Origin: Streptomyces sp. NBC_01463
GTDB lineage: Bacteria; Actinomycetota; Actinomycetes; Streptomycetales; Streptomycetaceae
Reading direction: 5' to 3'
Length of the DNA: 64,000 nucleotides
NCBI GenBank assembly: GCA_036227345.1
Contig: CP109468.1
Span: 496,001-560,000, forward strand
Part shown: piece by piece, positions 1 to 64,000 of the stretch
Layout: each line of letters opens with the position of its first letter
How positions within the stretch are numbered: the stretch's first letter is position 1
Notes under the pieces: model-generated
Databases searched by the model: none
What the model saw: the letters and a program-made list of their open reading frames with translations, nothing else
What the model was told of the DNA's origin: nothing
Program-made: the position numbers and the translations under genes

Positions 1-184
1 TCGCTCCGCCCGCGACGGCGATCAGCGCGTAGAGCCCGTCCGCGGTCGCCACTCCGAGCGCGGCGAACGCACCGGTCCTGAGCGAGGTGCGGGTGGTGAG
101 GGCGGCGAGGTAGGTCGCGACGGCTCCGACGGGCATGGCGATGCCGTATCCGGCGAGCAGTCCCGCGACCAGGACGGCGGTCAT
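1..184 (-). CDS. LysE/RhtB-family exporter, N-terminal part only
   Basis: Reading the minus strand from an ATG at 184 gives about 61 residues running off the left edge. They start MTAVLVAGLLAGYGIAMPVG, a hydrophobic first helix with the Gly-Pro-Gly-like turn usual at the N-terminus of LysE/RhtB amino-acid exporters, followed by a basic loop (TTRTSLRTG) and a second hydrophobic helix (ATADGLYALIAV). Proteins of this family are about 200 residues, so two thirds lie outside the window. It is divergent from the oxidoreductase starting near 433. The family call rests on the helix pattern only; the substrate cannot be read from this fragment. Confidence 0.6.
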   Translation of the reverse strand, partial: MTAVLVAGLLAGYGIAMPVGAVATYLAALTTRTSLRTGAFAALGVATADGLYALIAVAGGA

Positions 185-374
185 CCGTGCCGGTGTCGCA
201 CCGGCTTCCGCGGCCGCCCCGGCTGCTGTCGGCCGCTCGTCACCGATCGGTCGGTGGGAGCCGGCGGCACGAGGGCGATGTCCGTGGTCATGGCCAGATA
301 CTGCGTCCGGGGCGGACGGCCGGGCAACTCGTTTTCGGCGGCTCCCGGGGCGGGTGGGCGAGGCTCCGGGTCCC

Positions 375-404
375 TTGACCGCAAGCCCGCGCAAAGCCTA
401 GGTT
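375..404 (+). promoter_or_regulatory. Predicted promoter of the Gfo/Idh/MocA gene
   Basis: A -35 box TTGACC (375-380), an 18-nt spacer and a -10 box TAGGTT (399-404, fitting TANNNT) would start transcription near 411. That is about 22 nt before the first GTG of the oxidoreductase and directly in front of the symmetric site at 413-428. Confidence 0.55.
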
Positions 405-412
405 TCCGCTGG

Positions 413-428
413 TAGAAAGCGCTTGCCA
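413..428 (+). promoter_or_regulatory. Imperfect LacI-type operator at the transcription start
   Basis: TAGAAAGCGCTTGCCA is symmetric at 6 of 8 base pairs and carries the AAGCGCTT core with central CG typical of LacI-family operators. It sits immediately downstream of the predicted -10 box, where a repressor would block initiation. No LacI gene is in the window. Confidence 0.45.
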
Positions 429-432
429 CGCG

Positions 433-1605
433 GTGGGCGCCCCGTTCACCGTGGAGGTGTTTGTCACGTCCAGCCAGGCTTCCCCCAGCAGGCCGGTCCG
501 GGTCGCGATCGTCGGGACCGGCGCGATCGCGCGCGGCAGCCATCTGCCCGCCCTGCGCGCGCTGGCCGCCGAACAGCCCCTGGAGATCGTCGCGGCGGTG
601 GATGTGGACGCCGCCTCCGCGGCGTCGTTCTGCGCCGAGGCCGGCGCCGGCCGGCCGTACTCGGATCTCGGCCGGATGCTCGCCGAGGAGCGCCCCGACC
701 TGGTCACGATCGGCACTCCGCCCCGCTTCCACCGCGACCAGACCATCGCCGCCCTGCGGGCCGGGGCCTGGGTGTGGTGCGAGAAGCCCCCGTGCCCCTC
801 GCTGGAGGACTTCGACGCCATCGAGGCGGCGGAGGGGCCGGCCGGCGGCCCGTATGCAGCGATCGTGTTCCAGCACCGGTTCGGGTCCGGTTCGGACCAT
901 GTCCGGGCGCTGCTGGCCGAGCGGGCGATGGGGCGGCCCCTGGTCGCGCACTGCCAGACCACCTGGTACCGGGACGAGGCCTACTACTCCGTGCCGTGGC
1001 GCGGGCGTTGGAGCACGGAGGGCGGCGGCCCCGCGATGGGCCACGGCATCCACCAGATGGATCTGCTGCTCGATCTGCTCGGCCCGTGGTCGGAGATCCG
1101 CGCGATGGCGGGGCGGCTGGTGCACGACGTCGAGACGGAGGACGTCTCCACGGCACTGGTCCGCTTCGAGAGCGGCGCCATGGCCACGGTCGTCAACAGC
1201 GTCCTCAGCCCGGACGAGGTGAGCCGGATCCGGATCGACTGCGAGCGGGCCACGGTCGAGCTCACCCATCTGTACGGCCATCGCAACGCGGACTGGCGCG
1301 TCACCCCCGCCCCCGGCGTCGCGCCCGGACTGGCCGCCGCCTGGCAGGACTTCGGCGCCGATGTGCCCAGCTCCCACGAGGCGCAACTGCGTGGTCTGCT
1401 CGCCGATCTGCGGGCGGGACGCCGGCCGCGCAGCAGCGGCGCCGACGGCCGCACCAGCCTGGAGCTGGTGGCCGCGCTCTACAAGGCGGCCTTCACCGGG
1501 AACACCGTCCGGGCCGGCGAGATCGGCCCCGGCGACCCGTACTACAGCGCCCTGCACGGCAACGCCACCGGCTGGGCGCCCGAACCGGCGGAGGCGACCG
1601 CCTGA
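433..1605 (+). CDS. Gfo/Idh/MocA-family NAD(P)-dependent oxidoreductase
   Basis: The product (up to 390 aa) opens with a Rossmann dinucleotide-binding loop (VAIVGTGAIARGSHLPAL, about residues 24-41) and carries the family's EKP signature as WCEKPPCPS near residue 115, followed by the C-terminal substrate domain. Members oxidise or reduce sugars, inositols or related polyols in the cytosol; the substrate is not evident. In-frame GTG codons occur at 433, 451 and 457 and none has a good Shine-Dalgarno sequence, so the first was kept and the start is uncertain. A promoter and a LacI-type operator lie just upstream, which suggests induction by a carbohydrate. It is convergent with the importer operon on the other strand. 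Confidence 0.85.
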   Translation: MGAPFTVEVFVTSSQASPSRPVRVAIVGTGAIARGSHLPALRALAAEQPLEIVAAVDVDAASAASFCAEAGAGRPYSDLGRMLAEERPDLVTIGTPPRFHRDQTIAALRAGAWVWCEKPPCPSLEDFDAIEAAEGPAGGPYAAIVFQHRFGSGSDHVRALLAERAMGRPLVAHCQTTWYRDEAYYSVPWRGRWSTEGGGPAMGHGIHQMDLLLDLLGPWSEIRAMAGRLVHDVETEDVSTALVRFESGAMATVVNSVLSPDEVSRIRIDCERATVELTHLYGHRNADWRVTPAPGVAPGLAAAWQDFGADVPSSHEAQLRGLLADLRAGRRPRSSGADGRTSLELVAALYKAAFTGNTVRAGEIGPGDPYYSALHGNATGWAPEPAEATA

Positions 1606-1637
1606 CCGGCCGTACCCGGCGCCGCGCGCCCGGCGGG

Positions 1638-2591
1638 TCAGTCCCCGGGGATGAGGCCGTGGGACCGCAGGTAGGTGCGGGCGACGTCCTCGGGGAGCCG
1701 GCGCCAGCTGTCGACCTGTTCGTTCAGCTCGGCCAGGTCCTTGGTCGTCAGTACGGTGTTCAGCTTGCCCAGCGCCGTACGGACGCCTTCGCTGCCCGCG
1801 CGGGACCGGTTGACGACGGGGACCAGGTAGTCGGCGTTCTGCAGGTGCTTGTCGTCGGCGAGCAGGACGAGGCCGAAGTCGTCCAGGGTGGCGTCGGTCG
1901 TGGTCGTCAGGACCATCTGGTCGCGGCCGCTCTGGACGGCCTGTTTGGCCTGGGTGGTGCCGACGCCCTTGGGGTCGACGGCGGTGATGTCGATGCCGTA
2001 CGTCTTCTTCAGCCCGGGCGCGCAGTAGGGGCGCTGCACGCATTCGTCGCCGGCGGCCAGCCGGACGGGGAGCCCCGATCTGCCGAGGTCGCTGAGCGAC
2101 TTCAGATGGTGTTCCTTCGCGTAGGCGGCGGTGACGGCGAAGGCGTTCTGGTCGACGGCGCGGCCGGCGTCGAGGACGGTGAGGCCGCGGGGTGCGGCCA
2201 GCGCGCGCAGGGCTTTCATCGTCTCGGCCAGGTCGGGCGAGCCGACGGGGGTGGCGTCGGCTCCGTTCTTCTTGGCGTTCAGCCAGTCGGCGAAGGTGGC
2301 GGCGTATTCGGGGACGACGTCGATCTGGCCGCTCTCCAGGGCCGGTTCGTAGATCTCCCGGTTGGTGACGGAGATGATCTCCGTGGAGTATCCGGCGTCG
2401 TCGAGCAGCAGGGCGTACATCTGGGCGAGCAGATCGCTCTCGGTGAATCCCGCCGATCCGATCGTCAGGTGCTTGCTGTCTCCGGGCGGAGCGGTGACCT
2501 CGCCCTGGTTCTCCAGCGTGGGTCCGGTCGTGCACGCGGTGAGGGGCGCCAGGAGCAGCAGGAGCACCGGGAGGGCGTGCCGGGCCCTCAT
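1638..2591 (-). CDS. Osmoprotectant (glycine betaine/choline-type) ABC transporter substrate-binding lipoprotein
   Basis: The 317-aa product has a lipoprotein signal peptide: MRARHALPV, a leucine-rich core and the lipobox LTAC with the Cys near residue 20. The mature part begins its ligand-binding domain with SKHLTIGSAGFTESDLLAQM, typical of the OpuAC/ProX/OsmF family that binds quaternary amines. The ATG at 2591 overlaps the stop of the upstream permease as ATGA, which fixes the start; an in-frame GTG at 2615 is less likely. It is the last gene of a three-gene importer operon (3939 to 1638). Ligand specificity is inferred from family only. Confidence 0.85.
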   Translation of the reverse strand: MRARHALPVLLLLLAPLTACTTGPTLENQGEVTAPPGDSKHLTIGSAGFTESDLLAQMYALLLDDAGYSTEIISVTNREIYEPALESGQIDVVPEYAATFADWLNAKKNGADATPVGSPDLAETMKALRALAAPRGLTVLDAGRAVDQNAFAVTAAYAKEHHLKSLSDLGRSGLPVRLAAGDECVQRPYCAPGLKKTYGIDITAVDPKGVGTTQAKQAVQSGRDQMVLTTTTDATLDDFGLVLLADDKHLQNADYLVPVVNRSRAGSEGVRTALGKLNTVLTTKDLAELNEQVDSWRRLPEDVARTYLRSHGLIPGD

Positions 2592-3265
2592 CCGGCGTTC
2601 CCGTCGCGGACCCATTCGGGCGCGAGCCGCTGGGCCACCTCGAAGAGCCCTTCGACGATCAGGGCGAACACGGCGACCAGCACGGCCCCGGCGACCACCT
2701 GGGCGGTGGAGGCGAGGTTGAACCCGGCGGTGATGATGCGGCCGAGGCCGCCGCCGCCGGCCAGTGCGGCGATGGTCGCGGTGGCGACGAGCTGGACGGC
2801 GGCGATCCGTACGCCGGTCAGGATGAGCGGCAGGGCGAGCGGGACCTCGACCTGGGTCAGCATCTGGCGGCCGGTCATCCCCATGCCCCGGGCCGCCCGT
2901 ACGACGTCCTGGTCGACCTCGCGCATGCCGACGTAGGCGTTGGTGAGCAGGGGCGGTACGGCGAACAGGACGAGCGCGACGACGGTCGGCCCTTCCCCGA
3001 ACCGCCCGACCGGGGTGAGCAGCAGGAGGACGAGGACGGCGAAGGTGGGCACGGCCCGGCCGACGTTGGAGATGTTGACGGCGAGCGCGCCGCCCTTGCC
3101 CAGATGGCCGAGGACCAGGGCCACGGGCAGGGCGATCAGGCAGCTGATCAGCAGGCAGACGACGGTGAGGACGAGGTGCTGGGCGAGCCGGGTCCAGATG
3201 CCGTCCTCGCCGTACCAGTGCGCGGAGGTCGTGAGCCAGGACCAGGCGTCGGAGAGGGTGTTCAC
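2588..3265 (-). CDS. Osmoprotectant ABC transporter permease (second)
   Basis: This is a 225-aa inner-membrane permease starting at a GTG with GGAGG five nt upstream. After a short N-terminus (VNTLSDAWSWLTTSAHWYG) come about five hydrophobic helices. The cytoplasmic EAA-like loop for ATPase contact is RAARGMGMTGRQMLTQVEVP. The length and the loop are those of OpuCB/OpuCD or YehW/YehY-type permeases. It overlaps the upstream permease as GTGA (3262-3265) and the downstream binding protein as ATGA, so the three genes are translationally coupled. It presumably pairs with the other 225-aa permease as a heterodimer. Confidence 0.85.
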   Translation of the reverse strand: MNTLSDAWSWLTTSAHWYGEDGIWTRLAQHLVLTVVCLLISCLIALPVALVLGHLGKGGALAVNISNVGRAVPTFAVLVLLLLTPVGRFGEGPTVVALVLFAVPPLLTNAYVGMREVDQDVVRAARGMGMTGRQMLTQVEVPLALPLILTGVRIAAVQLVATATIAALAGGGGLGRIITAGFNLASTAQVVAGAVLVAVFALIVEGLFEVAQRLAPEWVRDGNAG

Positions 3266-3939
3266 GACTGCCTCCGTGTCCAGGGGGTGAGCAGGCGCTG
3301 CGCGAGCAGGAGCAGCAGGTCGGCGGCGACGGCGATGACGACGCACAGGACGGACGCGGTGAGCACCTGCGCCTTGAAGTAGGTGTTCATTCCCGCGTAG
3401 ATGAGGTTGCCGAGGCCGCCGTATCCGACGATCGCGCCGATGGTGACCAGGGAGACGGCGGAGACGGTGGCGATGCGCAGGCCGGCCATGGCTGCCGGCA
3501 GGGCGAGCGGGAGTTCCACGGCCACGAGCAGCCGGACGGGCCCGTACCCCATGCCGCGCGCCGCCTGCCGGGTCTCCTCGGGGACCGCGCGCAGCCCGGC
3601 CAGGATGTTCCGTACGAGCAGGGTGAGCGAGTACAGGACGAGGCCCGCGACGACGAGGGAGGCGGAGAGCCCGTACACGGGCAGGAGCAGCGAGAACATG
3701 GCGAGAGAGGGGACGGTGTAGAGGATCGTCGTCAGTCCGAGCACCGGTCCGGCGGCCCAGCGCCACCGGCGGGCGGCGAGGGCGAGCGGCAGCGCGATGA
3801 CCAGTCCGATGAGCACGGAGACGGCGGTCAGCTGGAGGTGTTGCAGCACGGCGTCCCAGAGGATGTGCCGACGGCTGGTCAGATAGGCGCCGCAGATCCA
3901 TTCGTTGCGCGCGAGGCAGTCGTCCGGGGGCGCGGTCAC
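3262..3939 (-). CDS. Osmoprotectant ABC transporter permease (first)
   Basis: This is a 225-aa membrane permease, equal in length to its partner. From a GTG at 3939 it begins MTAPPDDCLARNEWICGAYL, then has about five to six membrane segments and the ATPase-contact loop QAARGMGYGPVRLLVAVELP. No clear Shine-Dalgarno sequence precedes the GTG, so the start is moderately certain. It is the first gene of the importer; the PadR gene lies 68 nt upstream on the same strand. No ATP-binding subunit, which normally accompanies such permeases, is found on either side. Confidence 0.83.
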   Translation of the reverse strand: MTAPPDDCLARNEWICGAYLTSRRHILWDAVLQHLQLTAVSVLIGLVIALPLALAARRWRWAAGPVLGLTTILYTVPSLAMFSLLLPVYGLSASLVVAGLVLYSLTLLVRNILAGLRAVPEETRQAARGMGYGPVRLLVAVELPLALPAAMAGLRIATVSAVSLVTIGAIVGYGGLGNLIYAGMNTYFKAQVLTASVLCVVIAVAADLLLLLAQRLLTPWTRRQS

Positions 3940-4007
3940 CTGTCCATTGCAGCCCGGGACGGTGCGGGGGCGCGCGTCCTGTTCGACTGTTCGAGGGGTA
4001 CGGCGGT

Positions 4008-4586
4008 TCAGCCCCGCGGTTCTCCGGTGGCCGACGCCGCGCGGCGCTCCAGGATCTCCAGCGCCCGTTTCCCCCAGCGCAGGTTCTCCTGCTCGAAGGA
4101 CCGTCCCCGCATGAGTGTCAGGTACGGGCCGATGCGCTCGGTCTCCCGTACGAAGGTGTCCTCGTCGCGGCCGTCGAGCATCCGGTCCCGCAGCCGTTCG
4201 TAGCGGGCGAGCCGGGCGCGGGACCACTCCATGCGTTCCTCGACCGAGGCGCGCACCGCGTCGCCGTCGCCGCCGTCCACGGCCTGGGTCATGACCAGGA
4301 GCTCGTCCCGGATGGCCGTGGGGCGGGGCTGCTGTGCGGTGAACGAGGCGAGCGAGGCGCGGCCCTCGTCCGTGAGCGTGAACAGCCGCTTGTTCGGCCT
4401 GCGCTGCTGTTCGACGACCCGGGCCCCGATCAGGCCGCTCTCCGCCAGGCGCTCCAGCTCGCGGTAGAGCTGCTGCGGGGTGGCCGACCAGAAGTTCGCC
4501 ACCGAGACGTCGAAGACCTTGGCCAGGTCGTAGCCCGAGGCCTCCCCTTCGAGCAGCGCCGCCAGGACCGCGTACTTGAGAGACAT
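4008..4586 (-). CDS. PadR-family transcriptional regulator
   Basis: The 192-aa product begins MSLKYAVLAALLEGEASGYD, the conserved first helix of PadR winged-helix proteins, continues through the QQLYRELERLAESGLI recognition region and the basic wing (RRPNKRLFTLTDEGR), and ends in a helical dimerisation domain (about residues 85-185). PadR proteins usually repress a neighbouring divergent gene and respond to small hydrophobic ligands. Here the divergent gene is the SnoaL-like ORF at 4657. A TAGTCT box (4598 to 4593) lies six nt before the ATG, so its mRNA may be leaderless. The symmetric site at 4606-4625 probably serves both genes. Confidence 0.9.
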   Translation of the reverse strand: MSLKYAVLAALLEGEASGYDLAKVFDVSVANFWSATPQQLYRELERLAESGLIGARVVEQQRRPNKRLFTLTDEGRASLASFTAQQPRPTAIRDELLVMTQAVDGGDGDAVRASVEERMEWSRARLARYERLRDRMLDGRDEDTFVRETERIGPYLTLMRGRSFEQENLRWGKRALEILERRAASATGEPRG

Positions 4587-4587
4587 C

Positions 4588-4617
4588 TGGACAGACTAAC
4601 AGCCATGTGATTAATCT
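4588..4617 (+). promoter_or_regulatory. Predicted promoter of the SnoaL-like gene
   Basis: TGGACA (4588-4593), an 18-nt spacer and TAATCT (4612-4617) give a near-consensus promoter starting near 4624. Its -10 box and start point lie within the TGTGA-N10-TCACA element, so a protein bound there would exclude RNA polymerase. Confidence 0.55.
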
Positions 4618-4625
4618 CTTTCACA
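4606..4625 (+). promoter_or_regulatory. Inverted repeat, probable PadR operator
   Basis: TGTGA (4606-4610) and TCACA (4621-4625) form a perfect inverted repeat with a 10-nt spacer in the 70-nt gap between the divergent padR-like and SnoaL-like genes. It covers the -10 box of the latter. PadR proteins typically bind short inverted repeats of this sort next to their own gene. Confidence 0.55.
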
Positions 4626-4656
4626 CCTATTCAACAAGTTGACTATGGAGTCCCGG

Positions 4657-5049
4657 ATGCACCCCTTCCGCACCGCTGTCGAGGCGCACGACCACGCCGC
4701 CATCGAGGCGACGCTGGCCGAGGACGTCGTGTTCACCAGCCCGGTGGCGTTCAAGCCCTACCCCGGCCGGCCGGTCACCGCCGCGATCCTGCGCGCGGTC
4801 TCCGAGGTGTTCACGGACTTCCGCTACGTCCGCGAGATGGCGAGCGAGGACGGCCGCGACCACGCCCTGGTGTTCGAGGCGAAGGTGGACGACCGGGAGA
4901 TCACCGGCTGCGACTTCCTCCACATGAACGAGGCGGGCGAGATCGACGACCTGATGGTCATGGTCCGGCCCCTCTCCGCTGCGCAGGCGCTCGCCGCCGC
5001 CATGGGTGCGCGGTTCGACCGGATCACCCGCGAGGCCTCGGCGGGGTGA
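4657..5049 (+). CDS. SnoaL/NTF2-like fold protein
   Basis: A 130-aa cytosolic protein that begins MHPFRTAVEAHDHAAIEATL and continues LAEDVVFTSPVAFKPYPGR, the helix-then-strand start of the SnoaL-like/NTF2 cone fold. ATG 4657 was chosen because GGAG lies six nt upstream; ATG 4645 and TTG 4639 are in frame but have no ribosome binding site. The fold is used both by small isomerases or hydrolases and by ligand-binding proteins, and no catalytic residues can be named. Its position divergent from a PadR repressor suggests it is the repressor's target and may act on, or bind, the inducing compound. Confidence 0.75.
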   Translation: MHPFRTAVEAHDHAAIEATLAEDVVFTSPVAFKPYPGRPVTAAILRAVSEVFTDFRYVREMASEDGRDHALVFEAKVDDREITGCDFLHMNEAGEIDDLMVMVRPLSAAQALAAAMGARFDRITREASAG

Positions 5050-5124
5050 GCACGGCTCCGGGACCCCCGGCCGCACGGCCGGTACCACCAGGTCGACCGC
5101 AGAACGTGGGCGTATGGTCCGAAT

Positions 5125-7251
5125 ATGGACAACGTACGGCCCCGCACGGAGTCCGGGGCGGAGCTCCTGGACCGGGCCGTGGCACGGGCCGTCCGGCGGA
5201 CCGGCGCCTCCGTGGCCATGCTGTACCTCCTGGCGCCGGGCGAGTCCACGCTGCGGCTGACCGTTCTCGCCGGGGTGCCGGCCGAGTTCGCCGCCCCGTG
5301 GACCCGGGTCCCGCTCTCCGCTCCGATGCCGGTGGCCGACGCCCTGAAGGACCAGCATCTGGTCTGGCTCGGCAGCCAGGAGGAGCTGGCCAGACGCTAT
5401 CCGCGGCCCGCGCTCGTGCTGCCGTACCGCTTCGCACTGGCCGCCGCGCCGGTGCTCACGGGCGCCGCCGTGTGGGGTGGCCTGGTGCTGCTGTGGCCGG
5501 GCTCGCACCCGCCGCAGCTCAGCCCCGAGGAGCGGGCCGCGGTCCATGCCGGGTGCGGTGAGATCGCCCTGGTGCTGCACGAGGCCGAGGAACACGGCCG
5601 TCCCGTGCCGCCCGACCTCGGCCTGCGGGTCCTGCCGCCCCTCAGCGCACCGCCGCCCGACACCGCCACGGCGTCCCGCGCGGCGGAGTACCTCCAGCGG
5701 CTGCCGGGCGGCTGCTGCGCCCTCGACATGCACGGCCGGATCACGTTCCTCACCGACACCGGGGCCGAACTGGTCGGCGGGAGCGCGGCCGACCTGATGG
5801 GGACGCTGCCCTGGGAGTCGCTGCCCTGGCTGGACGACCCGCTCTTCGAGGACCAGTACCGCGGGGCCGTGGTCAGCCGTCAGCCGACCTCGTTCACCGC
5901 GCTGCGCCCGCCCGATCGGTGGCTCTCGTTCCGCCTCTACCCGGACGCCTCGGGCATCAGCGTGTACATCACGCCCGGCACCGCCGCGCACGCGGCGGGG
6001 CCCGCCGCGGAGTCCCCCGCGCCGTCGAGCGCCCCGAGCCGTGCCGTCGCGCTCTACCACCTGATGCATCTGGCCGCGACGCTCACCGAGGCCGTCGGCA
6101 TCCAGGACGTGGTCGGGCTGCTCTCCGACCAGCTCGTCCCCGCCTTCCGGATCCAGGCGCTCGCCGTGATGACCGCGGCGGAGGGCCGGCTGCGGGTCGA
6201 GGGCCACCACGGCTTCGCCCCCGAGCTCATGGACCGCTTCGACGGCGCCCCGCTGGCCTCACGCACCCCGGCCGCTCACGTCCTGACCACCGGGGTGCCC
6301 AGCTTCTACCGCTCGTTCGCGGAGCTGAAGCGTGCCTACCCGCCCGCCGTGCTCCAGGAGGGCCTGGCGGCGTGGGCGTTCCTGCCGTTGATCGCCTCGG
6401 GCCGCCCGGTCGGCTCACTGGTGCTCGCCTACGAGATGACCCGCCCGTTCGAACCGGAGGAACGCGCGCTCCTCGCGTCGATCGCCGGACTGATCGCACA
6501 GGCCCTGGACCGGGCCCGCCTGTACGACGCGAAGGACCAGCTGGCCCACAGCCTGCAGGCCCATCTGCTCCCCCACACCCTGCCGCGGATCCCCGGTCTG
6601 GACATCGCCGCCCGCTATCTGCCGGCGGCCCACGGCACGGGCATCGGCGGCGACTTCTACGACGTCATCCGCCTCGACGCCACCACCGCGGCCGCCACCA
6701 TCGGCGACGTCCAGGGCCACAACGTGAAGGCGGCCGCCCTGATGGGCCAGGTCCGCACCGCGGTGCACGCCTCGGCGGGGGCGCCGCCGGCCGAGGTGCT
6801 GGCCCGCACCAACCGGCTGCTCACCGACCTCGACCCCGGCCTGTTCACCAGCTGCCTCTACGTCCATCTCGACCTGGCCGGGCACCGCGCCCTGCTGGCC
6901 ACGGCCGGGCACCCGCCGCCGCTCCTGCACCACCCCGGCGGGCACACCGAGGTACTGCGGCTGCCGCCTGGTCTGCTGCTGGGCATCGACCCGGAGGCCA
7001 CGTACCCGACGACCGAGATCCCGCTGCCGGCGGGCGCCGCGCTCGCCCTGTACACCGACGGACTCGTCGAGGCGCCCGGCACCGATCTCGACGAGGCGAC
7101 CGCGGCCCTGGCCGAGCAGTTCACCCGGGCCGCCGGCCGGCCCATGGAAGCCCTCGCCGACACGCTCGTCCGCTATGCCGAACGGTCCACACCGGGCAGC
7201 GACGACATCGCGCTGCTCCTCATCAAGGCGCTGGCGGAACAGCCGGGTTGA
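5125..7251 (+). CDS. GAF/PAS-containing SpoIIE-type protein phosphatase (PP2C)
   Basis: A 708-aa soluble signalling protein. The order appears to be a GAF-like domain (about 1-155), a PAS-like domain (about 190-280), a second GAF domain (about 305-470) and a C-terminal SpoIIE/RsbU-type PP2C phosphatase (about 490-705). The phosphatase keeps its metal-binding aspartates: GGDFYDVI, TIGDVQGHN, YTDGLVE and SDDIALLLI. Such Streptomyces proteins dephosphorylate anti-sigma-factor antagonists in response to a sensed ligand. No cognate antagonist or kinase gene lies nearby. The ATG at 5125 follows a 75-nt gap after the SnoaL-like gene. The two-GAF arrangement implies small-molecule input of unknown identity. 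Confidence 0.87.
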   Translation: MDNVRPRTESGAELLDRAVARAVRRTGASVAMLYLLAPGESTLRLTVLAGVPAEFAAPWTRVPLSAPMPVADALKDQHLVWLGSQEELARRYPRPALVLPYRFALAAAPVLTGAAVWGGLVLLWPGSHPPQLSPEERAAVHAGCGEIALVLHEAEEHGRPVPPDLGLRVLPPLSAPPPDTATASRAAEYLQRLPGGCCALDMHGRITFLTDTGAELVGGSAADLMGTLPWESLPWLDDPLFEDQYRGAVVSRQPTSFTALRPPDRWLSFRLYPDASGISVYITPGTAAHAAGPAAESPAPSSAPSRAVALYHLMHLAATLTEAVGIQDVVGLLSDQLVPAFRIQALAVMTAAEGRLRVEGHHGFAPELMDRFDGAPLASRTPAAHVLTTGVPSFYRSFAELKRAYPPAVLQEGLAAWAFLPLIASGRPVGSLVLAYEMTRPFEPEERALLASIAGLIAQALDRARLYDAKDQLAHSLQAHLLPHTLPRIPGLDIAARYLPAAHGTGIGGDFYDVIRLDATTAAATIGDVQGHNVKAAALMGQVRTAVHASAGAPPAEVLARTNRLLTDLDPGLFTSCLYVHLDLAGHRALLATAGHPPPLLHHPGGHTEVLRLPPGLLLGIDPEATYPTTEIPLPAGAALALYTDGLVEAPGTDLDEATAALAEQFTRAAGRPMEALADTLVRYAERSTPGSDDIALLLIKALAEQPG

Positions 7252-7313
7252 CCGGGGACCTCGCGCAGGGCGCACGGTCTTGCCGAAGGCGCCGTTGATA
7301 GGATCACCGCCCC

Positions 7314-7988
7314 ATGGACCCCAGCACCGAGATCACGATGACCGACGTTCCGCCGGGGCGGGTGACCCTGTCCGACCGTCGTACGCAGCGCAGCTGGACG
7401 GTCGATGTCGCACCGTTCCGGCTCGGTACGCACCCCGTGACCCAGGCCCAGTACGCGCAGGTCACGGGCGAGCGGCCGAGTACCGCGCAGGGCGACCCAC
7501 TGCCGGTCGAGGGCGTCTCCTGGCTGGACGCCGTCGGTTTCTGCAACGCACTGTCCCTGCGCGAGGGGCTGACGCCCGCCTACCTCCTCCACCCCGAGGC
7601 CGGGCAGATCCGGTGGGAGGCGGCCGCCGACGGTTACCGGCTGCCGGCCGAGGCCGAGTGGGAGCACGCGTGCCGGGCGGGCACGACGCAGGCGCGGTAC
7701 GGCCCCCTCGACGACATCGCCTGGTATCGCGGCAACTCCCTTGAGCGGCCGCACGAGGTGGGCGGCCGGCTGCCCAACGACTGGGGCCTGTACGACACGT
7801 TGGGCAATGTGTGGGAGTGGTGCTGGGACGTCTACGACGCCGAGGTGTACGGCAGCTACCGGGTGCTGCGGGGCGGTGGCTGGTTCGACGAGCACTGGAG
7901 CTGCCGGGCCTCGGTGCGGCGGCGCAGCCACCCCACGTTCCGGATCGACGACACGGGGTTCCGCGTCGCCCGCTCCGGAACACGGTAG
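7314..7988 (+). CDS. SUMF1/formylglycine-generating-enzyme-like protein lacking one active-site Cys
   Basis: The 224-aa product has the C-type-lectin-like fold signatures of the sulfatase-modifying-factor family: HPVTQAQYAQV, VEGVSWLDAVGFCNAL, YRLPAEAEWEHACRAG and LGNVWEWCWD. Authentic formylglycine-generating enzymes end with a GGS-x-x-C-x4-C motif whose two cysteines bind copper. Here the region reads RGGGWFDEHWSC, with Asp192 where the first Cys should be and only Cys197 kept. It is also shorter than typical enzymes (about 290-310 aa). It may be a non-catalytic relative or act in another oxidation. Two Cys-type sulfatases in this window need formylglycine, but this protein may not supply it. 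It is convergent with, and nearly abuts, the metal operon. Confidence 0.8.
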   Translation: MDPSTEITMTDVPPGRVTLSDRRTQRSWTVDVAPFRLGTHPVTQAQYAQVTGERPSTAQGDPLPVEGVSWLDAVGFCNALSLREGLTPAYLLHPEAGQIRWEAAADGYRLPAEAEWEHACRAGTTQARYGPLDDIAWYRGNSLERPHEVGGRLPNDWGLYDTLGNVWEWCWDVYDAEVYGSYRVLRGGGWFDEHWSCRASVRRRSHPTFRIDDTGFRVARSGTR

Positions 7989-7996
7989 AGCCTCCG

Positions 7997-9553
7997 TCAG
8001 CCGGCCGCGCCCCGGAACTGCCGGGCCGCGTGGACCAGTTCGGCGGTGAAGGGGTGGCGCGGCGCGTGCAGTACGTCGTGCGCCGCCCCGGTCTCCACGA
8101 TGCGGCCGCGCTCCATCACGGCGATCCGGCCGGCGCGGGCCGCCGTGTCCAGGTCGTGGGTGATAAGGACGAGCGCCGGGATCGCGCCCGACCCGAGCAG
8201 CTCCGTGAGGAGCCCGAGGAGGGAGGTCCGGGTGAAGGTGTCGAGGCCCGAGGTGATCTCGTCGCAGACCAGGACCTCGGGGCGGGCGAGCAGGGCGCGG
8301 GCGAGGGCGGCCCGGCGGAGTTCGCCGCCGGACAACTGCCCCGGCAGGCGCAGGGAGCGCTGTGCGGGGAGGTCCAGGGTGCTCAGCGCGGTGAGCGCCT
8401 CGGCTCTGGCCTCGGCCGGGTCCAGGCCGCGCAGCCGGACGGCCGTCCGTGCGATCTGGCCGAGCACGGGGCGGTGGGCGTCGAAGGCCGCCTCCGCGTC
8501 CTGGAAGACGTACTGGACAGCGGCCAGTTGCTCACGGCGACGGTCGCGCAGGCTGCGCGGCAGCGGCCTGCCGTTCAGCAGCACCTCGCCGTCGTGGTCG
8601 CGGTGGAGTCCGCCGATGCAGCGGGCCAGGGTGGTCTTGCCGCTGCCCGACCGGCCGACGACGGCGAGGCATTCACCGGCGCCCACGGTGAGTTCCGCGT
8701 CGTGGAGCACGGGGGTCCGGCCGTGGCGCGCGGTGAGGGCGCGTACGTCCAGCACCGTGCCGCCCGCTGTCGCCGCGATGGGCCGCATGTCCCGTGGTTC
8801 GGCCAGGAGCCGGCGGGTCCAGGTGTCATCAGGATCGTGCAGAACCTGCGCCGCGGGGCCTGCAGCGACGGCCTTTCCGTCGCGGAGGACGACCACGTCG
8901 TCGGCGAGCGCACGGACGACGTCCAGGTCGTGGCTGAGCAGGACGACGGCGACGCCCTGGCCGGCGACGGCGGCCAGGCGCTCGACGATGCGACGTTTCG
9001 TCAGGGGGTCCTGTCCGGTGGTGGGTTCGTCCGCGACGACCGCCCGGGCGCCCAGCAGGAGGGCCTGGGCGAGGACCACTCGCTGCTGCTGGCCGCCGGA
9101 CAGCTGATGCGGAAAACGGCGCAGCATCGCTTCCGCGTCGGGTAGTTGGACGCGCGCGAGGGCATCCAGGACCCGGTCGCGAACCGCTGCCCGGCGCCGG
9201 CGCCCCGGGAGGTGCCGCACCTGACGCCGGGCGATGTCCCTCAGCAGCGCGCCGATCCGGCGGGCGGGATTGAGCACCGTGGCCGGGTGCTGCGGCACGT
9301 AGCCGATCAGACCGCCCGCCACCCGCACGGTGCCCGTCACACGCGCCCCTGGCGGGTACTCGCCCAGCAGGGCGAGCCCGGTGGTCGTCTTCCCGCTGCC
9401 CGAGGCGCCCACCAGGGCGAGGATCCGCCCGGGCAGCACCCGCAGGCCGACACCGTCGACGATCGCCCGCCCGCCGATCTCCACCCGGAGCCCTTCGACC
9501 ACGGCGACGGGCTCTGCCTCAGCCGCCGTACGGTTCTGCGCGGCCGTGTTCAC
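7997..9553 (-). CDS. Dual-domain ABC transporter ATPase of the metal operon (peptide/nickel/opine type)
   Basis: A 518-aa cytoplasmic protein with two complete nucleotide-binding halves, equivalent to a DppD-DppF fusion. Half one (about 10-245) has Walker A GASGSGKTT, signature LSGGQQQRV and VADEPTTG. Half two (about 275-515) has Walker A GRSGSGKTT, signature LSGGELRRA and VCDEITSGLD. The GTG start at 9553 overlaps the permease stop as GTGA. It is the last gene of the ten-gene operon from 19516 and powers the importer made of the two permeases and the family-5 binding protein. By context it should drive re-uptake of the metal-ligand complex. Confidence 0.88.
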   Translation of the reverse strand: MNTAAQNRTAAEAEPVAVVEGLRVEIGGRAIVDGVGLRVLPGRILALVGASGSGKTTTGLALLGEYPPGARVTGTVRVAGGLIGYVPQHPATVLNPARRIGALLRDIARRQVRHLPGRRRRAAVRDRVLDALARVQLPDAEAMLRRFPHQLSGGQQQRVVLAQALLLGARAVVADEPTTGQDPLTKRRIVERLAAVAGQGVAVVLLSHDLDVVRALADDVVVLRDGKAVAAGPAAQVLHDPDDTWTRRLLAEPRDMRPIAATAGGTVLDVRALTARHGRTPVLHDAELTVGAGECLAVVGRSGSGKTTLARCIGGLHRDHDGEVLLNGRPLPRSLRDRRREQLAAVQYVFQDAEAAFDAHRPVLGQIARTAVRLRGLDPAEARAEALTALSTLDLPAQRSLRLPGQLSGGELRRAALARALLARPEVLVCDEITSGLDTFTRTSLLGLLTELLGSGAIPALVLITHDLDTAARAGRIAVMERGRIVETGAAHDVLHAPRHPFTAELVHAARQFRGAAG

Positions 9554-10434
9554 GGGCGCCTCTCCTTGCTGTCGGAACGTACGAGTGCGGCGTCGGCCAG
9601 CAGGTTCCCGCCCATGGTGAGCGCGACGATCAGCAGGGCCGGGACGACGACCGCCCACGGCTGGACGAACAGGCCGGTACGGTTGCGGTCCACCATCACC
9701 GCCCAGTCGGCGGCGTCCGGCCCGACGCCCACACCGAGGAACGCCGCGGTGGCCACCAGGTACAGCGCCCCGGTCAGGCGTACGCCCGCGTCGGCGACCA
9801 GCGGCCGGGCGGCCGACCTTCCGACGTAGCCGAAGGCGATGCGTGCCCAGCTCTCGCCCTGCATGCGCAGCGCCTCGACCGCAGGGCGCGAGGCGGCCTC
9901 GGCCCCGGCGGCGCGGACGATTCTGGCCGCGTCCGGGACGTTGACGAGGGCCACCAGCAGCGCGAGACCGGCAGGCCCCGGTTCGACGACGGCGGCGACC
10001 AGCAGAATCAGCAGCAGCGACGGCACGGAGAGCAGGACGTCCAGCGGACGCATCAGCAGCTCCTCCGCCCAGGCCCGGCGGGTGAGGGCGCAGACGAAGC
10101 CGACGGGCAGCGCCACGGCGTAGGCCAGGGCCGTCGATGCGAGCGCGATCAGCACCACCGGCCGGCCGCCGAGCAGCACCTGCCGGCCGACGTCGCGGCC
10201 GACGAAGTCGGTCCCGAGCCAGTGTCCGCCTCCCGGGGTGAACGAGGTTCCGCGCGCTCCGGCCTCCCCGGCGAACAGCGGTCCGGCCAGTGCCAGTACG
10301 AGCGGCACCAGGATGACGGCCAGGCCGGGCAGGAGACGGCCGAAGCGGGCCCGGGCACGCCCGTCGTCGCTCCTTCGCCGCCCGACGACGAGCGTCTTCA
10401 GTCCGCGCCGGGAACGGGCGAGCGCGAGGGCCAT
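9550..10434 (-). CDS. Family-5 ABC importer permease (DppC/OppC type) of the metal operon
   Basis: A 294-aa inner-membrane protein with an N-terminal basic stretch (ARSRRGLKTLVVGRRR), a first membrane helix, then the DppC hallmark WLGTDFVGRDVGRQVLLGGR, and four to five further helices. The ATPase-contact region is near RMQGESWARIAFGYVG. The ATG at 10434 overlaps the preceding stop as TGATG; a GTG three nt upstream is an equally close alternative. The stop overlaps the ATPase start. It is the partner of the DppB-like permease that precedes it. Confidence 0.87.
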   Translation of the reverse strand: MALALARSRRGLKTLVVGRRRSDDGRARARFGRLLPGLAVILVPLVLALAGPLFAGEAGARGTSFTPGGGHWLGTDFVGRDVGRQVLLGGRPVVLIALASTALAYAVALPVGFVCALTRRAWAEELLMRPLDVLLSVPSLLLILLVAAVVEPGPAGLALLVALVNVPDAARIVRAAGAEAASRPAVEALRMQGESWARIAFGYVGRSAARPLVADAGVRLTGALYLVATAAFLGVGVGPDAADWAVMVDRNRTGLFVQPWAVVVPALLIVALTMGGNLLADAALVRSDSKERRP

Positions 10435-11387
10435 CACGCCGCCACCCCCGCTCGCGGGGCGAAGCGGTGGGTGACCAGGTCCGCTCCGAGGTTAAGCAGG
10501 ACCGTGGCGACGCCGAACACGACCGCGAGGCCCTGCACCACGGGGACGTCCCGTTCCGCGACGGCGTTCATCAGGACCGTGCCGAGTCCCGGAATGACGA
10601 ACAGCGCCTCCACCACGACCACGCCGCACAGCAGCCAGTCGATCGTGCGGGCCAGTTGCTGAGCGGCCGGAGCGAGCGCGTTCGGTAGCGCGTGGGCGTA
10701 GCGGACGCGGGCGCCTGACAGTCCGTGGCGGCTGGCGTGTGCGACGTACGGCGAGGCCAGCGCGTCGGCCATCCCGGCGCGGATCAGCCGGGCGAGCGAG
10801 CACACCGGGCGCGCCAGCAGGACCAGGACGGGGAGCACCAGGGCGGCCGGGTGGGCGGGCAGGTCGGTGCCGTACCCGACGGCGGTCGGCGGCAGCCAGC
10901 CGAGCCGCAGCGCGAAGACGGTGACCAGGAGGACACCGAGTGCGAACTCCGGTACGGCGTAGAGGCCGAGCAGGACCGCGCTGACGAACCGGTCGACGGC
11001 GCGTCCCTGGTGCCGGGCGGCCAGCACGCCGAGGCCGACTGCCGCCGGGACGAGGAGCACGACCGTCGGGACGGCGAGCAGGAGGGTCGGGCCGAAGCCG
11101 TCGCCGAGGTAGGAGGCTACGGGCCGCCCCGAGGTCAGCGAGACTCCGAGGTCGCCGTGGAGCAGCCCGGCCGACCAGTCCAGCAGCCGTTCGTGCGGCG
11201 GCCGGTCCAGGTGCAGGGCGGCCCGGACCGTCTCGATCCGTTCCGGGTCCGGCTGGTCACCGGCGAGGGCCACGGCGGCGTCGCCGGGCAGCGCCTCGGT
11301 GAGGGCGAGGACGAGCAGCACGACGGCCGCGGTCTGCACCCCGCCGAGCAGCAGCCGCCGCGCCGCCCAGGGCAGGGGTCCGCTCAC
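10434..11387 (-). CDS. Family-5 ABC importer permease (DppB/OppB type) of the metal operon
   Basis: A 317-aa membrane permease beginning VSGPLPWAARRLLLGGVQTA. It has the large first periplasmic loop of DppB/NikB proteins (ALAGDQPDPERIETVRAAL, LLHGDLGVSLTSGRPV) followed by about five helices and the EAA-type loop SRHGLSGARVRYAHALPNAL. The start GTG overlaps the binding-protein stop as GTGA (11384-11387). Substrate class is inferred from the neighbouring biosynthesis genes rather than from the permease itself. Confidence 0.87.
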   Translation of the reverse strand: MSGPLPWAARRLLLGGVQTAAVVLLVLALTEALPGDAAVALAGDQPDPERIETVRAALHLDRPPHERLLDWSAGLLHGDLGVSLTSGRPVASYLGDGFGPTLLLAVPTVVLLVPAAVGLGVLAARHQGRAVDRFVSAVLLGLYAVPEFALGVLLVTVFALRLGWLPPTAVGYGTDLPAHPAALVLPVLVLLARPVCSLARLIRAGMADALASPYVAHASRHGLSGARVRYAHALPNALAPAAQQLARTIDWLLCGVVVVEALFVIPGLGTVLMNAVAERDVPVVQGLAVVFGVATVLLNLGADLVTHRFAPRAGVAA

Positions 11388-12988
11388 GCCAGCCACACCT
11401 TGTCGAAGCGGGCCCAGTCCAGGGTGTTGGCGGGCGCCTGCCGCTCGACGCCCCGGACCGTGCGGGCGGTGCCGAGTATCCAGTCGGCGAAGCCCCAGAT
11501 CAGGAAGGGGCCTTCGGTGTGGAGGCGGCGCTGCATGCGGGAGTAGACGGCGGCGCGCTCCCGCGGGTCCCTCGTCGACTGGGCCTGCTGGTAGAGGGTG
11601 TCGAAGTCGGGGTGGCGCCACTTGGTCGCGTTGGTGGTCGAACCGGTCAGCAGGCGCTGGGAGAGGTGTGACTCGATGGGCATGGCGCCGGAGCGGTAGC
11701 AGCAGAGGGTGCCGGCGTCGAGGATGTCCTTCCAGTAGGTGTCCTTGCTGCCGGTCCTCACCTCGACGGTGATGCCTGCCCGGGCCGCCTGGTCGCGGAA
11801 GACGGCCGCGGCCTCAGTGAATCCGGCGGCGACGGGTGAAGTGTCGAGGGTGATCCGCAGGTCATCGGCGCCGGCCTGCCTCAGCAGGCTGCGGGCCCGG
11901 CCGAGGTCCTGTTCGCGCTGGGGCAGAGCGTCGGCGTAGTACTCGTACCCCTTGCCGAAGAGGTCGTTGCCGATCTCGCCGGCGCCGGAGAGGGCTCCCT
12001 TGACGAGTTCCGCGCGGTCGGCGACGAGCAGCAGGGCCTGCCGGACGCGCCGGTCGTCGAACGGTGGCCGGTCGGTCTTCATGGCGAAGGACTGCATCGC
12101 GCTGTTGCGCAGGCGCACGATCCGGATCCGCCCGCCGTCCTCGTGGGCGCGGGCGGTCGCCGGGTTCAGCTCGTGGGCGTACTCGACCTGGCCGCCGAGC
12201 AGGGCGTTGACGCGTGCGGACTCCTCGTTGGCGACGACGAACTCCAGCTCGTCGAGGTGCGGGGCGCCGTCCCAGTAGGCGTCGTTGCGCCGCAGGACGG
12301 TGGACCGGCCGGGGGCGAAGGACACCAGCCGGAACGGTCCGCTGCCGACGGGCCGGTGGTCGAAGTCGCCGTCCCGGGCGGTCGCGGGGACGACGTACGC
12401 GCCGAACGCGGCCATGACGTTGGGGAATTCGGCCGTCGGACGCTTGAGGACGAACTCGACGGTCCGCGCGTCCAGGGCCCTGCTGGCCGCGAGGTCGACC
12501 GGTTCGAGTGACGCCTTCGCGCGAAAGGTGCGCGCGGGGTCGGCGATGCGGCGGTAGCTGTGCAGTACGTCCTTCGCGGTGACCGGCCGCCCGTCGTGGA
12601 AGACGGCGGCCCGCAGGGAGACCTTCCACCGGTCCAGGGTCCTGTTGGGCTCCCAGGAGGAGGCGAGGCGGGGCTGAGCGGAGAGGTCGGCGCCGTAGTC
12701 GGCCAGCTTGTCGTAGAGGGCCTTGGCGCGGGCCGCGTCGGCGAACAGGTTGCTCAGGTGCGGGTCGAGGGTCTCGCTCGCACCGCCCCCGGCGAAGGCG
12801 GCCCTGAGCCGTCCGCCGCGCTTCGGCCGACCGGCCTCGCCGTCGACGTCGGCCCGGGTGTCCGAGGGGCCGGCGCAGCCGGTCAGCCCGAGGGTGCCGA
12901 GGCCGGCCGCGCCGGAGGCGGCGAGGAAGCCGCGGCGGTGCAGGCCGGGGAAGGGTGTCGCTGTCGTGGTGCGTTCGTCGCTGGGCAT
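11384..12988 (-). CDS. Family-5 extracellular solute-binding lipoprotein of the metal operon
   Basis: A 534-aa secreted binding protein. Its signal peptide combines a twin-arginine motif (RRGFLAA, about residues 18-24) with a lipobox LTGC near residue 37, so it is probably exported folded by Tat and lipid-anchored. The mature part has SBP_bac_5 landmarks: ETLDPHLSNLFADAARAKAL, WKVSLRAAVFHDGRPVTAKD and VGSGPFRLVSF. The family includes oligopeptide, nickel and opine-metallophore (CntA-like) receptors. AAGGA lies eight nt before the ATG, and a 51-nt gap separates it from the methyltransferase, the widest in the operon. In context it is the likely receptor for the exported chelate. Confidence 0.87.
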   Translation of the reverse strand: MPSDERTTTATPFPGLHRRGFLAASGAAGLGTLGLTGCAGPSDTRADVDGEAGRPKRGGRLRAAFAGGGASETLDPHLSNLFADAARAKALYDKLADYGADLSAQPRLASSWEPNRTLDRWKVSLRAAVFHDGRPVTAKDVLHSYRRIADPARTFRAKASLEPVDLAASRALDARTVEFVLKRPTAEFPNVMAAFGAYVVPATARDGDFDHRPVGSGPFRLVSFAPGRSTVLRRNDAYWDGAPHLDELEFVVANEESARVNALLGGQVEYAHELNPATARAHEDGGRIRIVRLRNSAMQSFAMKTDRPPFDDRRVRQALLLVADRAELVKGALSGAGEIGNDLFGKGYEYYADALPQREQDLGRARSLLRQAGADDLRITLDTSPVAAGFTEAAAVFRDQAARAGITVEVRTGSKDTYWKDILDAGTLCCYRSGAMPIESHLSQRLLTGSTTNATKWRHPDFDTLYQQAQSTRDPRERAAVYSRMQRRLHTEGPFLIWGFADWILGTARTVRGVERQAPANTLDWARFDKVWLA

Positions 12989-13039
12989 GGGGATGTCCTT
13001 GATCCGGTGGGAGCGTACGAGGAAGGAGGAGGGGCCCGG

Positions 13040-13828
13040 TCAGCTGCCCGTGAGCCGGGCGATGACGTGGAGGCGGTCGGCGTCGGCCGTTCCGGTGGGC
13101 AGGAGGCCCTCGCGCCAGGGGGGTTCGGTGCGTGGGCCGGGGCCGTCGTGGAGGTCGAGGACCTCGAATCCGTGGGCGGTGAGGGCCTGTCGGAGCTCGG
13201 CGGGGAGCAACAGCCGCCAGGCGGAGCATTGTTCGACCGGGGATGAGCCGTCGTCCGTGGTCCAGGTGCGGCTGCGGTGCAGCAGGCGGGCGGCCGGGTC
13301 CACGCGCAGCCGGGTGACGGAGCGGTGGACGACGCCCCGATGGGTGAAGGTGTGGACGGCCGGGGCCGTGGGGAGTGCGGCGCCGCGGAGGAAGTACGCG
13401 CCGTTGCGTATCTCCGCGACGAGCAGACCGCCGGGCGTCAGACTGCGTCGGCAGGAGGTGAGGAAGCTGTCGGTCTCGGCGTCGGTCCGGCAGTAGAGCA
13501 GCGCACTGTCCAGACAGACGACGGCGTCGAAGCGCCGTGCTCCCAGGTCGAACCCCCTCAGGTCGGCCCGGAGATACTCCGGCCCAGGGTGCTCACGGGA
13601 GGCATGCCGGAGCATCGCGCCGGAGAGGTCGGCACCGGTAACGGCGCGCCCCGCCGCATGGAGGTGGGCGGCGTCGCGGCCGGTGCCGCAGCCTATGTCC
13701 AGGACGCGCGGTCCGGCTCCGTACCTCCTGAGCGTCTCCTCGGTCCAGCGTCCGGCGAGCCGTTCGGGGTCCGGGAAGCGGGCCTCGTACAGCGCCGGGT
13801 TGTCGGTGAGCAGGTTGGCGTCGTCCAC
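13040..13828 (-). CDS. SAM-dependent class I methyltransferase
   Basis: A 262-aa cytosolic methyltransferase with the SAM-binding motif I VLDIGCGTGRDAAHL (about residues 44-58), the acidic end of beta2 (VTGADLSGAML), and motif LDSALLYCRTDAE. The GTG at 13828 has GAGGAG seven nt upstream and begins ten nt after the exporter stop, so it is co-transcribed. The substrate is unknown. Between an exporter and an importer in a metallophore-like operon it most likely N- or O-methylates the product or an intermediate. It has no zinc-finger or nucleic-acid domain that would suggest RNA or DNA as substrate. Confidence 0.85.
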   Translation of the reverse strand: MDDANLLTDNPALYEARFPDPERLAGRWTEETLRRYGAGPRVLDIGCGTGRDAAHLHAAGRAVTGADLSGAMLRHASREHPGPEYLRADLRGFDLGARRFDAVVCLDSALLYCRTDAETDSFLTSCRRSLTPGGLLVAEIRNGAYFLRGAALPTAPAVHTFTHRGVVHRSVTRLRVDPAARLLHRSRTWTTDDGSSPVEQCSAWRLLLPAELRQALTAHGFEVLDLHDGPGPRTEPPWREGLLPTGTADADRLHVIARLTGS

Positions 13829-13838
13829 GGGGCTCTCC

Positions 13839-15098
13839 TCAGGCATGGACGGGTACGGGAACCGGTCGGCCGGGCAGCGTGCCGCGGCGGTGGAGGCGTA
13901 GGGTCCCGGCGGCGGACACGAGACCGAGCACCAGACAGCAGGCCCAGGGCAGCCAGCCGGCGCCGATGCGCTGACCGGTGTCCATCGCCCAGCCGACGGC
14001 GGCGTTCCCCAGGGCGGCGGCGATGCCGGACACGACGTAGAAGACACCGAAGTAGGTGCCGGTGAGGCCGGGCCTGCCGAAGGCGGGGATCAGTTCCATC
14101 ACGAACGGCTGGGCGACCATGAGCCCGGTCTGCAGCAGCAGGGAACCCGCAAGGACGGGTATCGCGCGCAGCACCGCCTGGCTCGTGTCCGTGTCCGGCG
14201 GGGCGCCGGACGTCACCAGCACGGGCGGCACGAAGGCCGCGGCCGTCAGCAGCAGACCCGTGGCGATCCAGGTGGCCCGGCTGCCCCGCCGTTTCAGGGC
14301 GCGGGTGATGCGCAGCTGGAACGCCAGTCCGGCGAGCGTCCCCACGAGGAACACCAGGCCCGCCGCACCGTCCCAGCCGGTGGCCCTGCGGGCGCCGTCG
14401 GGGAACAGCAGATAGAGCTGGCTCTCCAGAGCGACCATGCCGGCCAGCGCGCACGCGAAGGCCATGAAGGGGCGGTTGCGGACCACTTCGCGCCAGTCGG
14501 CGAGTACGCCGCTCGTGGCCGGTGCGGCCCGGCGGGGCGGCAGCACCAGGGCCTGGGCGACGGTGAGCACGGCGAAGATCCCGGCGGCGGTGAGCGCGGC
14601 TGCCCGGAAGTCGACGAGGAGCAGGACGCTGCCGAGAAGGGGGCCGATGAGCGCGCCCGTCGTCGCGAAGACGTTGAACAGCGCGAACGCCTCGGCCCTG
14701 CGCTCCCCCGCCTCCTGGGCGAGGTAGCTGCGGACGGCGGGGTTGAACAACGCGCCGGCCAGTCCGCTGAGTACGGACGCGGCGAGCAGGACCGCGATCC
14801 CGTCACCGAGCGCGAATAGAGCGAAGCCGGCCGTCCGCAGTCCGCATCCGGCGATGATCACCCCGCGGGCGCCCAGCCGGTCCGCGGCCGAGCCCCCGAT
14901 GACGAACAGCCCCTGCTGGCTGAGGCTGCGCACTCCGAGCACGGTGCCGACGACGGCGGCGGACATCCCGAGGCCGTCGCTCAGGTGCACGGCGAGATAG
15001 GGGATCAGCAGGTAGAAGCCGGTGTTGACGCCGAGCTGGTTGACCAGCAGAAGGCGTACGGCCGGGGGAAAGGCGCATATCTCGCGCCAGGTCTTCAC
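13839..15098 (-). CDS. MFS exporter of the metal operon
   Basis: A 419-aa inner-membrane protein with about twelve helices and MFS motif-A-like loops (GGSAADRLGARGVIIAG in the N-half, RALKRRGSR in the C-half). The GTG at 15098 overlaps the epimerase stop as GTGA. The fold and size match single-compound exporters. Lying between the biosynthetic genes and the methyltransferase, it is the natural candidate for secretion of the product, comparable in role to CntE of the staphylopine system. The substrate call is inference from context. Confidence 0.85.
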   Translation of the reverse strand: MKTWREICAFPPAVRLLLVNQLGVNTGFYLLIPYLAVHLSDGLGMSAAVVGTVLGVRSLSQQGLFVIGGSAADRLGARGVIIAGCGLRTAGFALFALGDGIAVLLAASVLSGLAGALFNPAVRSYLAQEAGERRAEAFALFNVFATTGALIGPLLGSVLLLVDFRAAALTAAGIFAVLTVAQALVLPPRRAAPATSGVLADWREVVRNRPFMAFACALAGMVALESQLYLLFPDGARRATGWDGAAGLVFLVGTLAGLAFQLRITRALKRRGSRATWIATGLLLTAAAFVPPVLVTSGAPPDTDTSQAVLRAIPVLAGSLLLQTGLMVAQPFVMELIPAFGRPGLTGTYFGVFYVVSGIAAALGNAAVGWAMDTGQRIGAGWLPWACCLVLGLVSAAGTLRLHRRGTLPGRPVPVPVHA

Positions 15099-16240
15099 GG
15101 GGTCACCTCGGCGGCCCGGATACGCACCCGTGCGGGGCCGTCCGCCACGGGGTGCGAGCGGCGCACGTCGAAGGGCGTGCGCGGGCGTACGCCGAGTCCG
15201 GGGTGACCGCTCGCCCGCACGCTGCCGTCGGTGCCGCCGATCCCCGTCCACGGGTCGTGGTCGAGCAGCAGGTGTCCGTCGAGGTCGGTCCACCGGGCGC
15301 GGTCGGCGAGGTGCACCGCGGGGGCGATGCCGAGCGAACTGGCGGTGAGGCAGCCGAGCATGAGACCGGTGCCGCTGCCGGCGATCAGCCCCGCGATGCG
15401 CAGGGCGGCGCTCACGCCTCCGCACTTGGCGAGTTTCACGTTGATGCCCTGCACCCGGCCGGCGAGCCGCCGGGCGTCCTCGATGTCCACGGCGTCCTCG
15501 TCTGCGATGACGGGCAGCGGTGAGCGTGCGGCGAGCCGGGCCAAGGCCTCGGGGTCGCCCGGGGCGACGGGCTGTTCGACGGCCTCGACGCCCAGTTCGG
15601 CGAAGCGCCCCAGCAGGACGGGCGCCGACGCGGCGCTCCAGCCGCCGTTGGGGTCGAGGAGCAGCCGCGCGTGCGGGGCGGCGGCGCGCACGGCACGTAC
15701 GCGGGCGACGTCGTCCTCCGGGTCGGCCGAGCCGACCTTGAGCTTGATGACGGTGAACCCGTCGTCCGCCAGCCGGGCTGCGAGGGCGCCGGCGCGGCGG
15801 GGCGAAGTGATCCCGATGGTGCGGGCCGTGGCGGCGGCGGGTGCCGAGGCCGTGCCGATGAGGCGGTACGCGGGCAGTCCGGCACGCTTGCCGACGAGAT
15901 CGAGCAGCGCCGACTCCACGGCGGCGGTGACGGCCGGCGGCGTACCGGATCCCAGCGGCCCGCCGTCACCGCCGGGGTCGCCGGACGCATGCGCGGACAG
16001 GGCGGCCAGAGCCGTCTCCGGGTCGGGGAACCTGGTGAGTGCGCGGGCGCACCGGTCCAGCCAGTGGGTCACGGTGGCGGTGTCGAGGCCGTAGTACACG
16101 CTGGTGACGGTCTCGCCGTGGCCGTGCGCACCCTCGTGCTCGATGGACAGGCGGACGGCGTCCCGGGCCGTCGTGGTGGACCGGGAGATCCGCAGCGGCT
16201 CGGCGAGCCGCAGTCCGACGGTGCGCCGGGTCGCCTTCAT
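15095..16240 (-). CDS. Enolase-superfamily dipeptide epimerase-like enzyme
   Basis: The 381-aa protein has the two-domain architecture of the mandelate racemase/muconate lactonising group. Its catalytic set fits dipeptide epimerases: the K-x-K motif Lys166-Leu-Lys168 (VIKLKVG), metal ligands Asp196 (LLLDPNGGW), Glu222 (VEQPV) and Asp247 (VIADEDAV), and the opposite-face lysine around 269-272 (NVKLAKCGG). Such enzymes invert an alpha carbon in small peptides such as L-Ala-D/L-Glu. With an ATP-grasp ligase in the same operon, a dipeptide-like intermediate is a reasonable substrate. The ATG overlaps the previous stop as ATGA and has GGAGG upstream. Muconate cycloisomerase or succinylbenzoate synthase activity is a less likely alternative. 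Confidence 0.83.
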   Translation of the reverse strand: MKATRRTVGLRLAEPLRISRSTTTARDAVRLSIEHEGAHGHGETVTSVYYGLDTATVTHWLDRCARALTRFPDPETALAALSAHASGDPGGDGGPLGSGTPPAVTAAVESALLDLVGKRAGLPAYRLIGTASAPAAATARTIGITSPRRAGALAARLADDGFTVIKLKVGSADPEDDVARVRAVRAAAPHARLLLDPNGGWSAASAPVLLGRFAELGVEAVEQPVAPGDPEALARLAARSPLPVIADEDAVDIEDARRLAGRVQGINVKLAKCGGVSAALRIAGLIAGSGTGLMLGCLTASSLGIAPAVHLADRARWTDLDGHLLLDHDPWTGIGGTDGSVRASGHPGLGVRPRTPFDVRRSHPVADGPARVRIRAAEVTP

Positions 16241-17433
16241 CGGGACTCCTCCGGTGCGTAGGGCAGGCGGACGGTGTACGGGCGGGTGTGCGGCAGCGTG
16301 TTTCCCGCGGGCGCACGGGTCGTCGCGGCGCCCGCGGGCGCACGGCTGACCGGCAGTCGCGGCGGCCGTAGGTCCTCGCGCCGGCCGGTGACCGTGCGAC
16401 AGCGGGTCCAGCCGGTCGCCTCCACGGCCTGCGGATGGCGGATCTCCACCGGTCTGACCGCCGCCGTCTCCGGGACCAGTCCGTGCCGGGCGTTGAACCC
16501 GTCATTGAAGATGCTGCCGAGGTAGCGGTGCGGTCCGTCCGGGAAGACCGTCGCGACGACCGCACCCGGGTGGACTCGGGCGGCCCAGGCCGCGACGAGC
16601 GCGACGGCTCCGGTGCTCCAGCCGCCGCTGACGAAGTTGTCCCTGGCCAGCCGCCGGCAGCTGTCGGCGGCCTCGGCGGGCCCGACCCAGTGGACCTCGT
16701 CGAACTGGTCGTGCGCCACGTTGCGCGGACGGATGCTGCTGCCGAGTCCGCGCATCAGGCGGGGCCTTGCGGGCTGTCCGAAGATCGTCGAGCCGGTGGC
16801 GTCGACACCGATCAGCCGCAGTCCGGGCCAGCGCCCGCGGAGCGGACCGGCGACTCCGGCGCTGTGCCCGCCCGTTCCTACGCTGCACACGAGGATGTCC
16901 ACGTGGTCGAGGCGGCCGGTGATCTCGGCGGCGAGCGAGGCGTAACCGGCGGTGTTGTCGGGGTTGTTGTACTGGTCGGGCCAGTAGGCACCGGGCAGTC
17001 CGGCGAGCAGTTCCCGGAGCCTGGCCAGCCGGGCCGCCTGCCAGCCGCCCTCGGGGGCGGGCCGGTCGACGAGTTCCAGCCGGGCTCCGTGTGCGTGCAG
17101 GAGCCGGCGCATCGACGGTTCGAGTTCGCTGTCGCCGACCAGCACGACCGGGTGGCCGAGTGCCTGGCCCGCGAAGGCGAGTCCGATGCCGAGGGTGCCG
17201 GAGGTGGACTCCACCACCGGTGCGCCGGGGCGCAGTTCGCCGCGCCGCTCGGCTCCCTGCAGCATCGACACGGCGGCGCGCGCCTTCATGCCGCCCACGG
17301 CGAAGCCTTCGAGCTTGGCCCAGAAGCCGGGGTGCGGGCAGGGCAGGTCGGCGGTGATGCGGGCGAGCGGGGTGCGGCCGACGAGCCCGAGGAGCTCGCG
17401 GTTGCCGGCGGGGCGCAGCAGTGCGGTGGTCAC
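16237..17433 (-). CDS. PLP-dependent cysteine-synthase-like (SbnA-like) enzyme
   Basis: A 398-aa fold-type II PLP enzyme. Lys50 in FAVGGMKARAA is the expected Schiff-base lysine, ESTSGTLGIGLA is the substrate loop, and CSVGTGGHSAG binds the phosphate. The C-terminal 60 residues are Arg/Pro-rich and look like an extension. Relatives make cysteine, cystathionine or, in siderophore pathways, diaminopropionate precursors (SbnA). The usual Asn in the TSGN loop is Thr here. The GTG at 17433 overlaps the DUF364 stop as GTGA. In this operon it probably makes a beta-substituted alanine building block; a plain cysteine-biosynthesis role is unlikely given its neighbours. Confidence 0.83.
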   Translation of the reverse strand: MTTALLRPAGNRELLGLVGRTPLARITADLPCPHPGFWAKLEGFAVGGMKARAAVSMLQGAERRGELRPGAPVVESTSGTLGIGLAFAGQALGHPVVLVGDSELEPSMRRLLHAHGARLELVDRPAPEGGWQAARLARLRELLAGLPGAYWPDQYNNPDNTAGYASLAAEITGRLDHVDILVCSVGTGGHSAGVAGPLRGRWPGLRLIGVDATGSTIFGQPARPRLMRGLGSSIRPRNVAHDQFDEVHWVGPAEAADSCRRLARDNFVSGGWSTGAVALVAAWAARVHPGAVVATVFPDGPHRYLGSIFNDGFNARHGLVPETAAVRPVEIRHPQAVEATGWTRCRTVTGRREDLRPPRLPVSRAPAGAATTRAPAGNTLPHTRPYTVRLPYAPEESR

Positions 17434-18263
17434 GGGGTGCCTCCGTACAGGTGGATGGTTCCGGGGCCGCCGTCGAGCCAGAAGAACGGGTAGGGCTCGG
17501 CGGACACCGCGGTGACTCCGGCGCCGATGAGCCGGGGCAGCACCGCGCTGCCGGTCTGGGCGAAGACGACCAGGGGTTTGCCGTGCCGCAGGGCGTGTTC
17601 CCGCAGCGGCTCGAAGGTGCCGTTGCCGAGGGTCATTCCGGAGGCGAGGATCGCGTCGCAGTCCTCCGGTCCGGCCGGCACCCGGGTCCGCACCGGCTCG
17701 CCCCATTCGGTCGTGCCGCCCTTGAGATCGCACGGCACGTAGCCGAGCCCGCGCTCACGCAGCGCCTCCAGAAGGGAGTTGACGACGCCGACGACGAGGA
17801 CGGTGCCGCCCGGCGGGGTGCCGAGCAGCCCGACGACGGCGCGTGCCCGGGCCCGGGACTTCTCCAGCGAGCTGCCGGCCGGCAGCGGCCACGGCCGGGC
17901 ACCGCTCCCGGGGCCGTGCGGCCGGGTGTGCAGGAGATACGTGTCGAGGGCGGCGGCCCGCACCGGGCCCAGCTCGTGGCCGAGCAGCGTGGCGACATCG
18001 GCGCCGACACAGTCGTCGACGACGCCGGCGGGCAGTTCGCCCGGCTCGACGGCACAGGAGCCGACGGCCGCGTCGAGGCGCAGGCTCAGCACCTCGTTGC
18101 GGTAGCCGCTGCCACGCCCGGCGTGGCGTACGGACTGGCGGGTGGTGAAGGCCATGGCGATGCGCCTGCTCCGCGGGTCGGGCCCGTAGCGGCCGGCCAG
18201 GACTCCGGCGACGAGGTCCTCGTAGGAGGCCGCGGCGGGCACGGTGGCGGCGGCCGCGGTCAT
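17430..18263 (-). CDS. DUF4213/DUF364 domain protein (putative heavy-metal chelation family)
   Basis: The 277-aa product has an N-terminal enolase-N-like region (about 1-115, DUF4213 type: IAMAFTTRQSVRHAGRGSG) and a C-terminal Rossmann-like DUF364 region (about 150-277: TVLVVGVVNSLLEAL, CDAILASGMTLGNGTFEPL, PLVVFAQTGSAVLPRLIGAG). DUF364 proteins have been annotated as putative heavy-metal chelators from structure and genomic context; their reaction is not established. The ATG overlaps the ATP-grasp stop as ATGA. Presence of this family inside a zinc-box operon strengthens the metal link. It could be a metal chaperone or sensor or an enzyme of unknown reaction. Confidence 0.75.
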   Translation of the reverse strand: MTAAAATVPAAASYEDLVAGVLAGRYGPDPRSRRIAMAFTTRQSVRHAGRGSGYRNEVLSLRLDAAVGSCAVEPGELPAGVVDDCVGADVATLLGHELGPVRAAALDTYLLHTRPHGPGSGARPWPLPAGSSLEKSRARARAVVGLLGTPPGGTVLVVGVVNSLLEALRERGLGYVPCDLKGGTTEWGEPVRTRVPAGPEDCDAILASGMTLGNGTFEPLREHALRHGKPLVVFAQTGSAVLPRLIGAGVTAVSAEPYPFFWLDGGPGTIHLYGGTP

Positions 18264-19516
18264 CGGGCCGCCACCCTGGGGCGCAGCCGGGCGATGAGCG
18301 ACTCGACGCGGTCCCGGGCGCCCGGGCCGTCGGCGTCGCCGGCCATGACATGGCCCAGGTAGTCGTTGTTGCTGCCCGTGGCGCCGACCCGGGTGCCGGG
18401 TGCCGCGAGGCTGAGCTCCAGCACTCCGGGCGCCGCGCCCACCTCGTCGTCGCCTTCGATCCGGTCCAGCACTCCCCCGGTTCCCGGCACCAGGAAGCCG
18501 ATGGCCGCGCTGTGCAGTCCGGTGGCGCGGGGGCGCAGGTCCGGTTCGCGGCCGAGCGCCACGTTCACGCAGGCGGCGGTGATGTCGATGCCGGTCACAT
18601 GGCGGACCAGTTCGGTGATGCGGTTGCCGGCCGGGCGGGGGTTGACCTCCACCACGCGCGGGCCCTCGGGGGTCAGCTTGATCTCGGTGTGCGCCACGAC
18701 GGCATCCAGGCCGAGCGCCTCGACCGCAGCCACGGCGGTCTCCCGGGCCGCGCGGTCGTCCGGCCCGGTGAGCGGGGCGGGGAACATGTGGCCGGTCTCC
18801 ACGAAGGCGGGTGCTCCGCCGATGCTCTTGTCCGTCACCCCGACCACCTGGGTGCGTCCGCCGGACGTCACGGTCTCGACGCTGACTTCGGGGCCGTGGA
18901 GGAACTCCTCCAGGAGTACGGCGGGGTCGCGTCGCTGCCCGCGGGCGTTGACCGGGAAGTCGGCGAGTGCGCGGTACGCCTCGGTGAGGCCGGTCTCGTC
19001 GTCGATGCGCCGCACGAACATCCCGGCGCACAGGTCGACGGGTTTGAGGACGAGCGGCAGTCCGATGTCCCGCGCGGCCCGCAGCGCCTCCGCCGGGTCG
19101 CGGCACACCGCGAACCGCGGTCCCGGCACCCCCGCTTCGGCGAGCACCCGCCGGGTGGCGTCCTTCCGGCAGGCGTTCCGCACGGCGGCCGGGGCGGGGC
19201 CGGGAAGACCCAGCCGGGCGGCGATCCCGGCGGCCGCCGGCAGGTAGTAGTCGCAGGACGTGATGACGCCGTCGAACTCCAGGGATGCGTGGGCCCGTTC
19301 GGCGAACGGCAGCAGCGTCCCGGAGTCGTTGGTGTCGGCCGTCAGCACGTGCCGGGCCGAGAGCAGCGGGTGTGCGGCGCCCTCGGGGGCGGCGCGCAGG
19401 TAGTGGTGCAGATCGCGGGTGAGGAAGGTGAACGTGTGTCCGCCTTCGCGGATCGCCCGTGGCAGCAGTCTGCTCATCGATCCGACCCAGCTCTCGACCA
19501 TCAGCAGATGTGCCAC
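18260..19516 (-). CDS. ATP-grasp carboxylate-amine ligase, first gene of the metal operon
   Basis: A 418-aa cytosolic enzyme. The N-terminal domain (about 1-110) begins MAHLLMVESWVGS. The ATP-grasp core follows, with the ATP lysine in GLPLVLKPVD, the EEFLHGPEVSVE strand, and Mg ligands in EIKLTPEGPRVVEVNPRPAG. The C-terminal part (about 330-418) resembles the extension of BacD-type L-amino-acid ligases. Such enzymes join a carboxylate to an amine through an acyl phosphate. It is the promoter-proximal gene, with a 5' leader of about 75 nt and a metal-box promoter at 19597-19625. The amino acid or keto-acid partners cannot be deduced. Confidence 0.85.
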   Translation of the reverse strand: MAHLLMVESWVGSMSRLLPRAIREGGHTFTFLTRDLHHYLRAAPEGAAHPLLSARHVLTADTNDSGTLLPFAERAHASLEFDGVITSCDYYLPAAAGIAARLGLPGPAPAAVRNACRKDATRRVLAEAGVPGPRFAVCRDPAEALRAARDIGLPLVLKPVDLCAGMFVRRIDDETGLTEAYRALADFPVNARGQRRDPAVLLEEFLHGPEVSVETVTSGGRTQVVGVTDKSIGGAPAFVETGHMFPAPLTGPDDRAARETAVAAVEALGLDAVVAHTEIKLTPEGPRVVEVNPRPAGNRITELVRHVTGIDITAACVNVALGREPDLRPRATGLHSAAIGFLVPGTGGVLDRIEGDDEVGAAPGVLELSLAAPGTRVGATGSNNDYLGHVMAGDADGPGARDRVESLIARLRPRVAAR

Positions 19517-19596
19517 GACTACCCCTCTTCGCTGTGCAGTTCAGGACCCGGGCAGGCGGCGGCACCCACCCGGGGGCCGCCCACCCGGCACGGCAC

Positions 19597-19625
19597 ACGT
19601 TATCGACAATCGTTTTCATTGTCAT
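19597..19625 (-). promoter_or_regulatory. Promoter of the ten-gene metal operon
   Basis: On the minus strand ATGACA (19625-19620, one mismatch to TTGACA), a 17-nt spacer and TAACGT (19602-19597, fitting TANNNT) form a promoter starting near 19590. The inverted repeat at 19605-19623 fills the spacer and touches both boxes, so a bound repressor must block transcription. Confidence 0.65.
19604..19623 (-). promoter_or_regulatory. Zur-like metal box over the operon promoter
   Basis: GACAAT (19605-19610) and ATTGTC (19618-19623) are a perfect inverted repeat with seven nt between. Read on the minus strand, the overlapping 15-mer TGAAAACGATTGTCG (19618 to 19604) matches the Streptomyces Zur box as I recall it (TGAAAATGATTTTCA) at 12 of 15 positions. 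It does not resemble the iron (IdeR/DmdR) box. Zinc-dependent repression is inferred. Confidence 0.6.
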
Positions 19626-19836
19626 CTAGCGGTGCGGAATTCATCCCGGCATGCGGGGCGCCGGCCTGCGCCGCGAGGCGACTCCGGTCTGCGGATTCGC
19701 CCCCGTCCCGCCGCGGCCGGTTCGGTTCGCTCCGGCCGGAGGGTGCTCGCCGGTTGCGGGTCGCCCCGGCACGGTGTTGATTCGGAGTAGGCGGCCGGGC
19801 GGCCGCCCGTGCTCGCCTGATCCGGGGTGAATCCCT

Positions 19837-21129
19837 GTGCTGTTCGCCGACCGCGCCGATGCGGGGGAACGGCTTGCCGAGGCCCTTCGCCCGCTGGCCG
19901 CGAGCGACCCCGTCGTACTGGGTCTGCCGCGCGGCGGTGTGCCGGTGGCCTTCCGGGTGGCCCGCGGACTCGGCGCCGCGCTCGATGTGATCGTCGTCCG
20001 CAAGCTCGGCGTCCCGCACCACCCGGAGCTGGGCTTCGGCGCCATCGGCGAGGGCGGCGTACGGGTCATCAGCGAGGACATCATGCGCCGCGGCCGGGTG
20101 TCGGAGGCGGCAGCGGCAGCGGTCGAGCGCGCGGAGGAGGCGGAACTGACGCGCCGGGCAAGGGCGTTCCGCGGCGACCGGCCCCGCATCCCCCTGACGG
20201 GCCGCACGGTGATCGTCGTCGACGACGGGATCGCGACCGGTGCGACCGCCCGGGCCGCGTGCGAGGTGGCTCGCGCGCAGGGCGCGGCGCGCGTCGTGCT
20301 GGCCGTACCGGTGGCGCCGCCGGATGCCGCCGAACGGCTGCGGGACTCGGTGGACGAACTGGTCTGCCTGTCGACGCCGTTCGGCTTCTCGGCGGTGGGC
20401 GAGTGGTACCGCGACTTCGGCCAGACACCGGACGAGGAGGTCGTCGCGCTGCTGGGCCGGGCCGCGCCGCCGGTGCACCCCTCTGCCACCGTCGAGGTGG
20501 AGGTGGACGCGGGCGGTGTGGTCCTGCCGGGCGAGCTCACCGAGAGCGGGGACACCGGAGCGCTCGTCGTGTTCGCCCACGGCTCCGGGAGCAGCCGGCA
20601 CAGCCCGCGCAACCGCGCGGTGGCCGCCACCCTGAACCGGGCCGGCCTCGGCACGCTGCTGTTCGACCTGCTCACCCCCGCCGAGGAGGCCGACCGCGCC
20701 AACGTCTTCGACATCCCCACCCTGGCCGGGCGGCTGGCCGGAGCCACCGGGTGGGTGCAGCGCCGCGCACCGGTCGCCGTCGGCGTGTTCGGGGCGAGCA
20801 CCGGAGCCGCCGCCGCGCTGCGGGCCGCGGCGTCCACCGGGACGGAACGAGGGACGGGGATCGGCGCGGTCGTCTCACGCGGCGGCCGCCCCGACCTCGC
20901 CGGGGACCGTCTCGGCGACGTACGGGCCCCGACGCTGCTGATCGTGGGCGGCCACGACACCCGCGTGCTGGAGCTGAACCGGGAGGCCCAGGCCGGGCTG
21001 CGCTGCGAGAACCGGCTCGACGTCGTCGCCGGGGCGACCCACCTCTTCGAGGAGCCGGGCGCGCTCGACCAGGTCGCCGGCCTGGCCCTGGAGTGGTTCA
21101 CCGGCCATCTCACGGAGCGGCCCGGCTGA
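19837..21129 (+). CDS. Phosphoribosyltransferase fused to a dienelactone-hydrolase-like domain
   Basis: A 430-aa cytosolic fusion. The N-terminal half (about 1-210) is a type I phosphoribosyltransferase with GLPRGGVPVAFRVA and the PRPP loop VIVVDDGIATGATAR. The C-terminal half (about 225-430) is an alpha/beta hydrolase: HGSGSSRHSPRN oxyanion region, nucleophile elbow-like GVFGASTGAAAAL, and acid/His region VGGHDTRVLEL...GATHLFEEPG. The fusion recurs in actinomycetes but its substrate is unknown. The GTG start has GGGGTGA seven nt upstream. It is divergent from the metal operon but separated by about 200 nt and not obviously part of it. Confidence 0.85.
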   Translation: MLFADRADAGERLAEALRPLAASDPVVLGLPRGGVPVAFRVARGLGAALDVIVVRKLGVPHHPELGFGAIGEGGVRVISEDIMRRGRVSEAAAAAVERAEEAELTRRARAFRGDRPRIPLTGRTVIVVDDGIATGATARAACEVARAQGAARVVLAVPVAPPDAAERLRDSVDELVCLSTPFGFSAVGEWYRDFGQTPDEEVVALLGRAAPPVHPSATVEVEVDAGGVVLPGELTESGDTGALVVFAHGSGSSRHSPRNRAVAATLNRAGLGTLLFDLLTPAEEADRANVFDIPTLAGRLAGATGWVQRRAPVAVGVFGASTGAAAALRAAASTGTERGTGIGAVVSRGGRPDLAGDRLGDVRAPTLLIVGGHDTRVLELNREAQAGLRCENRLDVVAGATHLFEEPGALDQVAGLALEWFTGHLTERPG

Positions 21130-21137
21130 CCCGCGGG

Positions 21138-21170
21138 CGGACCGCCGGCCATCGGCGCCCCGGCGGTCCG
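21138..21170 (+). terminator. Hairpin terminator after the phosphoribosyltransferase fusion
   Basis: An 11-bp perfect stem CGGACCGCCGG (21138-21148) with CCGGCGGTCCG (21160-21170) and an 11-nt loop lies 9 nt after the stop codon. There is no U-tract, as is common in Streptomyces. Confidence 0.65.
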
Positions 21171-21306
21171 AAGGGATGCCCGTGGGGTTTCCCGTCACGC
21201 GAAGCAACCCTGCGCACGCTTCTGTCGTCTTGATCCACAACAAGGCGGCACGCCGCACACGACCGACCTCGACCGACCCCCCACGAGCGCACGGGTCCGA
21301 CTACCG

Positions 21307-21348
21307 TGCATCTATACGCCAGATGTATACATGGAGCGTATAGATGCA
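21307..21348 (+). promoter_or_regulatory. 42-bp nested palindrome, operator of the TPR-prenyl synthase operon
   Basis: TGCATCTATACGC (21307-21319) and GCGTATAGATGCA (21336-21348) are a perfect 13-bp inverted repeat. Exactly centred between them is a second palindrome, ATGTATACAT (21323-21332). Only the three bases on each side between them break the symmetry. TATAC/GTATA elements recur about every 12.5 bp, suggesting two or three adjacent dimer sites. No regulator gene is adjacent. Confidence 0.7.
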
Positions 21349-21382
21349 GTCGGGACGCCCTGTTCGCGCGCGAAAGGCTCCC

Positions 21383-22450
21383 ATGCACAGCAAAGCACTG
21401 GCGCCCGAGTACCAGGGCGCCCTCACCAAGATGTCCGTGAACGCCTCCCTCACGGACGTACTGGCCGAGGGACAACGCCACCTGCGGGAAGCCGAGCTCT
21501 CCGGCTCCCCGCAGGAAGTCGCCCGCACCGGCCTCGCGGTGGCCGAGGCGCACCGCCGGCTGGGCAACGTCCAGGACGCCGACCGGGCGTGGAAGGCCAG
21601 CTACCGGGCGGCCCGGTCCGCCGACGACACGGGAGCCAGGGCCTGGGCACTGTGGAGCGGCGGGACACTCGCCCGGCAGCGGGGCGAACTGCGGCTCGCC
21701 TTCCGCCTGTTGCGGCTGGCGGCGGACCTGGGGAAGGCGGGCGGCGACGTGGTGGCGCGCGGCTACTCCCTCGCCGGCCTCGCGGAGACCGGCCGCATCC
21801 AGGGCGACTACCGGACCGTCGCCGCGCTCCACGAGCAGCTGCTCGCCGAGGCGCGCGCCCGCGGCGAGGCCCGCCACACCGTCTGGGCCCTGGAGGGCAT
21901 CGCCCAGATCCACCGCAACACCGGCTCCTTCGACACCGCCCTGGAGATGTTCGAGGAGGCGGCTCAGCTCGCCGGTGACGCGGACGACCGGCGCGGACGG
22001 GCCTGGGCGCTGCGCGGCATGGCCGACATCATCTCCGTACGCGACAACGACCCGGAGCGCGCGCTCGCCCTGCTGTCCGAGGCCGAACTCACCTGTCGGG
22101 CGATGAAGCTGTCGAGCGCCCTCGCCTACAACCACAAGATGCGCGCCAACGTGTTCTACCGCGCCGGGCGGTACGAGGAGGCCCGCGAGGTCTACGAGCA
22201 GGCGCTGGCGGAGTTCCGTGAGATGACGGAGCCCCGGGGCGAGGCGCTGGCCCGGCTCGGGCTGGTGAAGTCCCTGGCCAGGCTCGGCCGCGACCGTGCG
22301 GAGACCGCCGCGGAGCTGGACGTGCTGCGCGGCACGCTGGACCGGATCGGGCTGCTCAACGCCCTCGACATGGTCGACAAGGCGTACGCGGAGCTCGGCG
22401 TCACACCGGCCGCTTCCACCGCCGAAGCCACGGCGGGCGGCAGCCGATGA
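21383..22450 (+). CDS. Tetratricopeptide-repeat protein
   Basis: A 355-aa all-helical protein made of TPR-like repeats from about residue 25 to 340 (for example ARTGLAVAEAHRRLGNVQDA, LEGIAQIHRNTGSFDTALEM, NVFYRAGRYEEAREVYEQAL). It has no signal peptide or membrane segment, so it is probably a cytosolic scaffold. ATG 21383 was chosen for the GAAAGG five nt upstream; an in-frame ATG at 21344 lies inside the operator palindrome and is unlikely. Its stop overlaps the start of the polyprenyl synthetase as ATGA, so the two are coupled. A direct interaction between them is a reasonable inference. No catalytic motif is seen. Confidence 0.8.
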   Translation: MHSKALAPEYQGALTKMSVNASLTDVLAEGQRHLREAELSGSPQEVARTGLAVAEAHRRLGNVQDADRAWKASYRAARSADDTGARAWALWSGGTLARQRGELRLAFRLLRLAADLGKAGGDVVARGYSLAGLAETGRIQGDYRTVAALHEQLLAEARARGEARHTVWALEGIAQIHRNTGSFDTALEMFEEAAQLAGDADDRRGRAWALRGMADIISVRDNDPERALALLSEAELTCRAMKLSSALAYNHKMRANVFYRAGRYEEAREVYEQALAEFREMTEPRGEALARLGLVKSLARLGRDRAETAAELDVLRGTLDRIGLLNALDMVDKAYAELGVTPAASTAEATAGGSR

Positions 22451-23496
22451 CGCCTCCCCTGGCCGAGCGGACCGAGGCGCCCGCCGTCCTCGCCCGCTGC
22501 CGCGATCTGGTCCGGCCGGCCCTCGGCCGGGCCGTGGCGACGCTGCATCCGTGGCATGCGGAGATCACCGCGTACTCCCTCGGCTGGGACGGGCCCGACG
22601 GCCGTGCCGTCCCCGGTGCGCAGGGCAAGGGGGTGCGGCAGGCACTGGCGGTGCTCGGGGCGGAGGCCGTCGGCGCGCAGGCGGGAAGCGCGGTCCCCGG
22701 CGCGGTGGCCGTCGAGCTGATCCACACGTTCTCGCTCCTCCACGACGACATCATGGACGGCGACGAGACCCGCCGGCAGCGGGCCACCGCCTGGAAGGCG
22801 TACGGGACCGGGCCCGCGGTCCTCGCGGGTGACGCGCTCTTCGCCCTGGCCGTGCAGACCCTGGCCGCGGCTCCCGGGGGCAGCTGCGCGCCTGCGGTCC
22901 GGCTGCTGTCGGGGGCCCTCGGCGACCTGGTCCGCGGCCAGGCCGACGACCTGCTCTTCGAGTCGCGCCCGTGGACCGGGCCCGACGCCGTGCGGCCGCA
23001 GGAGTACCGGCTGATGGCCGAGCACAAGACGGGCGCGCTGCTGGGCTGTGCCGCCGGTCTGGGCGCCGTGCTCGGCGGCGCCGGGCGCACGGAGACCGAT
23101 GCCCTCACCGCGGCCGGGCGCCATCTGGGGGTGGCGTTCCAGGCGGTGGACGACGTGCTCGGCATATGGGGCGATCCGGCGGTCACCGGCAAGCCGGTCC
23201 ACAGCGATCTGCGGCGGGGCAAGAAGACGTATCCGGTGCTCGCCGCCCTCACCGCCGGCGGTCCCGCCGCCCAGCGGCTCGGTGCGCTGCTGCGGTCCGG
23301 CGAACCCCTGGACGACCGCGCCGCACGGCAGGCGGTCGGCCTGACGGAGGAGGCCGGCGGACGCGCGGCCGCCGTGGCCGAGGCGGACCGGAATCTGGAG
23401 CGTGCCCGGGCCTGTCTGGAGAGCGTGACGCTGGCCCCGGACCCGCTGGCGGACCTCCTCGCCCTGCTGCCGTACTTCACCGCACGCACCCTGTGA
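22447..23496 (+). CDS. Polyprenyl (trans-isoprenyl) diphosphate synthase family protein
   Basis: The 349-aa product has the first aspartate-rich motif LLHDDIMDGDETRR (about residues 97-110), the downstream GDALFALAVQTL helix, and the second Asp-rich region QAVDDVLGIWGDP, then RRGKKTYPVLAAL. These are the landmarks of GGPP/FPP synthases; the DDVLGIWGD form is common in Streptomyces paralogues. It condenses IPP with allylic diphosphates in the cytosol. No carotenoid, terpene cyclase or encapsulin shell gene is next to it; its only partner is the overlapping TPR gene. Product chain length cannot be judged. Confidence 0.87.
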   Translation: MTPPLAERTEAPAVLARCRDLVRPALGRAVATLHPWHAEITAYSLGWDGPDGRAVPGAQGKGVRQALAVLGAEAVGAQAGSAVPGAVAVELIHTFSLLHDDIMDGDETRRQRATAWKAYGTGPAVLAGDALFALAVQTLAAAPGGSCAPAVRLLSGALGDLVRGQADDLLFESRPWTGPDAVRPQEYRLMAEHKTGALLGCAAGLGAVLGGAGRTETDALTAAGRHLGVAFQAVDDVLGIWGDPAVTGKPVHSDLRRGKKTYPVLAALTAGGPAAQRLGALLRSGEPLDDRAARQAVGLTEEAGGRAAAVAEADRNLERARACLESVTLAPDPLADLLALLPYFTARTL

Positions 23497-23502
23497 CGCC
23501 CC

Positions 23503-23528
23503 GCGCGGCCGGCCCCGGCCGGCCGCGC
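23503..23528 (+). terminator. Hairpin terminator between convergent genes
   Basis: A perfect 12-bp GC-only inverted repeat GCGCGGCCGGCC / GGCCGGCCGCGC with a 2-nt centre lies seven nt after the prenyl synthase stop and before the convergent DUF2000 gene. It probably works in both directions. Confidence 0.6.
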
Positions 23529-23555
23529 ACCCGCCCCCGCACGCGGCGGGCGTGG

Positions 23556-23987
23556 TCAGGGATGCATCGACGCGCCCTTGAGGATCTTGTCCACCGCGTT
23601 GCGCGGCCCGTGCACGGCGAGTCCGACCAGGTCCAGCGCGTCACGGTGGACGGCGCGGACCGCGGCCCGGTTGTCCCGGTCGTTGCCCGTCGCGAAGAGG
23701 TCGGAGGTGAACACCGACAGGGTCACACCCCGGCCGACCGCCCGCGTGTGGGCGGTCGTCAGCAGCTCCTTCGACCCCTCGAAGACGAGAACGGGCTGGC
23801 GGAACATCGGGAGGTACGGGGTGTCGTCCGCGTCGGCGTACGGCTCGCCGATCACCTCGGGCACGGCCGTACCGACGCCACTGACCAGGAAGGCCGTGAC
23901 ATTGAGCCGCTGCCAGGTCTCCAGGTCGTCCCGGAGCAGTACGGCGATCTTGGTGTCGAAGCGGACGGGGACTGGTTCGTCTGTCAT
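23556..23987 (-). CDS. DUF2000-family protein
   Basis: A 143-aa cytosolic protein beginning MTDEPVPVRFDTKIAVLLRD. It matches the DUF2000 pattern: LETWQRLNVTAFLVSG near the start, GEPYADADDTPYLPMFRQPV in the middle and HGPRNAVDKILKG at the end. The function is unknown; the fold is thought to be related to peptidyl-tRNA hydrolase II, but no activity is established. It is divergent from an AraC-family activator, a pairing that suggests it is that regulator's target. Confidence 0.78.
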   Translation of the reverse strand: MTDEPVPVRFDTKIAVLLRDDLETWQRLNVTAFLVSGVGTAVPEVIGEPYADADDTPYLPMFRQPVLVFEGSKELLTTAHTRAVGRGVTLSVFTSDLFATGNDRDNRAAVRAVHRDALDLVGLAVHGPRNAVDKILKGASMHP

Positions 23988-24089
23988 GCGACCGAGCCTG
24001 CCGGACCGCCCGCCGCTCCGTCTTGTACGAACTTTGCACGTCCGGCCTCGGCATCGGGGGCGCGGAGGGGCCGGGCGTACGATCGGGGC

Positions 24090-24911
24090 ATGGCTGCTGC
24101 TCGTCCGGACATCACCGCGTGGCGGCCTGCCGTGGCGGGAATCGAAGAGGTCTTCCACGCCCACTTCACCGACCACACCTACCCCATGCACACGCATGAC
24201 GCGTGGACCCTGCTCATCGTCGACGAGGGGATGGTCCGCTACGACCTGGACCGCCACGAGCACGGTGTGCTCACCCATGTGGTGACCCTGCTGCCCCCGC
24301 ACGTTCCGCACAACGGCGGCGCAGCCACCCCCGAGGGCTTCCGCAAGCGCGTCCTGTACCTCGATGTCGGCCAGGTCGACGAGGGGCTCGTCGGCACCGC
24401 CGTCGACCGGCCCGTCGTCGACGATCCGGCCCTGCGGCGCCGGATCCACCGTCTCCACGCCGCGCTCGCCGGACCGGGCGACGAACTGGAGGCGGCGAGC
24501 CGGCTCGCCCTGGTCTCCGACCGGCTCGAACAGCATCTGCGCAACCGGGCGGAACCCGTGCGCCACGTGCACGACCGCAGGGTCGCGCACCGGCTGCGCG
24601 ATCTCCTCGACGAACGGTTCGTGGCGGGGATCACCCTCCAGGAGGCGGGGCTGCGTCTGCAGGCCCACCACACCCATCTGGTGCGGGCCTTCAGCCGGGA
24701 GTTCGGGATGGCACCGCACCAGTACGTGACGGGACGCCGCGTCGACCTGGCCCGCCGGCTGCTGCTCCAGGGGATGCCGGCGTCGGACGTGGCGAGCGCG
24801 GTCGGCTTCTACGACCAGTCCCATCTGACGCGCCACTTCAAGCGCGTCGTGGGGACCGGTCCCGGGCACTACGCCCGTACCCGCGGCGCGCTCGCCGCGC
24901 CCGCCTCCTGA
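24090..24911 (+). CDS. AraC-family transcriptional regulator with cupin sensor domain
   Basis: A 273-aa protein. The N-terminal cupin-like half (about 1-150) carries HTYPMHTHDAWTLLIVDEG. The C-terminal AraC domain (about 165-265) has two helix-turn-helix units, the second ending in the family signature ASAVGFYDQSHLTRHFKRVVG. It is divergent from the DUF2000 gene with a 102-nt shared region and probably regulates it. The effector is unknown. Confidence 0.87.
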   Translation: MAAARPDITAWRPAVAGIEEVFHAHFTDHTYPMHTHDAWTLLIVDEGMVRYDLDRHEHGVLTHVVTLLPPHVPHNGGAATPEGFRKRVLYLDVGQVDEGLVGTAVDRPVVDDPALRRRIHRLHAALAGPGDELEAASRLALVSDRLEQHLRNRAEPVRHVHDRRVAHRLRDLLDERFVAGITLQEAGLRLQAHHTHLVRAFSREFGMAPHQYVTGRRVDLARRLLLQGMPASDVASAVGFYDQSHLTRHFKRVVGTGPGHYARTRGALAAPAS

Positions 24912-24917
24912 CGGCGG

Positions 24918-25427
24918 CTACCGGCGTTCCAGCGAGCCGCGGACGAAGGCCGCCTGTCCGGCGTGCTGAAGATCGTCCGACAGCACGCTGACCAGCCGTA
25001 CGCCCAGGGTGACGGGCGGCGACCAGGCCTCGTCCACGACCCGGTCAAGCGCCCTTCCGTCGAGGCCCTGCACGAAGCCGATCGTCTGCAGGTGCACGGC
25101 GTCGTAGTAGCCGATCAGCAGCTCCGGCGAGCCCACCCGCACGGCCGCCACGTCGGCGCTGCTCTGCCCGTAGCCGGTGGCCTCCTTGGCGAAGGGCAGG
25201 TCGAAGCGGGCCGTCCAGTCCTGGGTGAACCAGATCTGCTGGATCCCGGCCGCGTCGGCGATGTGGTCGTCCTGGACACGGGTGAGATGCCACACCAGCC
25301 AGGCGATCGAGTTGGCGCCGTCGTCGATGCGGGCATGGAGGTCGTCGGGGTCCAGGCCCTCCAGGGCCGAGTGCACCGTCTCCCGGACGCGGGTGAATCC
25401 GTCCACCAAAAGGTCTGCGACATTCAT
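24918..25427 (-). CDS. DinB-family protein (DUF664 type)
   Basis: A 169-aa four-helix-bundle protein. Likely metal-ligand histidines are in IAWLVWHLTRVQDDHIAD (about residues 47 and 55) and in SDDLQHAGQAAFVRG near the C-terminus, matching the His triad of DinB/mycothiol-dependent transferases. Actinobacterial members often use mycothiol or act on small electrophiles, but none of that can be proven here. The ATG has GGTGAGGAC upstream. It is convergent with the AraC gene, the two stops being only six nt apart. Confidence 0.82.
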   Translation of the reverse strand: MNVADLLVDGFTRVRETVHSALEGLDPDDLHARIDDGANSIAWLVWHLTRVQDDHIADAAGIQQIWFTQDWTARFDLPFAKEATGYGQSSADVAAVRVGSPELLIGYYDAVHLQTIGFVQGLDGRALDRVVDEAWSPPVTLGVRLVSVLSDDLQHAGQAAFVRGSLERR

Positions 25428-25484
25428 GTCCTCACCATCCCCGCTCCCCCGCTCCGCCCCCGTCACCGACACGCCCCACGACGG

Positions 25485-25522
25485 GCGGCGCCGGTGAGGG
25501 GAAGGTCCCTCACCGGCGCCGC
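25485..25522 (-). terminator. Strong hairpin terminator after the GH2-like gene
   Basis: A perfect 16-bp stem GCGGCGCCGGTGAGGG (25485-25500) with CCCTCACCGGCGCCGC (25507-25522) and a 6-nt loop sits directly downstream of the glycosidase stop codon at 25530. Confidence 0.75.
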
Positions 25523-25529
25523 GGGGAGA

Positions 25530-27704
25530 TCAGGAGTAGATGCCGAACTCCCAGAGCGAGTAGCCCCAACCCGTGCCGCGCTGGGTCAGGTTGAGCTTCA
25601 CATAGCGGGCGGTCTGCGCGACGTCGATGTCGTCGGCGTCACCGTTCCCGCTCGTGGTGGAGTACGCGGAGCGCCAGTTGCTGCCGTCGTCCGAGACCAG
25701 TACCTCGTACGCCTTGGCGTACGCCGGGTCCCACACCAGCTGGAGGTGGCGGAAGGACTTCCGCTCACCGAGGTCGACCTGGATCGACTGGGGGTCGCTC
25801 CAGTCGCTGGCCCAGCGGGTGTCCATCCGGCCGTCGAACGCCATCGCGGCCGTGCAGGGGCAGCCGGTGCTGCCGGCCTGGGCGGAGCTGGCGGTGGCCG
25901 GCCGTCCGGCGGCCAGGTTGGTGCCGGAGACCGGGGGCACCACGACCTTCACGGACTTGGTCTCGATGCCCGCGTTGCCGTGTCCGTCCTCGGCCTGGAT
26001 GTAGACCTTCCACACCCCGAGCCGCTCCGGCGCCTTCACCGCGAAGGTGCCGTTGCCGGTGGACCGCCAGGCGGCCTCGACCAGGGCCTTGTCGCCGGTG
26101 GCGTAGTTCCCGCTCAGGTAGATCTTGTACGTCAGCGGGTCGTTGTCCGGGTCGCGGACGTCGGCACGGACGGTGAACTCCTGTCCGGCGGGTGCGCCGT
26201 TGGCGTTCTGCACGGTCATGTTGCTGATGACCGGCGGGGTGTTGTCGCCGGCGGTCGAGCCCTTGTACGCCTTCTTCAGCGCGTAGTAGGAGAGCCGCTT
26301 CTTGCCGTCCGGCACCACGTTGAACCAGACGCCGCCGAAGTCGTGCTCCGTCCCGTAGTGGAAGAGCGTGGCCCCGAGGGCGACGCCCTGGTGGGCGGTG
26401 ATGCAGTTCCAGGCCTTGGTGTACCCCTCGGCCTTCTGGACGTCGGTGGGCTCGTCCGGGACGCCGTTGGCGTCGTCGGGGACCTCCCACTCACCGGCCG
26501 GGCCGCCCTCGGTGATGATGTAGGGCTTGTTGTAGCCGCCGGACTCCCAGGCGCCGCGGACCCCGCAGATGTCGCCGTAGGAGTTGACCGAGTAAAGGTC
26601 GAGGTCGGGGGCGTTGCGCTTGTAGTACGGCCAGGCGCCCGTCCAGGCGTCGGTCGAGGTCACCGGGTGGTTCGGGTCGATGGTGTGGATCTTCTTCGCG
26701 ACGTCGTTGACGAAGGTGGTGTAGGCGTTGCGCTGCTTCTCCAGTTCGTCACCGCTGTAGCAGTTCTGGAGGCCGAGGACCGACTCGTTGCCGACGTTCC
26801 ACATGAGGACGCCCGGGTGGTTCTTGTAGGTGTCGACCCACTTGGCGAACTCGGTGAGCGAGGACGACTTGTAGGCGTCGTCGGTCAGGTAGTTGACACA
26901 CCCTCCGCTGCCCGGACCGCCGCCCGGCTGGAGCCAGAAGCCGCTGACGACCCGGATCCCGTTGGCCGCGGCCTCGTCCAGCAGCGGCTTCGAGGAACCG
27001 TCGGTCCCCCAGGTGCGGATGGTGTTCACGCCCATCGACTTCAGGTCGGGCAGGTAGCGCCCCGCGTCGGCGACGGACGGCCCCCAGGTCAGTCCCTTGA
27101 CCTGGTACGGCTTCCCGCCGACGGTCAGCTGCCAGTTGCCCTGCGAGCCGGTGACCCGGACGGCGCCGCCGGGGTCGGGCGGGGTGCCGGTGGTGGAGCC
27201 GTAGACCTGGAACTCCCAGAGGGAGTAGCCGTATCCGCCGGCGCGGGCGGTGCCGTACATCCGGACGTAGCGCCCGGAGCCGGAGACGGCCAGTTCGTCC
27301 GTGCCGCCGTCGCCGTTGGTCACGGCCTTGAGGGTGCGCCAGTCGGATCCGTTGTCCGAGGCCTGGATCTCGTACGCCTTGCCGTAGGCGGATTCCCAGG
27401 TCAGGACGACCCTGCTGAGGTCGGCGGTGGCGCCAAGGTCCACCTGGATCCACTGCGGGTCGCGCCATTCGCTGGCCCAGCGGGTGCCGGTCAGATTTCC
27501 GTCCACGGCCGCCGACGCGGCGAGCCCGGCCCCCTCGTGGGAGGAGTCCGTGGCGGTCTTCCCCTGCGACAGCAGGGACTCGGCGGCCCGGGCGGGAGGC
27601 GCCGCCGTCAGCATCACGAGCGACGACGCGAGAAGGGCGAGAAGGGTGATCAACAGCGTGCCCGAACGCGGTCTTCGGGGCAGGGCTGCGCAAGCTCTGT
27701 GCAC
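25530..27704 (-). CDS. Secreted GH2-like glycoside hydrolase with two F5/8 type C (discoidin) domains
   Basis: A 724-aa exported enzyme. The signal peptide ends near APPARA-AES (residue 40). Then follow an F5/8C/CBM32 domain (about 45-170), a GH2-type TIM barrel (about 185-470), an Ig-like domain (about 475-580) and a second F5/8C domain (about 590-724). The acid/base Glu is expected in LMWNVGNESVLG and the nucleophile Glu in KPYIITEGGPAGEW. The GTG start has AGGAG five nt upstream. The target polysaccharide is unknown. A TTGACA-type promoter and a perfect 18-bp LacI-type operator lie upstream, so induction by an oligosaccharide is likely. Confidence 0.82.
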   Translation of the reverse strand: MHRACAALPRRPRSGTLLITLLALLASSLVMLTAAPPARAAESLLSQGKTATDSSHEGAGLAASAAVDGNLTGTRWASEWRDPQWIQVDLGATADLSRVVLTWESAYGKAYEIQASDNGSDWRTLKAVTNGDGGTDELAVSGSGRYVRMYGTARAGGYGYSLWEFQVYGSTTGTPPDPGGAVRVTGSQGNWQLTVGGKPYQVKGLTWGPSVADAGRYLPDLKSMGVNTIRTWGTDGSSKPLLDEAAANGIRVVSGFWLQPGGGPGSGGCVNYLTDDAYKSSSLTEFAKWVDTYKNHPGVLMWNVGNESVLGLQNCYSGDELEKQRNAYTTFVNDVAKKIHTIDPNHPVTSTDAWTGAWPYYKRNAPDLDLYSVNSYGDICGVRGAWESGGYNKPYIITEGGPAGEWEVPDDANGVPDEPTDVQKAEGYTKAWNCITAHQGVALGATLFHYGTEHDFGGVWFNVVPDGKKRLSYYALKKAYKGSTAGDNTPPVISNMTVQNANGAPAGQEFTVRADVRDPDNDPLTYKIYLSGNYATGDKALVEAAWRSTGNGTFAVKAPERLGVWKVYIQAEDGHGNAGIETKSVKVVVPPVSGTNLAAGRPATASSAQAGSTGCPCTAAMAFDGRMDTRWASDWSDPQSIQVDLGERKSFRHLQLVWDPAYAKAYEVLVSDDGSNWRSAYSTTSGNGDADDIDVAQTARYVKLNLTQRGTGWGYSLWEFGIYS

Positions 27705-27726
27705 GTTCTCTCCTGGCAGAAGAGTG

Positions 27727-27742
27727 CGGGACAGGTGTCCCG
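27727..27742. repeat. 16-bp inverted repeat in the glycosidase leader
   Basis: CGGGACA (27727-27733), GG, TGTCCCG (27736-27742) is a perfect 7-bp inverted repeat in the untranslated leader between the operator and the start codon. It could fold in mRNA or be a second protein site. Confidence 0.4.
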
Positions 27743-27749
27743 TAACGAA

Positions 27750-27767
27750 TGGGAGAGCGCTCTCCCA
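27750..27767 (-). promoter_or_regulatory. Perfect 18-bp LacI-family operator
   Basis: TGGGAGAGCGCTCTCCCA is a perfect palindrome with the central CG and GAGCGCTC core of Streptomyces LacI-family sites. It resembles the CebR box (TGGGAGCGCTCCCA) with an extra GA/TC step. It lies just after a TTGACA (27798-27793) N17 CACTCT promoter, over the expected start point. Confidence 0.75.
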
Positions 27768-27769
27768 GG

Positions 27770-27798
27770 AGAGTGACGTGTACCCGTTCCGGTGTCAA
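27770..27798 (-). promoter_or_regulatory. Predicted promoter of the GH2-like gene
   Basis: A consensus -35 TTGACA (27798-27793), 17-nt spacer and weak -10 CACTCT (27775-27770) point to initiation near 27763, inside the 18-bp operator. Confidence 0.5.
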
Positions 27799-27895
27799 CG
27801 AGCGTGACGAGGTCGATTCCGCGGGGTCGTACGGACGCCCGGAATCCGGACGTCACTCCCCCGCCTGCGGTACGTGCCGGCGGTGCGCGGCTGCC

Positions 27896-28219
27896 TTACG
27901 GCGCGAGGCCGCGGGACTCCACCGGCAGCTCGCCGCGCTTGCCCGTCCCCACTCCGGCCGCCCGCGCGGCGGAGTGCAGGGAACGCAGGGCGAGCAGCAG
28001 GAAGCCGATGTCGTCGAGGTAGACCGGGTCGGGCAGCAGGTCGACGGGCGACACGGTGTAGAGCACCGCCGCCCAGAGCAGCGCCTTGTTGTGCAGCGGG
28101 ATTCCGGCGTCGGTCAGCAGCTTCCTGGCGCGCAGGACCCGCACCAGGAGGACGGCTGCGACGCCCATGGTGAGCAGCACGAGAACCGCGGCGATGACGA
28201 TCCATGTCGTGGTGTCCAT
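27896..28219 (-). CDS. YkvA-family (DUF1232) membrane protein
   Basis: A small 107-aa protein with an N-terminal transmembrane helix (TTWIVIAAVLVLLTMGVAAV) and the DUF1232 core WAAVLYTVSPVDLLPDPVYL, where the SPxDLxPD motif is the family signature. The role is unknown; homologues are widespread single-gene membrane proteins. The ATG at 28219 follows a 75-nt gap after the WhiB-like gene on the same strand. Confidence 0.82.
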   Translation of the reverse strand: MDTTTWIVIAAVLVLLTMGVAAVLLVRVLRARKLLTDAGIPLHNKALLWAAVLYTVSPVDLLPDPVYLDDIGFLLLALRSLHSAARAAGVGTGKRGELPVESRGLAP

Positions 28220-28294
28220 GCCTCACGTGTACCCGCGGAACGGGAAATCACCGAGCGGGTGCGCGGACGGCCCCCTGTGACGGCGGCCTGGCCC

Positions 28295-28555
28295 TCAACT
28301 CTGCTCCTTGGCCCGCCTGCGCGAGCGGCGCTTCAGTGCGCGCCGCTCGTCCTCGCCCAGGCCGCCCCACACCCCGGCGTCCTGGCCGTTCTCCAGGGCC
28401 CACCGCAGGCACTGTTCCCTTACGGGGCAGCCTCGGCACACCGCCTTGGCGTCCTCGGTCTGCACGAGTGCGGGGCCGGTGCTCCCGATGGGGAAGAACA
28501 GGTCGGGGTCCTCTTCGCGGCATGCCGCGTGCATACGCCAGTTCTCGACGGGCAT
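28295..28555 (-). CDS. WhiB-family iron-sulfur transcription factor (WblE/WhiB1-like)
   Basis: An 86-aa protein with four [4Fe-4S]-ligand cysteines: AACREEDPDLFFP, then AKAVCRGCPVREQC. The GVWGG beta-turn (AGVWGGLGEDER) and a basic tail (KRRSRRRAKEQS) follow. The sequence is closest in pattern to WblE/WhiB1. Wbl proteins bind the principal sigma factor and sense NO or oxygen. ATG 28555 is preferred because AGGAG lies six nt upstream; a longer reading frame begins at 28585. It is divergent from a SpoIIE phosphatase. Confidence 0.9.
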   Translation of the reverse strand: MPVENWRMHAACREEDPDLFFPIGSTGPALVQTEDAKAVCRGCPVREQCLRWALENGQDAGVWGGLGEDERRALKRRSRRRAKEQS

Positions 28556-28689
28556 CTCACTCTCCTGACGGTCGTGTGCGTCCATTCGGCTCAGTACGCT
28601 GCGGGTGACCGCCCTGACGTTTCCGAAACCCCCCGCGGCACACGCGTCGCGGCCGTCGAAGCTGCGGGGGCGGCGGCTCCGGGGCGACC

Positions 28690-30819
28690 ATGGGAGACAG
28701 CGGGCCTGCGTCCGGGCGCGGTGACGGCATGGGAAGGATGTCCGTGGGCGGCACTGATGACATGCGGACCGGCTGGAGAGAGGCGCAGCCGGAGGGTGTG
28801 CGCCGCTCGCCCGAAGGCGGCCTGCTGGATGTCCTCGGGGTGGCGGCGATGGTGCTGGACACCGGGGGCCGCATCGTGCTGTGGAGCCCGCAGGCGGAGC
28901 AGCTGCTCGGTTACTCGCCGCAGGAGGCGCTGGGCCGGTTCGCCGCCCGGCTGCTGGTGGACGAGGACCACCTCCAGCTGGTGCTGACGCTGTTCACCGA
29001 GGTGATGAGCAGCGGCGAGGCGTGGGCGGGGGTCTTTCCCGTACGCCACAAGGACGGCACGGCCCGGCTGCTGGAGTTCCGCAACATGCGGCTCCAGGAC
29101 GACCGCGGTGACTTCTTCGCGCTGGGGCTGGCGGCGGACGGGGCGACCCTGAGCCAGGTCGAGCGCGACCTCGCGCTGTCCGTGCGCCTGGTCGACCAGT
29201 CCCCGATCGGCCTGGCGGTCCTGGGACACGATCTGCGGTACCTGGCGGCCAATCCCGCGCTGGAGCGTATGGACGGGCTGAGTGCCGCCGATCATCTGGG
29301 CCGCCGGGTGGGCGAGGCACTGCCGTTCCTGGAGTCCGGCGCCCTCGTGGCGGCCATGCGCGAAGTCCTCAGGAGCGGTGTGCCGTACGTGTCCCACGAC
29401 GTGGCGGGCCGTACCGCGGCCGATCCGGGGACCGACCGTGCCTGGTCGGTGTCGCTGTACCGGCTGGACGACTCCGGCGGCCGGGTGCTGGGGATCGCGG
29501 TGTCGCTGATCGATGTGACCGACCGCTACCGGGCGGCGGCCGAGGCGGAGCGGGCCCGGCACCACCTGGCGCTGGTCGCGGACGCCTCGGTGCGCATCGG
29601 CACCACCCTGGACCTGGAGCTCACGGCCCGGGAGCTCGCCGAGGTCACGGTGCCGGAGCTCGCCGACGTGGCCGCGGTCGATGTGCTGGACAGTGTCCTG
29701 AAGGGGCGCCCCGGTGTGACCGAGGGGCCGATCCTCATCCAGGCCCTGGCCCTCGTGGCCGCGCGGCCGAACCCCGTCGTGGAGGCAGCGGACCCACCGG
29801 GGCACGCCGCCCAGTACGGCACCGACCGGCTGATCACCCGCTGTGTGCGCACGGCCCGGCCGGTCCGTGAGCCGGTTCTCGACGCGGAGATACTGTCGCG
29901 CATCGCCCGTGACAGCCGCTCGGCGGCGCTGCTCGCGGAGGCGGGCGCGCACTCCTACCTGGCGGTGCCGCTGATCGCGCGGGGCGAGGTCCTGGGCGCG
30001 ATCGACCTGATCCGTACGGACAATCCGCTGCCGTTCACCGAGGACGACGAGCTGCTGGCGTCCGAGCTGGCCGCCCGTGCGGCGGTCAGTATCGACAACG
30101 CGCGCCTGTACCGGCAGCAGCGGGAGACGGCGCTCACCCTCCAGCGCAGCATGCTGCCGCACAACCACCACGATCCGGTGGGTCTCGAGGTGGCGTCCCG
30201 CTACCAGCCGGCCGCTTCGCGCTACGAGGTCGGCGGCGACTGGTTCGACGTGATCGGGCTGCGGCACGGGCGGACCGCGCTGGTGGTGGGCGATGTGATG
30301 GGCAGCGGGATCAACGCGGCCACCACGATGGGGCGGCTGCGCACCGCCACCCAGACGCTGTCCCGGCTCGGCCTGCGGCCCGCCGAGGTGCTGGGGCACC
30401 TCGACGAGATCACCGTCGATCTGGACCCGTGGTTCGCCACCTGCGTGTACGCCGTGTACGACCCGGCCGCGGGCCGGTGCCGGGTGGGGACCGCCGGTCA
30501 TCTCCCGCCGGTGCTGATCCCGCGCGGCGGCACGCCGAGGCTGCTCGAACTGCCGCCGGGGGCGCCGCTCGGGGTGGGCGGTGTCCCGTTCAGCGACGTC
30601 ACGGTCGCGCTCGGCCCCGGGGACCGGCTGGTGCTGTACACGGACGGGCTGGTGGAGACCAGGGACCAGGACATCGACGCCCGGCTGGACACCCTGCTCG
30701 GGCTGCTGCGCGATCCCGACCCCTCGCTGGAGGAGTGCTGCGACCGGCTGCTGCGCGAGCTCCGGCACCCCCAGGGCCATGACGACGTGGCGCTGCTGGT
30801 GGCCCGGGTGCGCGACTGA
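28690..30819 (+). CDS. PAS-PAS-GAF SpoIIE-type protein phosphatase
   Basis: A 709-aa cytosolic phosphatase with two PAS domains (about 45-150, 165-280), a GAF domain (about 295-475) and a PP2C/SpoIIE domain (about 495-705). The metal-binding acidic residues are present in GGDWFDVIGL, VVGDVMGSG, YTDGLVETRD and HDDVALLVARV. In Streptomyces such proteins feed anti-anti-sigma networks; no RsbV/RsbW-type gene is adjacent. Several in-frame starts exist (28690, 28729, 28738); the first was taken. It is the second phosphatase of this class in the window but has two PAS domains where the other has a GAF and a PAS. Confidence 0.87.
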   Translation: MGDSGPASGRGDGMGRMSVGGTDDMRTGWREAQPEGVRRSPEGGLLDVLGVAAMVLDTGGRIVLWSPQAEQLLGYSPQEALGRFAARLLVDEDHLQLVLTLFTEVMSSGEAWAGVFPVRHKDGTARLLEFRNMRLQDDRGDFFALGLAADGATLSQVERDLALSVRLVDQSPIGLAVLGHDLRYLAANPALERMDGLSAADHLGRRVGEALPFLESGALVAAMREVLRSGVPYVSHDVAGRTAADPGTDRAWSVSLYRLDDSGGRVLGIAVSLIDVTDRYRAAAEAERARHHLALVADASVRIGTTLDLELTARELAEVTVPELADVAAVDVLDSVLKGRPGVTEGPILIQALALVAARPNPVVEAADPPGHAAQYGTDRLITRCVRTARPVREPVLDAEILSRIARDSRSAALLAEAGAHSYLAVPLIARGEVLGAIDLIRTDNPLPFTEDDELLASELAARAAVSIDNARLYRQQRETALTLQRSMLPHNHHDPVGLEVASRYQPAASRYEVGGDWFDVIGLRHGRTALVVGDVMGSGINAATTMGRLRTATQTLSRLGLRPAEVLGHLDEITVDLDPWFATCVYAVYDPAAGRCRVGTAGHLPPVLIPRGGTPRLLELPPGAPLGVGGVPFSDVTVALGPGDRLVLYTDGLVETRDQDIDARLDTLLGLLRDPDPSLEECCDRLLRELRHPQGHDDVALLVARVRD

Positions 30820-30821
30820 CT

Positions 30822-30856
30822 CCGGGCGGTGCCACGGACTCCGTGGCACCGCCCGG
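30822..30856 (+). terminator. Bidirectional hairpin terminator
   Basis: A 16-bp perfect stem (30822-30837 with 30841-30856) closed by a 3-nt loop lies between the convergent phosphatase and DoxX genes. Confidence 0.75.
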
Positions 30857-30867
30857 CGCCGGGTGGT

Positions 30868-31332
30868 TCAGCGCCCGCAGCGGCGGTGCCGGCGGCAGTG
30901 CCGGGACGCCGTGGCCGCCCGGCGGGTTCCCGCGCCGAGGAAGCCCAGACCGATGCCGAACATCGAGGAGTCCTTGGCCAGCGGGACGCCGTCCTGGCTC
31001 GGGCGCAGGCTGCCGGGTTCCCGCATGCCGGGCACCCGCAGGTACAGGCCGAGCAGGCCGCCGGAGAACCCGGTGAGGGCGAGTCCGGCGAGCCTGGTCG
31101 GCACGAACGGGACCAGCAGGCTGCTGCCGACCGCGATCTCCGACCAGGCGAGCAGCCGGGTGAACCGGTCGGGCTCGAGCTTCTTCAGGAACGGGTAGGC
31201 CGTACAGGCCATCCCGTGCAGGCCCTGGGCGGTCGCTTCGTCGGCCTTGAGCTTGCCCAGGCCGGAATTGAGGATGAACGCGCCGGTGGCGATGCGCGGC
31301 GGAAGGTCGCGCGGTTCGGGCAACGGCAGCAT
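30868..31332 (-). CDS. DoxX-like integral membrane protein
   Basis: A 154-aa protein with about three to four hydrophobic segments: RIATGAFILNSGLGKL, RLLAWSEIAVGSSLLVPF, RLAGLALTGFSGGLLGLYL and FGIGLGFLGAG. It ends in a His/Arg-rich tail (ASRHCRRHRRCGR). The first helix and the GLGKL turn are typical of DoxX/SURF4-type quinone-associated membrane proteins. No partner gene is nearby and the function is unknown. The stop lies 12 nt from a strong terminator shared with the phosphatase. Confidence 0.72.
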   Translation of the reverse strand: MLPLPEPRDLPPRIATGAFILNSGLGKLKADEATAQGLHGMACTAYPFLKKLEPDRFTRLLAWSEIAVGSSLLVPFVPTRLAGLALTGFSGGLLGLYLRVPGMREPGSLRPSQDGVPLAKDSSMFGIGLGFLGAGTRRAATASRHCRRHRRCGR

Positions 31333-31412
31333 GAGGCTCCTCCACGGTTCGGGTCGATGGCCCCCGACCGACGATAGCCAGCGGAAGTCGGGGCCGCGCG
31401 CAGAGAAGGCCG

Positions 31413-31456
31413 GCCGGGGCCGGAGACCGCCGGATGGCGGCGGCTCCGGCCCCGGC
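31413..31456 (-). terminator. Hairpin terminator after metE
   Basis: A 13-bp perfect stem GCCGGGGCCGGAG (31413-31425) with CTCCGGCCCCGGC (31444-31456), plus an inner CCGCC/GGCGG hairpin, lies directly after the metE stop at 31462. Confidence 0.65.
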
Positions 31457-31461
31457 GCCGG

Positions 31462-33786
31462 TCAGGCGGTGTCGCCTGCCGACTCGGCCCGGACCGTGCG
31501 GGCCGCCGCGACGAGGTTGACCAGGGAGGCGCGGGTCTCCGGCCAGCCCCGGGTCTTGAGGCCGCAGTCGGGGTTGGCCCACAGCCGCTCGGTGCCCAGT
31601 GCGTCGAGGCCGGTCCGCAGCAGGGCGGCCGCCTCCTCGGCGCTCGGCACCCGGGGCGAGTGGATGTCGTAGACCCCGGGCCCCGCCTCGCGCGGGTAGC
31701 CGTGGTCGGCGAGTTCCCTGGCCACCTCCATGTGGGAGCGGGCGGCTTCCAGGCTGATGACGTCGGCGTCGAGTTCGTCGATGGCGCGGATGATGTCGCC
31801 GAACTCGGCGTAGCACATGTGGGTGTGGATCTGGGTCTCGGGCCGCACGCCGCCCGTGGTCAGGCGGAACGCCTCGGTGGCCCACGCCAGGTAGGCGGCG
31901 TGCTCGGCGGACCGCAGCGGCAGGGTCTCGCGCAGGGCGGGTTCGTCGACCTGGATGACCGAGGTGCCGCCCGCCTCCAGGTCGGCCACCTCGTCGCGCA
32001 GGGCCAGGGCGACCTGGCGGGCGGTCTCGGCGAGCGGCTGGTCGTCGCGCACGAACGACCAGGCGAGCATGGTGACCGGCCCGGTGAGCATGCCCTTGAC
32101 GGGGCGTGCGGTCAGGGACTGCGCGTACGAGGTCCAGCGCACGGTCATCGGATCCGGCCGTGAGATGTCACCGGCCAGCACCGGCGGCCGGACGTAGCGG
32201 GTGCCGTAGGACTGGACCCAGCCGTGCCGGGTGGCGAGGTAGCCGGTGAGCTGTTCGGCGAAGTACTGGACCATGTCGTTGCGTTCGGGCTCGCCGTGCA
32301 CCAGGACGTCGAGTCCGGTCTCCTCCTGGAAGGCGATCACCTCGCGGATCTCGGCCTCGATGCGCTTGTCGTAGCCGGGGCCGTCGAGCCGTCCGGCCCG
32401 CAGATCGGCCCGGGCGGTGCGCAGTTCGTCCGTCTGCGGGAAGGAGCCGATCGTGGTGGTGGGCAGCGGGGGCAGTCCCAGGTGCGCGCGTTGCAGCGGG
32501 CTCCGTTCGGCATAGGGGTGGGAGCGGCGGCCGTGCGCGTCGGTGACGGCCGCGGCGCGGGCCCGCACGGCCGGGTCGCGGGTCAGCGCGGACCCTGCGC
32601 GGGATGCCAGGGCCGCCCGGTTCGCGGCGAGTTCGGCGGCGATGGCGCCGGTGCCGTGGGTGAGGCCGCGGGCGAGGACGACGAGTTCGGTGGTCTTCTG
32701 GCGGGCGAAGGCGAGCCATCGGAGGATCTGCGGGTCGGTGCCGCGCTCGGCGGCGGCGTCCAGGGGGACGTGCAGCAGGGAGCAGGAGGCGGAGACATCG
32801 ACCCGGCCGGCGAGGCCGAGCAGGGTTCCCAGCGTGGCGAGGGACTTCTCCAGGTCGTTGATCCAGATGTTGCGGCCGCTGACGATGCCGGCGACCAGCC
32901 GCTTGCCGGGCAGCCCGCCCGCGGCGGCGAGGTCGGCCAGGTTGGCGGCGCCGGACTCGGTGAAGTCGAGGGCGAGTCCCTCGACCGGGGTGCGGGCCAG
33001 GACGGGCAGGGCCTCGCCGAGCCGCCCGAAGTAGGAGGCGACCAGGAGCTTCGGGCGGTCGTCCGCCCCGCCGAGCAGCCGGTAGGCGCGGGCGACGGCG
33101 TCCAGTTCCGCGGGGGTGCGGTCCTGTACGAGGGCGGGCTCGTCGAGCTGCACCCAGCCGGCGCCTGCCGCCCGGAGGTCGGCGAGCACCTCGGCGTACA
33201 CGGGCAGCAGCCGGTCCAGCAGGGACAGCGGGTCGAAGTCCGCGGGGGTGCCGGGGGCCGCCTTGGCCAGCAGCAGGTAGGTGACCGGGCCGACGAGGAC
33301 CGGACGTGCCGTCAGACCGAGGTCCGCGGCCTCACGGAACTCGGCGACCTGCCGGGCGGAGTCGGCGGTGAACACGGTGTCGGGGCCCAGTTCGGGCACC
33401 AGGTAGTGGTAGTTGGTGTCGAACCACTTGGTCATCTCCAGCGGGGCTGCGTCCCGGCTGCCGCGGGCCATCGCGAAGTACCCGTCCAGCGGATCGGCGG
33501 CGACGGCGGCCCGGTGGCGCTCCGGGACGGCGCCGACCATCACGCTGGTGTCCAGGACGTGGTCGTAGAGCGAGAAGTCGCCGGTGGGGAGTTCACCGAG
33601 GCCGGCGGCCGCGAGTTCCCGCCAGTTCGCCCGGCGCAGTGCGGCGGCCTGCTCCCGCAGGGCGTCGGCGGTGACGCGGCCCTTCCAGTAGCCCTCGACC
33701 GCCTTCTTCAGTTCACGGTCGGGGCCCTGGCGGGGGTAGCCGTACACGGTGGCCGCTGCCGTCGCCGTGGTGGGTTCGGATGTCAC
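31462..33786 (-). CDS. metE: Cobalamin-independent methionine synthase MetE
   Basis: A 774-aa cytosolic enzyme transferring the methyl group of 5-methyltetrahydropteroyltriglutamate to homocysteine. It has the two-barrel MetE layout: the N-terminal barrel (about 1-385) contains YGYPRQGPDRELKKAVEGYW, and the catalytic C-terminal barrel (about 430-760) contains TTIGSFPQT. Zinc ligands are in IHTHMCYAEFGDI (His and Cys) and in NPDCGLKTRGW (Cys). GTG 33786 has GGAGAG upstream. A cobalamin riboswitch precedes it, so expression should fall when vitamin B12 is available and MetH can take over. Confidence 0.96.
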   Translation of the reverse strand: MTSEPTTATAAATVYGYPRQGPDRELKKAVEGYWKGRVTADALREQAAALRRANWRELAAAGLGELPTGDFSLYDHVLDTSVMVGAVPERHRAAVAADPLDGYFAMARGSRDAAPLEMTKWFDTNYHYLVPELGPDTVFTADSARQVAEFREAADLGLTARPVLVGPVTYLLLAKAAPGTPADFDPLSLLDRLLPVYAEVLADLRAAGAGWVQLDEPALVQDRTPAELDAVARAYRLLGGADDRPKLLVASYFGRLGEALPVLARTPVEGLALDFTESGAANLADLAAAGGLPGKRLVAGIVSGRNIWINDLEKSLATLGTLLGLAGRVDVSASCSLLHVPLDAAAERGTDPQILRWLAFARQKTTELVVLARGLTHGTGAIAAELAANRAALASRAGSALTRDPAVRARAAAVTDAHGRRSHPYAERSPLQRAHLGLPPLPTTTIGSFPQTDELRTARADLRAGRLDGPGYDKRIEAEIREVIAFQEETGLDVLVHGEPERNDMVQYFAEQLTGYLATRHGWVQSYGTRYVRPPVLAGDISRPDPMTVRWTSYAQSLTARPVKGMLTGPVTMLAWSFVRDDQPLAETARQVALALRDEVADLEAGGTSVIQVDEPALRETLPLRSAEHAAYLAWATEAFRLTTGGVRPETQIHTHMCYAEFGDIIRAIDELDADVISLEAARSHMEVARELADHGYPREAGPGVYDIHSPRVPSAEEAAALLRTGLDALGTERLWANPDCGLKTRGWPETRASLVNLVAAARTVRAESAGDTA

Positions 33787-33869
33787 GTAGCTCTCCTTCG
33801 CGAGCGTGTCTCCTGCGGATCCCGGACCGGGACGAGGGCGCGAAGGTGTGACGGACCGGGCGGTTCACC

Positions 33870-33884
33870 GCACCGTTTCGGTGC
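33870..33884 (-). promoter_or_regulatory. Small hairpin in the metE expression platform
   Basis: GCACCG-TTT-CGGTGC is a perfect 6-bp stem with a 3-nt loop, between the riboswitch aptamer and the metE start. It is a candidate component of the switch, possibly an alternative stem; this role is inferred. Confidence 0.35.
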
Positions 33885-33955
33885 CGTCCGCCCGCTGTCT
33901 GCCGCCGACCCGCCCACGAGGTCACCGAGATCTCCGCTTCCGGGGGTTCGGACGC

Positions 33956-34150
33956 GGGCAGCGGGCAGGTCTTCGGACTCGCGGGCACGTCTGCCGAGGC
34001 AGACACCTATTGGCCGTCGCTTCCCGGACCCTTCGGATCCAGTGCGTATGACGGCGGTCGTTCCCGCTCACCGCTGCGGGGCAGTCCCGGATTCCCACCG
34101 GGTTCCCTCTTGCGACGCGCCTGCCTGGCGGACAGGGCGAACCAGCTGCA
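33956..34150 (-). promoter_or_regulatory. Cobalamin (B12) riboswitch upstream of metE
   Basis: On the minus strand the leader contains the conserved aptamer elements in order: GGGAACCCGGTGGGAATCC, GACTGCCCCGCAGCGGTGA, an AAGCGACGGCCAATAGG segment, and the B12-box region GAGTCCGAAGACCTGCC (about 33966-33982). A TAGGGT box (34162-34157) places transcription start near 34150. Some 170 nt separate the aptamer from the metE GTG. B12 binding is expected to turn metE off. Confidence 0.9.
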
Positions 34151-34276
34151 CCGCCCACCCTAGAGGACGTCCGCGCACTCCACGGCACTGTTCACATGGC
34201 GGACCCTCGGCCGGGACGGACGGGTGTACGGGCGTTCGGCCATACTTGATCACGGCGGGTACAGAGAGGCGGCACA

Positions 34277-35194
34277 GTGGCCCGACAACAATCCGAATAC
34301 GACGTCCTGGTGGTCGGCGGCAGCGGGGTGGACACGATCGTCCGCGTCGACTCCCTCCCGGTTCCGCTCGCCGACGCCGTCATGGTCGGTCCGATCGAGG
34401 AGTGGCCCGGTCAGACCGGCGGCAACGTGGCGCTCGGTGCCCGCGCGCTGGGGCTGGACGTCGCGCTGCTCGACTGCATCGGCGACGACTGGACCGGCAC
34501 GCGGGTGCGCGAGCGGCTGGCCGAGGGCGATGTGGAGTTCCACCCCCTGATCTCGGCTGCGGGCACCCGCCGTGCGGTGAACCTGGTGGACGCGACGGGG
34601 CGGCGGATGTCCTTCTACGACGCCCGCGATCCGGCGGATCTGCGGATGCCGCAGGACTTCTACCTCCCCCGGCTGCGGCGCGCCCGCCATGTGCATCTGT
34701 CCATTACGAACTTCACGCGCTTCCTCTACGACGACATCGAGGCCCTCGGCCTCCCCGTCTCGACGGATCTGCACGACTGGGACGGACTGGCCGACCACCA
34801 GCGGGAGTTCGCGCTCCGGTCCGATCTGGTCTTCTTCAGCGCGGCGACGACCGGCGACCGCGCCCCCGCCCTGATGCGGGAGATCCTGCGCGAGGGCCGT
34901 GCCTCGACGGTGGTCGCCACGGCCGGCGCGGAGGGCTCCTACGTCCTCACCCGGGACGGCGGCGGGGACCCGCACCACGTCCCGGCGACCGTGCCGCCGG
35001 CGCCGGTCGTGGACAGCAACGGCGCTGGTGACGCGTTCGTCACCGGCTTCCTGTACGGGCGGCTCGACGGCCGGGACGCCCTCGGCTCCGCCCGGCTGGG
35101 CGCGGTGGCGGGTGCCTTCGCGTGCACGGCTCCCGGCTCCACCGCCATGATCGGCCGCGAGGCCCTGCTGGCGGCGGACGGCGGCGGCTCGTAG
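34277..35194 (+). CDS. PfkB/ribokinase-family carbohydrate kinase
   Basis: A 305-aa cytosolic kinase. The N-terminal signature region is GGNVALGARALGLDVALLDCIGDD (about residues 49-72; quoted in part) and the C-terminal PfkB signature is DSNGAGDAFVTGF, whose second Asp is the catalytic base. It phosphorylates a sugar or nucleoside using ATP; the substrate is not apparent. The GTG start has GAGAGG eight nt upstream. It is divergent from metE and convergent with the amylase gene, ending in a shared terminator. Confidence 0.87.
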   Translation: MARQQSEYDVLVVGGSGVDTIVRVDSLPVPLADAVMVGPIEEWPGQTGGNVALGARALGLDVALLDCIGDDWTGTRVRERLAEGDVEFHPLISAAGTRRAVNLVDATGRRMSFYDARDPADLRMPQDFYLPRLRRARHVHLSITNFTRFLYDDIEALGLPVSTDLHDWDGLADHQREFALRSDLVFFSAATTGDRAPALMREILREGRASTVVATAGAEGSYVLTRDGGGDPHHVPATVPPAPVVDSNGAGDAFVTGFLYGRLDGRDALGSARLGAVAGAFACTAPGSTAMIGREALLAADGGGS

Positions 35195-35208
35195 CCGCAC
35201 CCGAGTGT

Positions 35209-35255
35209 GCGCGTGCCCCGGCGGGCCGGAGTGACCGGTCCGCCGGGGCACGCGC
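35209..35255. terminator. Very strong bidirectional hairpin terminator
   Basis: A 21-bp stem (35209-35229 with 35235-35255), containing one G-U pair and closed by loop AGTGA, lies between the convergent PfkB and amylase genes. Confidence 0.8.
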
Positions 35256-35284
35256 CGCACGGCTGAAGTGCCGCTGTTTCCGGG

Positions 35285-38200
35285 CTACTTCAGATACGGA
35301 CCGGCCGTGCCGATCTTCCCCGGGCCGTTCAGCACGTAGACGCGCATGTTGCCCTTGCCGGGTGCGGCGACGGTGAGCTTTCCGTCGGTGACGACCTGCG
35401 TGTCACCGGTGACGGCGTCCTTGTACGTGCCGTTGGGGATGCCGGTGTACGAGGCGCCGCCGGTGACAGTGACGAGGGCGAAGCTGTCCGTCGTGCCGCT
35501 GGTGTAGCGGCGCTTGTACGCCATCTGGCCGGTGATGCCCTCGGTGGAGTACTGGCCCATCTGCAGGGCGGGCACGGCACGGCGGATCTCGTTGAGCCGC
35601 TGGACGTGCTTGACCAGGGGCTTGGACAGCGTGTTGGCGACCTCGCCGGTGGCGGAGTCGACCTTGGAGAACTCCGAGGCCGTGACGTCGCCGGCGAGGT
35701 GGTCGCCGTAGTAGGCGCGTCCGGTGGTGGCCAGCGGGCAGGTCGGCCCGCAGTCGATCTTCTTGCCGGCCTGGAACTCGATCTCCGATCCGTAGTAGAG
35801 CGTCGGGATGCCGCGGAAGGTCCACATCAGGGCCATGTTCTCGGCCCAGGCGTCGGTGCCGCCCGCGTAGCGCTCGCTGCTCTTGTTGGGGCCGTAGTCG
35901 TGGCTGTCGACGTAGACGACGTTGTACGTGGCGTCGTTGGTCGAGTCGTCGGAGTCCTTGCCGTTGTTGTACGCGTTCGGGGCGTCACCGAAGTTCATGT
36001 GCATGCGCATGTCGATGATGTTCATGCCGGAGAACTGGCTGTGGTCCGGAGTGTGGTAGCTGTTCCCGTCCAGGAACGCGTTGGTGGACGTGGGCTGTGA
36101 TCCGGTGCCGAGCTGCTCCTCGTAGGTGTACATCTCCAGGGCGGCCTTGGTGTCGTCGGCGTCGTACTCCTTGCGCTCCTTCCAGGTGAAGAACTGCGCG
36201 GAGTGGTTGACCGAGGCGCGGTTCCACTTGTCGTTGACGAACGCGCCGACCTCGCCGAAGACCAGGAAGTTCTTCGCGGCCCCGGCGCCGAACTGCCGGG
36301 TGACGCGCTCCTGGATGGCGGGCAGGAAGCGGCGGTTCCAGGTGGTGCGCGGGATGTGGACGGCCGTGTCGATGCGGAAGCCGTCGACGCCCATGTCGAT
36401 GTACTTGTTGTACGCGCCGATCAGGTAGTTCTGCACGGGAGCGGACTCGGTGTTGAAGTCGGCCAGGTCGTCGTGCAGCCAGCAGGAGCGGGAGTCCTCG
36501 CCCTCCCAGTTGCCCAGCCAGCAGTTGTGGTAGTACTCCTTCGGGAACATGCCCGAGGTCGGGTTCGGCCACTGGCAGTTGTAGATCCGGTAGCCCTCCG
36601 GGGAGGTGTACTGGGTTGGTTTGCCCCAGTCGACGCAGGTGTTGCCCGCGGGCTCGGCCGTGGACCACAGGTCGCCGTTGTAATACGACTTGCCGGTCTT
36701 GGGATCGACGGTCAGGCCGTCGTACTCGAAGCCTTCGTTCTTCTCGTCGTAGTACCAGCTCCACTGGCTGTCACGGACCCCGTAGACGGTCGGGGTGTAG
36801 AGGCCCTTGGCGCCCCAGCGCGAGGAGTGGTTGTAGACGACGTCCTGGTAGATCTTGATGCCCTTGGCGTGGGCGGCGTTGATGAGGTCCTGGTACGAGG
36901 CTCCGGCGGACTCCAGTCGGGGGTCCACCTTGTAGAAGTCGTAGCCGTGGTAGCCGTGGTAGTCGTAGTCGGACCGGTTCAGGACGACCGGGGTGATCCA
37001 GATGGCGGAGAAGCCGAGCCCCTTGATGTAGTCGAGCTTCTTGACCAGGCCCTTGAAGTCGCCGCGGAACATGGGGTCGTTGTTGGCGGCGTTGCCGGAC
37101 TTCACGTCCTGGTTGCCGCCGCGGTTGTTGCTCGCGTCGCCGTCGTTGAAGCGGGCGGTCAGGACGAAGTAGATGGGGTCCTTGCGCGGGTCGGTGCCCA
37201 GCGGCTTGCCCTGGGCGGCGGCCGGCGGCCTGTCGCCCGTGGTGGCCTTCGCGGCCGCGGAGGCCCCGGAGGTGTTGCCCGCCGCGTCGGCCGCCTTGAC
37301 GGTGTAGGTGTAGGCGGTGTTCTCCTCCAGGTTCGACTCGGAGAGCACGGTCGAGCTCACGTCGGTGACGACGCTGCCCTTGGTGCCTCCGGTCCGGGTG
37401 ACCTGGTACTTGGTCACCTTCTTGTTGTCGGTGGAGGGTTCCCAGGTCAGGACCACGCCGATGCCGTCGGCCTTGGCCGTGACGCCCGTGGGCACGGTCG
37501 GCGCCTCGGTGTCGGGTGTCTCGGCGACGCACGGGTCCTTGGCGTCCTTGACGACGGCCCGGTCCTTCACGGTGCTGACGCCGGTGGAGAGGGTGTAGTT
37601 GCCGCCGTTGTTGTTGTCCCAGACGCCGTTGCCGTTGTTGAACGCGGCCTGCATCGAGGCGGCGGTGCCGAGGTCGACCGTCTTCTTCACCCAGCCGGTG
37701 CAGGCGGGCTCCATCCCGACGCCGGGCACCGCGGTCCAGGAACCGCCTACGGGCTGGTAGTGCAGGTTGGTGGTGGTCCAGCCGACGGTGGCGGTCGAGT
37801 AGTACACCGATGCGGTGTTCGCGGCGCTGTCGGTGGGACTCGGGCTCGGGTCCGGGCCGGTGCCGTCCGCGCACGGGTCGCTGTGGGCCACGACCCCGTC
37901 CTTGACGGTGATGTCGCCGCTGCCCAGGTCGTAGTTCTTGCCGGCGTTGTTGTCCCAGACACCGGATCCGTTGTTGAAGGTCGCCTTCAGTCCCTGCGCG
38001 GTGCCGAGCGGAACGGTCTTCTTGACCCAGTCGGTGCAGGCGGCCTCCATCGCGACGCCGGGCACCGTGGTCCAGGACCCGCCGTCCGGTGCGTAATGGA
38101 GTTTGTACGCCGCCCAGTTCTTCGTCTTCGTGTAGTAGAAGACGGTGGTGGACGTCTCGGATGCGGCGACGGGCTTCGCGTTCAGACCGGGGGTGGCGGG

Positions 38201-38287
38201 CAGTGCGGTGAACAGTCCGAGCACTGCGGCCGCGGCCGTGGCTGCCGCCAGGGGGCGTCTGAGCAGCCTGTGAGGGGTGCGTTTCAT
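35285..38287 (-). CDS. Secreted GH13 alpha-amylase with two CBM25 modules and an FN3 domain
   Basis: A 1000-aa exported enzyme. The signal peptide is MKRTPHRLLRRPLAAATAAA plus a hydrophobic core. Two starch-binding CBM25-like modules follow (about 45-135 and 155-245; each with VFYYT/VYYST, LHY, GVWDNN and a final Asp-Pro-Cys), then an FN3 domain (about 265-350) and a GH13 catalytic barrel (about 370-1000). Conserved GH13 regions are DVVYNHSS, DGFRIDTAVH (nucleophile Asp), VFGEVGAF (acid/base Glu) and VDSHD. It hydrolyses starch or glycogen outside the cell. The MalR-type operator at 38439-38456 indicates maltose induction. Confidence 0.92.
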   Translation of the reverse strand: MKRTPHRLLRRPLAAATAAAAVLGLFTALPATPGLNAKPVAASETSTTVFYYTKTKNWAAYKLHYAPDGGSWTTVPGVAMEAACTDWVKKTVPLGTAQGLKATFNNGSGVWDNNAGKNYDLGSGDITVKDGVVAHSDPCADGTGPDPSPSPTDSAANTASVYYSTATVGWTTTNLHYQPVGGSWTAVPGVGMEPACTGWVKKTVDLGTAASMQAAFNNGNGVWDNNNGGNYTLSTGVSTVKDRAVVKDAKDPCVAETPDTEAPTVPTGVTAKADGIGVVLTWEPSTDNKKVTKYQVTRTGGTKGSVVTDVSSTVLSESNLEENTAYTYTVKAADAAGNTSGASAAAKATTGDRPPAAAQGKPLGTDPRKDPIYFVLTARFNDGDASNNRGGNQDVKSGNAANNDPMFRGDFKGLVKKLDYIKGLGFSAIWITPVVLNRSDYDYHGYHGYDFYKVDPRLESAGASYQDLINAAHAKGIKIYQDVVYNHSSRWGAKGLYTPTVYGVRDSQWSWYYDEKNEGFEYDGLTVDPKTGKSYYNGDLWSTAEPAGNTCVDWGKPTQYTSPEGYRIYNCQWPNPTSGMFPKEYYHNCWLGNWEGEDSRSCWLHDDLADFNTESAPVQNYLIGAYNKYIDMGVDGFRIDTAVHIPRTTWNRRFLPAIQERVTRQFGAGAAKNFLVFGEVGAFVNDKWNRASVNHSAQFFTWKERKEYDADDTKAALEMYTYEEQLGTGSQPTSTNAFLDGNSYHTPDHSQFSGMNIIDMRMHMNFGDAPNAYNNGKDSDDSTNDATYNVVYVDSHDYGPNKSSERYAGGTDAWAENMALMWTFRGIPTLYYGSEIEFQAGKKIDCGPTCPLATTGRAYYGDHLAGDVTASEFSKVDSATGEVANTLSKPLVKHVQRLNEIRRAVPALQMGQYSTEGITGQMAYKRRYTSGTTDSFALVTVTGGASYTGIPNGTYKDAVTGDTQVVTDGKLTVAAPGKGNMRVYVLNGPGKIGTAGPYLK

Positions 38288-38438
38288 CGGTGTCTCCAGG
38301 GAAGGGCCACGGCGACGGCGAGCCGAGGCGTCCAGGGCGCAGGAATCGGGGACCTGCGCCGTCCCGCCGGAAACCCTGACGCGCCTCAAGGTCCGAGCGA
38401 TGGGGGTGCGTTCCGACTGAAAATCCAGCCGGAATGTT

Positions 38439-38456
38439 GCTGCAATCTCTTGCAGC
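38439..38456 (-). promoter_or_regulatory. MalR/Reg1-type operator of the amylase gene
   Basis: GCTGCAA-TCTC-TTGCAGC is a perfect 7-bp inverted repeat with a 4-nt centre. It matches the TTGCAG/CTGCAA elements known from Streptomyces amylase promoters under MalR (Reg1) control. It overlaps the predicted start point (about 38454). The rest of the 287-nt gap to the TetR gene holds the promoter and leader only. Confidence 0.7.
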
Positions 38457-38460
38457 TCGG

Positions 38461-38489
38461 AAGTTACCGGCACATGACAAGGCCGTAAA
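38461..38489 (-). promoter_or_regulatory. Predicted promoter of the amylase gene
   Basis: TTTACG (38489-38484), a 17-nt spacer and TAACTT (38466-38461, fitting TANNNT) place initiation near 38454, inside the MalR-type operator and about 165 nt before the ATG. Confidence 0.55.
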
Positions 38490-38574
38490 GAGGTCTGACG
38501 GCCCGCATCGGGCCCTCCTCAAGCGGAGGTCAGAGTTCCGGCTCCCGGCGTGACTCCCGCCGCACCGCCACCGC

Positions 38575-39174
38575 TCAGAGCGGCACGGTCAACTGCGCCT
38601 GCAGGTGGGCGCGGAGCACACCGGCCATGTCCGTCGTGCAGTCGCTGAGGAGCCACTGCGTCTGGAGTCCGTCCATCATCGCGATCAGCTGCTGAGCCGC
38701 CTCGTCGGGGTCGATCCCGTCCCGCAGGGCACCCGCGCCGCGGGCTTCCGTGTACGAGACCGCGGTCGTCAGCACCAGGTCGCGGTACCGCTCCACGAAA
38801 TAGGCGTGAGCCGGGTGCTCGGCAGAGGTGGCCTCGGCGGCGACCACGGAGAACAGCTCGACGATGCCCCGCCGTTCGGCGTTCAGCACGGCGAGGTCGA
38901 CCAGCCGGCGCAGGCAGTCCACGCCCGTGGGCTCGCCGACGGCGAACAGCTCGCCGTCCACGTCGTCGCGGCGTTCCAGGACCGCGAGCAGCAGTGACCC
39001 CTTCGTGGGGAAGTGGTGCAGCAGCCCCGGGTGCGAGATGCCGCAGCGCGTCGCGATCACGCGCAACGACGCACCCCGGTAGCCGACCTCACCGAACAGG
39101 GCCATGGCCTGGTCGAGGATCTCCACCCGCTTGGCGCGGCCCTTCGCATAGCCCCGCCGCGCCTCACCCGTCAC
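38575..39174 (-). CDS. TetR-family regulator divergent from a beta-glucosidase
   Basis: A 199-aa protein whose N-terminal TetR helix-turn-helix reads AKRVEILDQAMALFGEVGYR and then SLRVIATRCGISHPGLLHHF (about residues 14-53). The rest is the ligand-binding dimerisation domain. The GTG at 39174 has GGAGAG six nt upstream. It is divergent from the GH3 gene with a 148-nt shared region containing the CATACT direct repeats, and probably represses that gene. The ligand is probably a sugar, which is unusual for TetR and inferred from context only. Confidence 0.87.
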   Translation of the reverse strand: MTGEARRGYAKGRAKRVEILDQAMALFGEVGYRGASLRVIATRCGISHPGLLHHFPTKGSLLLAVLERRDDVDGELFAVGEPTGVDCLRRLVDLAVLNAERRGIVELFSVVAAEATSAEHPAHAYFVERYRDLVLTTAVSYTEARGAGALRDGIDPDEAAQQLIAMMDGLQTQWLLSDCTTDMAGVLRAHLQAQLTVPL

Positions 39175-39221
39175 TCGTCACTCTCCCCGGTCGTCTCGAA
39201 CGGCTCTTCTGCGTACAGTCG

Positions 39222-39235
39222 CATACTCACATACT
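39222..39235. promoter_or_regulatory. CATACT direct repeats, candidate TetR operator
   Basis: CATACT occurs at 39222-39227 and 39230-39235, an 8-bp phased direct repeat in the intergenic region of the TetR-GH3 pair. It is the only conspicuous repeat there and the only AT-rich stretch. Confidence 0.45.
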
Positions 39236-39322
39236 TACCACCCGGTCGGGATTCAGCGTACGGTGGATCCCAGCGGCCGTGTTGCGCCGTGCCGTCCCGC
39301 CGACGCTGTGAAAGGAACTCCT

Positions 39323-41614
39323 GTGGGCTCCTCCCTGCCCTATCTCGACCCCGCCCTGTCCGTCCCGGAGCGCGTCGCCGACCTGGTCGGCCGGATGACG
39401 CTGCCCGAGAAGGTCGGCCAGATGCTCCAGTTGAACGCCAAGGACGGGGTGCGCTCCCACATCGAGGAGATGTACGCGGGCTCGATCCTGCACGCCTCCC
39501 CCGAGCGGGTCCTGGAGGCCGCCGCCCTCACCGAGCAGACCCGGCTTCGGATCCCGCTGCTCGTCGCCGAGGACTGCATCCACGGCCACTCCTTCTGGGA
39601 GGGGGCCACGATCTACCCCACCCAGCTCGGCATGGCGGCGTCCTGGGACCCCGAGCTCGTGCGGCGCATCGCCCGGGCCACGGCCGTCGAGGTGGCCGCG
39701 ACCGGCGTCCACTGGACGTTCTCGCCGGTCCTGTGCATCACCCGCGACCTGCGCTGGGGCCGGGTGAGCGAGACGTTCGGCGAGGACCCCTTCCTCATCG
39801 GTGAGCTCGCCTCGGCCATGGTGCGCGGCTACCAGGGCGACGGGCTCGACGACCCGACGGCGATCCTCGCGTGCGCCAAGCACTTCGCGGGCTACTCGGA
39901 GACCCAGGGCGGCCGCGACGCCAGCGAGGCCGACATCTCGCGGCGCAAGCTGCGTTCGTGGTTCCTGCCCCCGTTCGAGCGGGTCGCCCGCGAGGGCTGC
40001 CGGACGTTCATGCTCGGCTACCAGTCCATGGACGGGGTGCCGGTCACGGTCAACAACTGGCTGCTGAACGAGGTGCTCCGCGGCGAGTGGGGCTACACCG
40101 GGACCCTGGTGACCGACTGGGACAACGTCGGCCGCATGGTGTGGGAGCAGCATGTGTACGCCGACCACACGCAGGCGGCCGCCGCCGCGGTCCGCGCCGG
40201 AAACGACATGGTCATGACGACGCCGGCCTTCTTCGGCGGCGCGCAGGAGGCCGTCGCCGCGGGCACGCTGAGCGAGGCGGAGGTCGACGCCGCGGTCCGG
40301 CGCATCCTCACCCTCAAGTTCGAACTGGGCCTGTTCGAGAACCCGCGCCACCCCGACCGCGAGCGCCAGGCCGCCGTCATCGGCAGCGCGGACCATGCCG
40401 GGCTGAACCTGGAAGCGGCGCGCCGCTCGCTGGTGCTGCTCACCAACGACGGCACGCTGCCGCTGGCCGGCGGTTTCGAGACCGGTCCGCAGGGCCGCGC
40501 GGTCGCGGGTGCGGACTCCGCTCCGCGTACGGTCGCCGTCATCGGCCCCAACGCCGACGACCCGCAGACCCAGCTCGGCGACTGGGCGGGCTCGTCCGGC
40601 CAGGCGGACTGGCTGCCGGACGGCCAGCCGCGCGCCATGATCCGTACGGTGCTGGACGGCTTCCGGGAGCACGTGCCCGCCGGCTGGACCGTCTCCCACG
40701 CGCGCGGGGCCGACATCCTCACCGTGGGCCCCGACCCCGAGGGCGCGTTCTTCCCGGACGGACAGCCGCGGCCGGAGATCGTCGTCCCGGCGGAGCCGTC
40801 CGAGACCCTGATCGCCGAGGCCGTCGCCGCGGCGGAGGCCGCCGACTACGTGGTCGCGGTCGTCGGTGACCGGATCGAGCTGATCGGTGAGGGCCGCTCG
40901 ACGGCGACCCTGGAGCTGATCGGCGGTCAGGTCGCGCTGCTCGACGCGCTGGCCGCGACGGGCAAGCCGCTCGTGGTCGTCGTCATCAGCTCCAAGCCGC
41001 TCGTCCTGCCGCCGTCCGCGCACGGCGCGGCGGCGATCGTGCACGCCTTCAACCCCGGCATGCTCGGCGGCCGGGCCGTCGCCGAACTCGCCCTCGGTCT
41101 CATCGAGCCGTCCGGGCGGCTGCCCATCTCCTTCGCACGCCACTCGGGGCAGCAGCCCACGTACTACAACCAGGTACGCGGCCAGCACGGCTCCCGGTAC
41201 GCGGATCTGACGCAGAGTCCGGCGTTCGTCTTCGGCGAGGGCCTCAGCTACACGACCGTCGCGTACACGGACCTGGAGGTGCTCACCGACGTCCTGGGCG
41301 CGGGCGACACCCTGCGGGCGCGCGTCACCGTCAGCAACACGGGTGACCGTCCGGTCCTGGAGACCGTGCAGACGTACATCAGCGACACGGTCACCTCGGT
41401 GACCTGGGCGGAGAAGGAGCTCAAGGCCTACCGCCAGGTGGCGCTCGCCCCCGGTGAGACCCGTGAGGTCGCCATCGAACTGCCGGTCGCCGACTGCACG
41501 CTGGTGGACGCCGAGGGCCGGCGCATCGTCGAGCCGGGCGCGTTCGAACTGCTCGTCGGCCCGTCGTCGCGCGACGCGGCACTGCTGCGCGCCGGTTTCA
41601 CGGTCAAGGGCTGA
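39323..41614 (+). CDS. Glycoside hydrolase family 3 (beta-glucosidase/beta-xylosidase type)
   Basis: A 763-aa cytosolic enzyme without signal peptide. The GH3 N-terminal barrel (about 15-350) includes the nucleophile Asp in TLVTDWDNVGRM. It is followed by the alpha/beta C-domain (about 380-600, with RRSLVLLTNDGTLPL and VAVIGPNADDPQTQL) and a fibronectin-III-like domain (about 660-755, with VTVSNTGDRPVLETVQTYI). It removes terminal beta-linked sugars from imported oligosaccharides. GTG 39323 was chosen because AAAGGA lies six nt upstream. It is divergent from a TetR regulator and followed by a strong terminator. Confidence 0.92.
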   Translation: MGSSLPYLDPALSVPERVADLVGRMTLPEKVGQMLQLNAKDGVRSHIEEMYAGSILHASPERVLEAAALTEQTRLRIPLLVAEDCIHGHSFWEGATIYPTQLGMAASWDPELVRRIARATAVEVAATGVHWTFSPVLCITRDLRWGRVSETFGEDPFLIGELASAMVRGYQGDGLDDPTAILACAKHFAGYSETQGGRDASEADISRRKLRSWFLPPFERVAREGCRTFMLGYQSMDGVPVTVNNWLLNEVLRGEWGYTGTLVTDWDNVGRMVWEQHVYADHTQAAAAAVRAGNDMVMTTPAFFGGAQEAVAAGTLSEAEVDAAVRRILTLKFELGLFENPRHPDRERQAAVIGSADHAGLNLEAARRSLVLLTNDGTLPLAGGFETGPQGRAVAGADSAPRTVAVIGPNADDPQTQLGDWAGSSGQADWLPDGQPRAMIRTVLDGFREHVPAGWTVSHARGADILTVGPDPEGAFFPDGQPRPEIVVPAEPSETLIAEAVAAAEAADYVVAVVGDRIELIGEGRSTATLELIGGQVALLDALAATGKPLVVVVISSKPLVLPPSAHGAAAIVHAFNPGMLGGRAVAELALGLIEPSGRLPISFARHSGQQPTYYNQVRGQHGSRYADLTQSPAFVFGEGLSYTTVAYTDLEVLTDVLGAGDTLRARVTVSNTGDRPVLETVQTYISDTVTSVTWAEKELKAYRQVALAPGETREVAIELPVADCTLVDAEGRRIVEPGAFELLVGPSSRDAALLRAGFTVKG

Positions 41615-41621
41615 GCACCGA

Positions 41622-41650
41622 CGGCGCCCGGCAGCGAGTGCCGGGCGCCG
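41622..41650 (+). terminator. Hairpin terminator after the GH3 gene
   Basis: A perfect 12-bp stem (41622-41633 with 41639-41650) and loop GCGAG begins eight nt after the GH3 stop. Confidence 0.75.
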
Positions 41651-41764
41651 GTCACCCGCCGGGATAGCCCAACCGGGCCCCGGCGGCGGCCCGGCGGCAT
41701 GTCGTGGGGGCGCCCCGCGGCATGCCGCCTACTGTCACCCGCACGGAACCTGGGAGCGGGTGAC
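41651..41764 (+). repeat. Repeated 9-mer and two inverted repeats upstream of the MMPL gene
   Basis: GTCACCCGC occurs at 41651-41659 and 41734-41742 and, inverted, as GCGGGTGAC at 41756-41764; the last two form a 31-bp inverted-repeat unit. Between them GGCGGCATG (41693-41701) and CATGCCGCC (41721-41729) form another inverted repeat. They may be operator sites for the transporter gene at 41853. Confidence 0.45.
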
Positions 41765-41852
41765 GTTGCGGTATCGGCGCTGTGCGGGCCGCTCCGGCGC
41801 CCGCCGTCCCCCTCGATGACGACGTCACTCACGACGAAGTACGGGGAGTGGC

Positions 41853-43991
41853 ATGCCGCACGTACAGCAGCAGCGACGACGGCCGGGGGTGGCCGCCCTG
41901 GTCTGCGGCCGGCGCACCAAATGGCTGGTCGTGGCGTTGTGGCTGATCGTCTTCGTCGTCGCGGCGCCGCTCGCCCAGAAACTCACCGACGCCCAGGACA
42001 ACGACGCCACCTCCTGGCTGCCGAGCAGCGCGGAGTCCACCCAGGTCCTGGAGAGTTCGAAGAACTTCCGGCCCGAGGTCATCACCGCCATCGTCGTGTA
42101 CGCCCGCGAGGACGGGCTGACCGTGGCGGACCGCGCCGAGATCGTCGAGGACACCCGGCAGTTGCGCGCCCTCGGCGGGCACGGCGTGCGGGGCGCGCAG
42201 ACCCGCGGCCCCGTCTACGACAAGAAGGTCGCGCCCTCGGCGGCGCAGGTCTTCGTACCCATCACGATGGGCGAGGAGGGCTGGGAACAGATCGGCCCCG
42301 CGGTCGACGACATCAGGGAGATCGTGGGGAAGGGCGGCGACGGTCTCGCCGTCCACGTGACCGGTCCGGGCGGGGTCACGGCGGACTCCGCGGAGGCGTT
42401 CTCCGGAATCGACTCGACGCTCCTGTTCGCCGCCCTGGCCGTGGTGATCATCATGCTCCTGATCACCTACCGGAGCCCCACCCTGCTCCTGCTGCCCGTG
42501 ATCGCGGTCGTGGCCGCGCTGTTCAGCGCCCAGGCGGTCATCTATCTGCTGGCGGCGCACGCGGGCCTGACCGTGAACGGGCAGAGCGCGGGCATCCTCA
42601 CGGTGCTGGTGTTCGGTGCCGGCACGGACTACGCCCTGCTGCTCGTGGCCCGCTACCGGGAGGAACTGCGCCGCCACGAGGACCGGCACGAGGCGATGGC
42701 CCGGGCGCTGCACCGGGCCGGTCCCGCCGTGCTGGCGAGCAGTGGCACGGTGGTGCTCGGCATGCTGGTGCTGCTGGTCGCGGAGATGAACTCGACCCGG
42801 GGGCTCGGGCCGGTGGCCGCGATCGGTGTGGCGGTCGCCCTGGTCGCCATGCTCACCCTGCTGCCCGCCCTGCTGGTGATCTTCGGCCGGTGGGTGTTCT
42901 GGCCGGTCGTCCCGCACTTCGGTTCCACCGAGCCGACCGAGCACGGGGTCTGGGCCCGGATGGGCGAGCGGCTCTCGCGCCGCCCCCGCACGATCTGGAT
43001 CGTCACCGCGCTGGTGCTCGCCGCCCTGTCGCTGGGGCTGACGCAGCTGCGCGCCTCCGGCCTCAGCAACGCGGACTCGTTCACCGGGAAACCGGACTCG
43101 ATCACCGGCCAGGAGGTCCAGGACCGGTACTTCCCCGGCGGCAGCGGCGACCCGCTGGTGATCATCGCCGACGCCGGCCGCGCCACCGCGGTGCGGGCGG
43201 CGGTGGCGACGACCCCGGGGGTGGTGCGCGGTTCGGTCGGCACCCCGCCCGGTGCCCGCCCCGAGGCGGACGGTCAGGTCATCCTCGAAGCGACGATGAC
43301 GGATCCGGCGGACAGCGACGCGGCCAAGGACACGGTGGAACGGGTCCGCGACGCGGTGCACGCGGTGCCGGACGCCGATGCCCAGGTCGGCGGCAGCACC
43401 GCGGCGCTGCTGGACATGGACACCGCGACCAGGCACGACAACCTGCTGATCATCCCCCTGGTCCTCCTGGTGGTGCTGATCATCCTGGGGCTGCTGCTGC
43501 GCGCGGTGGTGGCGCCCGTCCTGCTGGTCGCGACCGTGGTGCTCTCGTTCGCCGCCGCCCTCGGTATCAGCGCCCTGGCCTTCCGCTACGTCTTCGACTA
43601 CGCGGGCGAGTCCACGGACTTCCCGCTGTTCGTCTTCGTGTTCCTGGTGGCTCTCGGCATCGACTACAACATCTTCCTGTCGACGAGGATCCGCGAGGAG
43701 GCGGTCCTCCACGGCACCCGGACGGGTGTCGTCGCCGGCCTGGCGGCCACCGGCGCGGTCATCACCTCGGCGGGACTGGTCCTCGCCGGCACCTTCGCGG
43801 CGCTCGGCACGCTCCCGGTCGTGGTGTTCGCCGAGATCGGGTTCGCGGTGGCCCTGGGCGTCCTGCTGGACACCTTCGTCGTCCGCTCGGTGCTCGTGAC
43901 ATCGCTCTTCCTCGACATCGGCGCGCGGGTGTGGTGGCCGCACCGGCTGTCCCGTGAGGACGGGACGCCGGGGCCGACGACGAAGGCGTAG
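41853..43991 (+). CDS. MMPL/RND-family membrane transporter
   Basis: A 712-aa inner-membrane protein with two repeats, each a helix, a large extracellular loop and five helices. Family marks are the first helix WLVVALWLIVFVVAAP, the loop motif DNDATSWLPSSAEST, and the proton-relay helix regions TDYALLLVARYREELRRHED (about residues 255-274) and LGIDYNIFLSTRIREEA. MMPL proteins in actinomycetes export lipids or small molecules using the proton gradient. The ATG has GGGAG upstream. No lipid-biosynthesis gene is adjacent and the substrate is unknown. It is convergent with the DHA2 exporter gene. Confidence 0.9.
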   Translation: MPHVQQQRRRPGVAALVCGRRTKWLVVALWLIVFVVAAPLAQKLTDAQDNDATSWLPSSAESTQVLESSKNFRPEVITAIVVYAREDGLTVADRAEIVEDTRQLRALGGHGVRGAQTRGPVYDKKVAPSAAQVFVPITMGEEGWEQIGPAVDDIREIVGKGGDGLAVHVTGPGGVTADSAEAFSGIDSTLLFAALAVVIIMLLITYRSPTLLLLPVIAVVAALFSAQAVIYLLAAHAGLTVNGQSAGILTVLVFGAGTDYALLLVARYREELRRHEDRHEAMARALHRAGPAVLASSGTVVLGMLVLLVAEMNSTRGLGPVAAIGVAVALVAMLTLLPALLVIFGRWVFWPVVPHFGSTEPTEHGVWARMGERLSRRPRTIWIVTALVLAALSLGLTQLRASGLSNADSFTGKPDSITGQEVQDRYFPGGSGDPLVIIADAGRATAVRAAVATTPGVVRGSVGTPPGARPEADGQVILEATMTDPADSDAAKDTVERVRDAVHAVPDADAQVGGSTAALLDMDTATRHDNLLIIPLVLLVVLIILGLLLRAVVAPVLLVATVVLSFAAALGISALAFRYVFDYAGESTDFPLFVFVFLVALGIDYNIFLSTRIREEAVLHGTRTGVVAGLAATGAVITSAGLVLAGTFAALGTLPVVVFAEIGFAVALGVLLDTFVVRSVLVTSLFLDIGARVWWPHRLSREDGTPGPTTKA

Positions 43992-44011
43992 GAGTACGCG
44001 GAGCGGGCGCG

Positions 44012-45664
44012 CTACCGGTCGGGGCCGGGACGGTCCATCCCGTCCGGACCGGGCCGCCGCGGCGCCGGGTCCGGCACATCGGCGGCGGCCGCCCCTTCCG
44101 CCGGCGTGTCCGCCGCACCCGCCCCGGGCATCGCAGCGCCCCCGCGCAGGCGTTCCAGGTCAGAGGGGCGCACCTGGATGACGATCAGGGCGACCAGGGC
44201 GGCGACGACGGCGAAGGCCGCGGCGACGACGAACGCACTGGAGACGCCGGACGTCAGGACCTGATCGCCCCACTGCCCGGGAAGCTGTCCGGTCCTGCGG
44301 AACTCCGCCAGCTGGGCCGGGGTCGCGTCGGCGAGGAACTTCGGCGCCTGGCTGGTGGCCTCGTTGCGGCTGGCCGTGCCGAAGACGGTGACCAGGATGG
44401 ACAGACCGAGCGAGCCGCCCACCTGTTGCGTCGTGTTGAGGATGCCGGACGCCGCGCCGGCCTCCTTCGGCTGCACGCCCGAGACGGCCATCAGCGTCAG
44501 CGACACGAACTGCAGCCCCATGCCGAGGCCGAAGACCAGCACCGGTCCCAGGATGCTGCCCAGGTACGAGCTGTGCACATCGGTCTGCGTCAGCCACGCC
44601 AGACCCGCGGCCGCCAGGAGCGAACCCGTCACCATGAAGGGCTTGGGTCCCAGCTTGGGCAGCAGCTGTGAGGTGATACCGGCGCCGATCGCGATGATGA
44701 CGCTGACCGGCAGGAAGGCGAGACCCGTCCTGAGCGGGCTGAAGCCGAGGATGTTCTGCACGAACAGCGTCAGGAAGAAGAACATCCCGAACATCGCGGC
44801 GGCGAGGCAGAGCATCATCGCGTACGTGCCGGAGCGGTTGCGGTCGCGGAACATCCACAGGGGTGTGATGGGCTGCCGGGACCGGCTCTCGATCATGATG
44901 AACGAGCCGAGCAGCACCACGGCCGCGGCGAAGGCGACGAGGGTCAGCGAGTCGCTCCAGCCCTCCTCGGAGGCCCGGATGAAGCCGTAGACGAGGGACA
45001 CCATGCCCAGGGTCGCCGTCAGGGCACCGACGACGTCGAAGTGTCCGGGATGCCGTTCCGACTCCCGGATGTAGCGCCGGGTGGCGAGCACGATCAGCAG
45101 GCCGATGGGCACGTTGACGAAGAAGATCCACCGCCAGTCGAGCCACTCCACCAGCACGCCGCCCGCCAGCAGACCGATGGCGCTGCCGCCTGCCGACACG
45201 GCCGCGAACACCCCGAACGCCCTGTTGCGTTCGGGGCCTTCACGGAAGGTCGTGGTGATGAGCGACAGGGCGGTGGGCGAGGCGATCGCGCCGCCGACTC
45301 CCTGGAGGGACCGCGCGGCGAGCAGTTGCCACGATTCCTGGGAGAGCCCGCCGAGCAACGAGGCGAGCACGAAGAGGGCGACACCGAACATGAAGACGCG
45401 GCGGCGGCCGAGGATGTCCCCCAGCCGGCCGCCGAGCAGGAGCAGCCCGCCGAACGTCAGCGTGTAGGCGTTGATCACCCAGGACAGGTTCTCGGTCGAG
45501 AAGCCCAGCGAGGTCTGGATGTGCGGGAGCGCGATGTTCACGATGGTGATGTCGAGGACCACCATCAGCTGGCACGAGCAGATGACGAGAAGCGCGATCC
45601 CGCTGCCGCGTCCCTTCTTCGGGGATTCGGCAGCCTGCCGGGGTGTCGCCTGGGAGCCCGTCAT
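44012..45664 (-). CDS. DHA2-family (EmrB/QacA) drug:H+ antiporter
   Basis: A 550-aa protein with about fourteen membrane helices. The DHA2 signature LDITIVNIALPHIQ lies in helix 1, motif A is GGRLGDILGRRRVFMFG, and motif C-like GGAIASPTAL follows. The C-terminal 45 residues are a Pro/Ala-rich cytoplasmic tail. ATG 45664 was chosen; the frame extends upstream to 45715 through a repetitive sequence. The promoter region carries a 20-bp TetR-like palindrome, but no TetR gene adjoins. It exports drugs or endogenous compounds. Confidence 0.9.
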   Translation of the reverse strand: MTGSQATPRQAAESPKKGRGSGIALLVICSCQLMVVLDITIVNIALPHIQTSLGFSTENLSWVINAYTLTFGGLLLLGGRLGDILGRRRVFMFGVALFVLASLLGGLSQESWQLLAARSLQGVGGAIASPTALSLITTTFREGPERNRAFGVFAAVSAGGSAIGLLAGGVLVEWLDWRWIFFVNVPIGLLIVLATRRYIRESERHPGHFDVVGALTATLGMVSLVYGFIRASEEGWSDSLTLVAFAAAVVLLGSFIMIESRSRQPITPLWMFRDRNRSGTYAMMLCLAAAMFGMFFFLTLFVQNILGFSPLRTGLAFLPVSVIIAIGAGITSQLLPKLGPKPFMVTGSLLAAAGLAWLTQTDVHSSYLGSILGPVLVFGLGMGLQFVSLTLMAVSGVQPKEAGAASGILNTTQQVGGSLGLSILVTVFGTASRNEATSQAPKFLADATPAQLAEFRRTGQLPGQWGDQVLTSGVSSAFVVAAAFAVVAALVALIVIQVRPSDLERLRGGAAMPGAGAADTPAEGAAAADVPDPAPRRPGPDGMDRPGPDR

Positions 45665-45685
45665 GGGTTTGCTCGTCGGTCGAGC

Positions 45686-45715
45686 CGTCGTTCGCACGCG
45701 ACTCGTCGTTCGCAC
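45686..45715. repeat. 12-bp direct repeat upstream of the DHA2 exporter
   Basis: CGTCGTTCGCAC occurs at 45686-45697 and again at 45704-45715, 18 bp apart, between the ATG and the palindromic operator. It may be an additional binding site or a chance duplication. Confidence 0.4.
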
Positions 45716-45725
45716 TCGAACCGTC

Positions 45726-45745
45726 AGTGAACGCGATCGTTCACT
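45726..45745 (-). promoter_or_regulatory. TetR-like palindromic operator of the DHA2 exporter
   Basis: AGTGAACG-CGAT-CGTTCACT is a perfect 8-bp inverted repeat with a 4-nt centre, 62 nt upstream of the exporter ATG. The arm length and spacing suit a TetR/AcrR-type repressor; its gene is not in the window. Confidence 0.6.
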
Positions 45746-45793
45746 CCCCCGACGTTAGCTCCGCCCGTCGGCCGCCGCCAATCGGGCGCACGC

Positions 45794-48109
45794 TCACTCG
45801 AACGCCGCGGCCGCCTCCCGGAGGGCGGCCGCCACCGCCTCCGGCGAATCGGGCCCCGGCGGACCTGGGCGGTAGGTCACCGACCGCAGTCGGCCCCCGT
45901 AGCGGAAGGAGCGGTGGCGCTCGAACAGCGGCCAGGAGACCGGAGACTTGCGGTCGATCCCGATGCTGATGCCCTGGAACGGGGCCATGCCGATGAGCTG
46001 GTGCACGCTACGGGGAGTGGCCCGTACCTCGTCGTCGACGCTCAGGGTGAAGCTCCAGCGCAGCCCCTGCTCGGCCGTGGCCGCGAGCACGACCGCGTGC
46101 CCGCCTGGCGCCAGGGGGCCGGCGTCGGTCTCGTGGAGCACGCCGTACTCGTTGTACGCGAGGCGCAGCCGGCCCTCCTCGACGTAGAGGACGTAGCCGC
46201 CGCCCTGGTCGCCGTGCGAGACGAGCACGCCCTCCCCCGTCTCGTCGATCGCGACGGCGATCTCGAAGGAGCGCAGCGCGACCAGCCGGGAGGAGCGGTA
46301 GCGCTCCAGTTCCGGTGTGCCGGGCAGCAGGGTCAGCGGCCGGGCGAGCCGCTGTTCGGCCGGGTTGCGGCGCGCGAGCGCTCCGCTGAGGTCGGGCAGC
46401 GGGAAGACCCCGTTGCGCAGGGCGGCGTCCTCCCAGGCGGCCGCCAGTTCCTTGACGAGGGCGGGCCGCTCGGCGGCCAGGTCGTGGATCTCGGTCGGAT
46501 CGGTCCTGATGTCGTACAGCGCCCACTCGGAGTCGTCGTAGGGCGTGCCGGGCCGGTGGAGGGTGACGAGCTTGTGGCCGTCGCGGTAGTAGCTGCGATT
46601 GCCGGTCATCTCGCAGTACTGCTCGGGGTGGGTGGAGGCGTGATCCGCGTCGGCGAGCACGGGGGCGAAACCGACGCCGTCCGGCTCCTGGAGCGTGACG
46701 CCCCGCCGGGCGGCCGGCCGCTCCAGTCCGGCGAGCCGCAGCAGGGTGGGGGCGATGTCGGTGACGTACTGGTACTGGGTGCGCAGGCCGGGGGCGAGCT
46801 GTCCTTCGCGGGCTCCCTTCGGCCACGACAGCACGAAGGGCACGCGGACGCCGCCGGCGTAGGTGTGTCCCTTGTACAGCCGGAAGGGCGTGTTGGAGGC
46901 CATGCCCCAGCCGCGCGGGTAGTGCACCAGACTGCGCGGGCCGCCGATCAGTTCCGGGTCGCGGTCGACGTCCGGGGTCCAGTCGCCGGGGAGCGCGGGA
47001 TGGTGGACGAAGCGGCTGAAGTAGGAGCGGGTGCCCTCCGCGCCGCCCTCCCCGGTACCGCCGTTGTCGGAGGTGAAGACGATGATGGTGTTGTCGAGTT
47101 CACCGAGGGCGTCGAGGGTCTCCGTGAGGCGGCCCAGGTTCTGGTCGATGTTGTCGACGAGCGCCGCGTACACCTCCATGTAGCGGGCGTAGAGCTTCTG
47201 CTGCTCCTTCGTGAGGCTCGCCCACGCGGGCACGTCGAGTCCGGCCTCGCTGTTGCGGTCGGGCAGTCCGGTGCCCGGCGGGAGGAGACCGGTGGCGAGC
47301 TGGGCGGCGAAGCGGCGTTCGCGCAGTACGTCCCAGCCCTCGTCGTAGCGCCCCCGGTGGCGGTCGATGTCCTCGGCCTTGGCCTGGAGGGGGCCGTGGA
47401 CGGCGTTGTGCGCCAGGTAGAGGAAGAACGGCTTGTCGGGGTCGTGGGCGCGCAGCGACTTCACCATGGAGATCGCCTGGTCGGTGATGTCGTCGGTGTA
47501 GTAGTAGTCGTCCGCGAACTCGTCGATGTCCAGCGGGCTGTTGTCGCGGACGAGCTGGTGCGGGTGGAAGAGGCTGGTGAGGCCCTCCAGGACGCCGTAG
47601 TACTGGTCGAAGCCCTTGCGCAGGGGCCAGTTCTCCCGGTCGTCGGCCGCGTTGGACGCCGAGTCGCGGACCAGGTGCCATTTGCCGACGGCGTAGGTGG
47701 CGTAGCCGGAGTCGTGGAGGAGTTCGGCGAGGGTGGGGATGTCGTCGGCGATCTCCATGCCGTAGCCGGGGAAGCCGGGGTCGGAGTTGGCGACCATGGC
47801 GTAGCCGACGCGGTGCGGGTTGAGGCCGGTGAGGAGGGCGGCCCGGGCCGGTGAACACAGCGGCATGGTGTGGTAGTTGCTGAGGAGTACGCCGTCCTCG
47901 GCCAGGGCGGTGAGCGTGGGGGTGGCGATCTCGGAGCCGAACGGGGCGATGTCGCTGTAGCCCATGTCGTCGACGAGGACGACGACGATGTTGGGGGCCC
48001 GGCCGCCCGGGGTGCGGGATGCGGGCCAGGCCGGTTCGGACTCGGCGAAGGTACGGCCGATCCGGCCCGGGAAGCCTTCGTACGGGTCGCGGCGGGTGCT
48101 CGTGGTCAT
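45794..48109 (-). CDS. Cys-type arylsulfatase, last gene of the minus-strand sulfur operon
   Basis: A 771-aa sulfatase without an obvious signal peptide. The metal-site start is NIVVVLVDDMGYSD. The formylglycine motif is MPLCSPARAALLTG with Cys85, which must be oxidised to formylglycine for activity. VGKWHL and VFTSDNGGTGE are further alkaline-phosphatase-superfamily signatures. The C-terminal part (about 600-771) is a beta-rich domain. It cleaves sulfate esters and so releases sulfate. It lies 203 nt downstream of an ABC importer on the same strand and is probably co-transcribed; substrates are likely imported organosulfates. Confidence 0.9.
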   Translation of the reverse strand: MTTSTRRDPYEGFPGRIGRTFAESEPAWPASRTPGGRAPNIVVVLVDDMGYSDIAPFGSEIATPTLTALAEDGVLLSNYHTMPLCSPARAALLTGLNPHRVGYAMVANSDPGFPGYGMEIADDIPTLAELLHDSGYATYAVGKWHLVRDSASNAADDRENWPLRKGFDQYYGVLEGLTSLFHPHQLVRDNSPLDIDEFADDYYYTDDITDQAISMVKSLRAHDPDKPFFLYLAHNAVHGPLQAKAEDIDRHRGRYDEGWDVLRERRFAAQLATGLLPPGTGLPDRNSEAGLDVPAWASLTKEQQKLYARYMEVYAALVDNIDQNLGRLTETLDALGELDNTIIVFTSDNGGTGEGGAEGTRSYFSRFVHHPALPGDWTPDVDRDPELIGGPRSLVHYPRGWGMASNTPFRLYKGHTYAGGVRVPFVLSWPKGAREGQLAPGLRTQYQYVTDIAPTLLRLAGLERPAARRGVTLQEPDGVGFAPVLADADHASTHPEQYCEMTGNRSYYRDGHKLVTLHRPGTPYDDSEWALYDIRTDPTEIHDLAAERPALVKELAAAWEDAALRNGVFPLPDLSGALARRNPAEQRLARPLTLLPGTPELERYRSSRLVALRSFEIAVAIDETGEGVLVSHGDQGGGYVLYVEEGRLRLAYNEYGVLHETDAGPLAPGGHAVVLAATAEQGLRWSFTLSVDDEVRATPRSVHQLIGMAPFQGISIGIDRKSPVSWPLFERHRSFRYGGRLRSVTYRPGPPGPDSPEAVAAALREAAAAFE

Positions 48110-48126
48110 CGGCTGGGGGCTCCGTC

Positions 48127-48165
48127 GTGAGGCGTCGGGACGAGCGTGAGGCGTCGGGACGAGCG
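48127..48165. repeat. 19-bp tandem duplication
   Basis: The unit GTGAGGCGTCGGGACGAGC occurs twice in direct succession in the 203-nt gap between the importer ATPase and the sulfatase. I see no gene in that gap. Confidence 0.7.
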
Positions 48166-48312
48166 GGAGGAGACGGGCCGGCAGCGGTCGCGGTCCGGGG
48201 CGCGGCACGGGTGGGAACGGCCGGGGATGACGCGTGCGCCCGTCCGCCGCGGGTCGGTGCACCGCTCCGGGTCGTTGCCCGCGGTGTCGTGGCCGCCGGG
48301 TGCGGCACGCGC

Positions 48313-50169
48313 TCACGCGAGCGCTTCCGTCTTCTGTGCCACCGCGGCACGGGCGGCCGGGGGTACGGGTTCCGGGGCCGCCGCCAGCAGGGCTCGGGTG
48401 TACGGGTCGCGGGGGTTCTCGCAGACCTCGTCGGCGCTGCCGGTCTCCACGATCCGGCCCCGGTGCATGACCGCGATGCGGTGGCTCACCTGCCGGACGA
48501 CGGCGAGGTCGTGGGCGATGAAGACCAGCGCGAGCCCGAGGTCGCGCTGGAGGTCGGTGAGCAGGCCGACGATCTGTGCCTGGACCGACACGTCGAGCGC
48601 GGAGACGGGTTCGTCGCAGATGAGGACGGAGGGTTCGGGGGCCAGTGCCCGTGCGATGCCGATGCGCTGGCGCTGGCCGCCGGAGAAGGAGCGCGGATGC
48701 CGGTCGGCGACCGCCGGGTCGAGGCCGGCCCGGCGCAGCAGTTCGGCCACCCGTGCCTCGCGTTCGTCCCGGTCGCCCAGGCCGAAGGCGATCAGCGGTT
48801 CGGCGACGATCTCGCCGACCGTCATCCGGGGGTTGAGCGAGGCGTACGGGTCCTGGAACACCATCTGGACCTGGCGGCGCACCGCGTGCAGGGCGCGCCG
48901 CGAGGGCCGGGTGACGTCCTCGCCGTTCAGCCGGATGCTGCCCTCGTCCGCGGTGTGGGCGTGCGCCAGCACCCGGGCCAGGGTCGACTTCCCGGAGCCG
49001 GACTCACCGACGATGCCGAGGGTCTCCCCCGCCGACAGGCTCAGCGACACCCCGTCGAGCGCGGGGACCGCGTGCCGCCGGACACCGCGCCGCCGGTAGG
49101 TCTTGCGCAGCCCCTCCGCCTCCAGGACGACGGGCCCGGGGGCCGGGCGGTCGATGCGGGCCGGCGGGGCCGGGGCGGGCAGCGGTTCGGTCCGCGCGGC
49201 GGCGGGCAGGCAGGCGACGTGCACCCCGTCCGCCGTGCGGGTGAGCGGTGGTGCGGCGGTGCGGCAGCGGTCCTCGACCAGCGTGCAGCGGTCGGCGAAG
49301 GCGCAGCCGTCCCCGAGCAGGGTGAGGTCGGGCGGGCTGCCGGGGATGCCGGTGAGCCGGGTGCCGGACGGGGTGGAGAGGCGGGGCACTGCGGCGAGGA
49401 GCCCCGCGGTGTAGGGGTGGCGGGGGCGGCTCAGCACCTCGGCGGTGGGCCCGTCCTCGACGACCGTGCCGCCGTACATGACCAGGACGCGTTCGCAGGC
49501 GCGGGCGACGACACCCATGTTGTGGGTGATGAGGACCAGGGCGGTGCCGGTCTCCCGGTTGAGGTCGGCGAGCAGGGTGAGGATCTGGTCCTGGACGGTG
49601 GCGTCCAGCGCGGTGGTCGGTTCGTCGGCGAGCAGGATGTCGGGTTCGCCGGCCAGGGCCATGGCGATGAGGATGCGCTGGCGCTGGCCGCCGGAGAACT
49701 GGTGCGGGTGGTCGTCGGCGCGCCGGTGCGGCTCGGGGATGCCGACGCGGGCCAGGAGTTCGACGGCGCGGGCCCTGCGGGCGGCCCTGTCGCGGTCGCC
49801 GTGTGCGCGGAGCACCTCCTCGATGTGGCGGCCGGCCGTCAGGACCGGGTTCAGGGCCGTCATCGGGTCCTGGAAGATCATGCCGATGCGGGCGCCGCGC
49901 ACCGCGCGCAGTTCCTGTCCGGTGGCGGCGGCCAGGTCCCGGCCGTCCAGGTGGACCGTGCCGGTGGTGATGCGGCCGGTGCCGGGCAGCATCCGGTTCA
50001 GGGCGAGCGCGGTGGTGGACTTGCCGGAGCCGGACTCGCCGACGACGGCCAGGGTCTCGCCCCGGTTCAGGGTGAACGACACACCGCGGACGGCGCGCAG
50101 CGCCGAACCGTCGGGTGCGGTGAACTCGACGCCGAGGTCACGGACCTGCAGCAGCTCCTGGGCGGTCAT
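48313..50169 (-). CDS. Dual-domain ABC importer ATPase of the sulfur operon
   Basis: A 618-aa fused DppD-DppF-type ATPase. Half one (about 1-325) has Walker A GESGSGKSTTA, signature FSGGQRQRI, LADEPTTALD, and the oligopeptide-transporter C-terminal Cys cluster (CAFADRCTLVEDRC). Half two (about 350-600) has Walker A GESGSGKSTLA, signature FSGGQRQRI and ICDEPVSALD. The ATG overlaps the permease stop as ATGA. It energises the importer with the two permeases and the binding protein upstream. The substrate is inferred to be an organosulfur compound from the sulfatase and leader peptide. Confidence 0.9.
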   Translation of the reverse strand: MTAQELLQVRDLGVEFTAPDGSALRAVRGVSFTLNRGETLAVVGESGSGKSTTALALNRMLPGTGRITTGTVHLDGRDLAAATGQELRAVRGARIGMIFQDPMTALNPVLTAGRHIEEVLRAHGDRDRAARRARAVELLARVGIPEPHRRADDHPHQFSGGQRQRILIAMALAGEPDILLADEPTTALDATVQDQILTLLADLNRETGTALVLITHNMGVVARACERVLVMYGGTVVEDGPTAEVLSRPRHPYTAGLLAAVPRLSTPSGTRLTGIPGSPPDLTLLGDGCAFADRCTLVEDRCRTAAPPLTRTADGVHVACLPAAARTEPLPAPAPPARIDRPAPGPVVLEAEGLRKTYRRRGVRRHAVPALDGVSLSLSAGETLGIVGESGSGKSTLARVLAHAHTADEGSIRLNGEDVTRPSRRALHAVRRQVQMVFQDPYASLNPRMTVGEIVAEPLIAFGLGDRDEREARVAELLRRAGLDPAVADRHPRSFSGGQRQRIGIARALAPEPSVLICDEPVSALDVSVQAQIVGLLTDLQRDLGLALVFIAHDLAVVRQVSHRIAVMHRGRIVETGSADEVCENPRDPYTRALLAAAPEPVPPAARAAVAQKTEALA

Positions 50170-51053
50170 CGGCGTATCTCCCGGTTGAGCGCCTCGGCGA
50201 TGAGCCAGAGTCCGAGGACGAGCGCGGTCACGGTGATCAGGGGGCCCGCGGCGAAGTTGGGGGCCTGGGCGAGGTAGGGCATGGACTGGCTGAGCACGGC
50301 CCCGAGGGTGGGTTCCGGCGGGCGTACGCCGACGCCGAGGAAGCTCATCGCGCCCTCGATGAAGACGGCCACGGTCAGGGAGACGGCGATCTGCACGATG
50401 AGCGGGTCGGCCGCGTTGGGCAGGATGTGCCGGACGAGCACCCGGCGGCCCGAACTGCCGCCGACCCGGGCGGCGGTGACGTACTCCCGCTCCCGCTGGA
50501 CGAGGATTCCGCCGCGCAGCAGCCGTCCGAACGCGGGGATCTCGGCGAGGGCGATGACGAGCACGACGGGGAGGCGTCCGGGGCCGAGGATCGCGGTGAC
50601 GGCGAGCGCCAGGATCAGGCCGGGGAAGGCGAGCAGGAGGTCGAAGACGCGCTGGACGACGGTGTCGGCCACCGGGTGGGCGGCGGCGACGAGGGCGAAC
50701 AGGCAGCCCAGTACGGCGCCGAGGGGCACGGCGACCGCGATGATGCCGAGGTCGGCTCGGATTCCGTGGAGGACGCGGCTGAGCAGGTCCCGGCCGAGGT
50801 CGTCCGTGCCCAGCGGATGGCCCGGGGTGCCGAGGGCGGCGAGGCTCTGGCCGCTCTGGTCGGTGGGGCCGTGTCCGGCGATGAGCGGTGCGAGCAGCCC
50901 GGCGAGGATCACGGCGCCGACGAGGACGAGGCCGGTGCGGGCGCGGGCGGTGGACAGGGCGCTGCGGTAGGGGTGGCGGCCGCGGGTCCGGCCGCGTGGC
51001 CCGGAGGCCGGCGGGGGCGGGCCGGCGGCGAGGAGGTCGGTCGTCGAGGTCAT
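50166..51053 (-). CDS. ABC importer permease (DppC type) of the sulfur operon
   Basis: A 295-aa membrane protein with a cytoplasmic N-terminus (about 1-35), first helix (TGLVLVGAVILAGLLAPLI), the DppC hallmark HPLGTDDLGRDLLSRVLHG, then five helices and the ATPase-contact loop AARVGGSSGRRVLVRHILPN. It begins three nt after the upstream permease stop and overlaps the ATPase start. Family-5 permeases take up peptides, nickel or other polar organics. Confidence 0.9.
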   Translation of the reverse strand: MTSTTDLLAAGPPPPASGPRGRTRGRHPYRSALSTARARTGLVLVGAVILAGLLAPLIAGHGPTDQSGQSLAALGTPGHPLGTDDLGRDLLSRVLHGIRADLGIIAVAVPLGAVLGCLFALVAAAHPVADTVVQRVFDLLLAFPGLILALAVTAILGPGRLPVVLVIALAEIPAFGRLLRGGILVQREREYVTAARVGGSSGRRVLVRHILPNAADPLIVQIAVSLTVAVFIEGAMSFLGVGVRPPEPTLGAVLSQSMPYLAQAPNFAAGPLITVTALVLGLWLIAEALNREIRR

Positions 51054-51056
51054 GGG

Positions 51057-52001
51057 TTACTCCCACCTGATCCGGGGGTCGAGCCAGGCGTACACGAGGT
51101 CGGTGAGCAGCTGGACGAGGACGAAGACGGCGACCAGGAGCAGCAGCAGGTCCTGGACGACCGGGTAGTCCCGGCGCTGGAGGCCCTGTTCGGCGAGCTG
51201 GCCGAGTCCCGGCCAGGCGAAGATGGCCTCGACGAGTACGGCTCCGCCGAGCAGATGGCCCACCTGCATGCCGAGCAGGGTGACGACGGGCGGGAGGGCG
51301 TTCGGCAGGGCGTGGCGCCACAGCAGCCGGCGAGGGGCGACTCCGGCGGCGGTCGCGGTGCGGATGTAGTCCTCGGCCAGGCCCCGTTCGATGCCGTCCT
51401 TGAGGTAGCGGCCGAGGACGGCGGCGCTGGGCAGGGCCAGGCAGAGCGCGGGGAGCACCAGGTACTGCGCGGCGAGGTCGGGCGCGGTCAGGAAGGCGAC
51501 CCGGCCGCCCGGCGGCAGCACTCCGAGGATCACCGCGAACAGCAGCACGAGCAGGACCCCGCTGACGAAGGGCGGCACGGCGAGTGCGGCGGTCGTGGTC
51601 ACCCGGACCGCGGTCCGGATCCAGCGGCTGCGGGAGGTGGCCCCGAGCACGCCGAAGGCCGTACCGAGGACGATCACGAACAGGAGGGCGGCCAGGGTGA
51701 GTTCGGTGGTGGCGCCGAGGCCGTCCCCGATCAGGTCGGCGGTCTGGCCGCCGATCGCGTACGAGGGTCCGAGGTCGCCCGTGAGCAGCGAGCCGATCCA
51801 GTGGGCGTACTGGGAGAGCAGGGGTGCGTCGAGGCCGAGCCGGTCGCGGATGGCGGCGACGGTCGCCGCGTCCGCGTCGGGACCGGCGAGGGTGGTGGCC
51901 GGGTCCCCCGGGACGAGCCGCAGGATGGTGAAGATCAGGAAGGAGGCGGCGAGCAGGACGAGGAGGGCCGACGGCAGCCGGCGGATCACGTAGCTGCGCA
52001 T
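51057..52001 (-). CDS. ABC importer permease (DppB type) of the sulfur operon
   Basis: A 314-aa permease beginning MRSYVIRRLPSALLVLLAAS, the characteristic DppB first helix, then the periplasmic loop (RLVPGDPATTLAG, GDLGPSYAIGG), about five more helices and the loop AAGVAPRRLLWRHALPNAL. The ATG is one nt after the binding-protein stop, so it is coupled. Confidence 0.9.
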   Translation of the reverse strand: MRSYVIRRLPSALLVLLAASFLIFTILRLVPGDPATTLAGPDADAATVAAIRDRLGLDAPLLSQYAHWIGSLLTGDLGPSYAIGGQTADLIGDGLGATTELTLAALLFVIVLGTAFGVLGATSRSRWIRTAVRVTTTAALAVPPFVSGVLLVLLFAVILGVLPPGGRVAFLTAPDLAAQYLVLPALCLALPSAAVLGRYLKDGIERGLAEDYIRTATAAGVAPRRLLWRHALPNALPPVVTLLGMQVGHLLGGAVLVEAIFAWPGLGQLAEQGLQRRDYPVVQDLLLLLVAVFVLVQLLTDLVYAWLDPRIRWE

Positions 52002-52002
52002 G

Positions 52003-53595
52003 TCACACCAGGTAGGCGTTGTCGAGGTTGAGGTACGAGAACTTGTTGAGCGTGACGCCGTGCAGCCCGTCGGTGGCGACCTGGACCTGTCCGCGGACGA
52101 CGAGGTCGATGAGGAACGCCTCGTCGAGCAGGATGGCGGAGATCTTCTCGTGCTGCGCGTTGGCCGCGGCCGCGTTCGTCTCGGGTTCGGTCCAGGCCGC
52201 GCGCACGACCTTGGTGTACTCGGCGGAGCGGTACTTGGAGGTGTTCTTCGCCTCGTTGAACGGATAGGCGCTCACGGCGAGGGTCGAGGGCTGCACCTGG
52301 GCGAAGCCGTGCCCCATCGTCCACAGGGCCGGCATGCCCTGCGAGATGAGCTTCTTCTGGCCGGTGGCCGGGTCGGTGGGCTGGAGCGTGACGTGGACGC
52401 CTACCTGCTTGAGGTCGTACTGGATGGATTCGGCGATGGCCGTCTCGCTGGGCAGCGCCAGGTGCAGCAGCGGCAGTTCGAGCTTGCTGTGCCCGGCGGA
52501 CTTCAGGAGCTCACGGGCCTTGCCGGGGTCGTGGGAGTAGTGGGTGCGGTGCGCCTCGGTGAAGGCGGGCGAGGACTTGGGCCAGGGGGCGGCCGAGGCG
52601 AGGCCGTAGCCGCCGAGGGTCTGGGCGAGCAGCCGGTCGCGGTCGACGGCCCAGGCGAGGGCCTGGCGGACGGTCCGGTCGTCCAGCGGGGCGATGGCGG
52701 TGTTGACGCCGAGGTAGACGGCGCCCGCGCCCGTGTCGTAGTCGCTGATGGTGAGGTGCGGATCGCTCTTCACGACGCCGAGGCTCTTGCCCGGCACGTT
52801 GAAGGAGAGCTGGGACTGGCCGGAGCGCAGTGACGAGATCAGCGCGTCGGCCTGCGGTATCACCCGCAGTTCGACTCCGTCGAGGTACGGGCGTCCCGCC
52901 TGCCAGTAGCTGTCGTTCCTGGTCAGGCTCAGACCGGAGCCGGGGCTCCACTTCTTCAGCCGGAACGGCCCGGTGCCGATGAGCTTCTTCCCGGTGACGG
53001 CGTCCTCGACGGACTCCGAGTCCGCGATGATCATGAACTCGAAGAGGTCGAAGAGGTTGTTCACCGGATGCGCCAGCTTCAGCACCAGCTCGTGGTCGCC
53101 GCGCTTCTCGAATCCGCTGACCGTGGCGGCCGTGCTGCGCAACTGGGCTGCGCGTACCGGGTTCTGAAGGTTCTTCACCGCGAAGATCACGTCGTCGGCG
53201 GTGAACGCGCGGCCGTTGTGGAAGGTCACGTCGTCGCGCAGCCGGAGCGTGATGCTTCGCCCGTCCTTGGCGTACGTCCAGGAGCGGGCCAGCTCGGGCT
53301 GCGGGCTGAGCCGGTCGTCGTAACGGGTCAGGGTGTTGTAGATCAGCCGGTGCTGGAGGGACTGCCCGCTCTGCGAGAAGAGCAGGGCGGGCGTGAAGTC
53401 GCTGTTGACGGCGACGTTGAGGACACCGCCCCGCCTGGGTACGGCGCTCGCGCCCTGCGGTGCGGACGAGGAGTCCGACACCGCCGAGCGGCAGCCCGCC
53501 AGACCCAGTCCGAGAAGCAGGGTGCCGCCTCCTGCGGCGCGCAGCGTCGAGCGCCGGGAGGGCCCGGGGGGCGTGAGGGGGTACAGCTCGGTCAT
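52003..53595 (-). CDS. Family-5 solute-binding lipoprotein of the sulfur operon
   Basis: A 530-aa secreted receptor. The signal peptide has paired arginines (PSRRSTLRAAGG) and the lipobox LAGC near residue 35. The SBP_bac_5 landmarks are RGGVLNVAVNSDF, VTFHNGRAFTADDVIFAVKN, IGTGPFRLKKW and TVRQALAWAVDRD. The Shine-Dalgarno is weak (AGGC). It is the first protein gene after a long leader (about 350 nt) that starts with a cysteine-containing leader peptide, which ties expression to sulfur status. The ligand is inferred to be an organosulfur compound. Confidence 0.88.
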   Translation of the reverse strand: MTELYPLTPPGPSRRSTLRAAGGGTLLLGLGLAGCRSAVSDSSSAPQGASAVPRRGGVLNVAVNSDFTPALLFSQSGQSLQHRLIYNTLTRYDDRLSPQPELARSWTYAKDGRSITLRLRDDVTFHNGRAFTADDVIFAVKNLQNPVRAAQLRSTAATVSGFEKRGDHELVLKLAHPVNNLFDLFEFMIIADSESVEDAVTGKKLIGTGPFRLKKWSPGSGLSLTRNDSYWQAGRPYLDGVELRVIPQADALISSLRSGQSQLSFNVPGKSLGVVKSDPHLTISDYDTGAGAVYLGVNTAIAPLDDRTVRQALAWAVDRDRLLAQTLGGYGLASAAPWPKSSPAFTEAHRTHYSHDPGKARELLKSAGHSKLELPLLHLALPSETAIAESIQYDLKQVGVHVTLQPTDPATGQKKLISQGMPALWTMGHGFAQVQPSTLAVSAYPFNEAKNTSKYRSAEYTKVVRAAWTEPETNAAAANAQHEKISAILLDEAFLIDLVVRGQVQVATDGLHGVTLNKFSYLNLDNAYLV

Positions 53596-53944
53596 CGAAG
53601 CCTGCCTGTGACGGTGGAGGACGGTGAAGGGAGTGGACGCGCCGGTGCATGCGTTCCGCCGCGTGATTCGTTCCGCAGCGGGAGAAATTGAGGCGAGGGG
53701 CCGCACAGCATCAAGGACGCACCGCGCGGGGGCACTTGGCGGACGTACGGAATCAGCGCCGACGGCGGGAGCGTGGGCCGTTCGGTGCGGGCGGAGGCGG
53801 TGTGCGGAGTGCGACGGCGCTCAGGCCGTGACGCGGTGCGGGACCTCGGGGAACCGGCTCCGGGCGGGAACGCCGCGGTGCCGGTGCGGTGTCAGTGAGG
53901 TGCCGCGCACACCCGGGACGGGCCGGTGAAAGGGGCGGTCCGGG
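53596..53944 (-). other. Long untranslated leader between the leader peptide and the binding-protein gene
   Basis: About 350 nt without a supportable gene on either strand and without an obvious long hairpin. It is the 5' leader of the importer operon downstream of the short Cys-containing ORF. Any attenuation element here is not recognisable by eye. Confidence 0.5.
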
Positions 53945-54028
53945 TCAGACGCGGACAGCACAGACCGCGCTGGCCTGCCGACAGAGGTCGACGTGCCTGC
54001 GGGAGACGAGGCGCATGTCCGGGTTCAC
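53945..54028 (-). CDS. Leaderless cysteine-containing leader peptide of the sulfur importer operon
   Basis: A 27-codon ORF on the minus strand: starting at GTG 54028 it reads MNPDMRLVSRRHVDLC and then RQASAVCAVRV, with Cys at 16 and 23. The MRLVSRRHVDLC core matches the short putative leader peptides found before sulfur-metabolism operons in Streptomyces and mycobacteria, where cysteine codons sense cysteine supply. The -10 box lies six nt before the GTG, so the mRNA probably starts at the start codon. An internal ATG at 54016 is an alternative start. Confidence 0.7.
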   Translation of the reverse strand: MNPDMRLVSRRHVDLCRQASAVCAVRV

Positions 54029-54034
54029 GGGAGC

Positions 54035-54064
54035 AATATGACAGTGGCTTCGCCGGACGGTCAA
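54035..54064 (-). promoter_or_regulatory. Promoter of the sulfur importer operon
   Basis: TTGACC (54064-54059), an 18-nt spacer and CATATT (54040-54035) predict a start at 54028, the first base of the leader-peptide GTG. Confidence 0.65.
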
Positions 54065-54116
54065 CCCGGTCTGTCCGGATCCTGGTACGTGTCCCGTTTC
54101 CGCCCGGGTCGCATGC

Positions 54117-55322
54117 TCAGCTCCTGGATGCCGCGAGCGGGCTCCTGAACAGCGGGTTCAGCAGAATGGTGCCCGCGGCGACGGGGAGGACGGCCGTCCC
54201 GGCATGCGGACTGACGATGCGTTCAGGGTCGTGGCAGACGTGGGACAGGTCCACCGCCGCGCCCCGGATCTCCTCCAGGTAGTCGGGATTGAGCAGACTG
54301 GAGTGCTCGGTGACGACGACCAGGTCCGGGTTCAGGACATCGAGGAGCAGGGCGATCGCCCGGCCGACCGCGCGGGCGCGCTCGCGCAGCAGCCGGTCGG
54401 CCCGCCGGTCGCCGGCCGCCGCGGCGTCCACCACGAGGAACGCGTCGGGCTCGGGCACGATGCCGCGGCGCACCGCGGTCCGCGCGACGGCGGTGTTGGA
54501 CGCGGTCGCCTCCAGGCAGCCGGACCGTCCGCACGGGCAGATGACCGTGGAGTCCGGGACCGGCAGATGGGCCACGTCACCGGCTCCGGACCCCGGCCCC
54601 TGGTGGACCACTCCGGCGATGCCGAGGGCCGCGTCGACGACGTTGCCGACGAAGAGGTGGACCAGGCTGCGGCGCGCGGCGGGGCGGCCGAAGAGGATCT
54701 CCGACTGGGCCACCGCCCGGGCGTGGTTGTCGATCCGTACGTCGAGTCCGCCCAGGCCACGGGCGAGTTCGGCGGCGATCGGCCGCTGCTGCCAGTCGAG
54801 CGCGTCATGCCGCACCGCCGTCCCCGTGCCCGGGTCCACCCAGCCTCCGAGGGCGGCGCCCACTCCGAGCAGGCGCCGCCCCCGGCCCGTGTCGGCGAGG
54901 AAGGCGCGCAGCCCCTGGACGATCCGGAGCGACAGTTCCCCCGGCGCGATGCCCTCGTGCGGAAGCGAGCGCCGGGCGAGCAGCCGGCCGCGCAGGTCCA
55001 GCAGACCGAACGTCGATCCGGGCACCCCGATGTGGACCCCGGCCGCCACCGGTCCGCCGCTCTCCCCGGTGTGCAGGTCGACGGGGATCTGCGGCCGGCC
55101 GACTCCGCCGCCCGCCACCGGATCGGGCAGTTCGCGCACCAGGCCGAGGCCGACGAGGTCCGTGCACTGGCGGGAGACGGCGGCCGGGCTGAGCCCTGAG
55201 AGGTCGGCGATCGTACGGCGGGCGACGGGCCCGTGGTCGAGCACGGTGCGCAGCACCGTGGCGGCGTTGGCCTCGCGCCGGCCGTCACCGGTCGCCCGGA
55301 AGACGTGGGAGGCAGCTGTCAT
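54117..55322 (-). CDS. ROK-family transcriptional repressor
   Basis: A 401-aa protein. The N-terminal winged helix (about 15-75: VLDHGPVARRTIADLSGLSP) is fused to a ROK kinase-like domain with the zinc motif CPCGRSGCLEATAS (about 260-273) and IGVPGSTFGLLDLRGRLLAR. NagC/Mlc/XylR-type ROK repressors bind sugars; here the gene sits between two sulfur-scavenging operons, so sulfated sugars are possible ligands (inference). The ATG has GAAGGA seven nt upstream. An inverted repeat TGCGAC-N9-GTCGCA (55341-55361) lies just upstream of its start and may be its own operator. Confidence 0.87.
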   Translation of the reverse strand: MTAASHVFRATGDGRREANAATVLRTVLDHGPVARRTIADLSGLSPAAVSRQCTDLVGLGLVRELPDPVAGGGVGRPQIPVDLHTGESGGPVAAGVHIGVPGSTFGLLDLRGRLLARRSLPHEGIAPGELSLRIVQGLRAFLADTGRGRRLLGVGAALGGWVDPGTGTAVRHDALDWQQRPIAAELARGLGGLDVRIDNHARAVAQSEILFGRPAARRSLVHLFVGNVVDAALGIAGVVHQGPGSGAGDVAHLPVPDSTVICPCGRSGCLEATASNTAVARTAVRRGIVPEPDAFLVVDAAAAGDRRADRLLRERARAVGRAIALLLDVLNPDLVVVTEHSSLLNPDYLEEIRGAAVDLSHVCHDPERIVSPHAGTAVLPVAAGTILLNPLFRSPLAASRS

Positions 55323-55340
55323 GAGGTCGTCCTTCGGTCC

Positions 55341-55361
55341 TGCGACACGGGCGCGGTCGCA
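55341..55361. promoter_or_regulatory. Inverted repeat upstream of the ROK gene
   Basis: TGCGAC (55341-55346) and GTCGCA (55356-55361) with nine nt between lie 19 nt before the ROK start codon. Autoregulation is a guess from position. Confidence 0.35.
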
Positions 55362-55551
55362 ACGTTACGGCGGCATGAATTCGCCTCCGGGCTGGGACCC
55401 GGTGGCGGGGCGGGGGATACGGGCTCTCCGGCACGGCAGGTGAACCCGCAGGTCAGAAGCTGTTTCGCGACGCCTGTCCGGTGGGGGTGCGGGCCCGGCG
55501 CAAGGGCCGATTGAACCACTGCCCGGCCCGCCGCGGGGCGGGCCGGGGCGC

Positions 55552-55581
55552 TTGACGCCGACCGTGGGGCGCTGGAAGTCT
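55552..55581 (+). promoter_or_regulatory. Promoter of the dioxygenase-sulfatase operon
   Basis: TTGACG (55552-55557), an 18-nt spacer and AAGTCT (55576-55581) predict transcription from about 55588-55589, the A of the leader ORF's ATG. Confidence 0.5.
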
Positions 55582-55588
55582 CCGGAAC

Positions 55589-55681
55589 ATGTTCGCGACG
55601 GCCGTTACCGATGCGCGGCCCGCCCGCGCCGGCCGCACCGCACCGCAGCCCGCGTGTCCGGGCTCCTGTACCGCCGCCTGA
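55589..55681 (+). CDS. Candidate leaderless leader peptide of the dioxygenase-sulfatase operon
   Basis: A 30-codon ORF beginning MFATAVTDARPARAGRTAPQ and ending PACPGSCTAA, with Cys codons at 23 and 27 just before the stop. Its ATG is seven nt after a predicted -10 box, so it would be leaderless. It does not contain the HVDLC core of the other leader peptide, so the case rests on position, terminal Cys codons and the downstream attenuator-like hairpin. Confidence 0.45.
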   Translation: MFATAVTDARPARAGRTAPQPACPGSCTAA

Positions 55682-55780
55682 CCCGGCGGCCCCCGCACCG
55701 CACGCACCGGGCTGCTCCTCGCACCGACTCACCCGGGCTGCGCCGCACTTGATCCGGCTCCGGCCGCCCCACCGCTCTCC

Positions 55781-55812
55781 CGGACCGCCCAGGTCCGGTG
55801 GTGGGCGGTCCG
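55781..55812 (+). promoter_or_regulatory. Attenuator-like hairpin between the leader ORF and the dioxygenase gene
   Basis: A perfect 11-bp stem CGGACCGCCCA (55781-55791) with TGGGCGGTCCG (55802-55812) and a 10-nt loop. It lies 100 nt after the leader-ORF stop and 99 nt before the next gene on the same transcript, where a terminator would otherwise be out of place. Confidence 0.55.
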
Positions 55813-55911
55813 ACGCCTTCATTACTTCCGCTCCCGAATTAATCAACTCCGCCGTCGGCCGGACGCCATGAACGGCCGGCGGAGGAGCGTGTCCTTCGAA
55901 GGGAACCCGTC

Positions 55912-56877
55912 ATGACCTCCACCACCACCGCCCCCGCTCCCACCGTGACCGTCCAGAAGCTCGGCGGCCGGATCGGCGCCGTCATCTCCGGGGTGCGCCT
56001 CGGCGCGGATCTCGCCCCCGAGACCGTCGCGGCCGTCCGGTCCGCGCTGCTGGCCAACAAGGTCGTCTTCTTCCGCGGCCAGGACCACCTGGACGAGGAC
56101 AGCCACGAGGCGTTCGGCCGGCTGCTCGGCACCCCGGTCGCGCACCCCACCGTTCCGTCCGCGGACGGCCGCTACTCGCTCGGCATCGACTCGGACCACG
56201 GCGGCCGGGCCAACCAGTGGCACACCGATGTCACGTTCGTGCCCGCCTACCCGGCCTTCTCCATCCTGCGCGCCGTCGTCATCCCGCCGTACGGCGGCAA
56301 CACCCTGTGGTCCAACACCGCGGCCGCGTACGCCGAACTGCCGGAGCAGCTGCGCACCCTGGCCGACAGTCTGCGGGCCGTCCACTCCAACGACTACGAC
56401 TACGTCGCCCTGCGTCCCAACGCCCTGCCGGAGGCGCTCGCGAAGTACCGCGAGGTGTTCACGTCGACGAAGTTCCTCACCGAGCACCCGGTGGTCCGCG
56501 TCCACCCCGAGACCGGCGAACGCGTGCTGCTCCTCGGCAACTTCGTCCAGCGGATCGCCGGGCTGACCGGGAGCGACTCGCGCGCCCTCGTCGATCTGTT
56601 CCAGTCCCACATCGAGCGCCCGGAGAACACGGTGCGCTGGGACTGGCAGGTGGGCGACGTCGCCATCTGGGACAACCGCGCCACCCAGCACTACGGCGTG
56701 GACGACTCCGACACCCACGAGCGCAAGCTGCGGCGCGTCACCATCGACGGCGACGTCCCCGTCGGCACGGACGGCCGCACCTCCACGCTCATCAGCCCCG
56801 AGGCCGTGCCCGACCCGTCCTTCGGGATCGCGTCCGGCGCCTCGACGGCCGAGGCAGCGGCGACGGCCGGCGCATGA
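55912..56877 (+). CDS. Fe(II)/2-oxoglutarate dioxygenase, AtsK/TauD-like alkylsulfatase
   Basis: A 321-aa cytosolic enzyme. The iron ligands are His104 and Asp106 in [10 protein letters not shown] and distal His260 in [10 protein letters not shown]. The segment [18 protein letters not shown] and the TauD-type N-terminus [20 protein letters not shown] support the AtsK/TauD group. AtsK oxidises alkyl sulfate esters to an aldehyde and sulfate; TauD does the same for taurine to give sulfite. The ATG has AAGGGA upstream. Its stop overlaps the sulfatase ATG (ATGA). Alkyl sulfate is the likelier substrate given the coupled sulfatase. Confidence 0.88.
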
Positions 56878-58349
56878 CGAAGTCCGTTCCGCACGGTGAG
56901 GCACCGCTCCCGGCGGGTGGCGCAGTGGCGCCCCCCGCCGGGGCGCCCCCGCAGGTGATCGTGGTCCTCACCGACCAGCAGCGCTGGGACACGGCCGGTG
57001 TGCACGGGAATCCGGCGGGGGTGACTCCCGAGTTCGACCGGATCGCCCGCGAGGGCACCCTGTTCGAACAGGCGATCACTCCCAACCCGGTCTGCGCACC
57101 GGCTCGTTCGGCGCTGCAGACCGGCCGCTACCCGACCGCTGCGGGCGTCTTCCGCAACGGTCTGCCGCTCCCCCGCGACATTCCCACGCTGGCCGGGCAG
57201 TTCGCGGCGGCCGGGTATGCGACCGGGTACATCGGCAAGTGGCACCTGGCGGGCGAGGACCAGCCGGACGGCCCGGTGGAGCACGGCCGCCGGGGCGGCT
57301 ACGACCGGTGGCTCGCCTCGGACCGGCTCGAGTTCACCTCGGACGCCTACCGCACGGTGGTGTACGACGAGGACGGGGCCGCCGTCCGGCTGCCCGGATA
57401 CCGTTCGGACGCGCTGATCGACGCGGCGATCCGGTTCGTGGCCGACCACCACGACCGCCCGTACCTGCTGTTCCTCTCGCTGCTGGAGCCGCACCACCAG
57501 AACCCGACCGACGACTACCCGGCCCCGGCGGGCTACCGCGAGCGCTACGAGGGAGCCTGGCTGCCGCCGGACCTGGCCGCGCTCTCTCCCGGCGCCCCGC
57601 AGGGCGGTGCGCACCGTCACCTGGCCGGCTACCTCGGTCAGCTGAAGCGGGTCGACGAGGGGGTGGGCCGGCTGCGCGACGCCCTGCGGAGCATCGGGAC
57701 CGAGGACAACACGGTGCTGGCCTGGACGGCGGATCACGGCTCCCACTTCCGTACCCGCAACAGCGAGTACAAGCGCTCGGCCCACGAGGCGTCCGTCCGG
57801 GTGCCGCTCGCGCTCACCGGGCCGGGCTTCACCGGCGGCGGGCTCGTCCGGCAGCCCGTCGGCACGGTGGACCTGATGCCCACCCTGCTGGCCGCCGCCG
57901 GCCTCCCGGTGCCGGACGGTGTCCAGGGGCGTTCCCTGCTGCCGTTGACCGGCGGGGGCCGCGATCCCGGCCGGCCCGGCTCCGTATTCGTCCAGATCAG
58001 CGAGGACCGGGTGGGGCGGGCGGTCCGTACCTCCCGCTGGAAGTACGCGGTGGACGCGCCAGGTGCGGATGCCTGGAACGACCGGGGCGCGGACCGCTAC
58101 GCGGAGACGGAGCTGTACGACCTGGCGGCGGACCCGTACGAGCTGGACAACCTCGTCGGCCTGGACTCGCACCGGGAGGTCGCCGACACCCTGCGCGCCG
58201 AACTGCTGGAGTGGCTGGTGCGGGTCGAGGGGACCAAACCGGAGATCGAGCGGGCGGCGGCCCGTCCGGCCGGCCAGCGCCGCGTGGAGTCGTTTCCGGC
58301 CGGGACGCCGTGGGAGGGGGTGCGGTTCGGGCACCGGCCGCGTCCCTGA
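56874..58349 (+). CDS. Cys-type sulfatase coupled to the dioxygenase
   Basis: A 491-aa sulfatase without signal peptide. The metal-site start is [15 protein letters not shown] and the formylglycine motif is [14 protein letters not shown] with Cys74. [11 protein letters not shown] and the C-terminal [10 protein letters not shown] and [17 protein letters not shown] blocks are typical of the choline-sulfatase/arylsulfatase group. It hydrolyses sulfate esters to sulfate in the cytosol after maturation by a formylglycine-generating enzyme. It overlaps the dioxygenase gene by 4 nt, so two routes to free sulfate from esters are made together. It ends near a strong bidirectional terminator. Confidence 0.9.
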
Positions 58350-58362
58350 CGGCGTCGCACCC

Positions 58363-58401
58363 CGGCGGTTCCCGCTCAGACGCCCTGAGCGGGAACCGCC
58401 G
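58363..58401. terminator. Very strong bidirectional terminator
   Basis: A 17-bp perfect stem (58363-58379 with 58385-58401) and loop ACGCC separates the convergent sulfatase and MFS genes and includes the MFS stop codon. Confidence 0.8.
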
Positions 58402-59605
58402 CGGGCGCGGGCTCCCGGCGTGTTCCGGCCGCCCACCGGGCCACCGGACCCAGCGCGTACGAAGCGGCGAGGACCGCGCCGCCGAGCAGCAGCCAGCCCG
58501 CCGGGCCCCACCCGACCAGCAGCGCGGTGAGCAGCAGGGGCCCCAGCGTGCGCGCGACGGTGACACCCGTACCGAAGAAGCCCTGGTACTCGCCGATGCG
58601 TCCCGCCGGTGCCAGATCGAAGGCGAGCTGCCAGGAGCCCGCCGAGTGGAGCATCTCCGCCGCGACGAGGAGCACGGAACCGCCGGCCAGGGCGGTGACC
58701 GCGCCCCAGGGGGAGTCGACGGCCGAGAGGGCGAAGACGGCACAGGTGAGGAGCATGAGTGCGCCGGAGCGGCGCAGGGCGCGGGCGGCCGTGGGGATGC
58801 CGGTCACGGAGCGGGCGGTGCGGACCTGGAAGAGCATCACTGCCCCGGTGTTGAGCACGAAGAGCGCGGAGACCAGCCACTCGGGAGCCTGGGTCCGTTC
58901 GGTGATCCACAGCGGCAGACCGAGACTGAGCAGCGGCATCCGCAGCAGCAGGACCGTGTTGAGGAGCGTGACGACGGCGTACGGCCGGTCGCGCAGCACT
59001 TCGAGTTTCGCGCCCGGCTCCCCGGGCACCGCGGCGACGGCCGGCAGCCGCAGCAGGACGAGTGCGCAGAGCAGGAAGCTCACGGCGTCGACGGCGAACA
59101 CCGCGAGGTACGCCGCCGTGGTCCCGGCGGACAGGGCGAGGCCGCCGAGCGCGGCGCCCACCGCGAGGCCCGCGTTGAGCGTCGACTGGAGATGGGCGAG
59201 GGCTCCGGTGCGCTCCTCCCGGGCGACCAGGCCGGAGAGCAGCGCCTGCCGGGCGGCGGCCAGGCCGGACTGCGCGGTGGCGTAGAGGCAGGCGGCGGCG
59301 AGGAACAGGGCGAAGTCCCGTACGACGAGGAAGGAGGCGACGGCGACAGCGGTCGTGAGGGCGAGCAGCACCGCCGTCCCCCGCGGGCCACGGCGGTCGG
59401 CGATGCGGCCGAGCGGTACCCCGACGACCGAGCCCACGGCCCAGGCCACCGTGAGTCCGAGACCGATCCTGGCGGGTGCGAGGCCGACGACATGGGTGAA
59501 GTACAGGGCCGAGGTGACGTAGTACGCGCCGTCGCCGACGGAGTTGCTCAACTGGGCCAGTGAGAGTGTGCGTTGAGGTCCGGGCGGGGGCAGTAGGTTC
59601 GGCAT
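58376..59605 (-). CDS. MFS transporter
   Basis: A 409-aa protein with about twelve hydrophobic helices. The N-terminal motif-A-like loop is GRIADRRGPRGTAVLL and the central loop is short. It begins MPNLLPPPGPQRTLSLAQLS. No substrate signature is visible. It is convergent with the sulfur operon but is not part of it, so its role in sulfur scavenging is unsupported. It starts 88 nt from the end of the DUF2335-like gene, on the same strand. Confidence 0.83.
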   Translation of the reverse strand: MPNLLPPPGPQRTLSLAQLSNSVGDGAYYVTSALYFTHVVGLAPARIGLGLTVAWAVGSVVGVPLGRIADRRGPRGTAVLLALTTAVAVASFLVVRDFALFLAAACLYATAQSGLAAARQALLSGLVAREERTGALAHLQSTLNAGLAVGAALGGLALSAGTTAAYLAVFAVDAVSFLLCALVLLRLPAVAAVPGEPGAKLEVLRDRPYAVVTLLNTVLLLRMPLLSLGLPLWITERTQAPEWLVSALFVLNTGAVMLFQVRTARSVTGIPTAARALRRSGALMLLTCAVFALSAVDSPWGAVTALAGGSVLLVAAEMLHSAGSWQLAFDLAPAGRIGEYQGFFGTGVTVARTLGPLLLTALLVGWGPAGWLLLGGAVLAASYALGPVARWAAGTRREPAPAAVPAQGV

Positions 59606-59693
59606 GGCCCTGACGTTACGCAGGAATCGGCTCCATTGCGTGGGGCACTTCGAGGCTGTGCGGGTGGGCCACTTGGCCCCTCTTCCCAGCCCG

Positions 59694-60056
59694 TCAGCCC
59701 GCTTGGCGCTGTCGTGTCAGGACCAGGCCGACGAGCGCGGCGACCGAGCTGCCGAGGAGTCCGGCGCCCGCGGTGGCCGCGCCCGCGTCGATCAGGTGCT
59801 TGGCGACCCACAGCACTCCGGTGACGGCCCCGGCGCCGAGGACCATGCCGGCCACCCGGCAGCGCAGTTCCGTCCGCTCCCTCCACCGGCGGTGTTCGTA
59901 GTCGGCCTCGACCTGACGGAGCATGCGTTCGGCGCTGCCGGGCACGACGCGTTCCCACTGGGCGATCTGTTCGGCCAGCGGCAGGTCCTGCCAGCCGTGG
60001 CCGGCCTCGTTCACCTCTCCCGGATCGGGGGCGGAGGCCGGTGCGGGGGCGGTCAC
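59694..60056 (-). CDS. DUF2335-like small membrane protein
   Basis: A 120-aa protein with a cytosolic N-terminal part containing WERVVPGSAERMLRQVEADYEHRRWRE (about residues 34-60; the PGSAERML...H pattern is that of DUF2335 proteins). Two C-terminal membrane helices follow (VAGMVLGAGAVTGVLWVA, GAGLLGSSVAALVGLVLT). The function is unknown. The GTG start overlaps the pseudokinase stop as GTGA, so the two are co-translated and may work together at the membrane. Confidence 0.68.
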   Translation of the reverse strand: MTAPAPASAPDPGEVNEAGHGWQDLPLAEQIAQWERVVPGSAERMLRQVEADYEHRRWRERTELRCRVAGMVLGAGAVTGVLWVAKHLIDAGAATAGAGLLGSSVAALVGLVLTRQRQAG

Positions 60057-61441
60057 GAGACGTCTCCCAGAGGTGTCGGGCCGTCGGACCCCGCGTCGGT
60101 GTGGTCGGGCTCGGGGTGTGCGAAGCCCGGGGGCGGGCCGAGTTCGTCGTAGGCGCGACGGAGCAGTTCCTCCACCGAGGGGCCGGCCTGCCCGGCCGCC
60201 CGGTGAGTGACGTCAGCGGGCGAGAGATCCAGGAGCCCCAGCAGGACCGCCCGCCGCCGTGACGGCGCGCCGTCCGGAACGCGCGGCCGGCGGCGCGGAG
60301 TTACGGACTGCGCGTGCGCCGGCGACGTGTTACGAGGCCGGGTGAGGATGACGCAGAGCACAGCCCACAGGACGAGCCACCACCCGTGGCTCAGCGGGGT
60401 CCACGGCGTGACCGCGAGGGTCACGAAGGCGGCGGCTGCCACCGCCGGGGTCAGGAGTGCCGCGCCGAGCCGGTGGGGCCGGCGGGGTGGCGGGAGCGGT
60501 CCCGGGGGCTGCGGGGACGAAACGGCCGGCGGTGCCGCGGGCAGCGGTGCGGGGGCTGCCTCGTGCAACTCCTTCGGCGGCGAAGGCGGCGGGGGGTCGT
60601 ACAGCACGACCGGGGGCGACGCGGCGTCCGCCGTCGGGTCCGCGCAGATCTGCTCGGCGGCGGCGGCGAGTTGACGCTGCGCCCCGAGCGCGCTCAGCCG
60701 GCGTCCCGGGTGGCGCTGGAGCAGGGCCGACAGCACCTGTCGCAGGGGCCCGACGTCCTCCGGCAGCGACACGGCCCCCGGCTCCGCCATCCAGCCGCTG
60801 CGGAACTCCTCGACGTCCTCGTCGCGGTAGAGCGGCACCCCGGTGACCAGCGTGTACACCGTCGCGCCGACGGAGAACACATCGGACGCGGCCTCGGGCC
60901 AGTAGCCGCTGAGCGACTCGGGGGCGCCGAAGCCCGGGTTGGACAGGTGGACGTCGCCGGTGAGGGTCGAGTCGTCCAGGGGATCGCGGACCCGGTGCGC
61001 CGCGTGGAGTCCGGTGAGCCGGGCGGTACCGTCCGCCGTGATCACGATGTTGCCCGGCCGGACACCGGTGTGGACCCAGCCCTCGCGGTGCAGGGCCGCC
61101 AGTGCCCCGGCGACCTCCGCACCGATCCTGGCCGCCTCCCCCAGGGACATCCGCGGCCGGTCGGCGAGGCTGACACCCGGCACGTACTCCATCGCCACCC
61201 AGGCCTCGTCCCGGTGCACGGCCGCGGTGTCGTACAGCGCGGCCAGGTGCGGATGCCGGATCCGGGCCAGGGAACGGACGGCGCCGGCCTCCCGGAGACC
61301 GCCGTCACGGAACCGTATCCGCGCCAGGGTCACCTTCCGGTCGAGGACCGTGTCGTGCGCGACCCACACCTCGTCGCGACCGCGTGCGAGGCGTGTCTCC
61401 TTCCGGTACCGACCGCCGACGTCTCTCCCGGCCAGCCTCAC
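60053..61441 (-). CDS. Membrane-anchored Ser/Thr pseudokinase
   Basis: A protein of about 462 aa with a bacterial Ser/Thr kinase fold (about 8-265), a Pro-rich linker (about 290-325) and two C-terminal hydrophobic segments (about 330-370) before a cytoplasmic tail. Kinase landmarks such as AMEYVPGVSLAD, the PGNIV strand and FGAPESL are kept, but the catalytic ones are gone: HRDLKP reads HTGVRPG, DFG reads TGL, and the VAIK lysine region reads VTLARI. It should not transfer phosphate. The GTG at 61441 is a choice among several; the frame is open to 61594. It overlaps the DUF2335-like gene. Confidence 0.75.
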   Translation of the reverse strand: MRLAGRDVGGRYRKETRLARGRDEVWVAHDTVLDRKVTLARIRFRDGGLREAGAVRSLARIRHPHLAALYDTAAVHRDEAWVAMEYVPGVSLADRPRMSLGEAARIGAEVAGALAALHREGWVHTGVRPGNIVITADGTARLTGLHAAHRVRDPLDDSTLTGDVHLSNPGFGAPESLSGYWPEAASDVFSVGATVYTLVTGVPLYRDEDVEEFRSGWMAEPGAVSLPEDVGPLRQVLSALLQRHPGRRLSALGAQRQLAAAAEQICADPTADAASPPVVLYDPPPPSPPKELHEAAPAPLPAAPPAVSSPQPPGPLPPPRRPHRLGAALLTPAVAAAAFVTLAVTPWTPLSHGWWLVLWAVLCVILTRPRNTSPAHAQSVTPRRRPRVPDGAPSRRRAVLLGLLDLSPADVTHRAAGQAGPSVEELLRRAYDELGPPPGFAHPEPDHTDAGSDGPTPLGDVS

Positions 61442-61622
61442 GGCCCCGTCACCCCACCGTCCTGTCGGCTGCTCCCACCGCCCGGCCGCGCACGGACCGC
61501 GCTCCGCCGGCGCCCGTACCGGTGGCGGCGGATTTCCTGTCCGCGCGGGCCAGTAGAACACCGCGGCCCGGGTGGTGCACGGCCGCCGCCGCACCCGACC
61601 GGACGGAGGCGGAGCCGTGTCG

Positions 61623-61635
61623 TTTCGTACCGAAA
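61623..61635. promoter_or_regulatory. Palindrome TTTCG-TAC-CGAAA
   Basis: A 13-bp inverted repeat lies in the AT-richer gap between pobA and the pseudokinase gene. It is a candidate operator for the pseudokinase transcript. No regulator is adjacent. Confidence 0.35.
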
Positions 61636-61698
61636 TGCGATCAGTTGCGCTGCTATTCGATCGCTGCGTGCCTCACCGCAGCTCCGCCGGCGTCGGCC

Positions 61699-62880
61699 CT
61701 ACGGGAGCGGCAGACCGGCGTAGTTCTGCGCGAGTTCTGCGGCGGCGTGGGCCGAGTCCGCGATCCTGTCCAGCTGCGAGATCTGCAGCCGGGTGTCGAA
61801 TCCGCTCTGCTCCGGGTCGGTGTGGAGTGTGGTGGTCATGAAGTACGAGAAGTGCTCGGCCCGCCACACCCTGCTCAGACAGGTGTCCGAGTAGGCGTCC
61901 AGCAGATCGGACGAGCCGGTCGCGTGCAGCCGCGTCAGCGCGCGGGCGAGGACGACGACGTCGGCTGCCGCGAGGTTGAGCCCCTTCGCCCCGGTGGGCG
62001 GCACGATGTGGGCTGCGTCGCCGGCCAGCAGGACGCGGCCGTGGCGCATGGGCTCGGTGACGGAACTGCGCATCGGCAGAACGGACTTCGCCGTGATCGG
62101 ACCGCGCCGCAGCGTCCAGTCCCCGTCGACGGCGAAGCGGGCGTCGAGCTCGTCCCAGATCCGCGCGTCCGGCCAGTCGGCGGGGTCGGTCCCGTTGGGC
62201 ACCTGGAGGTACAGGCGGCTGACCTCCGGCGACCGCATGCTGTGCAGGGCGAAACCGCGCGGCGAGTGGGCGTAGATCAGTTCATCGCAGGACGGCGGTA
62301 CGTCGGCCAGGATGCCCAGCCAGGAGTACGGGTACACGCGCTCGTGGGTGCGTTGCGCCCCGGCGGGGATCGCGGCGCGGGTGACACCGTGGAATCCGTC
62401 GCAGCCCACCACGTAGTCGCAGGTCAGGACCTCGTCGCGGCCCTCGTGCGTGTAGCGGACGGTCGGCCGTCCGGTGTCGGCCCCCTCGACCGATGTGACC
62501 GTGGCCCCGAAGAACAGCGGTGCGCCGTCGGCCAGTTGGAGCGCTATGAGGTCCTTGACGACCTCGGTCTGGGCGTAGACCCACACCCGGCGCCCCTCGG
62601 TGAGGGAGGGGAAGTCGATGCGGTGCGACCGGCCGTTCCAGCGCAGCTCGATGCCGTCGTGCACCAGGCCCACGGCGTCGAGCCGCCGGGCGGCCCCGGC
62701 CTCGCGGAGGGCGTCCACGGTGGGCTGTTCGAGGATGCCGGCGCGCTGGCGCTGTTCGACGTACGCGCGGTCGCGGCTCTCCAGGACCACGCAGTCGACA
62801 CCGGCGCGGTGGAGCAGCCGGGCGAGCAGGAGCCCTGCCGGTCCGCCGCCGATGATTCCCACGGTCGTGTGCATGGGCAT
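61699..62880 (-). CDS. pobA: 4-hydroxybenzoate 3-monooxygenase PobA
   Basis: A 393-aa cytosolic flavoprotein converting 4-hydroxybenzoate to protocatechuate with NAD(P)H and oxygen. The FAD motif GIIGGGPAGLLLARLL is at residues 8-23. QRQRAGILEQPTVDALREAG is the PobA-type second region, DYVVGCDGFHGVTR is the DG motif, and VLLAGDAAHIVPPTGAKGLN is the GD motif. GAGG lies six nt before ATG 62880. It begins three nt after the stop of the pcaD-pcaC fusion, so it belongs to the same operon and feeds the beta-ketoadipate pathway. Confidence 0.95.
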   Translation of the reverse strand: MPMHTTVGIIGGGPAGLLLARLLHRAGVDCVVLESRDRAYVEQRQRAGILEQPTVDALREAGAARRLDAVGLVHDGIELRWNGRSHRIDFPSLTEGRRVWVYAQTEVVKDLIALQLADGAPLFFGATVTSVEGADTGRPTVRYTHEGRDEVLTCDYVVGCDGFHGVTRAAIPAGAQRTHERVYPYSWLGILADVPPSCDELIYAHSPRGFALHSMRSPEVSRLYLQVPNGTDPADWPDARIWDELDARFAVDGDWTLRRGPITAKSVLPMRSSVTEPMRHGRVLLAGDAAHIVPPTGAKGLNLAAADVVVLARALTRLHATGSSDLLDAYSDTCLSRVWRAEHFSYFMTTTLHTDPEQSGFDTRLQISQLDRIADSAHAAAELAQNYAGLPLP

Positions 62881-62883
62881 GGG

Positions 62884-64000
62884 CTACCTCGTCTCCTCTG
62901 GGGTGTTGCCGATGTCGGCGAGGATCCGGTCCGCTGCGGCGAACGCGGCGTTGGCCGCCGGGACTCCGCAGTAGACGGCCGCCTGGAGCAGGACTTCCTG
63001 GACGTCCTCGGGGGTGAGGTCGCCGCTGACGAGCGCGGCGCGCAGATGCATGGCCAGTTCCTCGTGGTGGCCGCGTGCCACCAGGGCGGTGAGGGTGAGA
63101 CACCGCCGGGTCCGGTGGTCGAGGCCGGGCCGCGTCCACACCTCGCCCCAGGCGTAGCGGGTGATGAAGTCCTGGAAGACGGCGCTGAACGGCGTGGTCC
63201 GGGCGATGGCCCGGTCGACGTGTGCGTCGCCGAGGACGGTGCGGCGTACGGCATCGCCCGCGGTGTGCCGGGACGCGTCGTCGGTGCCGGCCGCGCCCCC
63301 GGCCGTGAAGTGGCTCAGCAGCGCCGCCTGTACGGGGAGGGGACGTTCGACGTTGGCGAGGTGCGAGGCGCCCGGGAGTTCGAGCAGGGTCGAGCCGGGG
63401 ATGGCGTCGGCGAGTTCGCGGGCGTGCGCGACCGGGGTCGCGGGGTCGTCGCGGCCCGCCACGACGAGCGTGGCGGCGGTGACGGCGTGCAGGTCGCCGC
63501 GCAGGTCGTACGCGGCGAGGGCCTCGCACAACGAGGCGTAGGCGTGCGGGTCGACGTCCCGCAGGCCCGCTGCGACGGCACGGGCCGCGGGGCTGTCGGC
63601 GAAGTCCGCGGTGAACCAGCGGCCCGCAGCCGTGTCGGCGACCGGTCCGATGCCCTCGGCCCGTACCAGCGCGGCCCGCGCGTGCCAGGCCTGCGGATCA
63701 CCGAAACGGGCCGAGGAGCACACCAGCGCGAGCGAGGTGATCCGGTCGGGGTGGTGCACGGCGAGCCAGGTCCCGACCGCGCCACCGAGGGAGATGCCCG
63801 CGTACGCGAACCGGTCGATGCCGAGGGCGTCGGCGAGGCGCAGCACCTGCCGGCCGAGGTCGGCGACGCCGCCGCTCTCGGGGAACAGTCCGGCCGGGCT
63901 GCCTCCGTGTCCGGGCAGATCCCAGCGGACGACGCGGTGGTCGCGGGCCAGGCCGGCGGTCTGCGCGTCCCAGACGGAGAGTGCGGTGCCGAGGGACGGC
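62884..64000 (-). CDS. pcaL: 3-oxoadipate enol-lactonase / 4-carboxymuconolactone decarboxylase fusion (PcaDC, also called PcaL), N-terminus outside the window
   Basis: At least 371 codons, continuing past the right edge. The N-terminal part is an alpha/beta hydrolase (SLGTALSVWDAQTAGLARDH at the edge; nucleophile elbow AYAGISLGGAVG; GRDDPATPV; His in GASHLANVERP), the enol-lactonase PcaD. The last 130 residues are carboxymuconolactone decarboxylase PcaC (FQDFITRYAWGEVWTRPGLD, RCLTLTALVARGHHEELAMH, EVLLQAAVYCGVPAANAAF). The fusion is common in actinomycetes. It performs two consecutive steps of protocatechuate degradation. The other pca genes are presumably upstream, beyond 64000. Confidence 0.93.
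   Translation of the reverse strand, partial: PSLGTALSVWDAQTAGLARDHRVVRWDLPGHGGSPAGLFPESGGVADLGRQVLRLADALGIDRFAYAGISLGGAVGTWLAVHHPDRITSLALVCSSARFGDPQAWHARAALVRAEGIGPVADTAAGRWFTADFADSPAARAVAAGLRDVDPHAYASLCEALAAYDLRGDLHAVTAATLVVAGRDDPATPVAHARELADAIPGSTLLELPGASHLANVERPLPVQAALLSHFTAGGAAGTDDASRHTAGDAVRRTVLGDAHVDRAIARTTPFSAVFQDFITRYAWGEVWTRPGLDHRTRRCLTLTALVARGHHEELAMHLRAALVSGDLTPEDVQEVLLQAAVYCGVPAANAAFAAADRILADIGNTPEETR

Follow-up and report, generated by a model that had tools for sequence, protein, structure and literature searches.

A ten-gene Streptomyces operon with a Zur-type promoter box as a candidate zincophore system

Genes and promoter of the operon

The window analyzed here is a stretch of 64,000 nucleotides from Streptomyces sp. 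NBC_01463. Ten minus-strand genes at 7997-19516 form a single operon at the sequence level, as the single transcript of the original prediction implied, and the predicted order, strand, and families of the genes all match the Pfam/NCBIfam annotation. The features are as follows.

19597..19625, minus strand: promoter; -35 ATGACA (19625-19620), 17-nt spacer, -10 TAACGT (19602-19597), hexamers assigned by eye
19604..19618, minus strand: Zur-type box TGAAAACGATTGTCG, wholly within the promoter spacer; znuA-trained matrix score 21.0
18260..19516, minus strand: gene 1, ATP-grasp amino-acid ligase, 418 aa, GTG start; PF13535 and LAL_C2 PF18603
17430..18263, minus strand: gene 2, DUF364-like protein, 277 aa; PF04016 at 22.4 bits, cut-off 23 (alignment A1)
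16237..17433, minus strand: gene 3, SbnA-like PLP enzyme (PALP), 398 aa; TIGR03945 at 238 bits, below cut-off
15095..16240, minus strand: gene 4, enolase-superfamily protein like dipeptide epimerases and N-acylamino-acid racemases, 381 aa; PF13378 and PF02746 (MR_MLE)
13839..15098, minus strand: gene 5, MFS transporter, presumed exporter, 419 aa; PF07690
13040..13828, minus strand: gene 6, SAM-dependent methyltransferase, 262 aa; PF13649 at 66.5 bits
11384..12988, minus strand: gene 7, family-5 solute-binding protein (SBP), 534 aa; PF00496, twin-arginine signal and lipobox by eye
10434..11387, minus strand: gene 8, ABC permease B, 317 aa; PF00528
9550..10437, minus strand: gene 9, ABC permease C, 295 aa; PF00528
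7997..9553, minus strand: gene 10, fused double ATPase with a NikD/CntF-like, then a CntD/NikE-like half, 518 aa; PF00005 in two stretches

Nearly all genes had been said to overlap by 4 nt. This holds for seven of the nine junctions; the remaining two are gaps of 10 nt (MFS/methyltransferase) and 51 nt (methyltransferase/SBP). The operon start had been placed at 19625, which is the -35 edge of the promoter; gene 1 begins with the GTG at 19516.

The 15-mer box at 19604-19618 sits between the -35 and -10 hexamers, inside the 17-nt spacer. It has three mismatches to the strict Zur consensus, and 0.05 such matches are expected by chance in the window. The Streptomyces 7-1-7 Zur motif was taken from passages of PMC5472717, and a box of this type at the promoter, a trait of the Zur regulon, is present here at the sequence level. 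The scoring matrix was built from znuA promoters alone, where the published consensus picked 11 distinct sites from 60. With this matrix, the operon box is the best site of the whole 64 kb (21.0, vs. 12.2 for the next). By position and by score, a Zur-like box does cover the only evident promoter of the operon.

The encoded proteins and their relatives

The best NCBIfam match of the ligase, at 200 bits and below cut-off, is to NF002563, a model of 890 positions named "argininosuccinate lyase", of which positions 8-392 are covered; for two of the ten proteins, the NCBIfam comparison took the best 25 matches. Its nearest solved relative is the L-amino acid ligase BL00235 (3vot), and the nearest solved set includes the alanine-anticapsin ligase BacD. 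The DUF364-like protein falls just under the PF04016 gathering score (22.4 vs. 23 bits), two distant homologues exceed it (46.5 and 43.4 bits), and PF04016 is precomputed on most of the 120 DUF364 homologues among the matches listed. Compared by sequence with solved structures, it gave a single chance-level match (E 0.14). It appears to share a PF04016-type C-terminal region with Dhaf4260 (PDB 3l5o) of the DUF364 family, whose own role is a proposal; in the present loci, DUF364 is tied to Zur-box clusters. Loci around distant DUF364 homologues (40 to 44% identity; 30 examined) are called type 2 below, and the operon and its homologues type 1.

The SbnA-like protein scores 238.4 bits on TIGR03945, under the equivalog cut-off of 349.95. 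Its best solved match is S. aureus SbnA, and the PLP lysine is kept. Arg132 and Tyr152 of SbnA are residues bearing on substrate. True SbnA, CysM, and both type 1 and type 2 have the Arg132 equivalent, whereas CBS lacks it. Tyr152 was discarded as substrate evidence, because every one of the 20 proteins compared has it, CBS and CysM among them; of the two residues, only the Arg132 equivalent discriminates. In the tree of 20 sequences, types 1 and 2 lie on the same side of a split with 0.969 support, but the type-2 branch is very long and the grouping of the two types is not firm.

For gene 4, the name dipeptide epimerase stands in part. The signature of enolase-superfamily dipeptide epimerases is KxK...D...E...D...K with a DxD at the barrel's end. 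In the alignment with the nearest solved protein, 3iji (deposited as a muconate cycloisomerase), the residues KxK, D, E, D, and K can be read off, as can a DLD near the C terminus. After 3iji come 4gfi and the dipeptide epimerases 3jva and 1jpm. However, the best-scoring NCBIfam model, below cut-off, is DgcA, an N-acetyl-D-Glu racemase. A dipeptide epimerase is plausible from these comparisons, with an N-acylamino-acid racemase as the alternative.

On NCBIfam models, the importer proteins also score below cut-off throughout. The SBP fits NikA-type models best and CntA less well, its nearest solved relative being AgaA; the permeases score best on nickel-type models, and the fused ATPase on TIGR02770, NF047576, NF047578, and TIGR02769. 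Since peptides, opines, and nickel are further cargoes of family-5 importers, the importer alone is not diagnostic of zinc. Genes for making, exporting, and re-importing a product are present together by Pfam/NCBIfam, as had been claimed.

The predicted absences were also recovered. Tblastn found no SbnB-like gene in 130 sequences, namely, the window, 30 type-2 loci, and 80 + 19 type-1 loci, among which one is a duplicate. No nicotianamine-synthase, opine-dehydrogenase, lyase, or NRPS domain occurs among the Pfam matches of the operon's ten proteins. Elsewhere in the same genome, two SbnA genes that do exceed the TIGR03945 cut-off lie beside OCD/SbnB-type genes.

Conservation of the box and of the gene set

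All ten genes are found in 71 of the 72 loci with long enough sequence (80 loci in total). The site upstream of the operon ranks first in the whole locus in 74 of 81 loci and within the first three in 80 of 81; in L064, the best site is weak, scoring 6.4 at rank 5. The median score of the operon boxes is reached by only 6 of 1,573,161 other positions, and five of these six lie next to zinc genes of known kinds. The majority consensus block of the 81 upstream regions is TGAcAATGAAAAtGATTatCGaTA.cGT, with variable flanks. An earlier consensus count (76 of 81 upstream regions at at least 9/11, vs. 1.2% in shuffled sequence and 4.3% at random positions) has been superseded by the znuA-trained matrix. 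In the same 81 regions, the DmdR (iron) and Nur (nickel) motifs gave no excess over shuffles (means 10.0 vs. 10.2 of 19 and 6.3 vs. 6.4 of 10, respectively). Loci from related genomes are not independent samples in any of these counts.

In four other genera, the upstream site ranks first in 17 of 19 loci (one duplicates L026). The box there is often a different palindrome, e.g., TGAAAACCACTTTCA or TGGAAACGGTTTCCA, in unrelated flanks, and 11 of the 14 loci of the largest group score at least 20.7. Homologous operons consistently devoid of a metal box were looked for and not found; the same gene set recurs with conserved Zur-type boxes in Streptomyces and the four other genera. Five of the 19 other-genus loci are without importer genes in the stretch examined, and three of these five keep genes 1-4 only, with weak boxes (10.3, 11.9, and 10.3). 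An operon restricted to Streptomyces had been suggested by the phylum sample, with hits in 8 of 396 genomes of which two were weak; this view was dropped, since the family sample shows it in 61 of 249 genomes and 5 of 17 genera. The operon's DUF364 gene occurs in 122 of 295 sampled Streptomyces, about two-fifths.

Known zinc genes carry the same kind of box. In the window's own genome, znuA (PF01297) has two boxes of this motif, with a Fur-family gene ~1.9 kb downstream. Boxed zinc genes adjoin the operon in four loci. A ZigA-like GTPase gene beside operon homologues has its own box in four of four testable cases, and in L026, type-B L31 and L28 genes also lie beside the operon.

Type-2 loci have an SbnA-like gene in 29 of 30 cases and an MFS gene in all 30. 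A Zur-like site scores at least 14 in 29 of them and at least 19 in 23; six of the 29 lie between 14.2 and 18.4. By comparison, type-1 loci outside their own upstream region have sites of at least 14 in 11 of 81 and at least 19 in 5 of 81, some of those at 14 or above having no known reason. Importers are of the FecCD type in 22 of 30 loci and of family 5 in five. The two types occur together in 2 genomes, vs. 12.9 expected if they were independent, kinship being ignored. From this co-occurrence with Zur-like sites, SbnA-like enzyme, DUF364 protein, MFS transporter, and importer appear to form the common core of a broader class of zinc-linked metallophores.

Proposed function and its alternatives

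Taken together, gene content and box suggest that the operon is probably Zur-repressed and serves a zincophore, a small molecule that would bind zinc and be produced, exported, and taken up again by the operon's proteins. With zinc present, Zur would occupy the promoter spacer and block transcription; when zinc is short, Zur would leave and a single transcript of ~11.5 kb would be made. The SbnA-like enzyme may link an amino acid, through its amino group, to the beta-carbon of a substrate of the phosphoserine type, and because no SbnB is there to cleave the product, the amine-linked diacid would be kept. The ATP-grasp ligase could then attach an amino acid via an amide bond, the epimerase invert one center, the methyltransferase cap the product, and DUF364 perform some condensing or cyclizing step. 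The MFS protein would export the product and the family-5 ABC system retrieve its zinc complex.

Several known systems offer partial templates. Coelibactin is NRPS-made; no NRPS domain occurs in the operon, for which a zincophore role is a proposal. The likeness lies in a Zur-controlled zincophore in Streptomyces, as passages of PMC5472717 describe for coelibactin of S. coelicolor. The L-Dap pathway of staphyloferrin B (SbnA/SbnB) shares an SbnA-like enzyme, best matched by SbnA among solved proteins; however, the operon enzyme is under the SbnA equivalog cut-off, and no SbnB accompanies it. As in the cnt systems, the operon has an MFS exporter and a family-5 importer with biosynthesis genes. 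In contrast to cnt, it is without nicotianamine-synthase-like (CntL) and opine dehydrogenase (CntM) domains, and its epimerase-like enzyme belongs to the enolase superfamily, not to the CntK-type histidine racemases, whose fold is a different one. Excerpts of PMC7438024 and PMC6103462 give biosynthesis, exporter, and importer under zinc-responsive control for the opine-like zincophores staphylopine and pseudopaline (cnt).

The product could be a known chelator (EDDS/EDHA or an aspergillomarasmine-like aminopolycarboxylate) made by a different gene set, or one already described in the literature, although we consider this unlikely. An SbnA-type C-N bond is expected in aminopolycarboxylate chemistry, and the ligase aligns with the N-terminal part of the "argininosuccinate lyase" model. 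The EDDS cluster combines SbnA-type chemistry, an SbnA-like and SbnB-like pair, and an argininosuccinate-lyase-like enzyme. Set against this general gene content, the operon shares the SbnA-like enzyme, the actinomycete host, and predicted Zur control, but has no lyase domain, and no SbnB-like gene was found in the 130 sequences; it adds an ATP-grasp ligase, an epimerase, DUF364, and a methyltransferase, of which ligase, epimerase, and methyltransferase point to extra steps. Passages of PMC6103462 and PMC9252823 report Zur control of [S,S]-EDDS in Amycolatopsis japonicum, and one in PMC8914351 an 11-kb EDHA cluster of S. scabiei missed by antiSMASH. Somewhat less probable still is a zinc-starvation operon whose product is a modified dipeptide inhibitor or signal, with an importer that scavenges peptides. 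Ligase, epimerase, and MFS genes are also a layout of dipeptide antibiotics, BacD is among the ligase's solved relatives, and the importer family includes many peptide carriers. Against it stand the dedicated importer within the same operon, the ATPase halves, which score highest, below cut-off, on NikD/CntF and CntD/NikE models, and the prevalence of FecCD importers in type-2 loci; FecCD and family-5 are the importer types reported for opine-like zincophores in passages of PMC7438024.

A Zur-controlled metallophore whose main metal is another one, e.g., nickel or cobalt, seems improbable. Staphylopine-type chelators carry several metals, and the best models of SBP and permeases are of the nickel type; however, the conserved operator is Zur-type, the Nur and DmdR motifs match no better than in shuffles, and the boxed neighbors in four loci are zinc genes. 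The same neighbors speak against an operon free of zinc regulation whose Zur-like site merely reflects conservation of an AT-rich promoter, a reading that is highly improbable. The Streptomyces box does overlap a promoter that is itself conserved, and related genomes share descent, but in other genera the flanks differ and the 15-mer is still a good palindrome.

For the zincophore reading, the adjacency of core-gene relatives to Zur-type sites in many Streptomyces would point to widespread, apparently undescribed zinc scavenging; among the matches listed, the open PMC literature has no description of the operon or of the SbnA-like and DUF364 pairing. On balance, we favor a new zinc-linked metallophore class with SbnA-like and DUF364 biosynthesis enzymes in common, in two forms that may largely replace one another. 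If so, the chelators with which a large share of Streptomyces obtain zinc would belong to a family that might escape standard cluster rules, and DUF364, a "domain of unknown function" for which a part in metal chelation was suggested in 2010, would gain a role open to testing. There is demand for new natural zinc chelators; for example, aspergillomarasmine A is reported (PMC8319579) to inhibit metallo-beta-lactamases via Zn2+ sequestration.

Type-2 clusters differ from type 1 in accessory enzymes and importers. Across the class, the former vary between ATP-grasp ligase plus epimerase, GHMP kinase, and PhyH oxygenase plus methyltransferase, and the latter between family 5 and FecCD.

The ten-gene operon and its promoter

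The operon had been predicted to comprise ten minus-strand genes, most of them overlapping by 4 nt, and this arrangement was borne out: all ten genes run in one direction and 4-nt overlaps occur at seven of the nine junctions, the other two being gaps of 10 and 51 nt.

19625-19620, minus strand: -35 element ATGACA, assigned by eye
19602-19597, minus strand: -10 element TAACGT, assigned by eye
19604-19618: Zur-type 15-mer TGAAAACGATTGTCG, inside the promoter spacer
19516: start codon GTG of gene 1
7997-19516, minus strand: ten co-directional genes, in order ATP-grasp ligase, DUF364-like, SbnA-like, epimerase-like, MFS, methyltransferase, family-5 binding protein, two permeases and fused double ATPase

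The spacing between the -35 and -10 elements, as judged by eye, is 17 nt. The Zur motif of S. coelicolor, obtained by ChIP, is reported as tGaNNatSatNNtCa (PMC5472717). Allowing at most one mismatch, the pattern TGANAANSNTTNTCA matches at ten sites in the 9.07-Mb assembly of NBC_01463 versus six for a reversed control pattern; therefore, a pattern match alone is weak evidence. The ten sites include the operon box, two at znuA (PF01297) and one that directly precedes a second gene for a family-5 binding protein. At this last locus (C1, ~4.163-4.166 Mb), the Zur-like box is a full-consensus one (TGAAAATGATTGTCA), and the binding protein (L143:12524-14050) is paired with a 631-aa double permease (10624-12519) behind a GNAT gene resembling the GNAT neighbour of many operon copies.

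Two further features of the window were noted. A plus-strand gene with an FGE-sulfatase (sulfatase-modifying factor) domain (7314-7988) converges on the 3′ end of the operon, and a second family-5 ABC importer set (48313-53595, minus strand) encodes an SBP_bac_5 protein, two BPD_transp_1 permeases and a 618-aa ATPase.

Zur-like sites of related operons

A Zur matrix was built from 30 znuA promoters (60 sites, 11 of them distinct), with zero sites from the operon, and applied to the window and 80 related loci; for each, the highest-scoring site in the 300 bp preceding gene 1 was taken. This upstream site outscored every other position of its locus in 74 of these 81 loci and was within the best three in 80, counts that represent non-independent samples, as the loci are related by descent. 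The sole locus outside the best three was L064 (score 6.4, rank 5). The median upstream score, 19.1, was reached by 6 of 1,573,161 other positions (in L009, L012, L027 and L062, and twice in L026). Four of these six precede a gene for a ZigA-like CobW GTPase (that of L026 scoring 518 bits against a cut-off of 600), one is flanked by type-B L31 and L28 genes, and that of L027 adjoins GNAT and hydrolase genes; a fifth ZigA-like match, in L080, is interrupted by the locus end. The upstream flanks differ among the 81 loci, and the box and promoter are conserved. Nur (nickel) and DmdR (iron) motifs showed no excess over shuffles in the 81 upstream regions.

In a family-level sample, the DUF364 gene was present in 61 of 249 genomes and in 5 of 17 genera. 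All 19 matches outside Streptomyces were taken, from four genera with 14 loci in one of them; 18 are new, since L175 duplicates L026 (100% over 13,839 bp). The complete ten-gene set occurs in 14 of the 19, and the upstream site ranked first in 17 (16 of the 18 new loci) and second in two. In the largest group, 11 of the 14 loci score at least 20.7. Those sites mostly carry another palindrome set in other promoter flanks, which is the pattern expected from selection for a Zur site and not for a promoter. Homologous operons within and outside the genus mostly carry such a box, and the refuting outcome set beforehand, operons consistently lacking a metal box, was not borne out by the matrix test. 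Zinc control of the operon is well supported by sequence, and we consider it very probable.

The smallest unit retained among the 19 loci is genes 1-4. L185, L187 and L188 keep just these in the fetched stretch, with weak sites (10.3, 11.9 and 10.3), and are possibly decaying or served by transporters elsewhere. L182 (genes 1-4 and 6) and L190 (genes 1-6) have strong sites, the importer being absent from the fetched stretch.

Among the 80 related loci, a GNAT acetyltransferase gene lies near the operon in 29 and a TAP-like alpha/beta hydrolase gene in 44, both mostly on the upstream side.

Enzymes and probable reading as a zincophore system

Gene content of type 1 (clusters like the operon) was inspected in 80 loci kept of 288 found and in the 19 outside-genus loci. 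The SbnA-like enzyme retains the PLP lysine and the equivalent of SbnA Arg132, an arginine that occurs in CysM and is absent from CBS. Elsewhere in the genome, two SbnA genes over the cut-off adjoin OCD/SbnB-type genes. As noted beforehand, the operon has no SbnB gene: tblastn with the genome's two SbnB-type queries gave no match in the window, nor in 80 type-1, 30 type-2 (see below) and 19 outside-genus loci. Because of this, the simplest guess would be that the first product is an amine-linked diacid kept intact. The nearest solved relative of the ligase is BL00235 and that of the epimerase is 3iji, with dipeptide epimerases among the next matches; the two enzymes would point to an amide-forming step and an inversion. 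A 2010 study proposed that DUF364 condenses or hydrolyses small molecules and takes part in metal chelation (PMC2954201). Any particular product structure is a guess, and rather unlikely to be right.

The gene set would make, export and re-import a small molecule, and its parts match the plan described for opine-like zincophores, whose importer is of family 5 or FecCD (PMC7438024). Furthermore, EDDS shows an actinomycete aminopolycarboxylate to be open to control by Zur (PMC6103462, PMC9252823). A zincophore system is the best reading and a probable one. Such a kind of system is already known; the gene set appears new.

A second cluster type with the SbnA-like/DUF364 core

Among 295 Streptomyces genomes, 69 have a close DUF364 (at least 68% identity) and 55 a distant one (39-44%), the latter defining type 2; one further genome has a weak match alone. 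Both forms occur in 2 genomes vs 12.9 expected (Fisher p = 3e-5, a statistic that ignores shared descent). Thirty type-2 loci were sampled, 29 from the 55 genomes and one (G620) from another sample, with gene queries taken from five of the same 30. They contain genes for an SbnA-like enzyme (29), MFS (30), GHMP kinase (23), FecCD permease (22), small-domain (MTS) methyltransferase (13), family-5 binding protein (5) and PhyH oxygenase (5); the type-1 ligase or epimerase was found in none of the 30.

Within 9 kb, 29 of the 30 loci have a top Zur score of at least 14 and 23 have one of at least 19; the locus that falls short of 14, L151, is a contig breaking off at DUF364. Eight control segments of 15-17.5 kb (four overlapping) peak at 6.7-13.7. 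In a larger control, the 81 type-1 loci minus their own upstream region, 11 reach at least 14 and five at least 19, four of the five containing zinc genes (ZigA-like GTPase, L31/L28). Of all the results, the most interesting is that both cluster types share an SbnA-like/DUF364 core.

An O-phosphorylated amino acid might come from the type-2 GHMP kinase; two of these kinases, when scanned, gave no NCBIfam match at 1e-8.

The type-2 set (L103-L112 and L148-L167) combines SbnA-like, DUF364 and MFS genes with a Zur-like box, and comes in variants with either a GHMP kinase and FecCD importer or a PhyH oxygenase, methyltransferase and family-5 importer.
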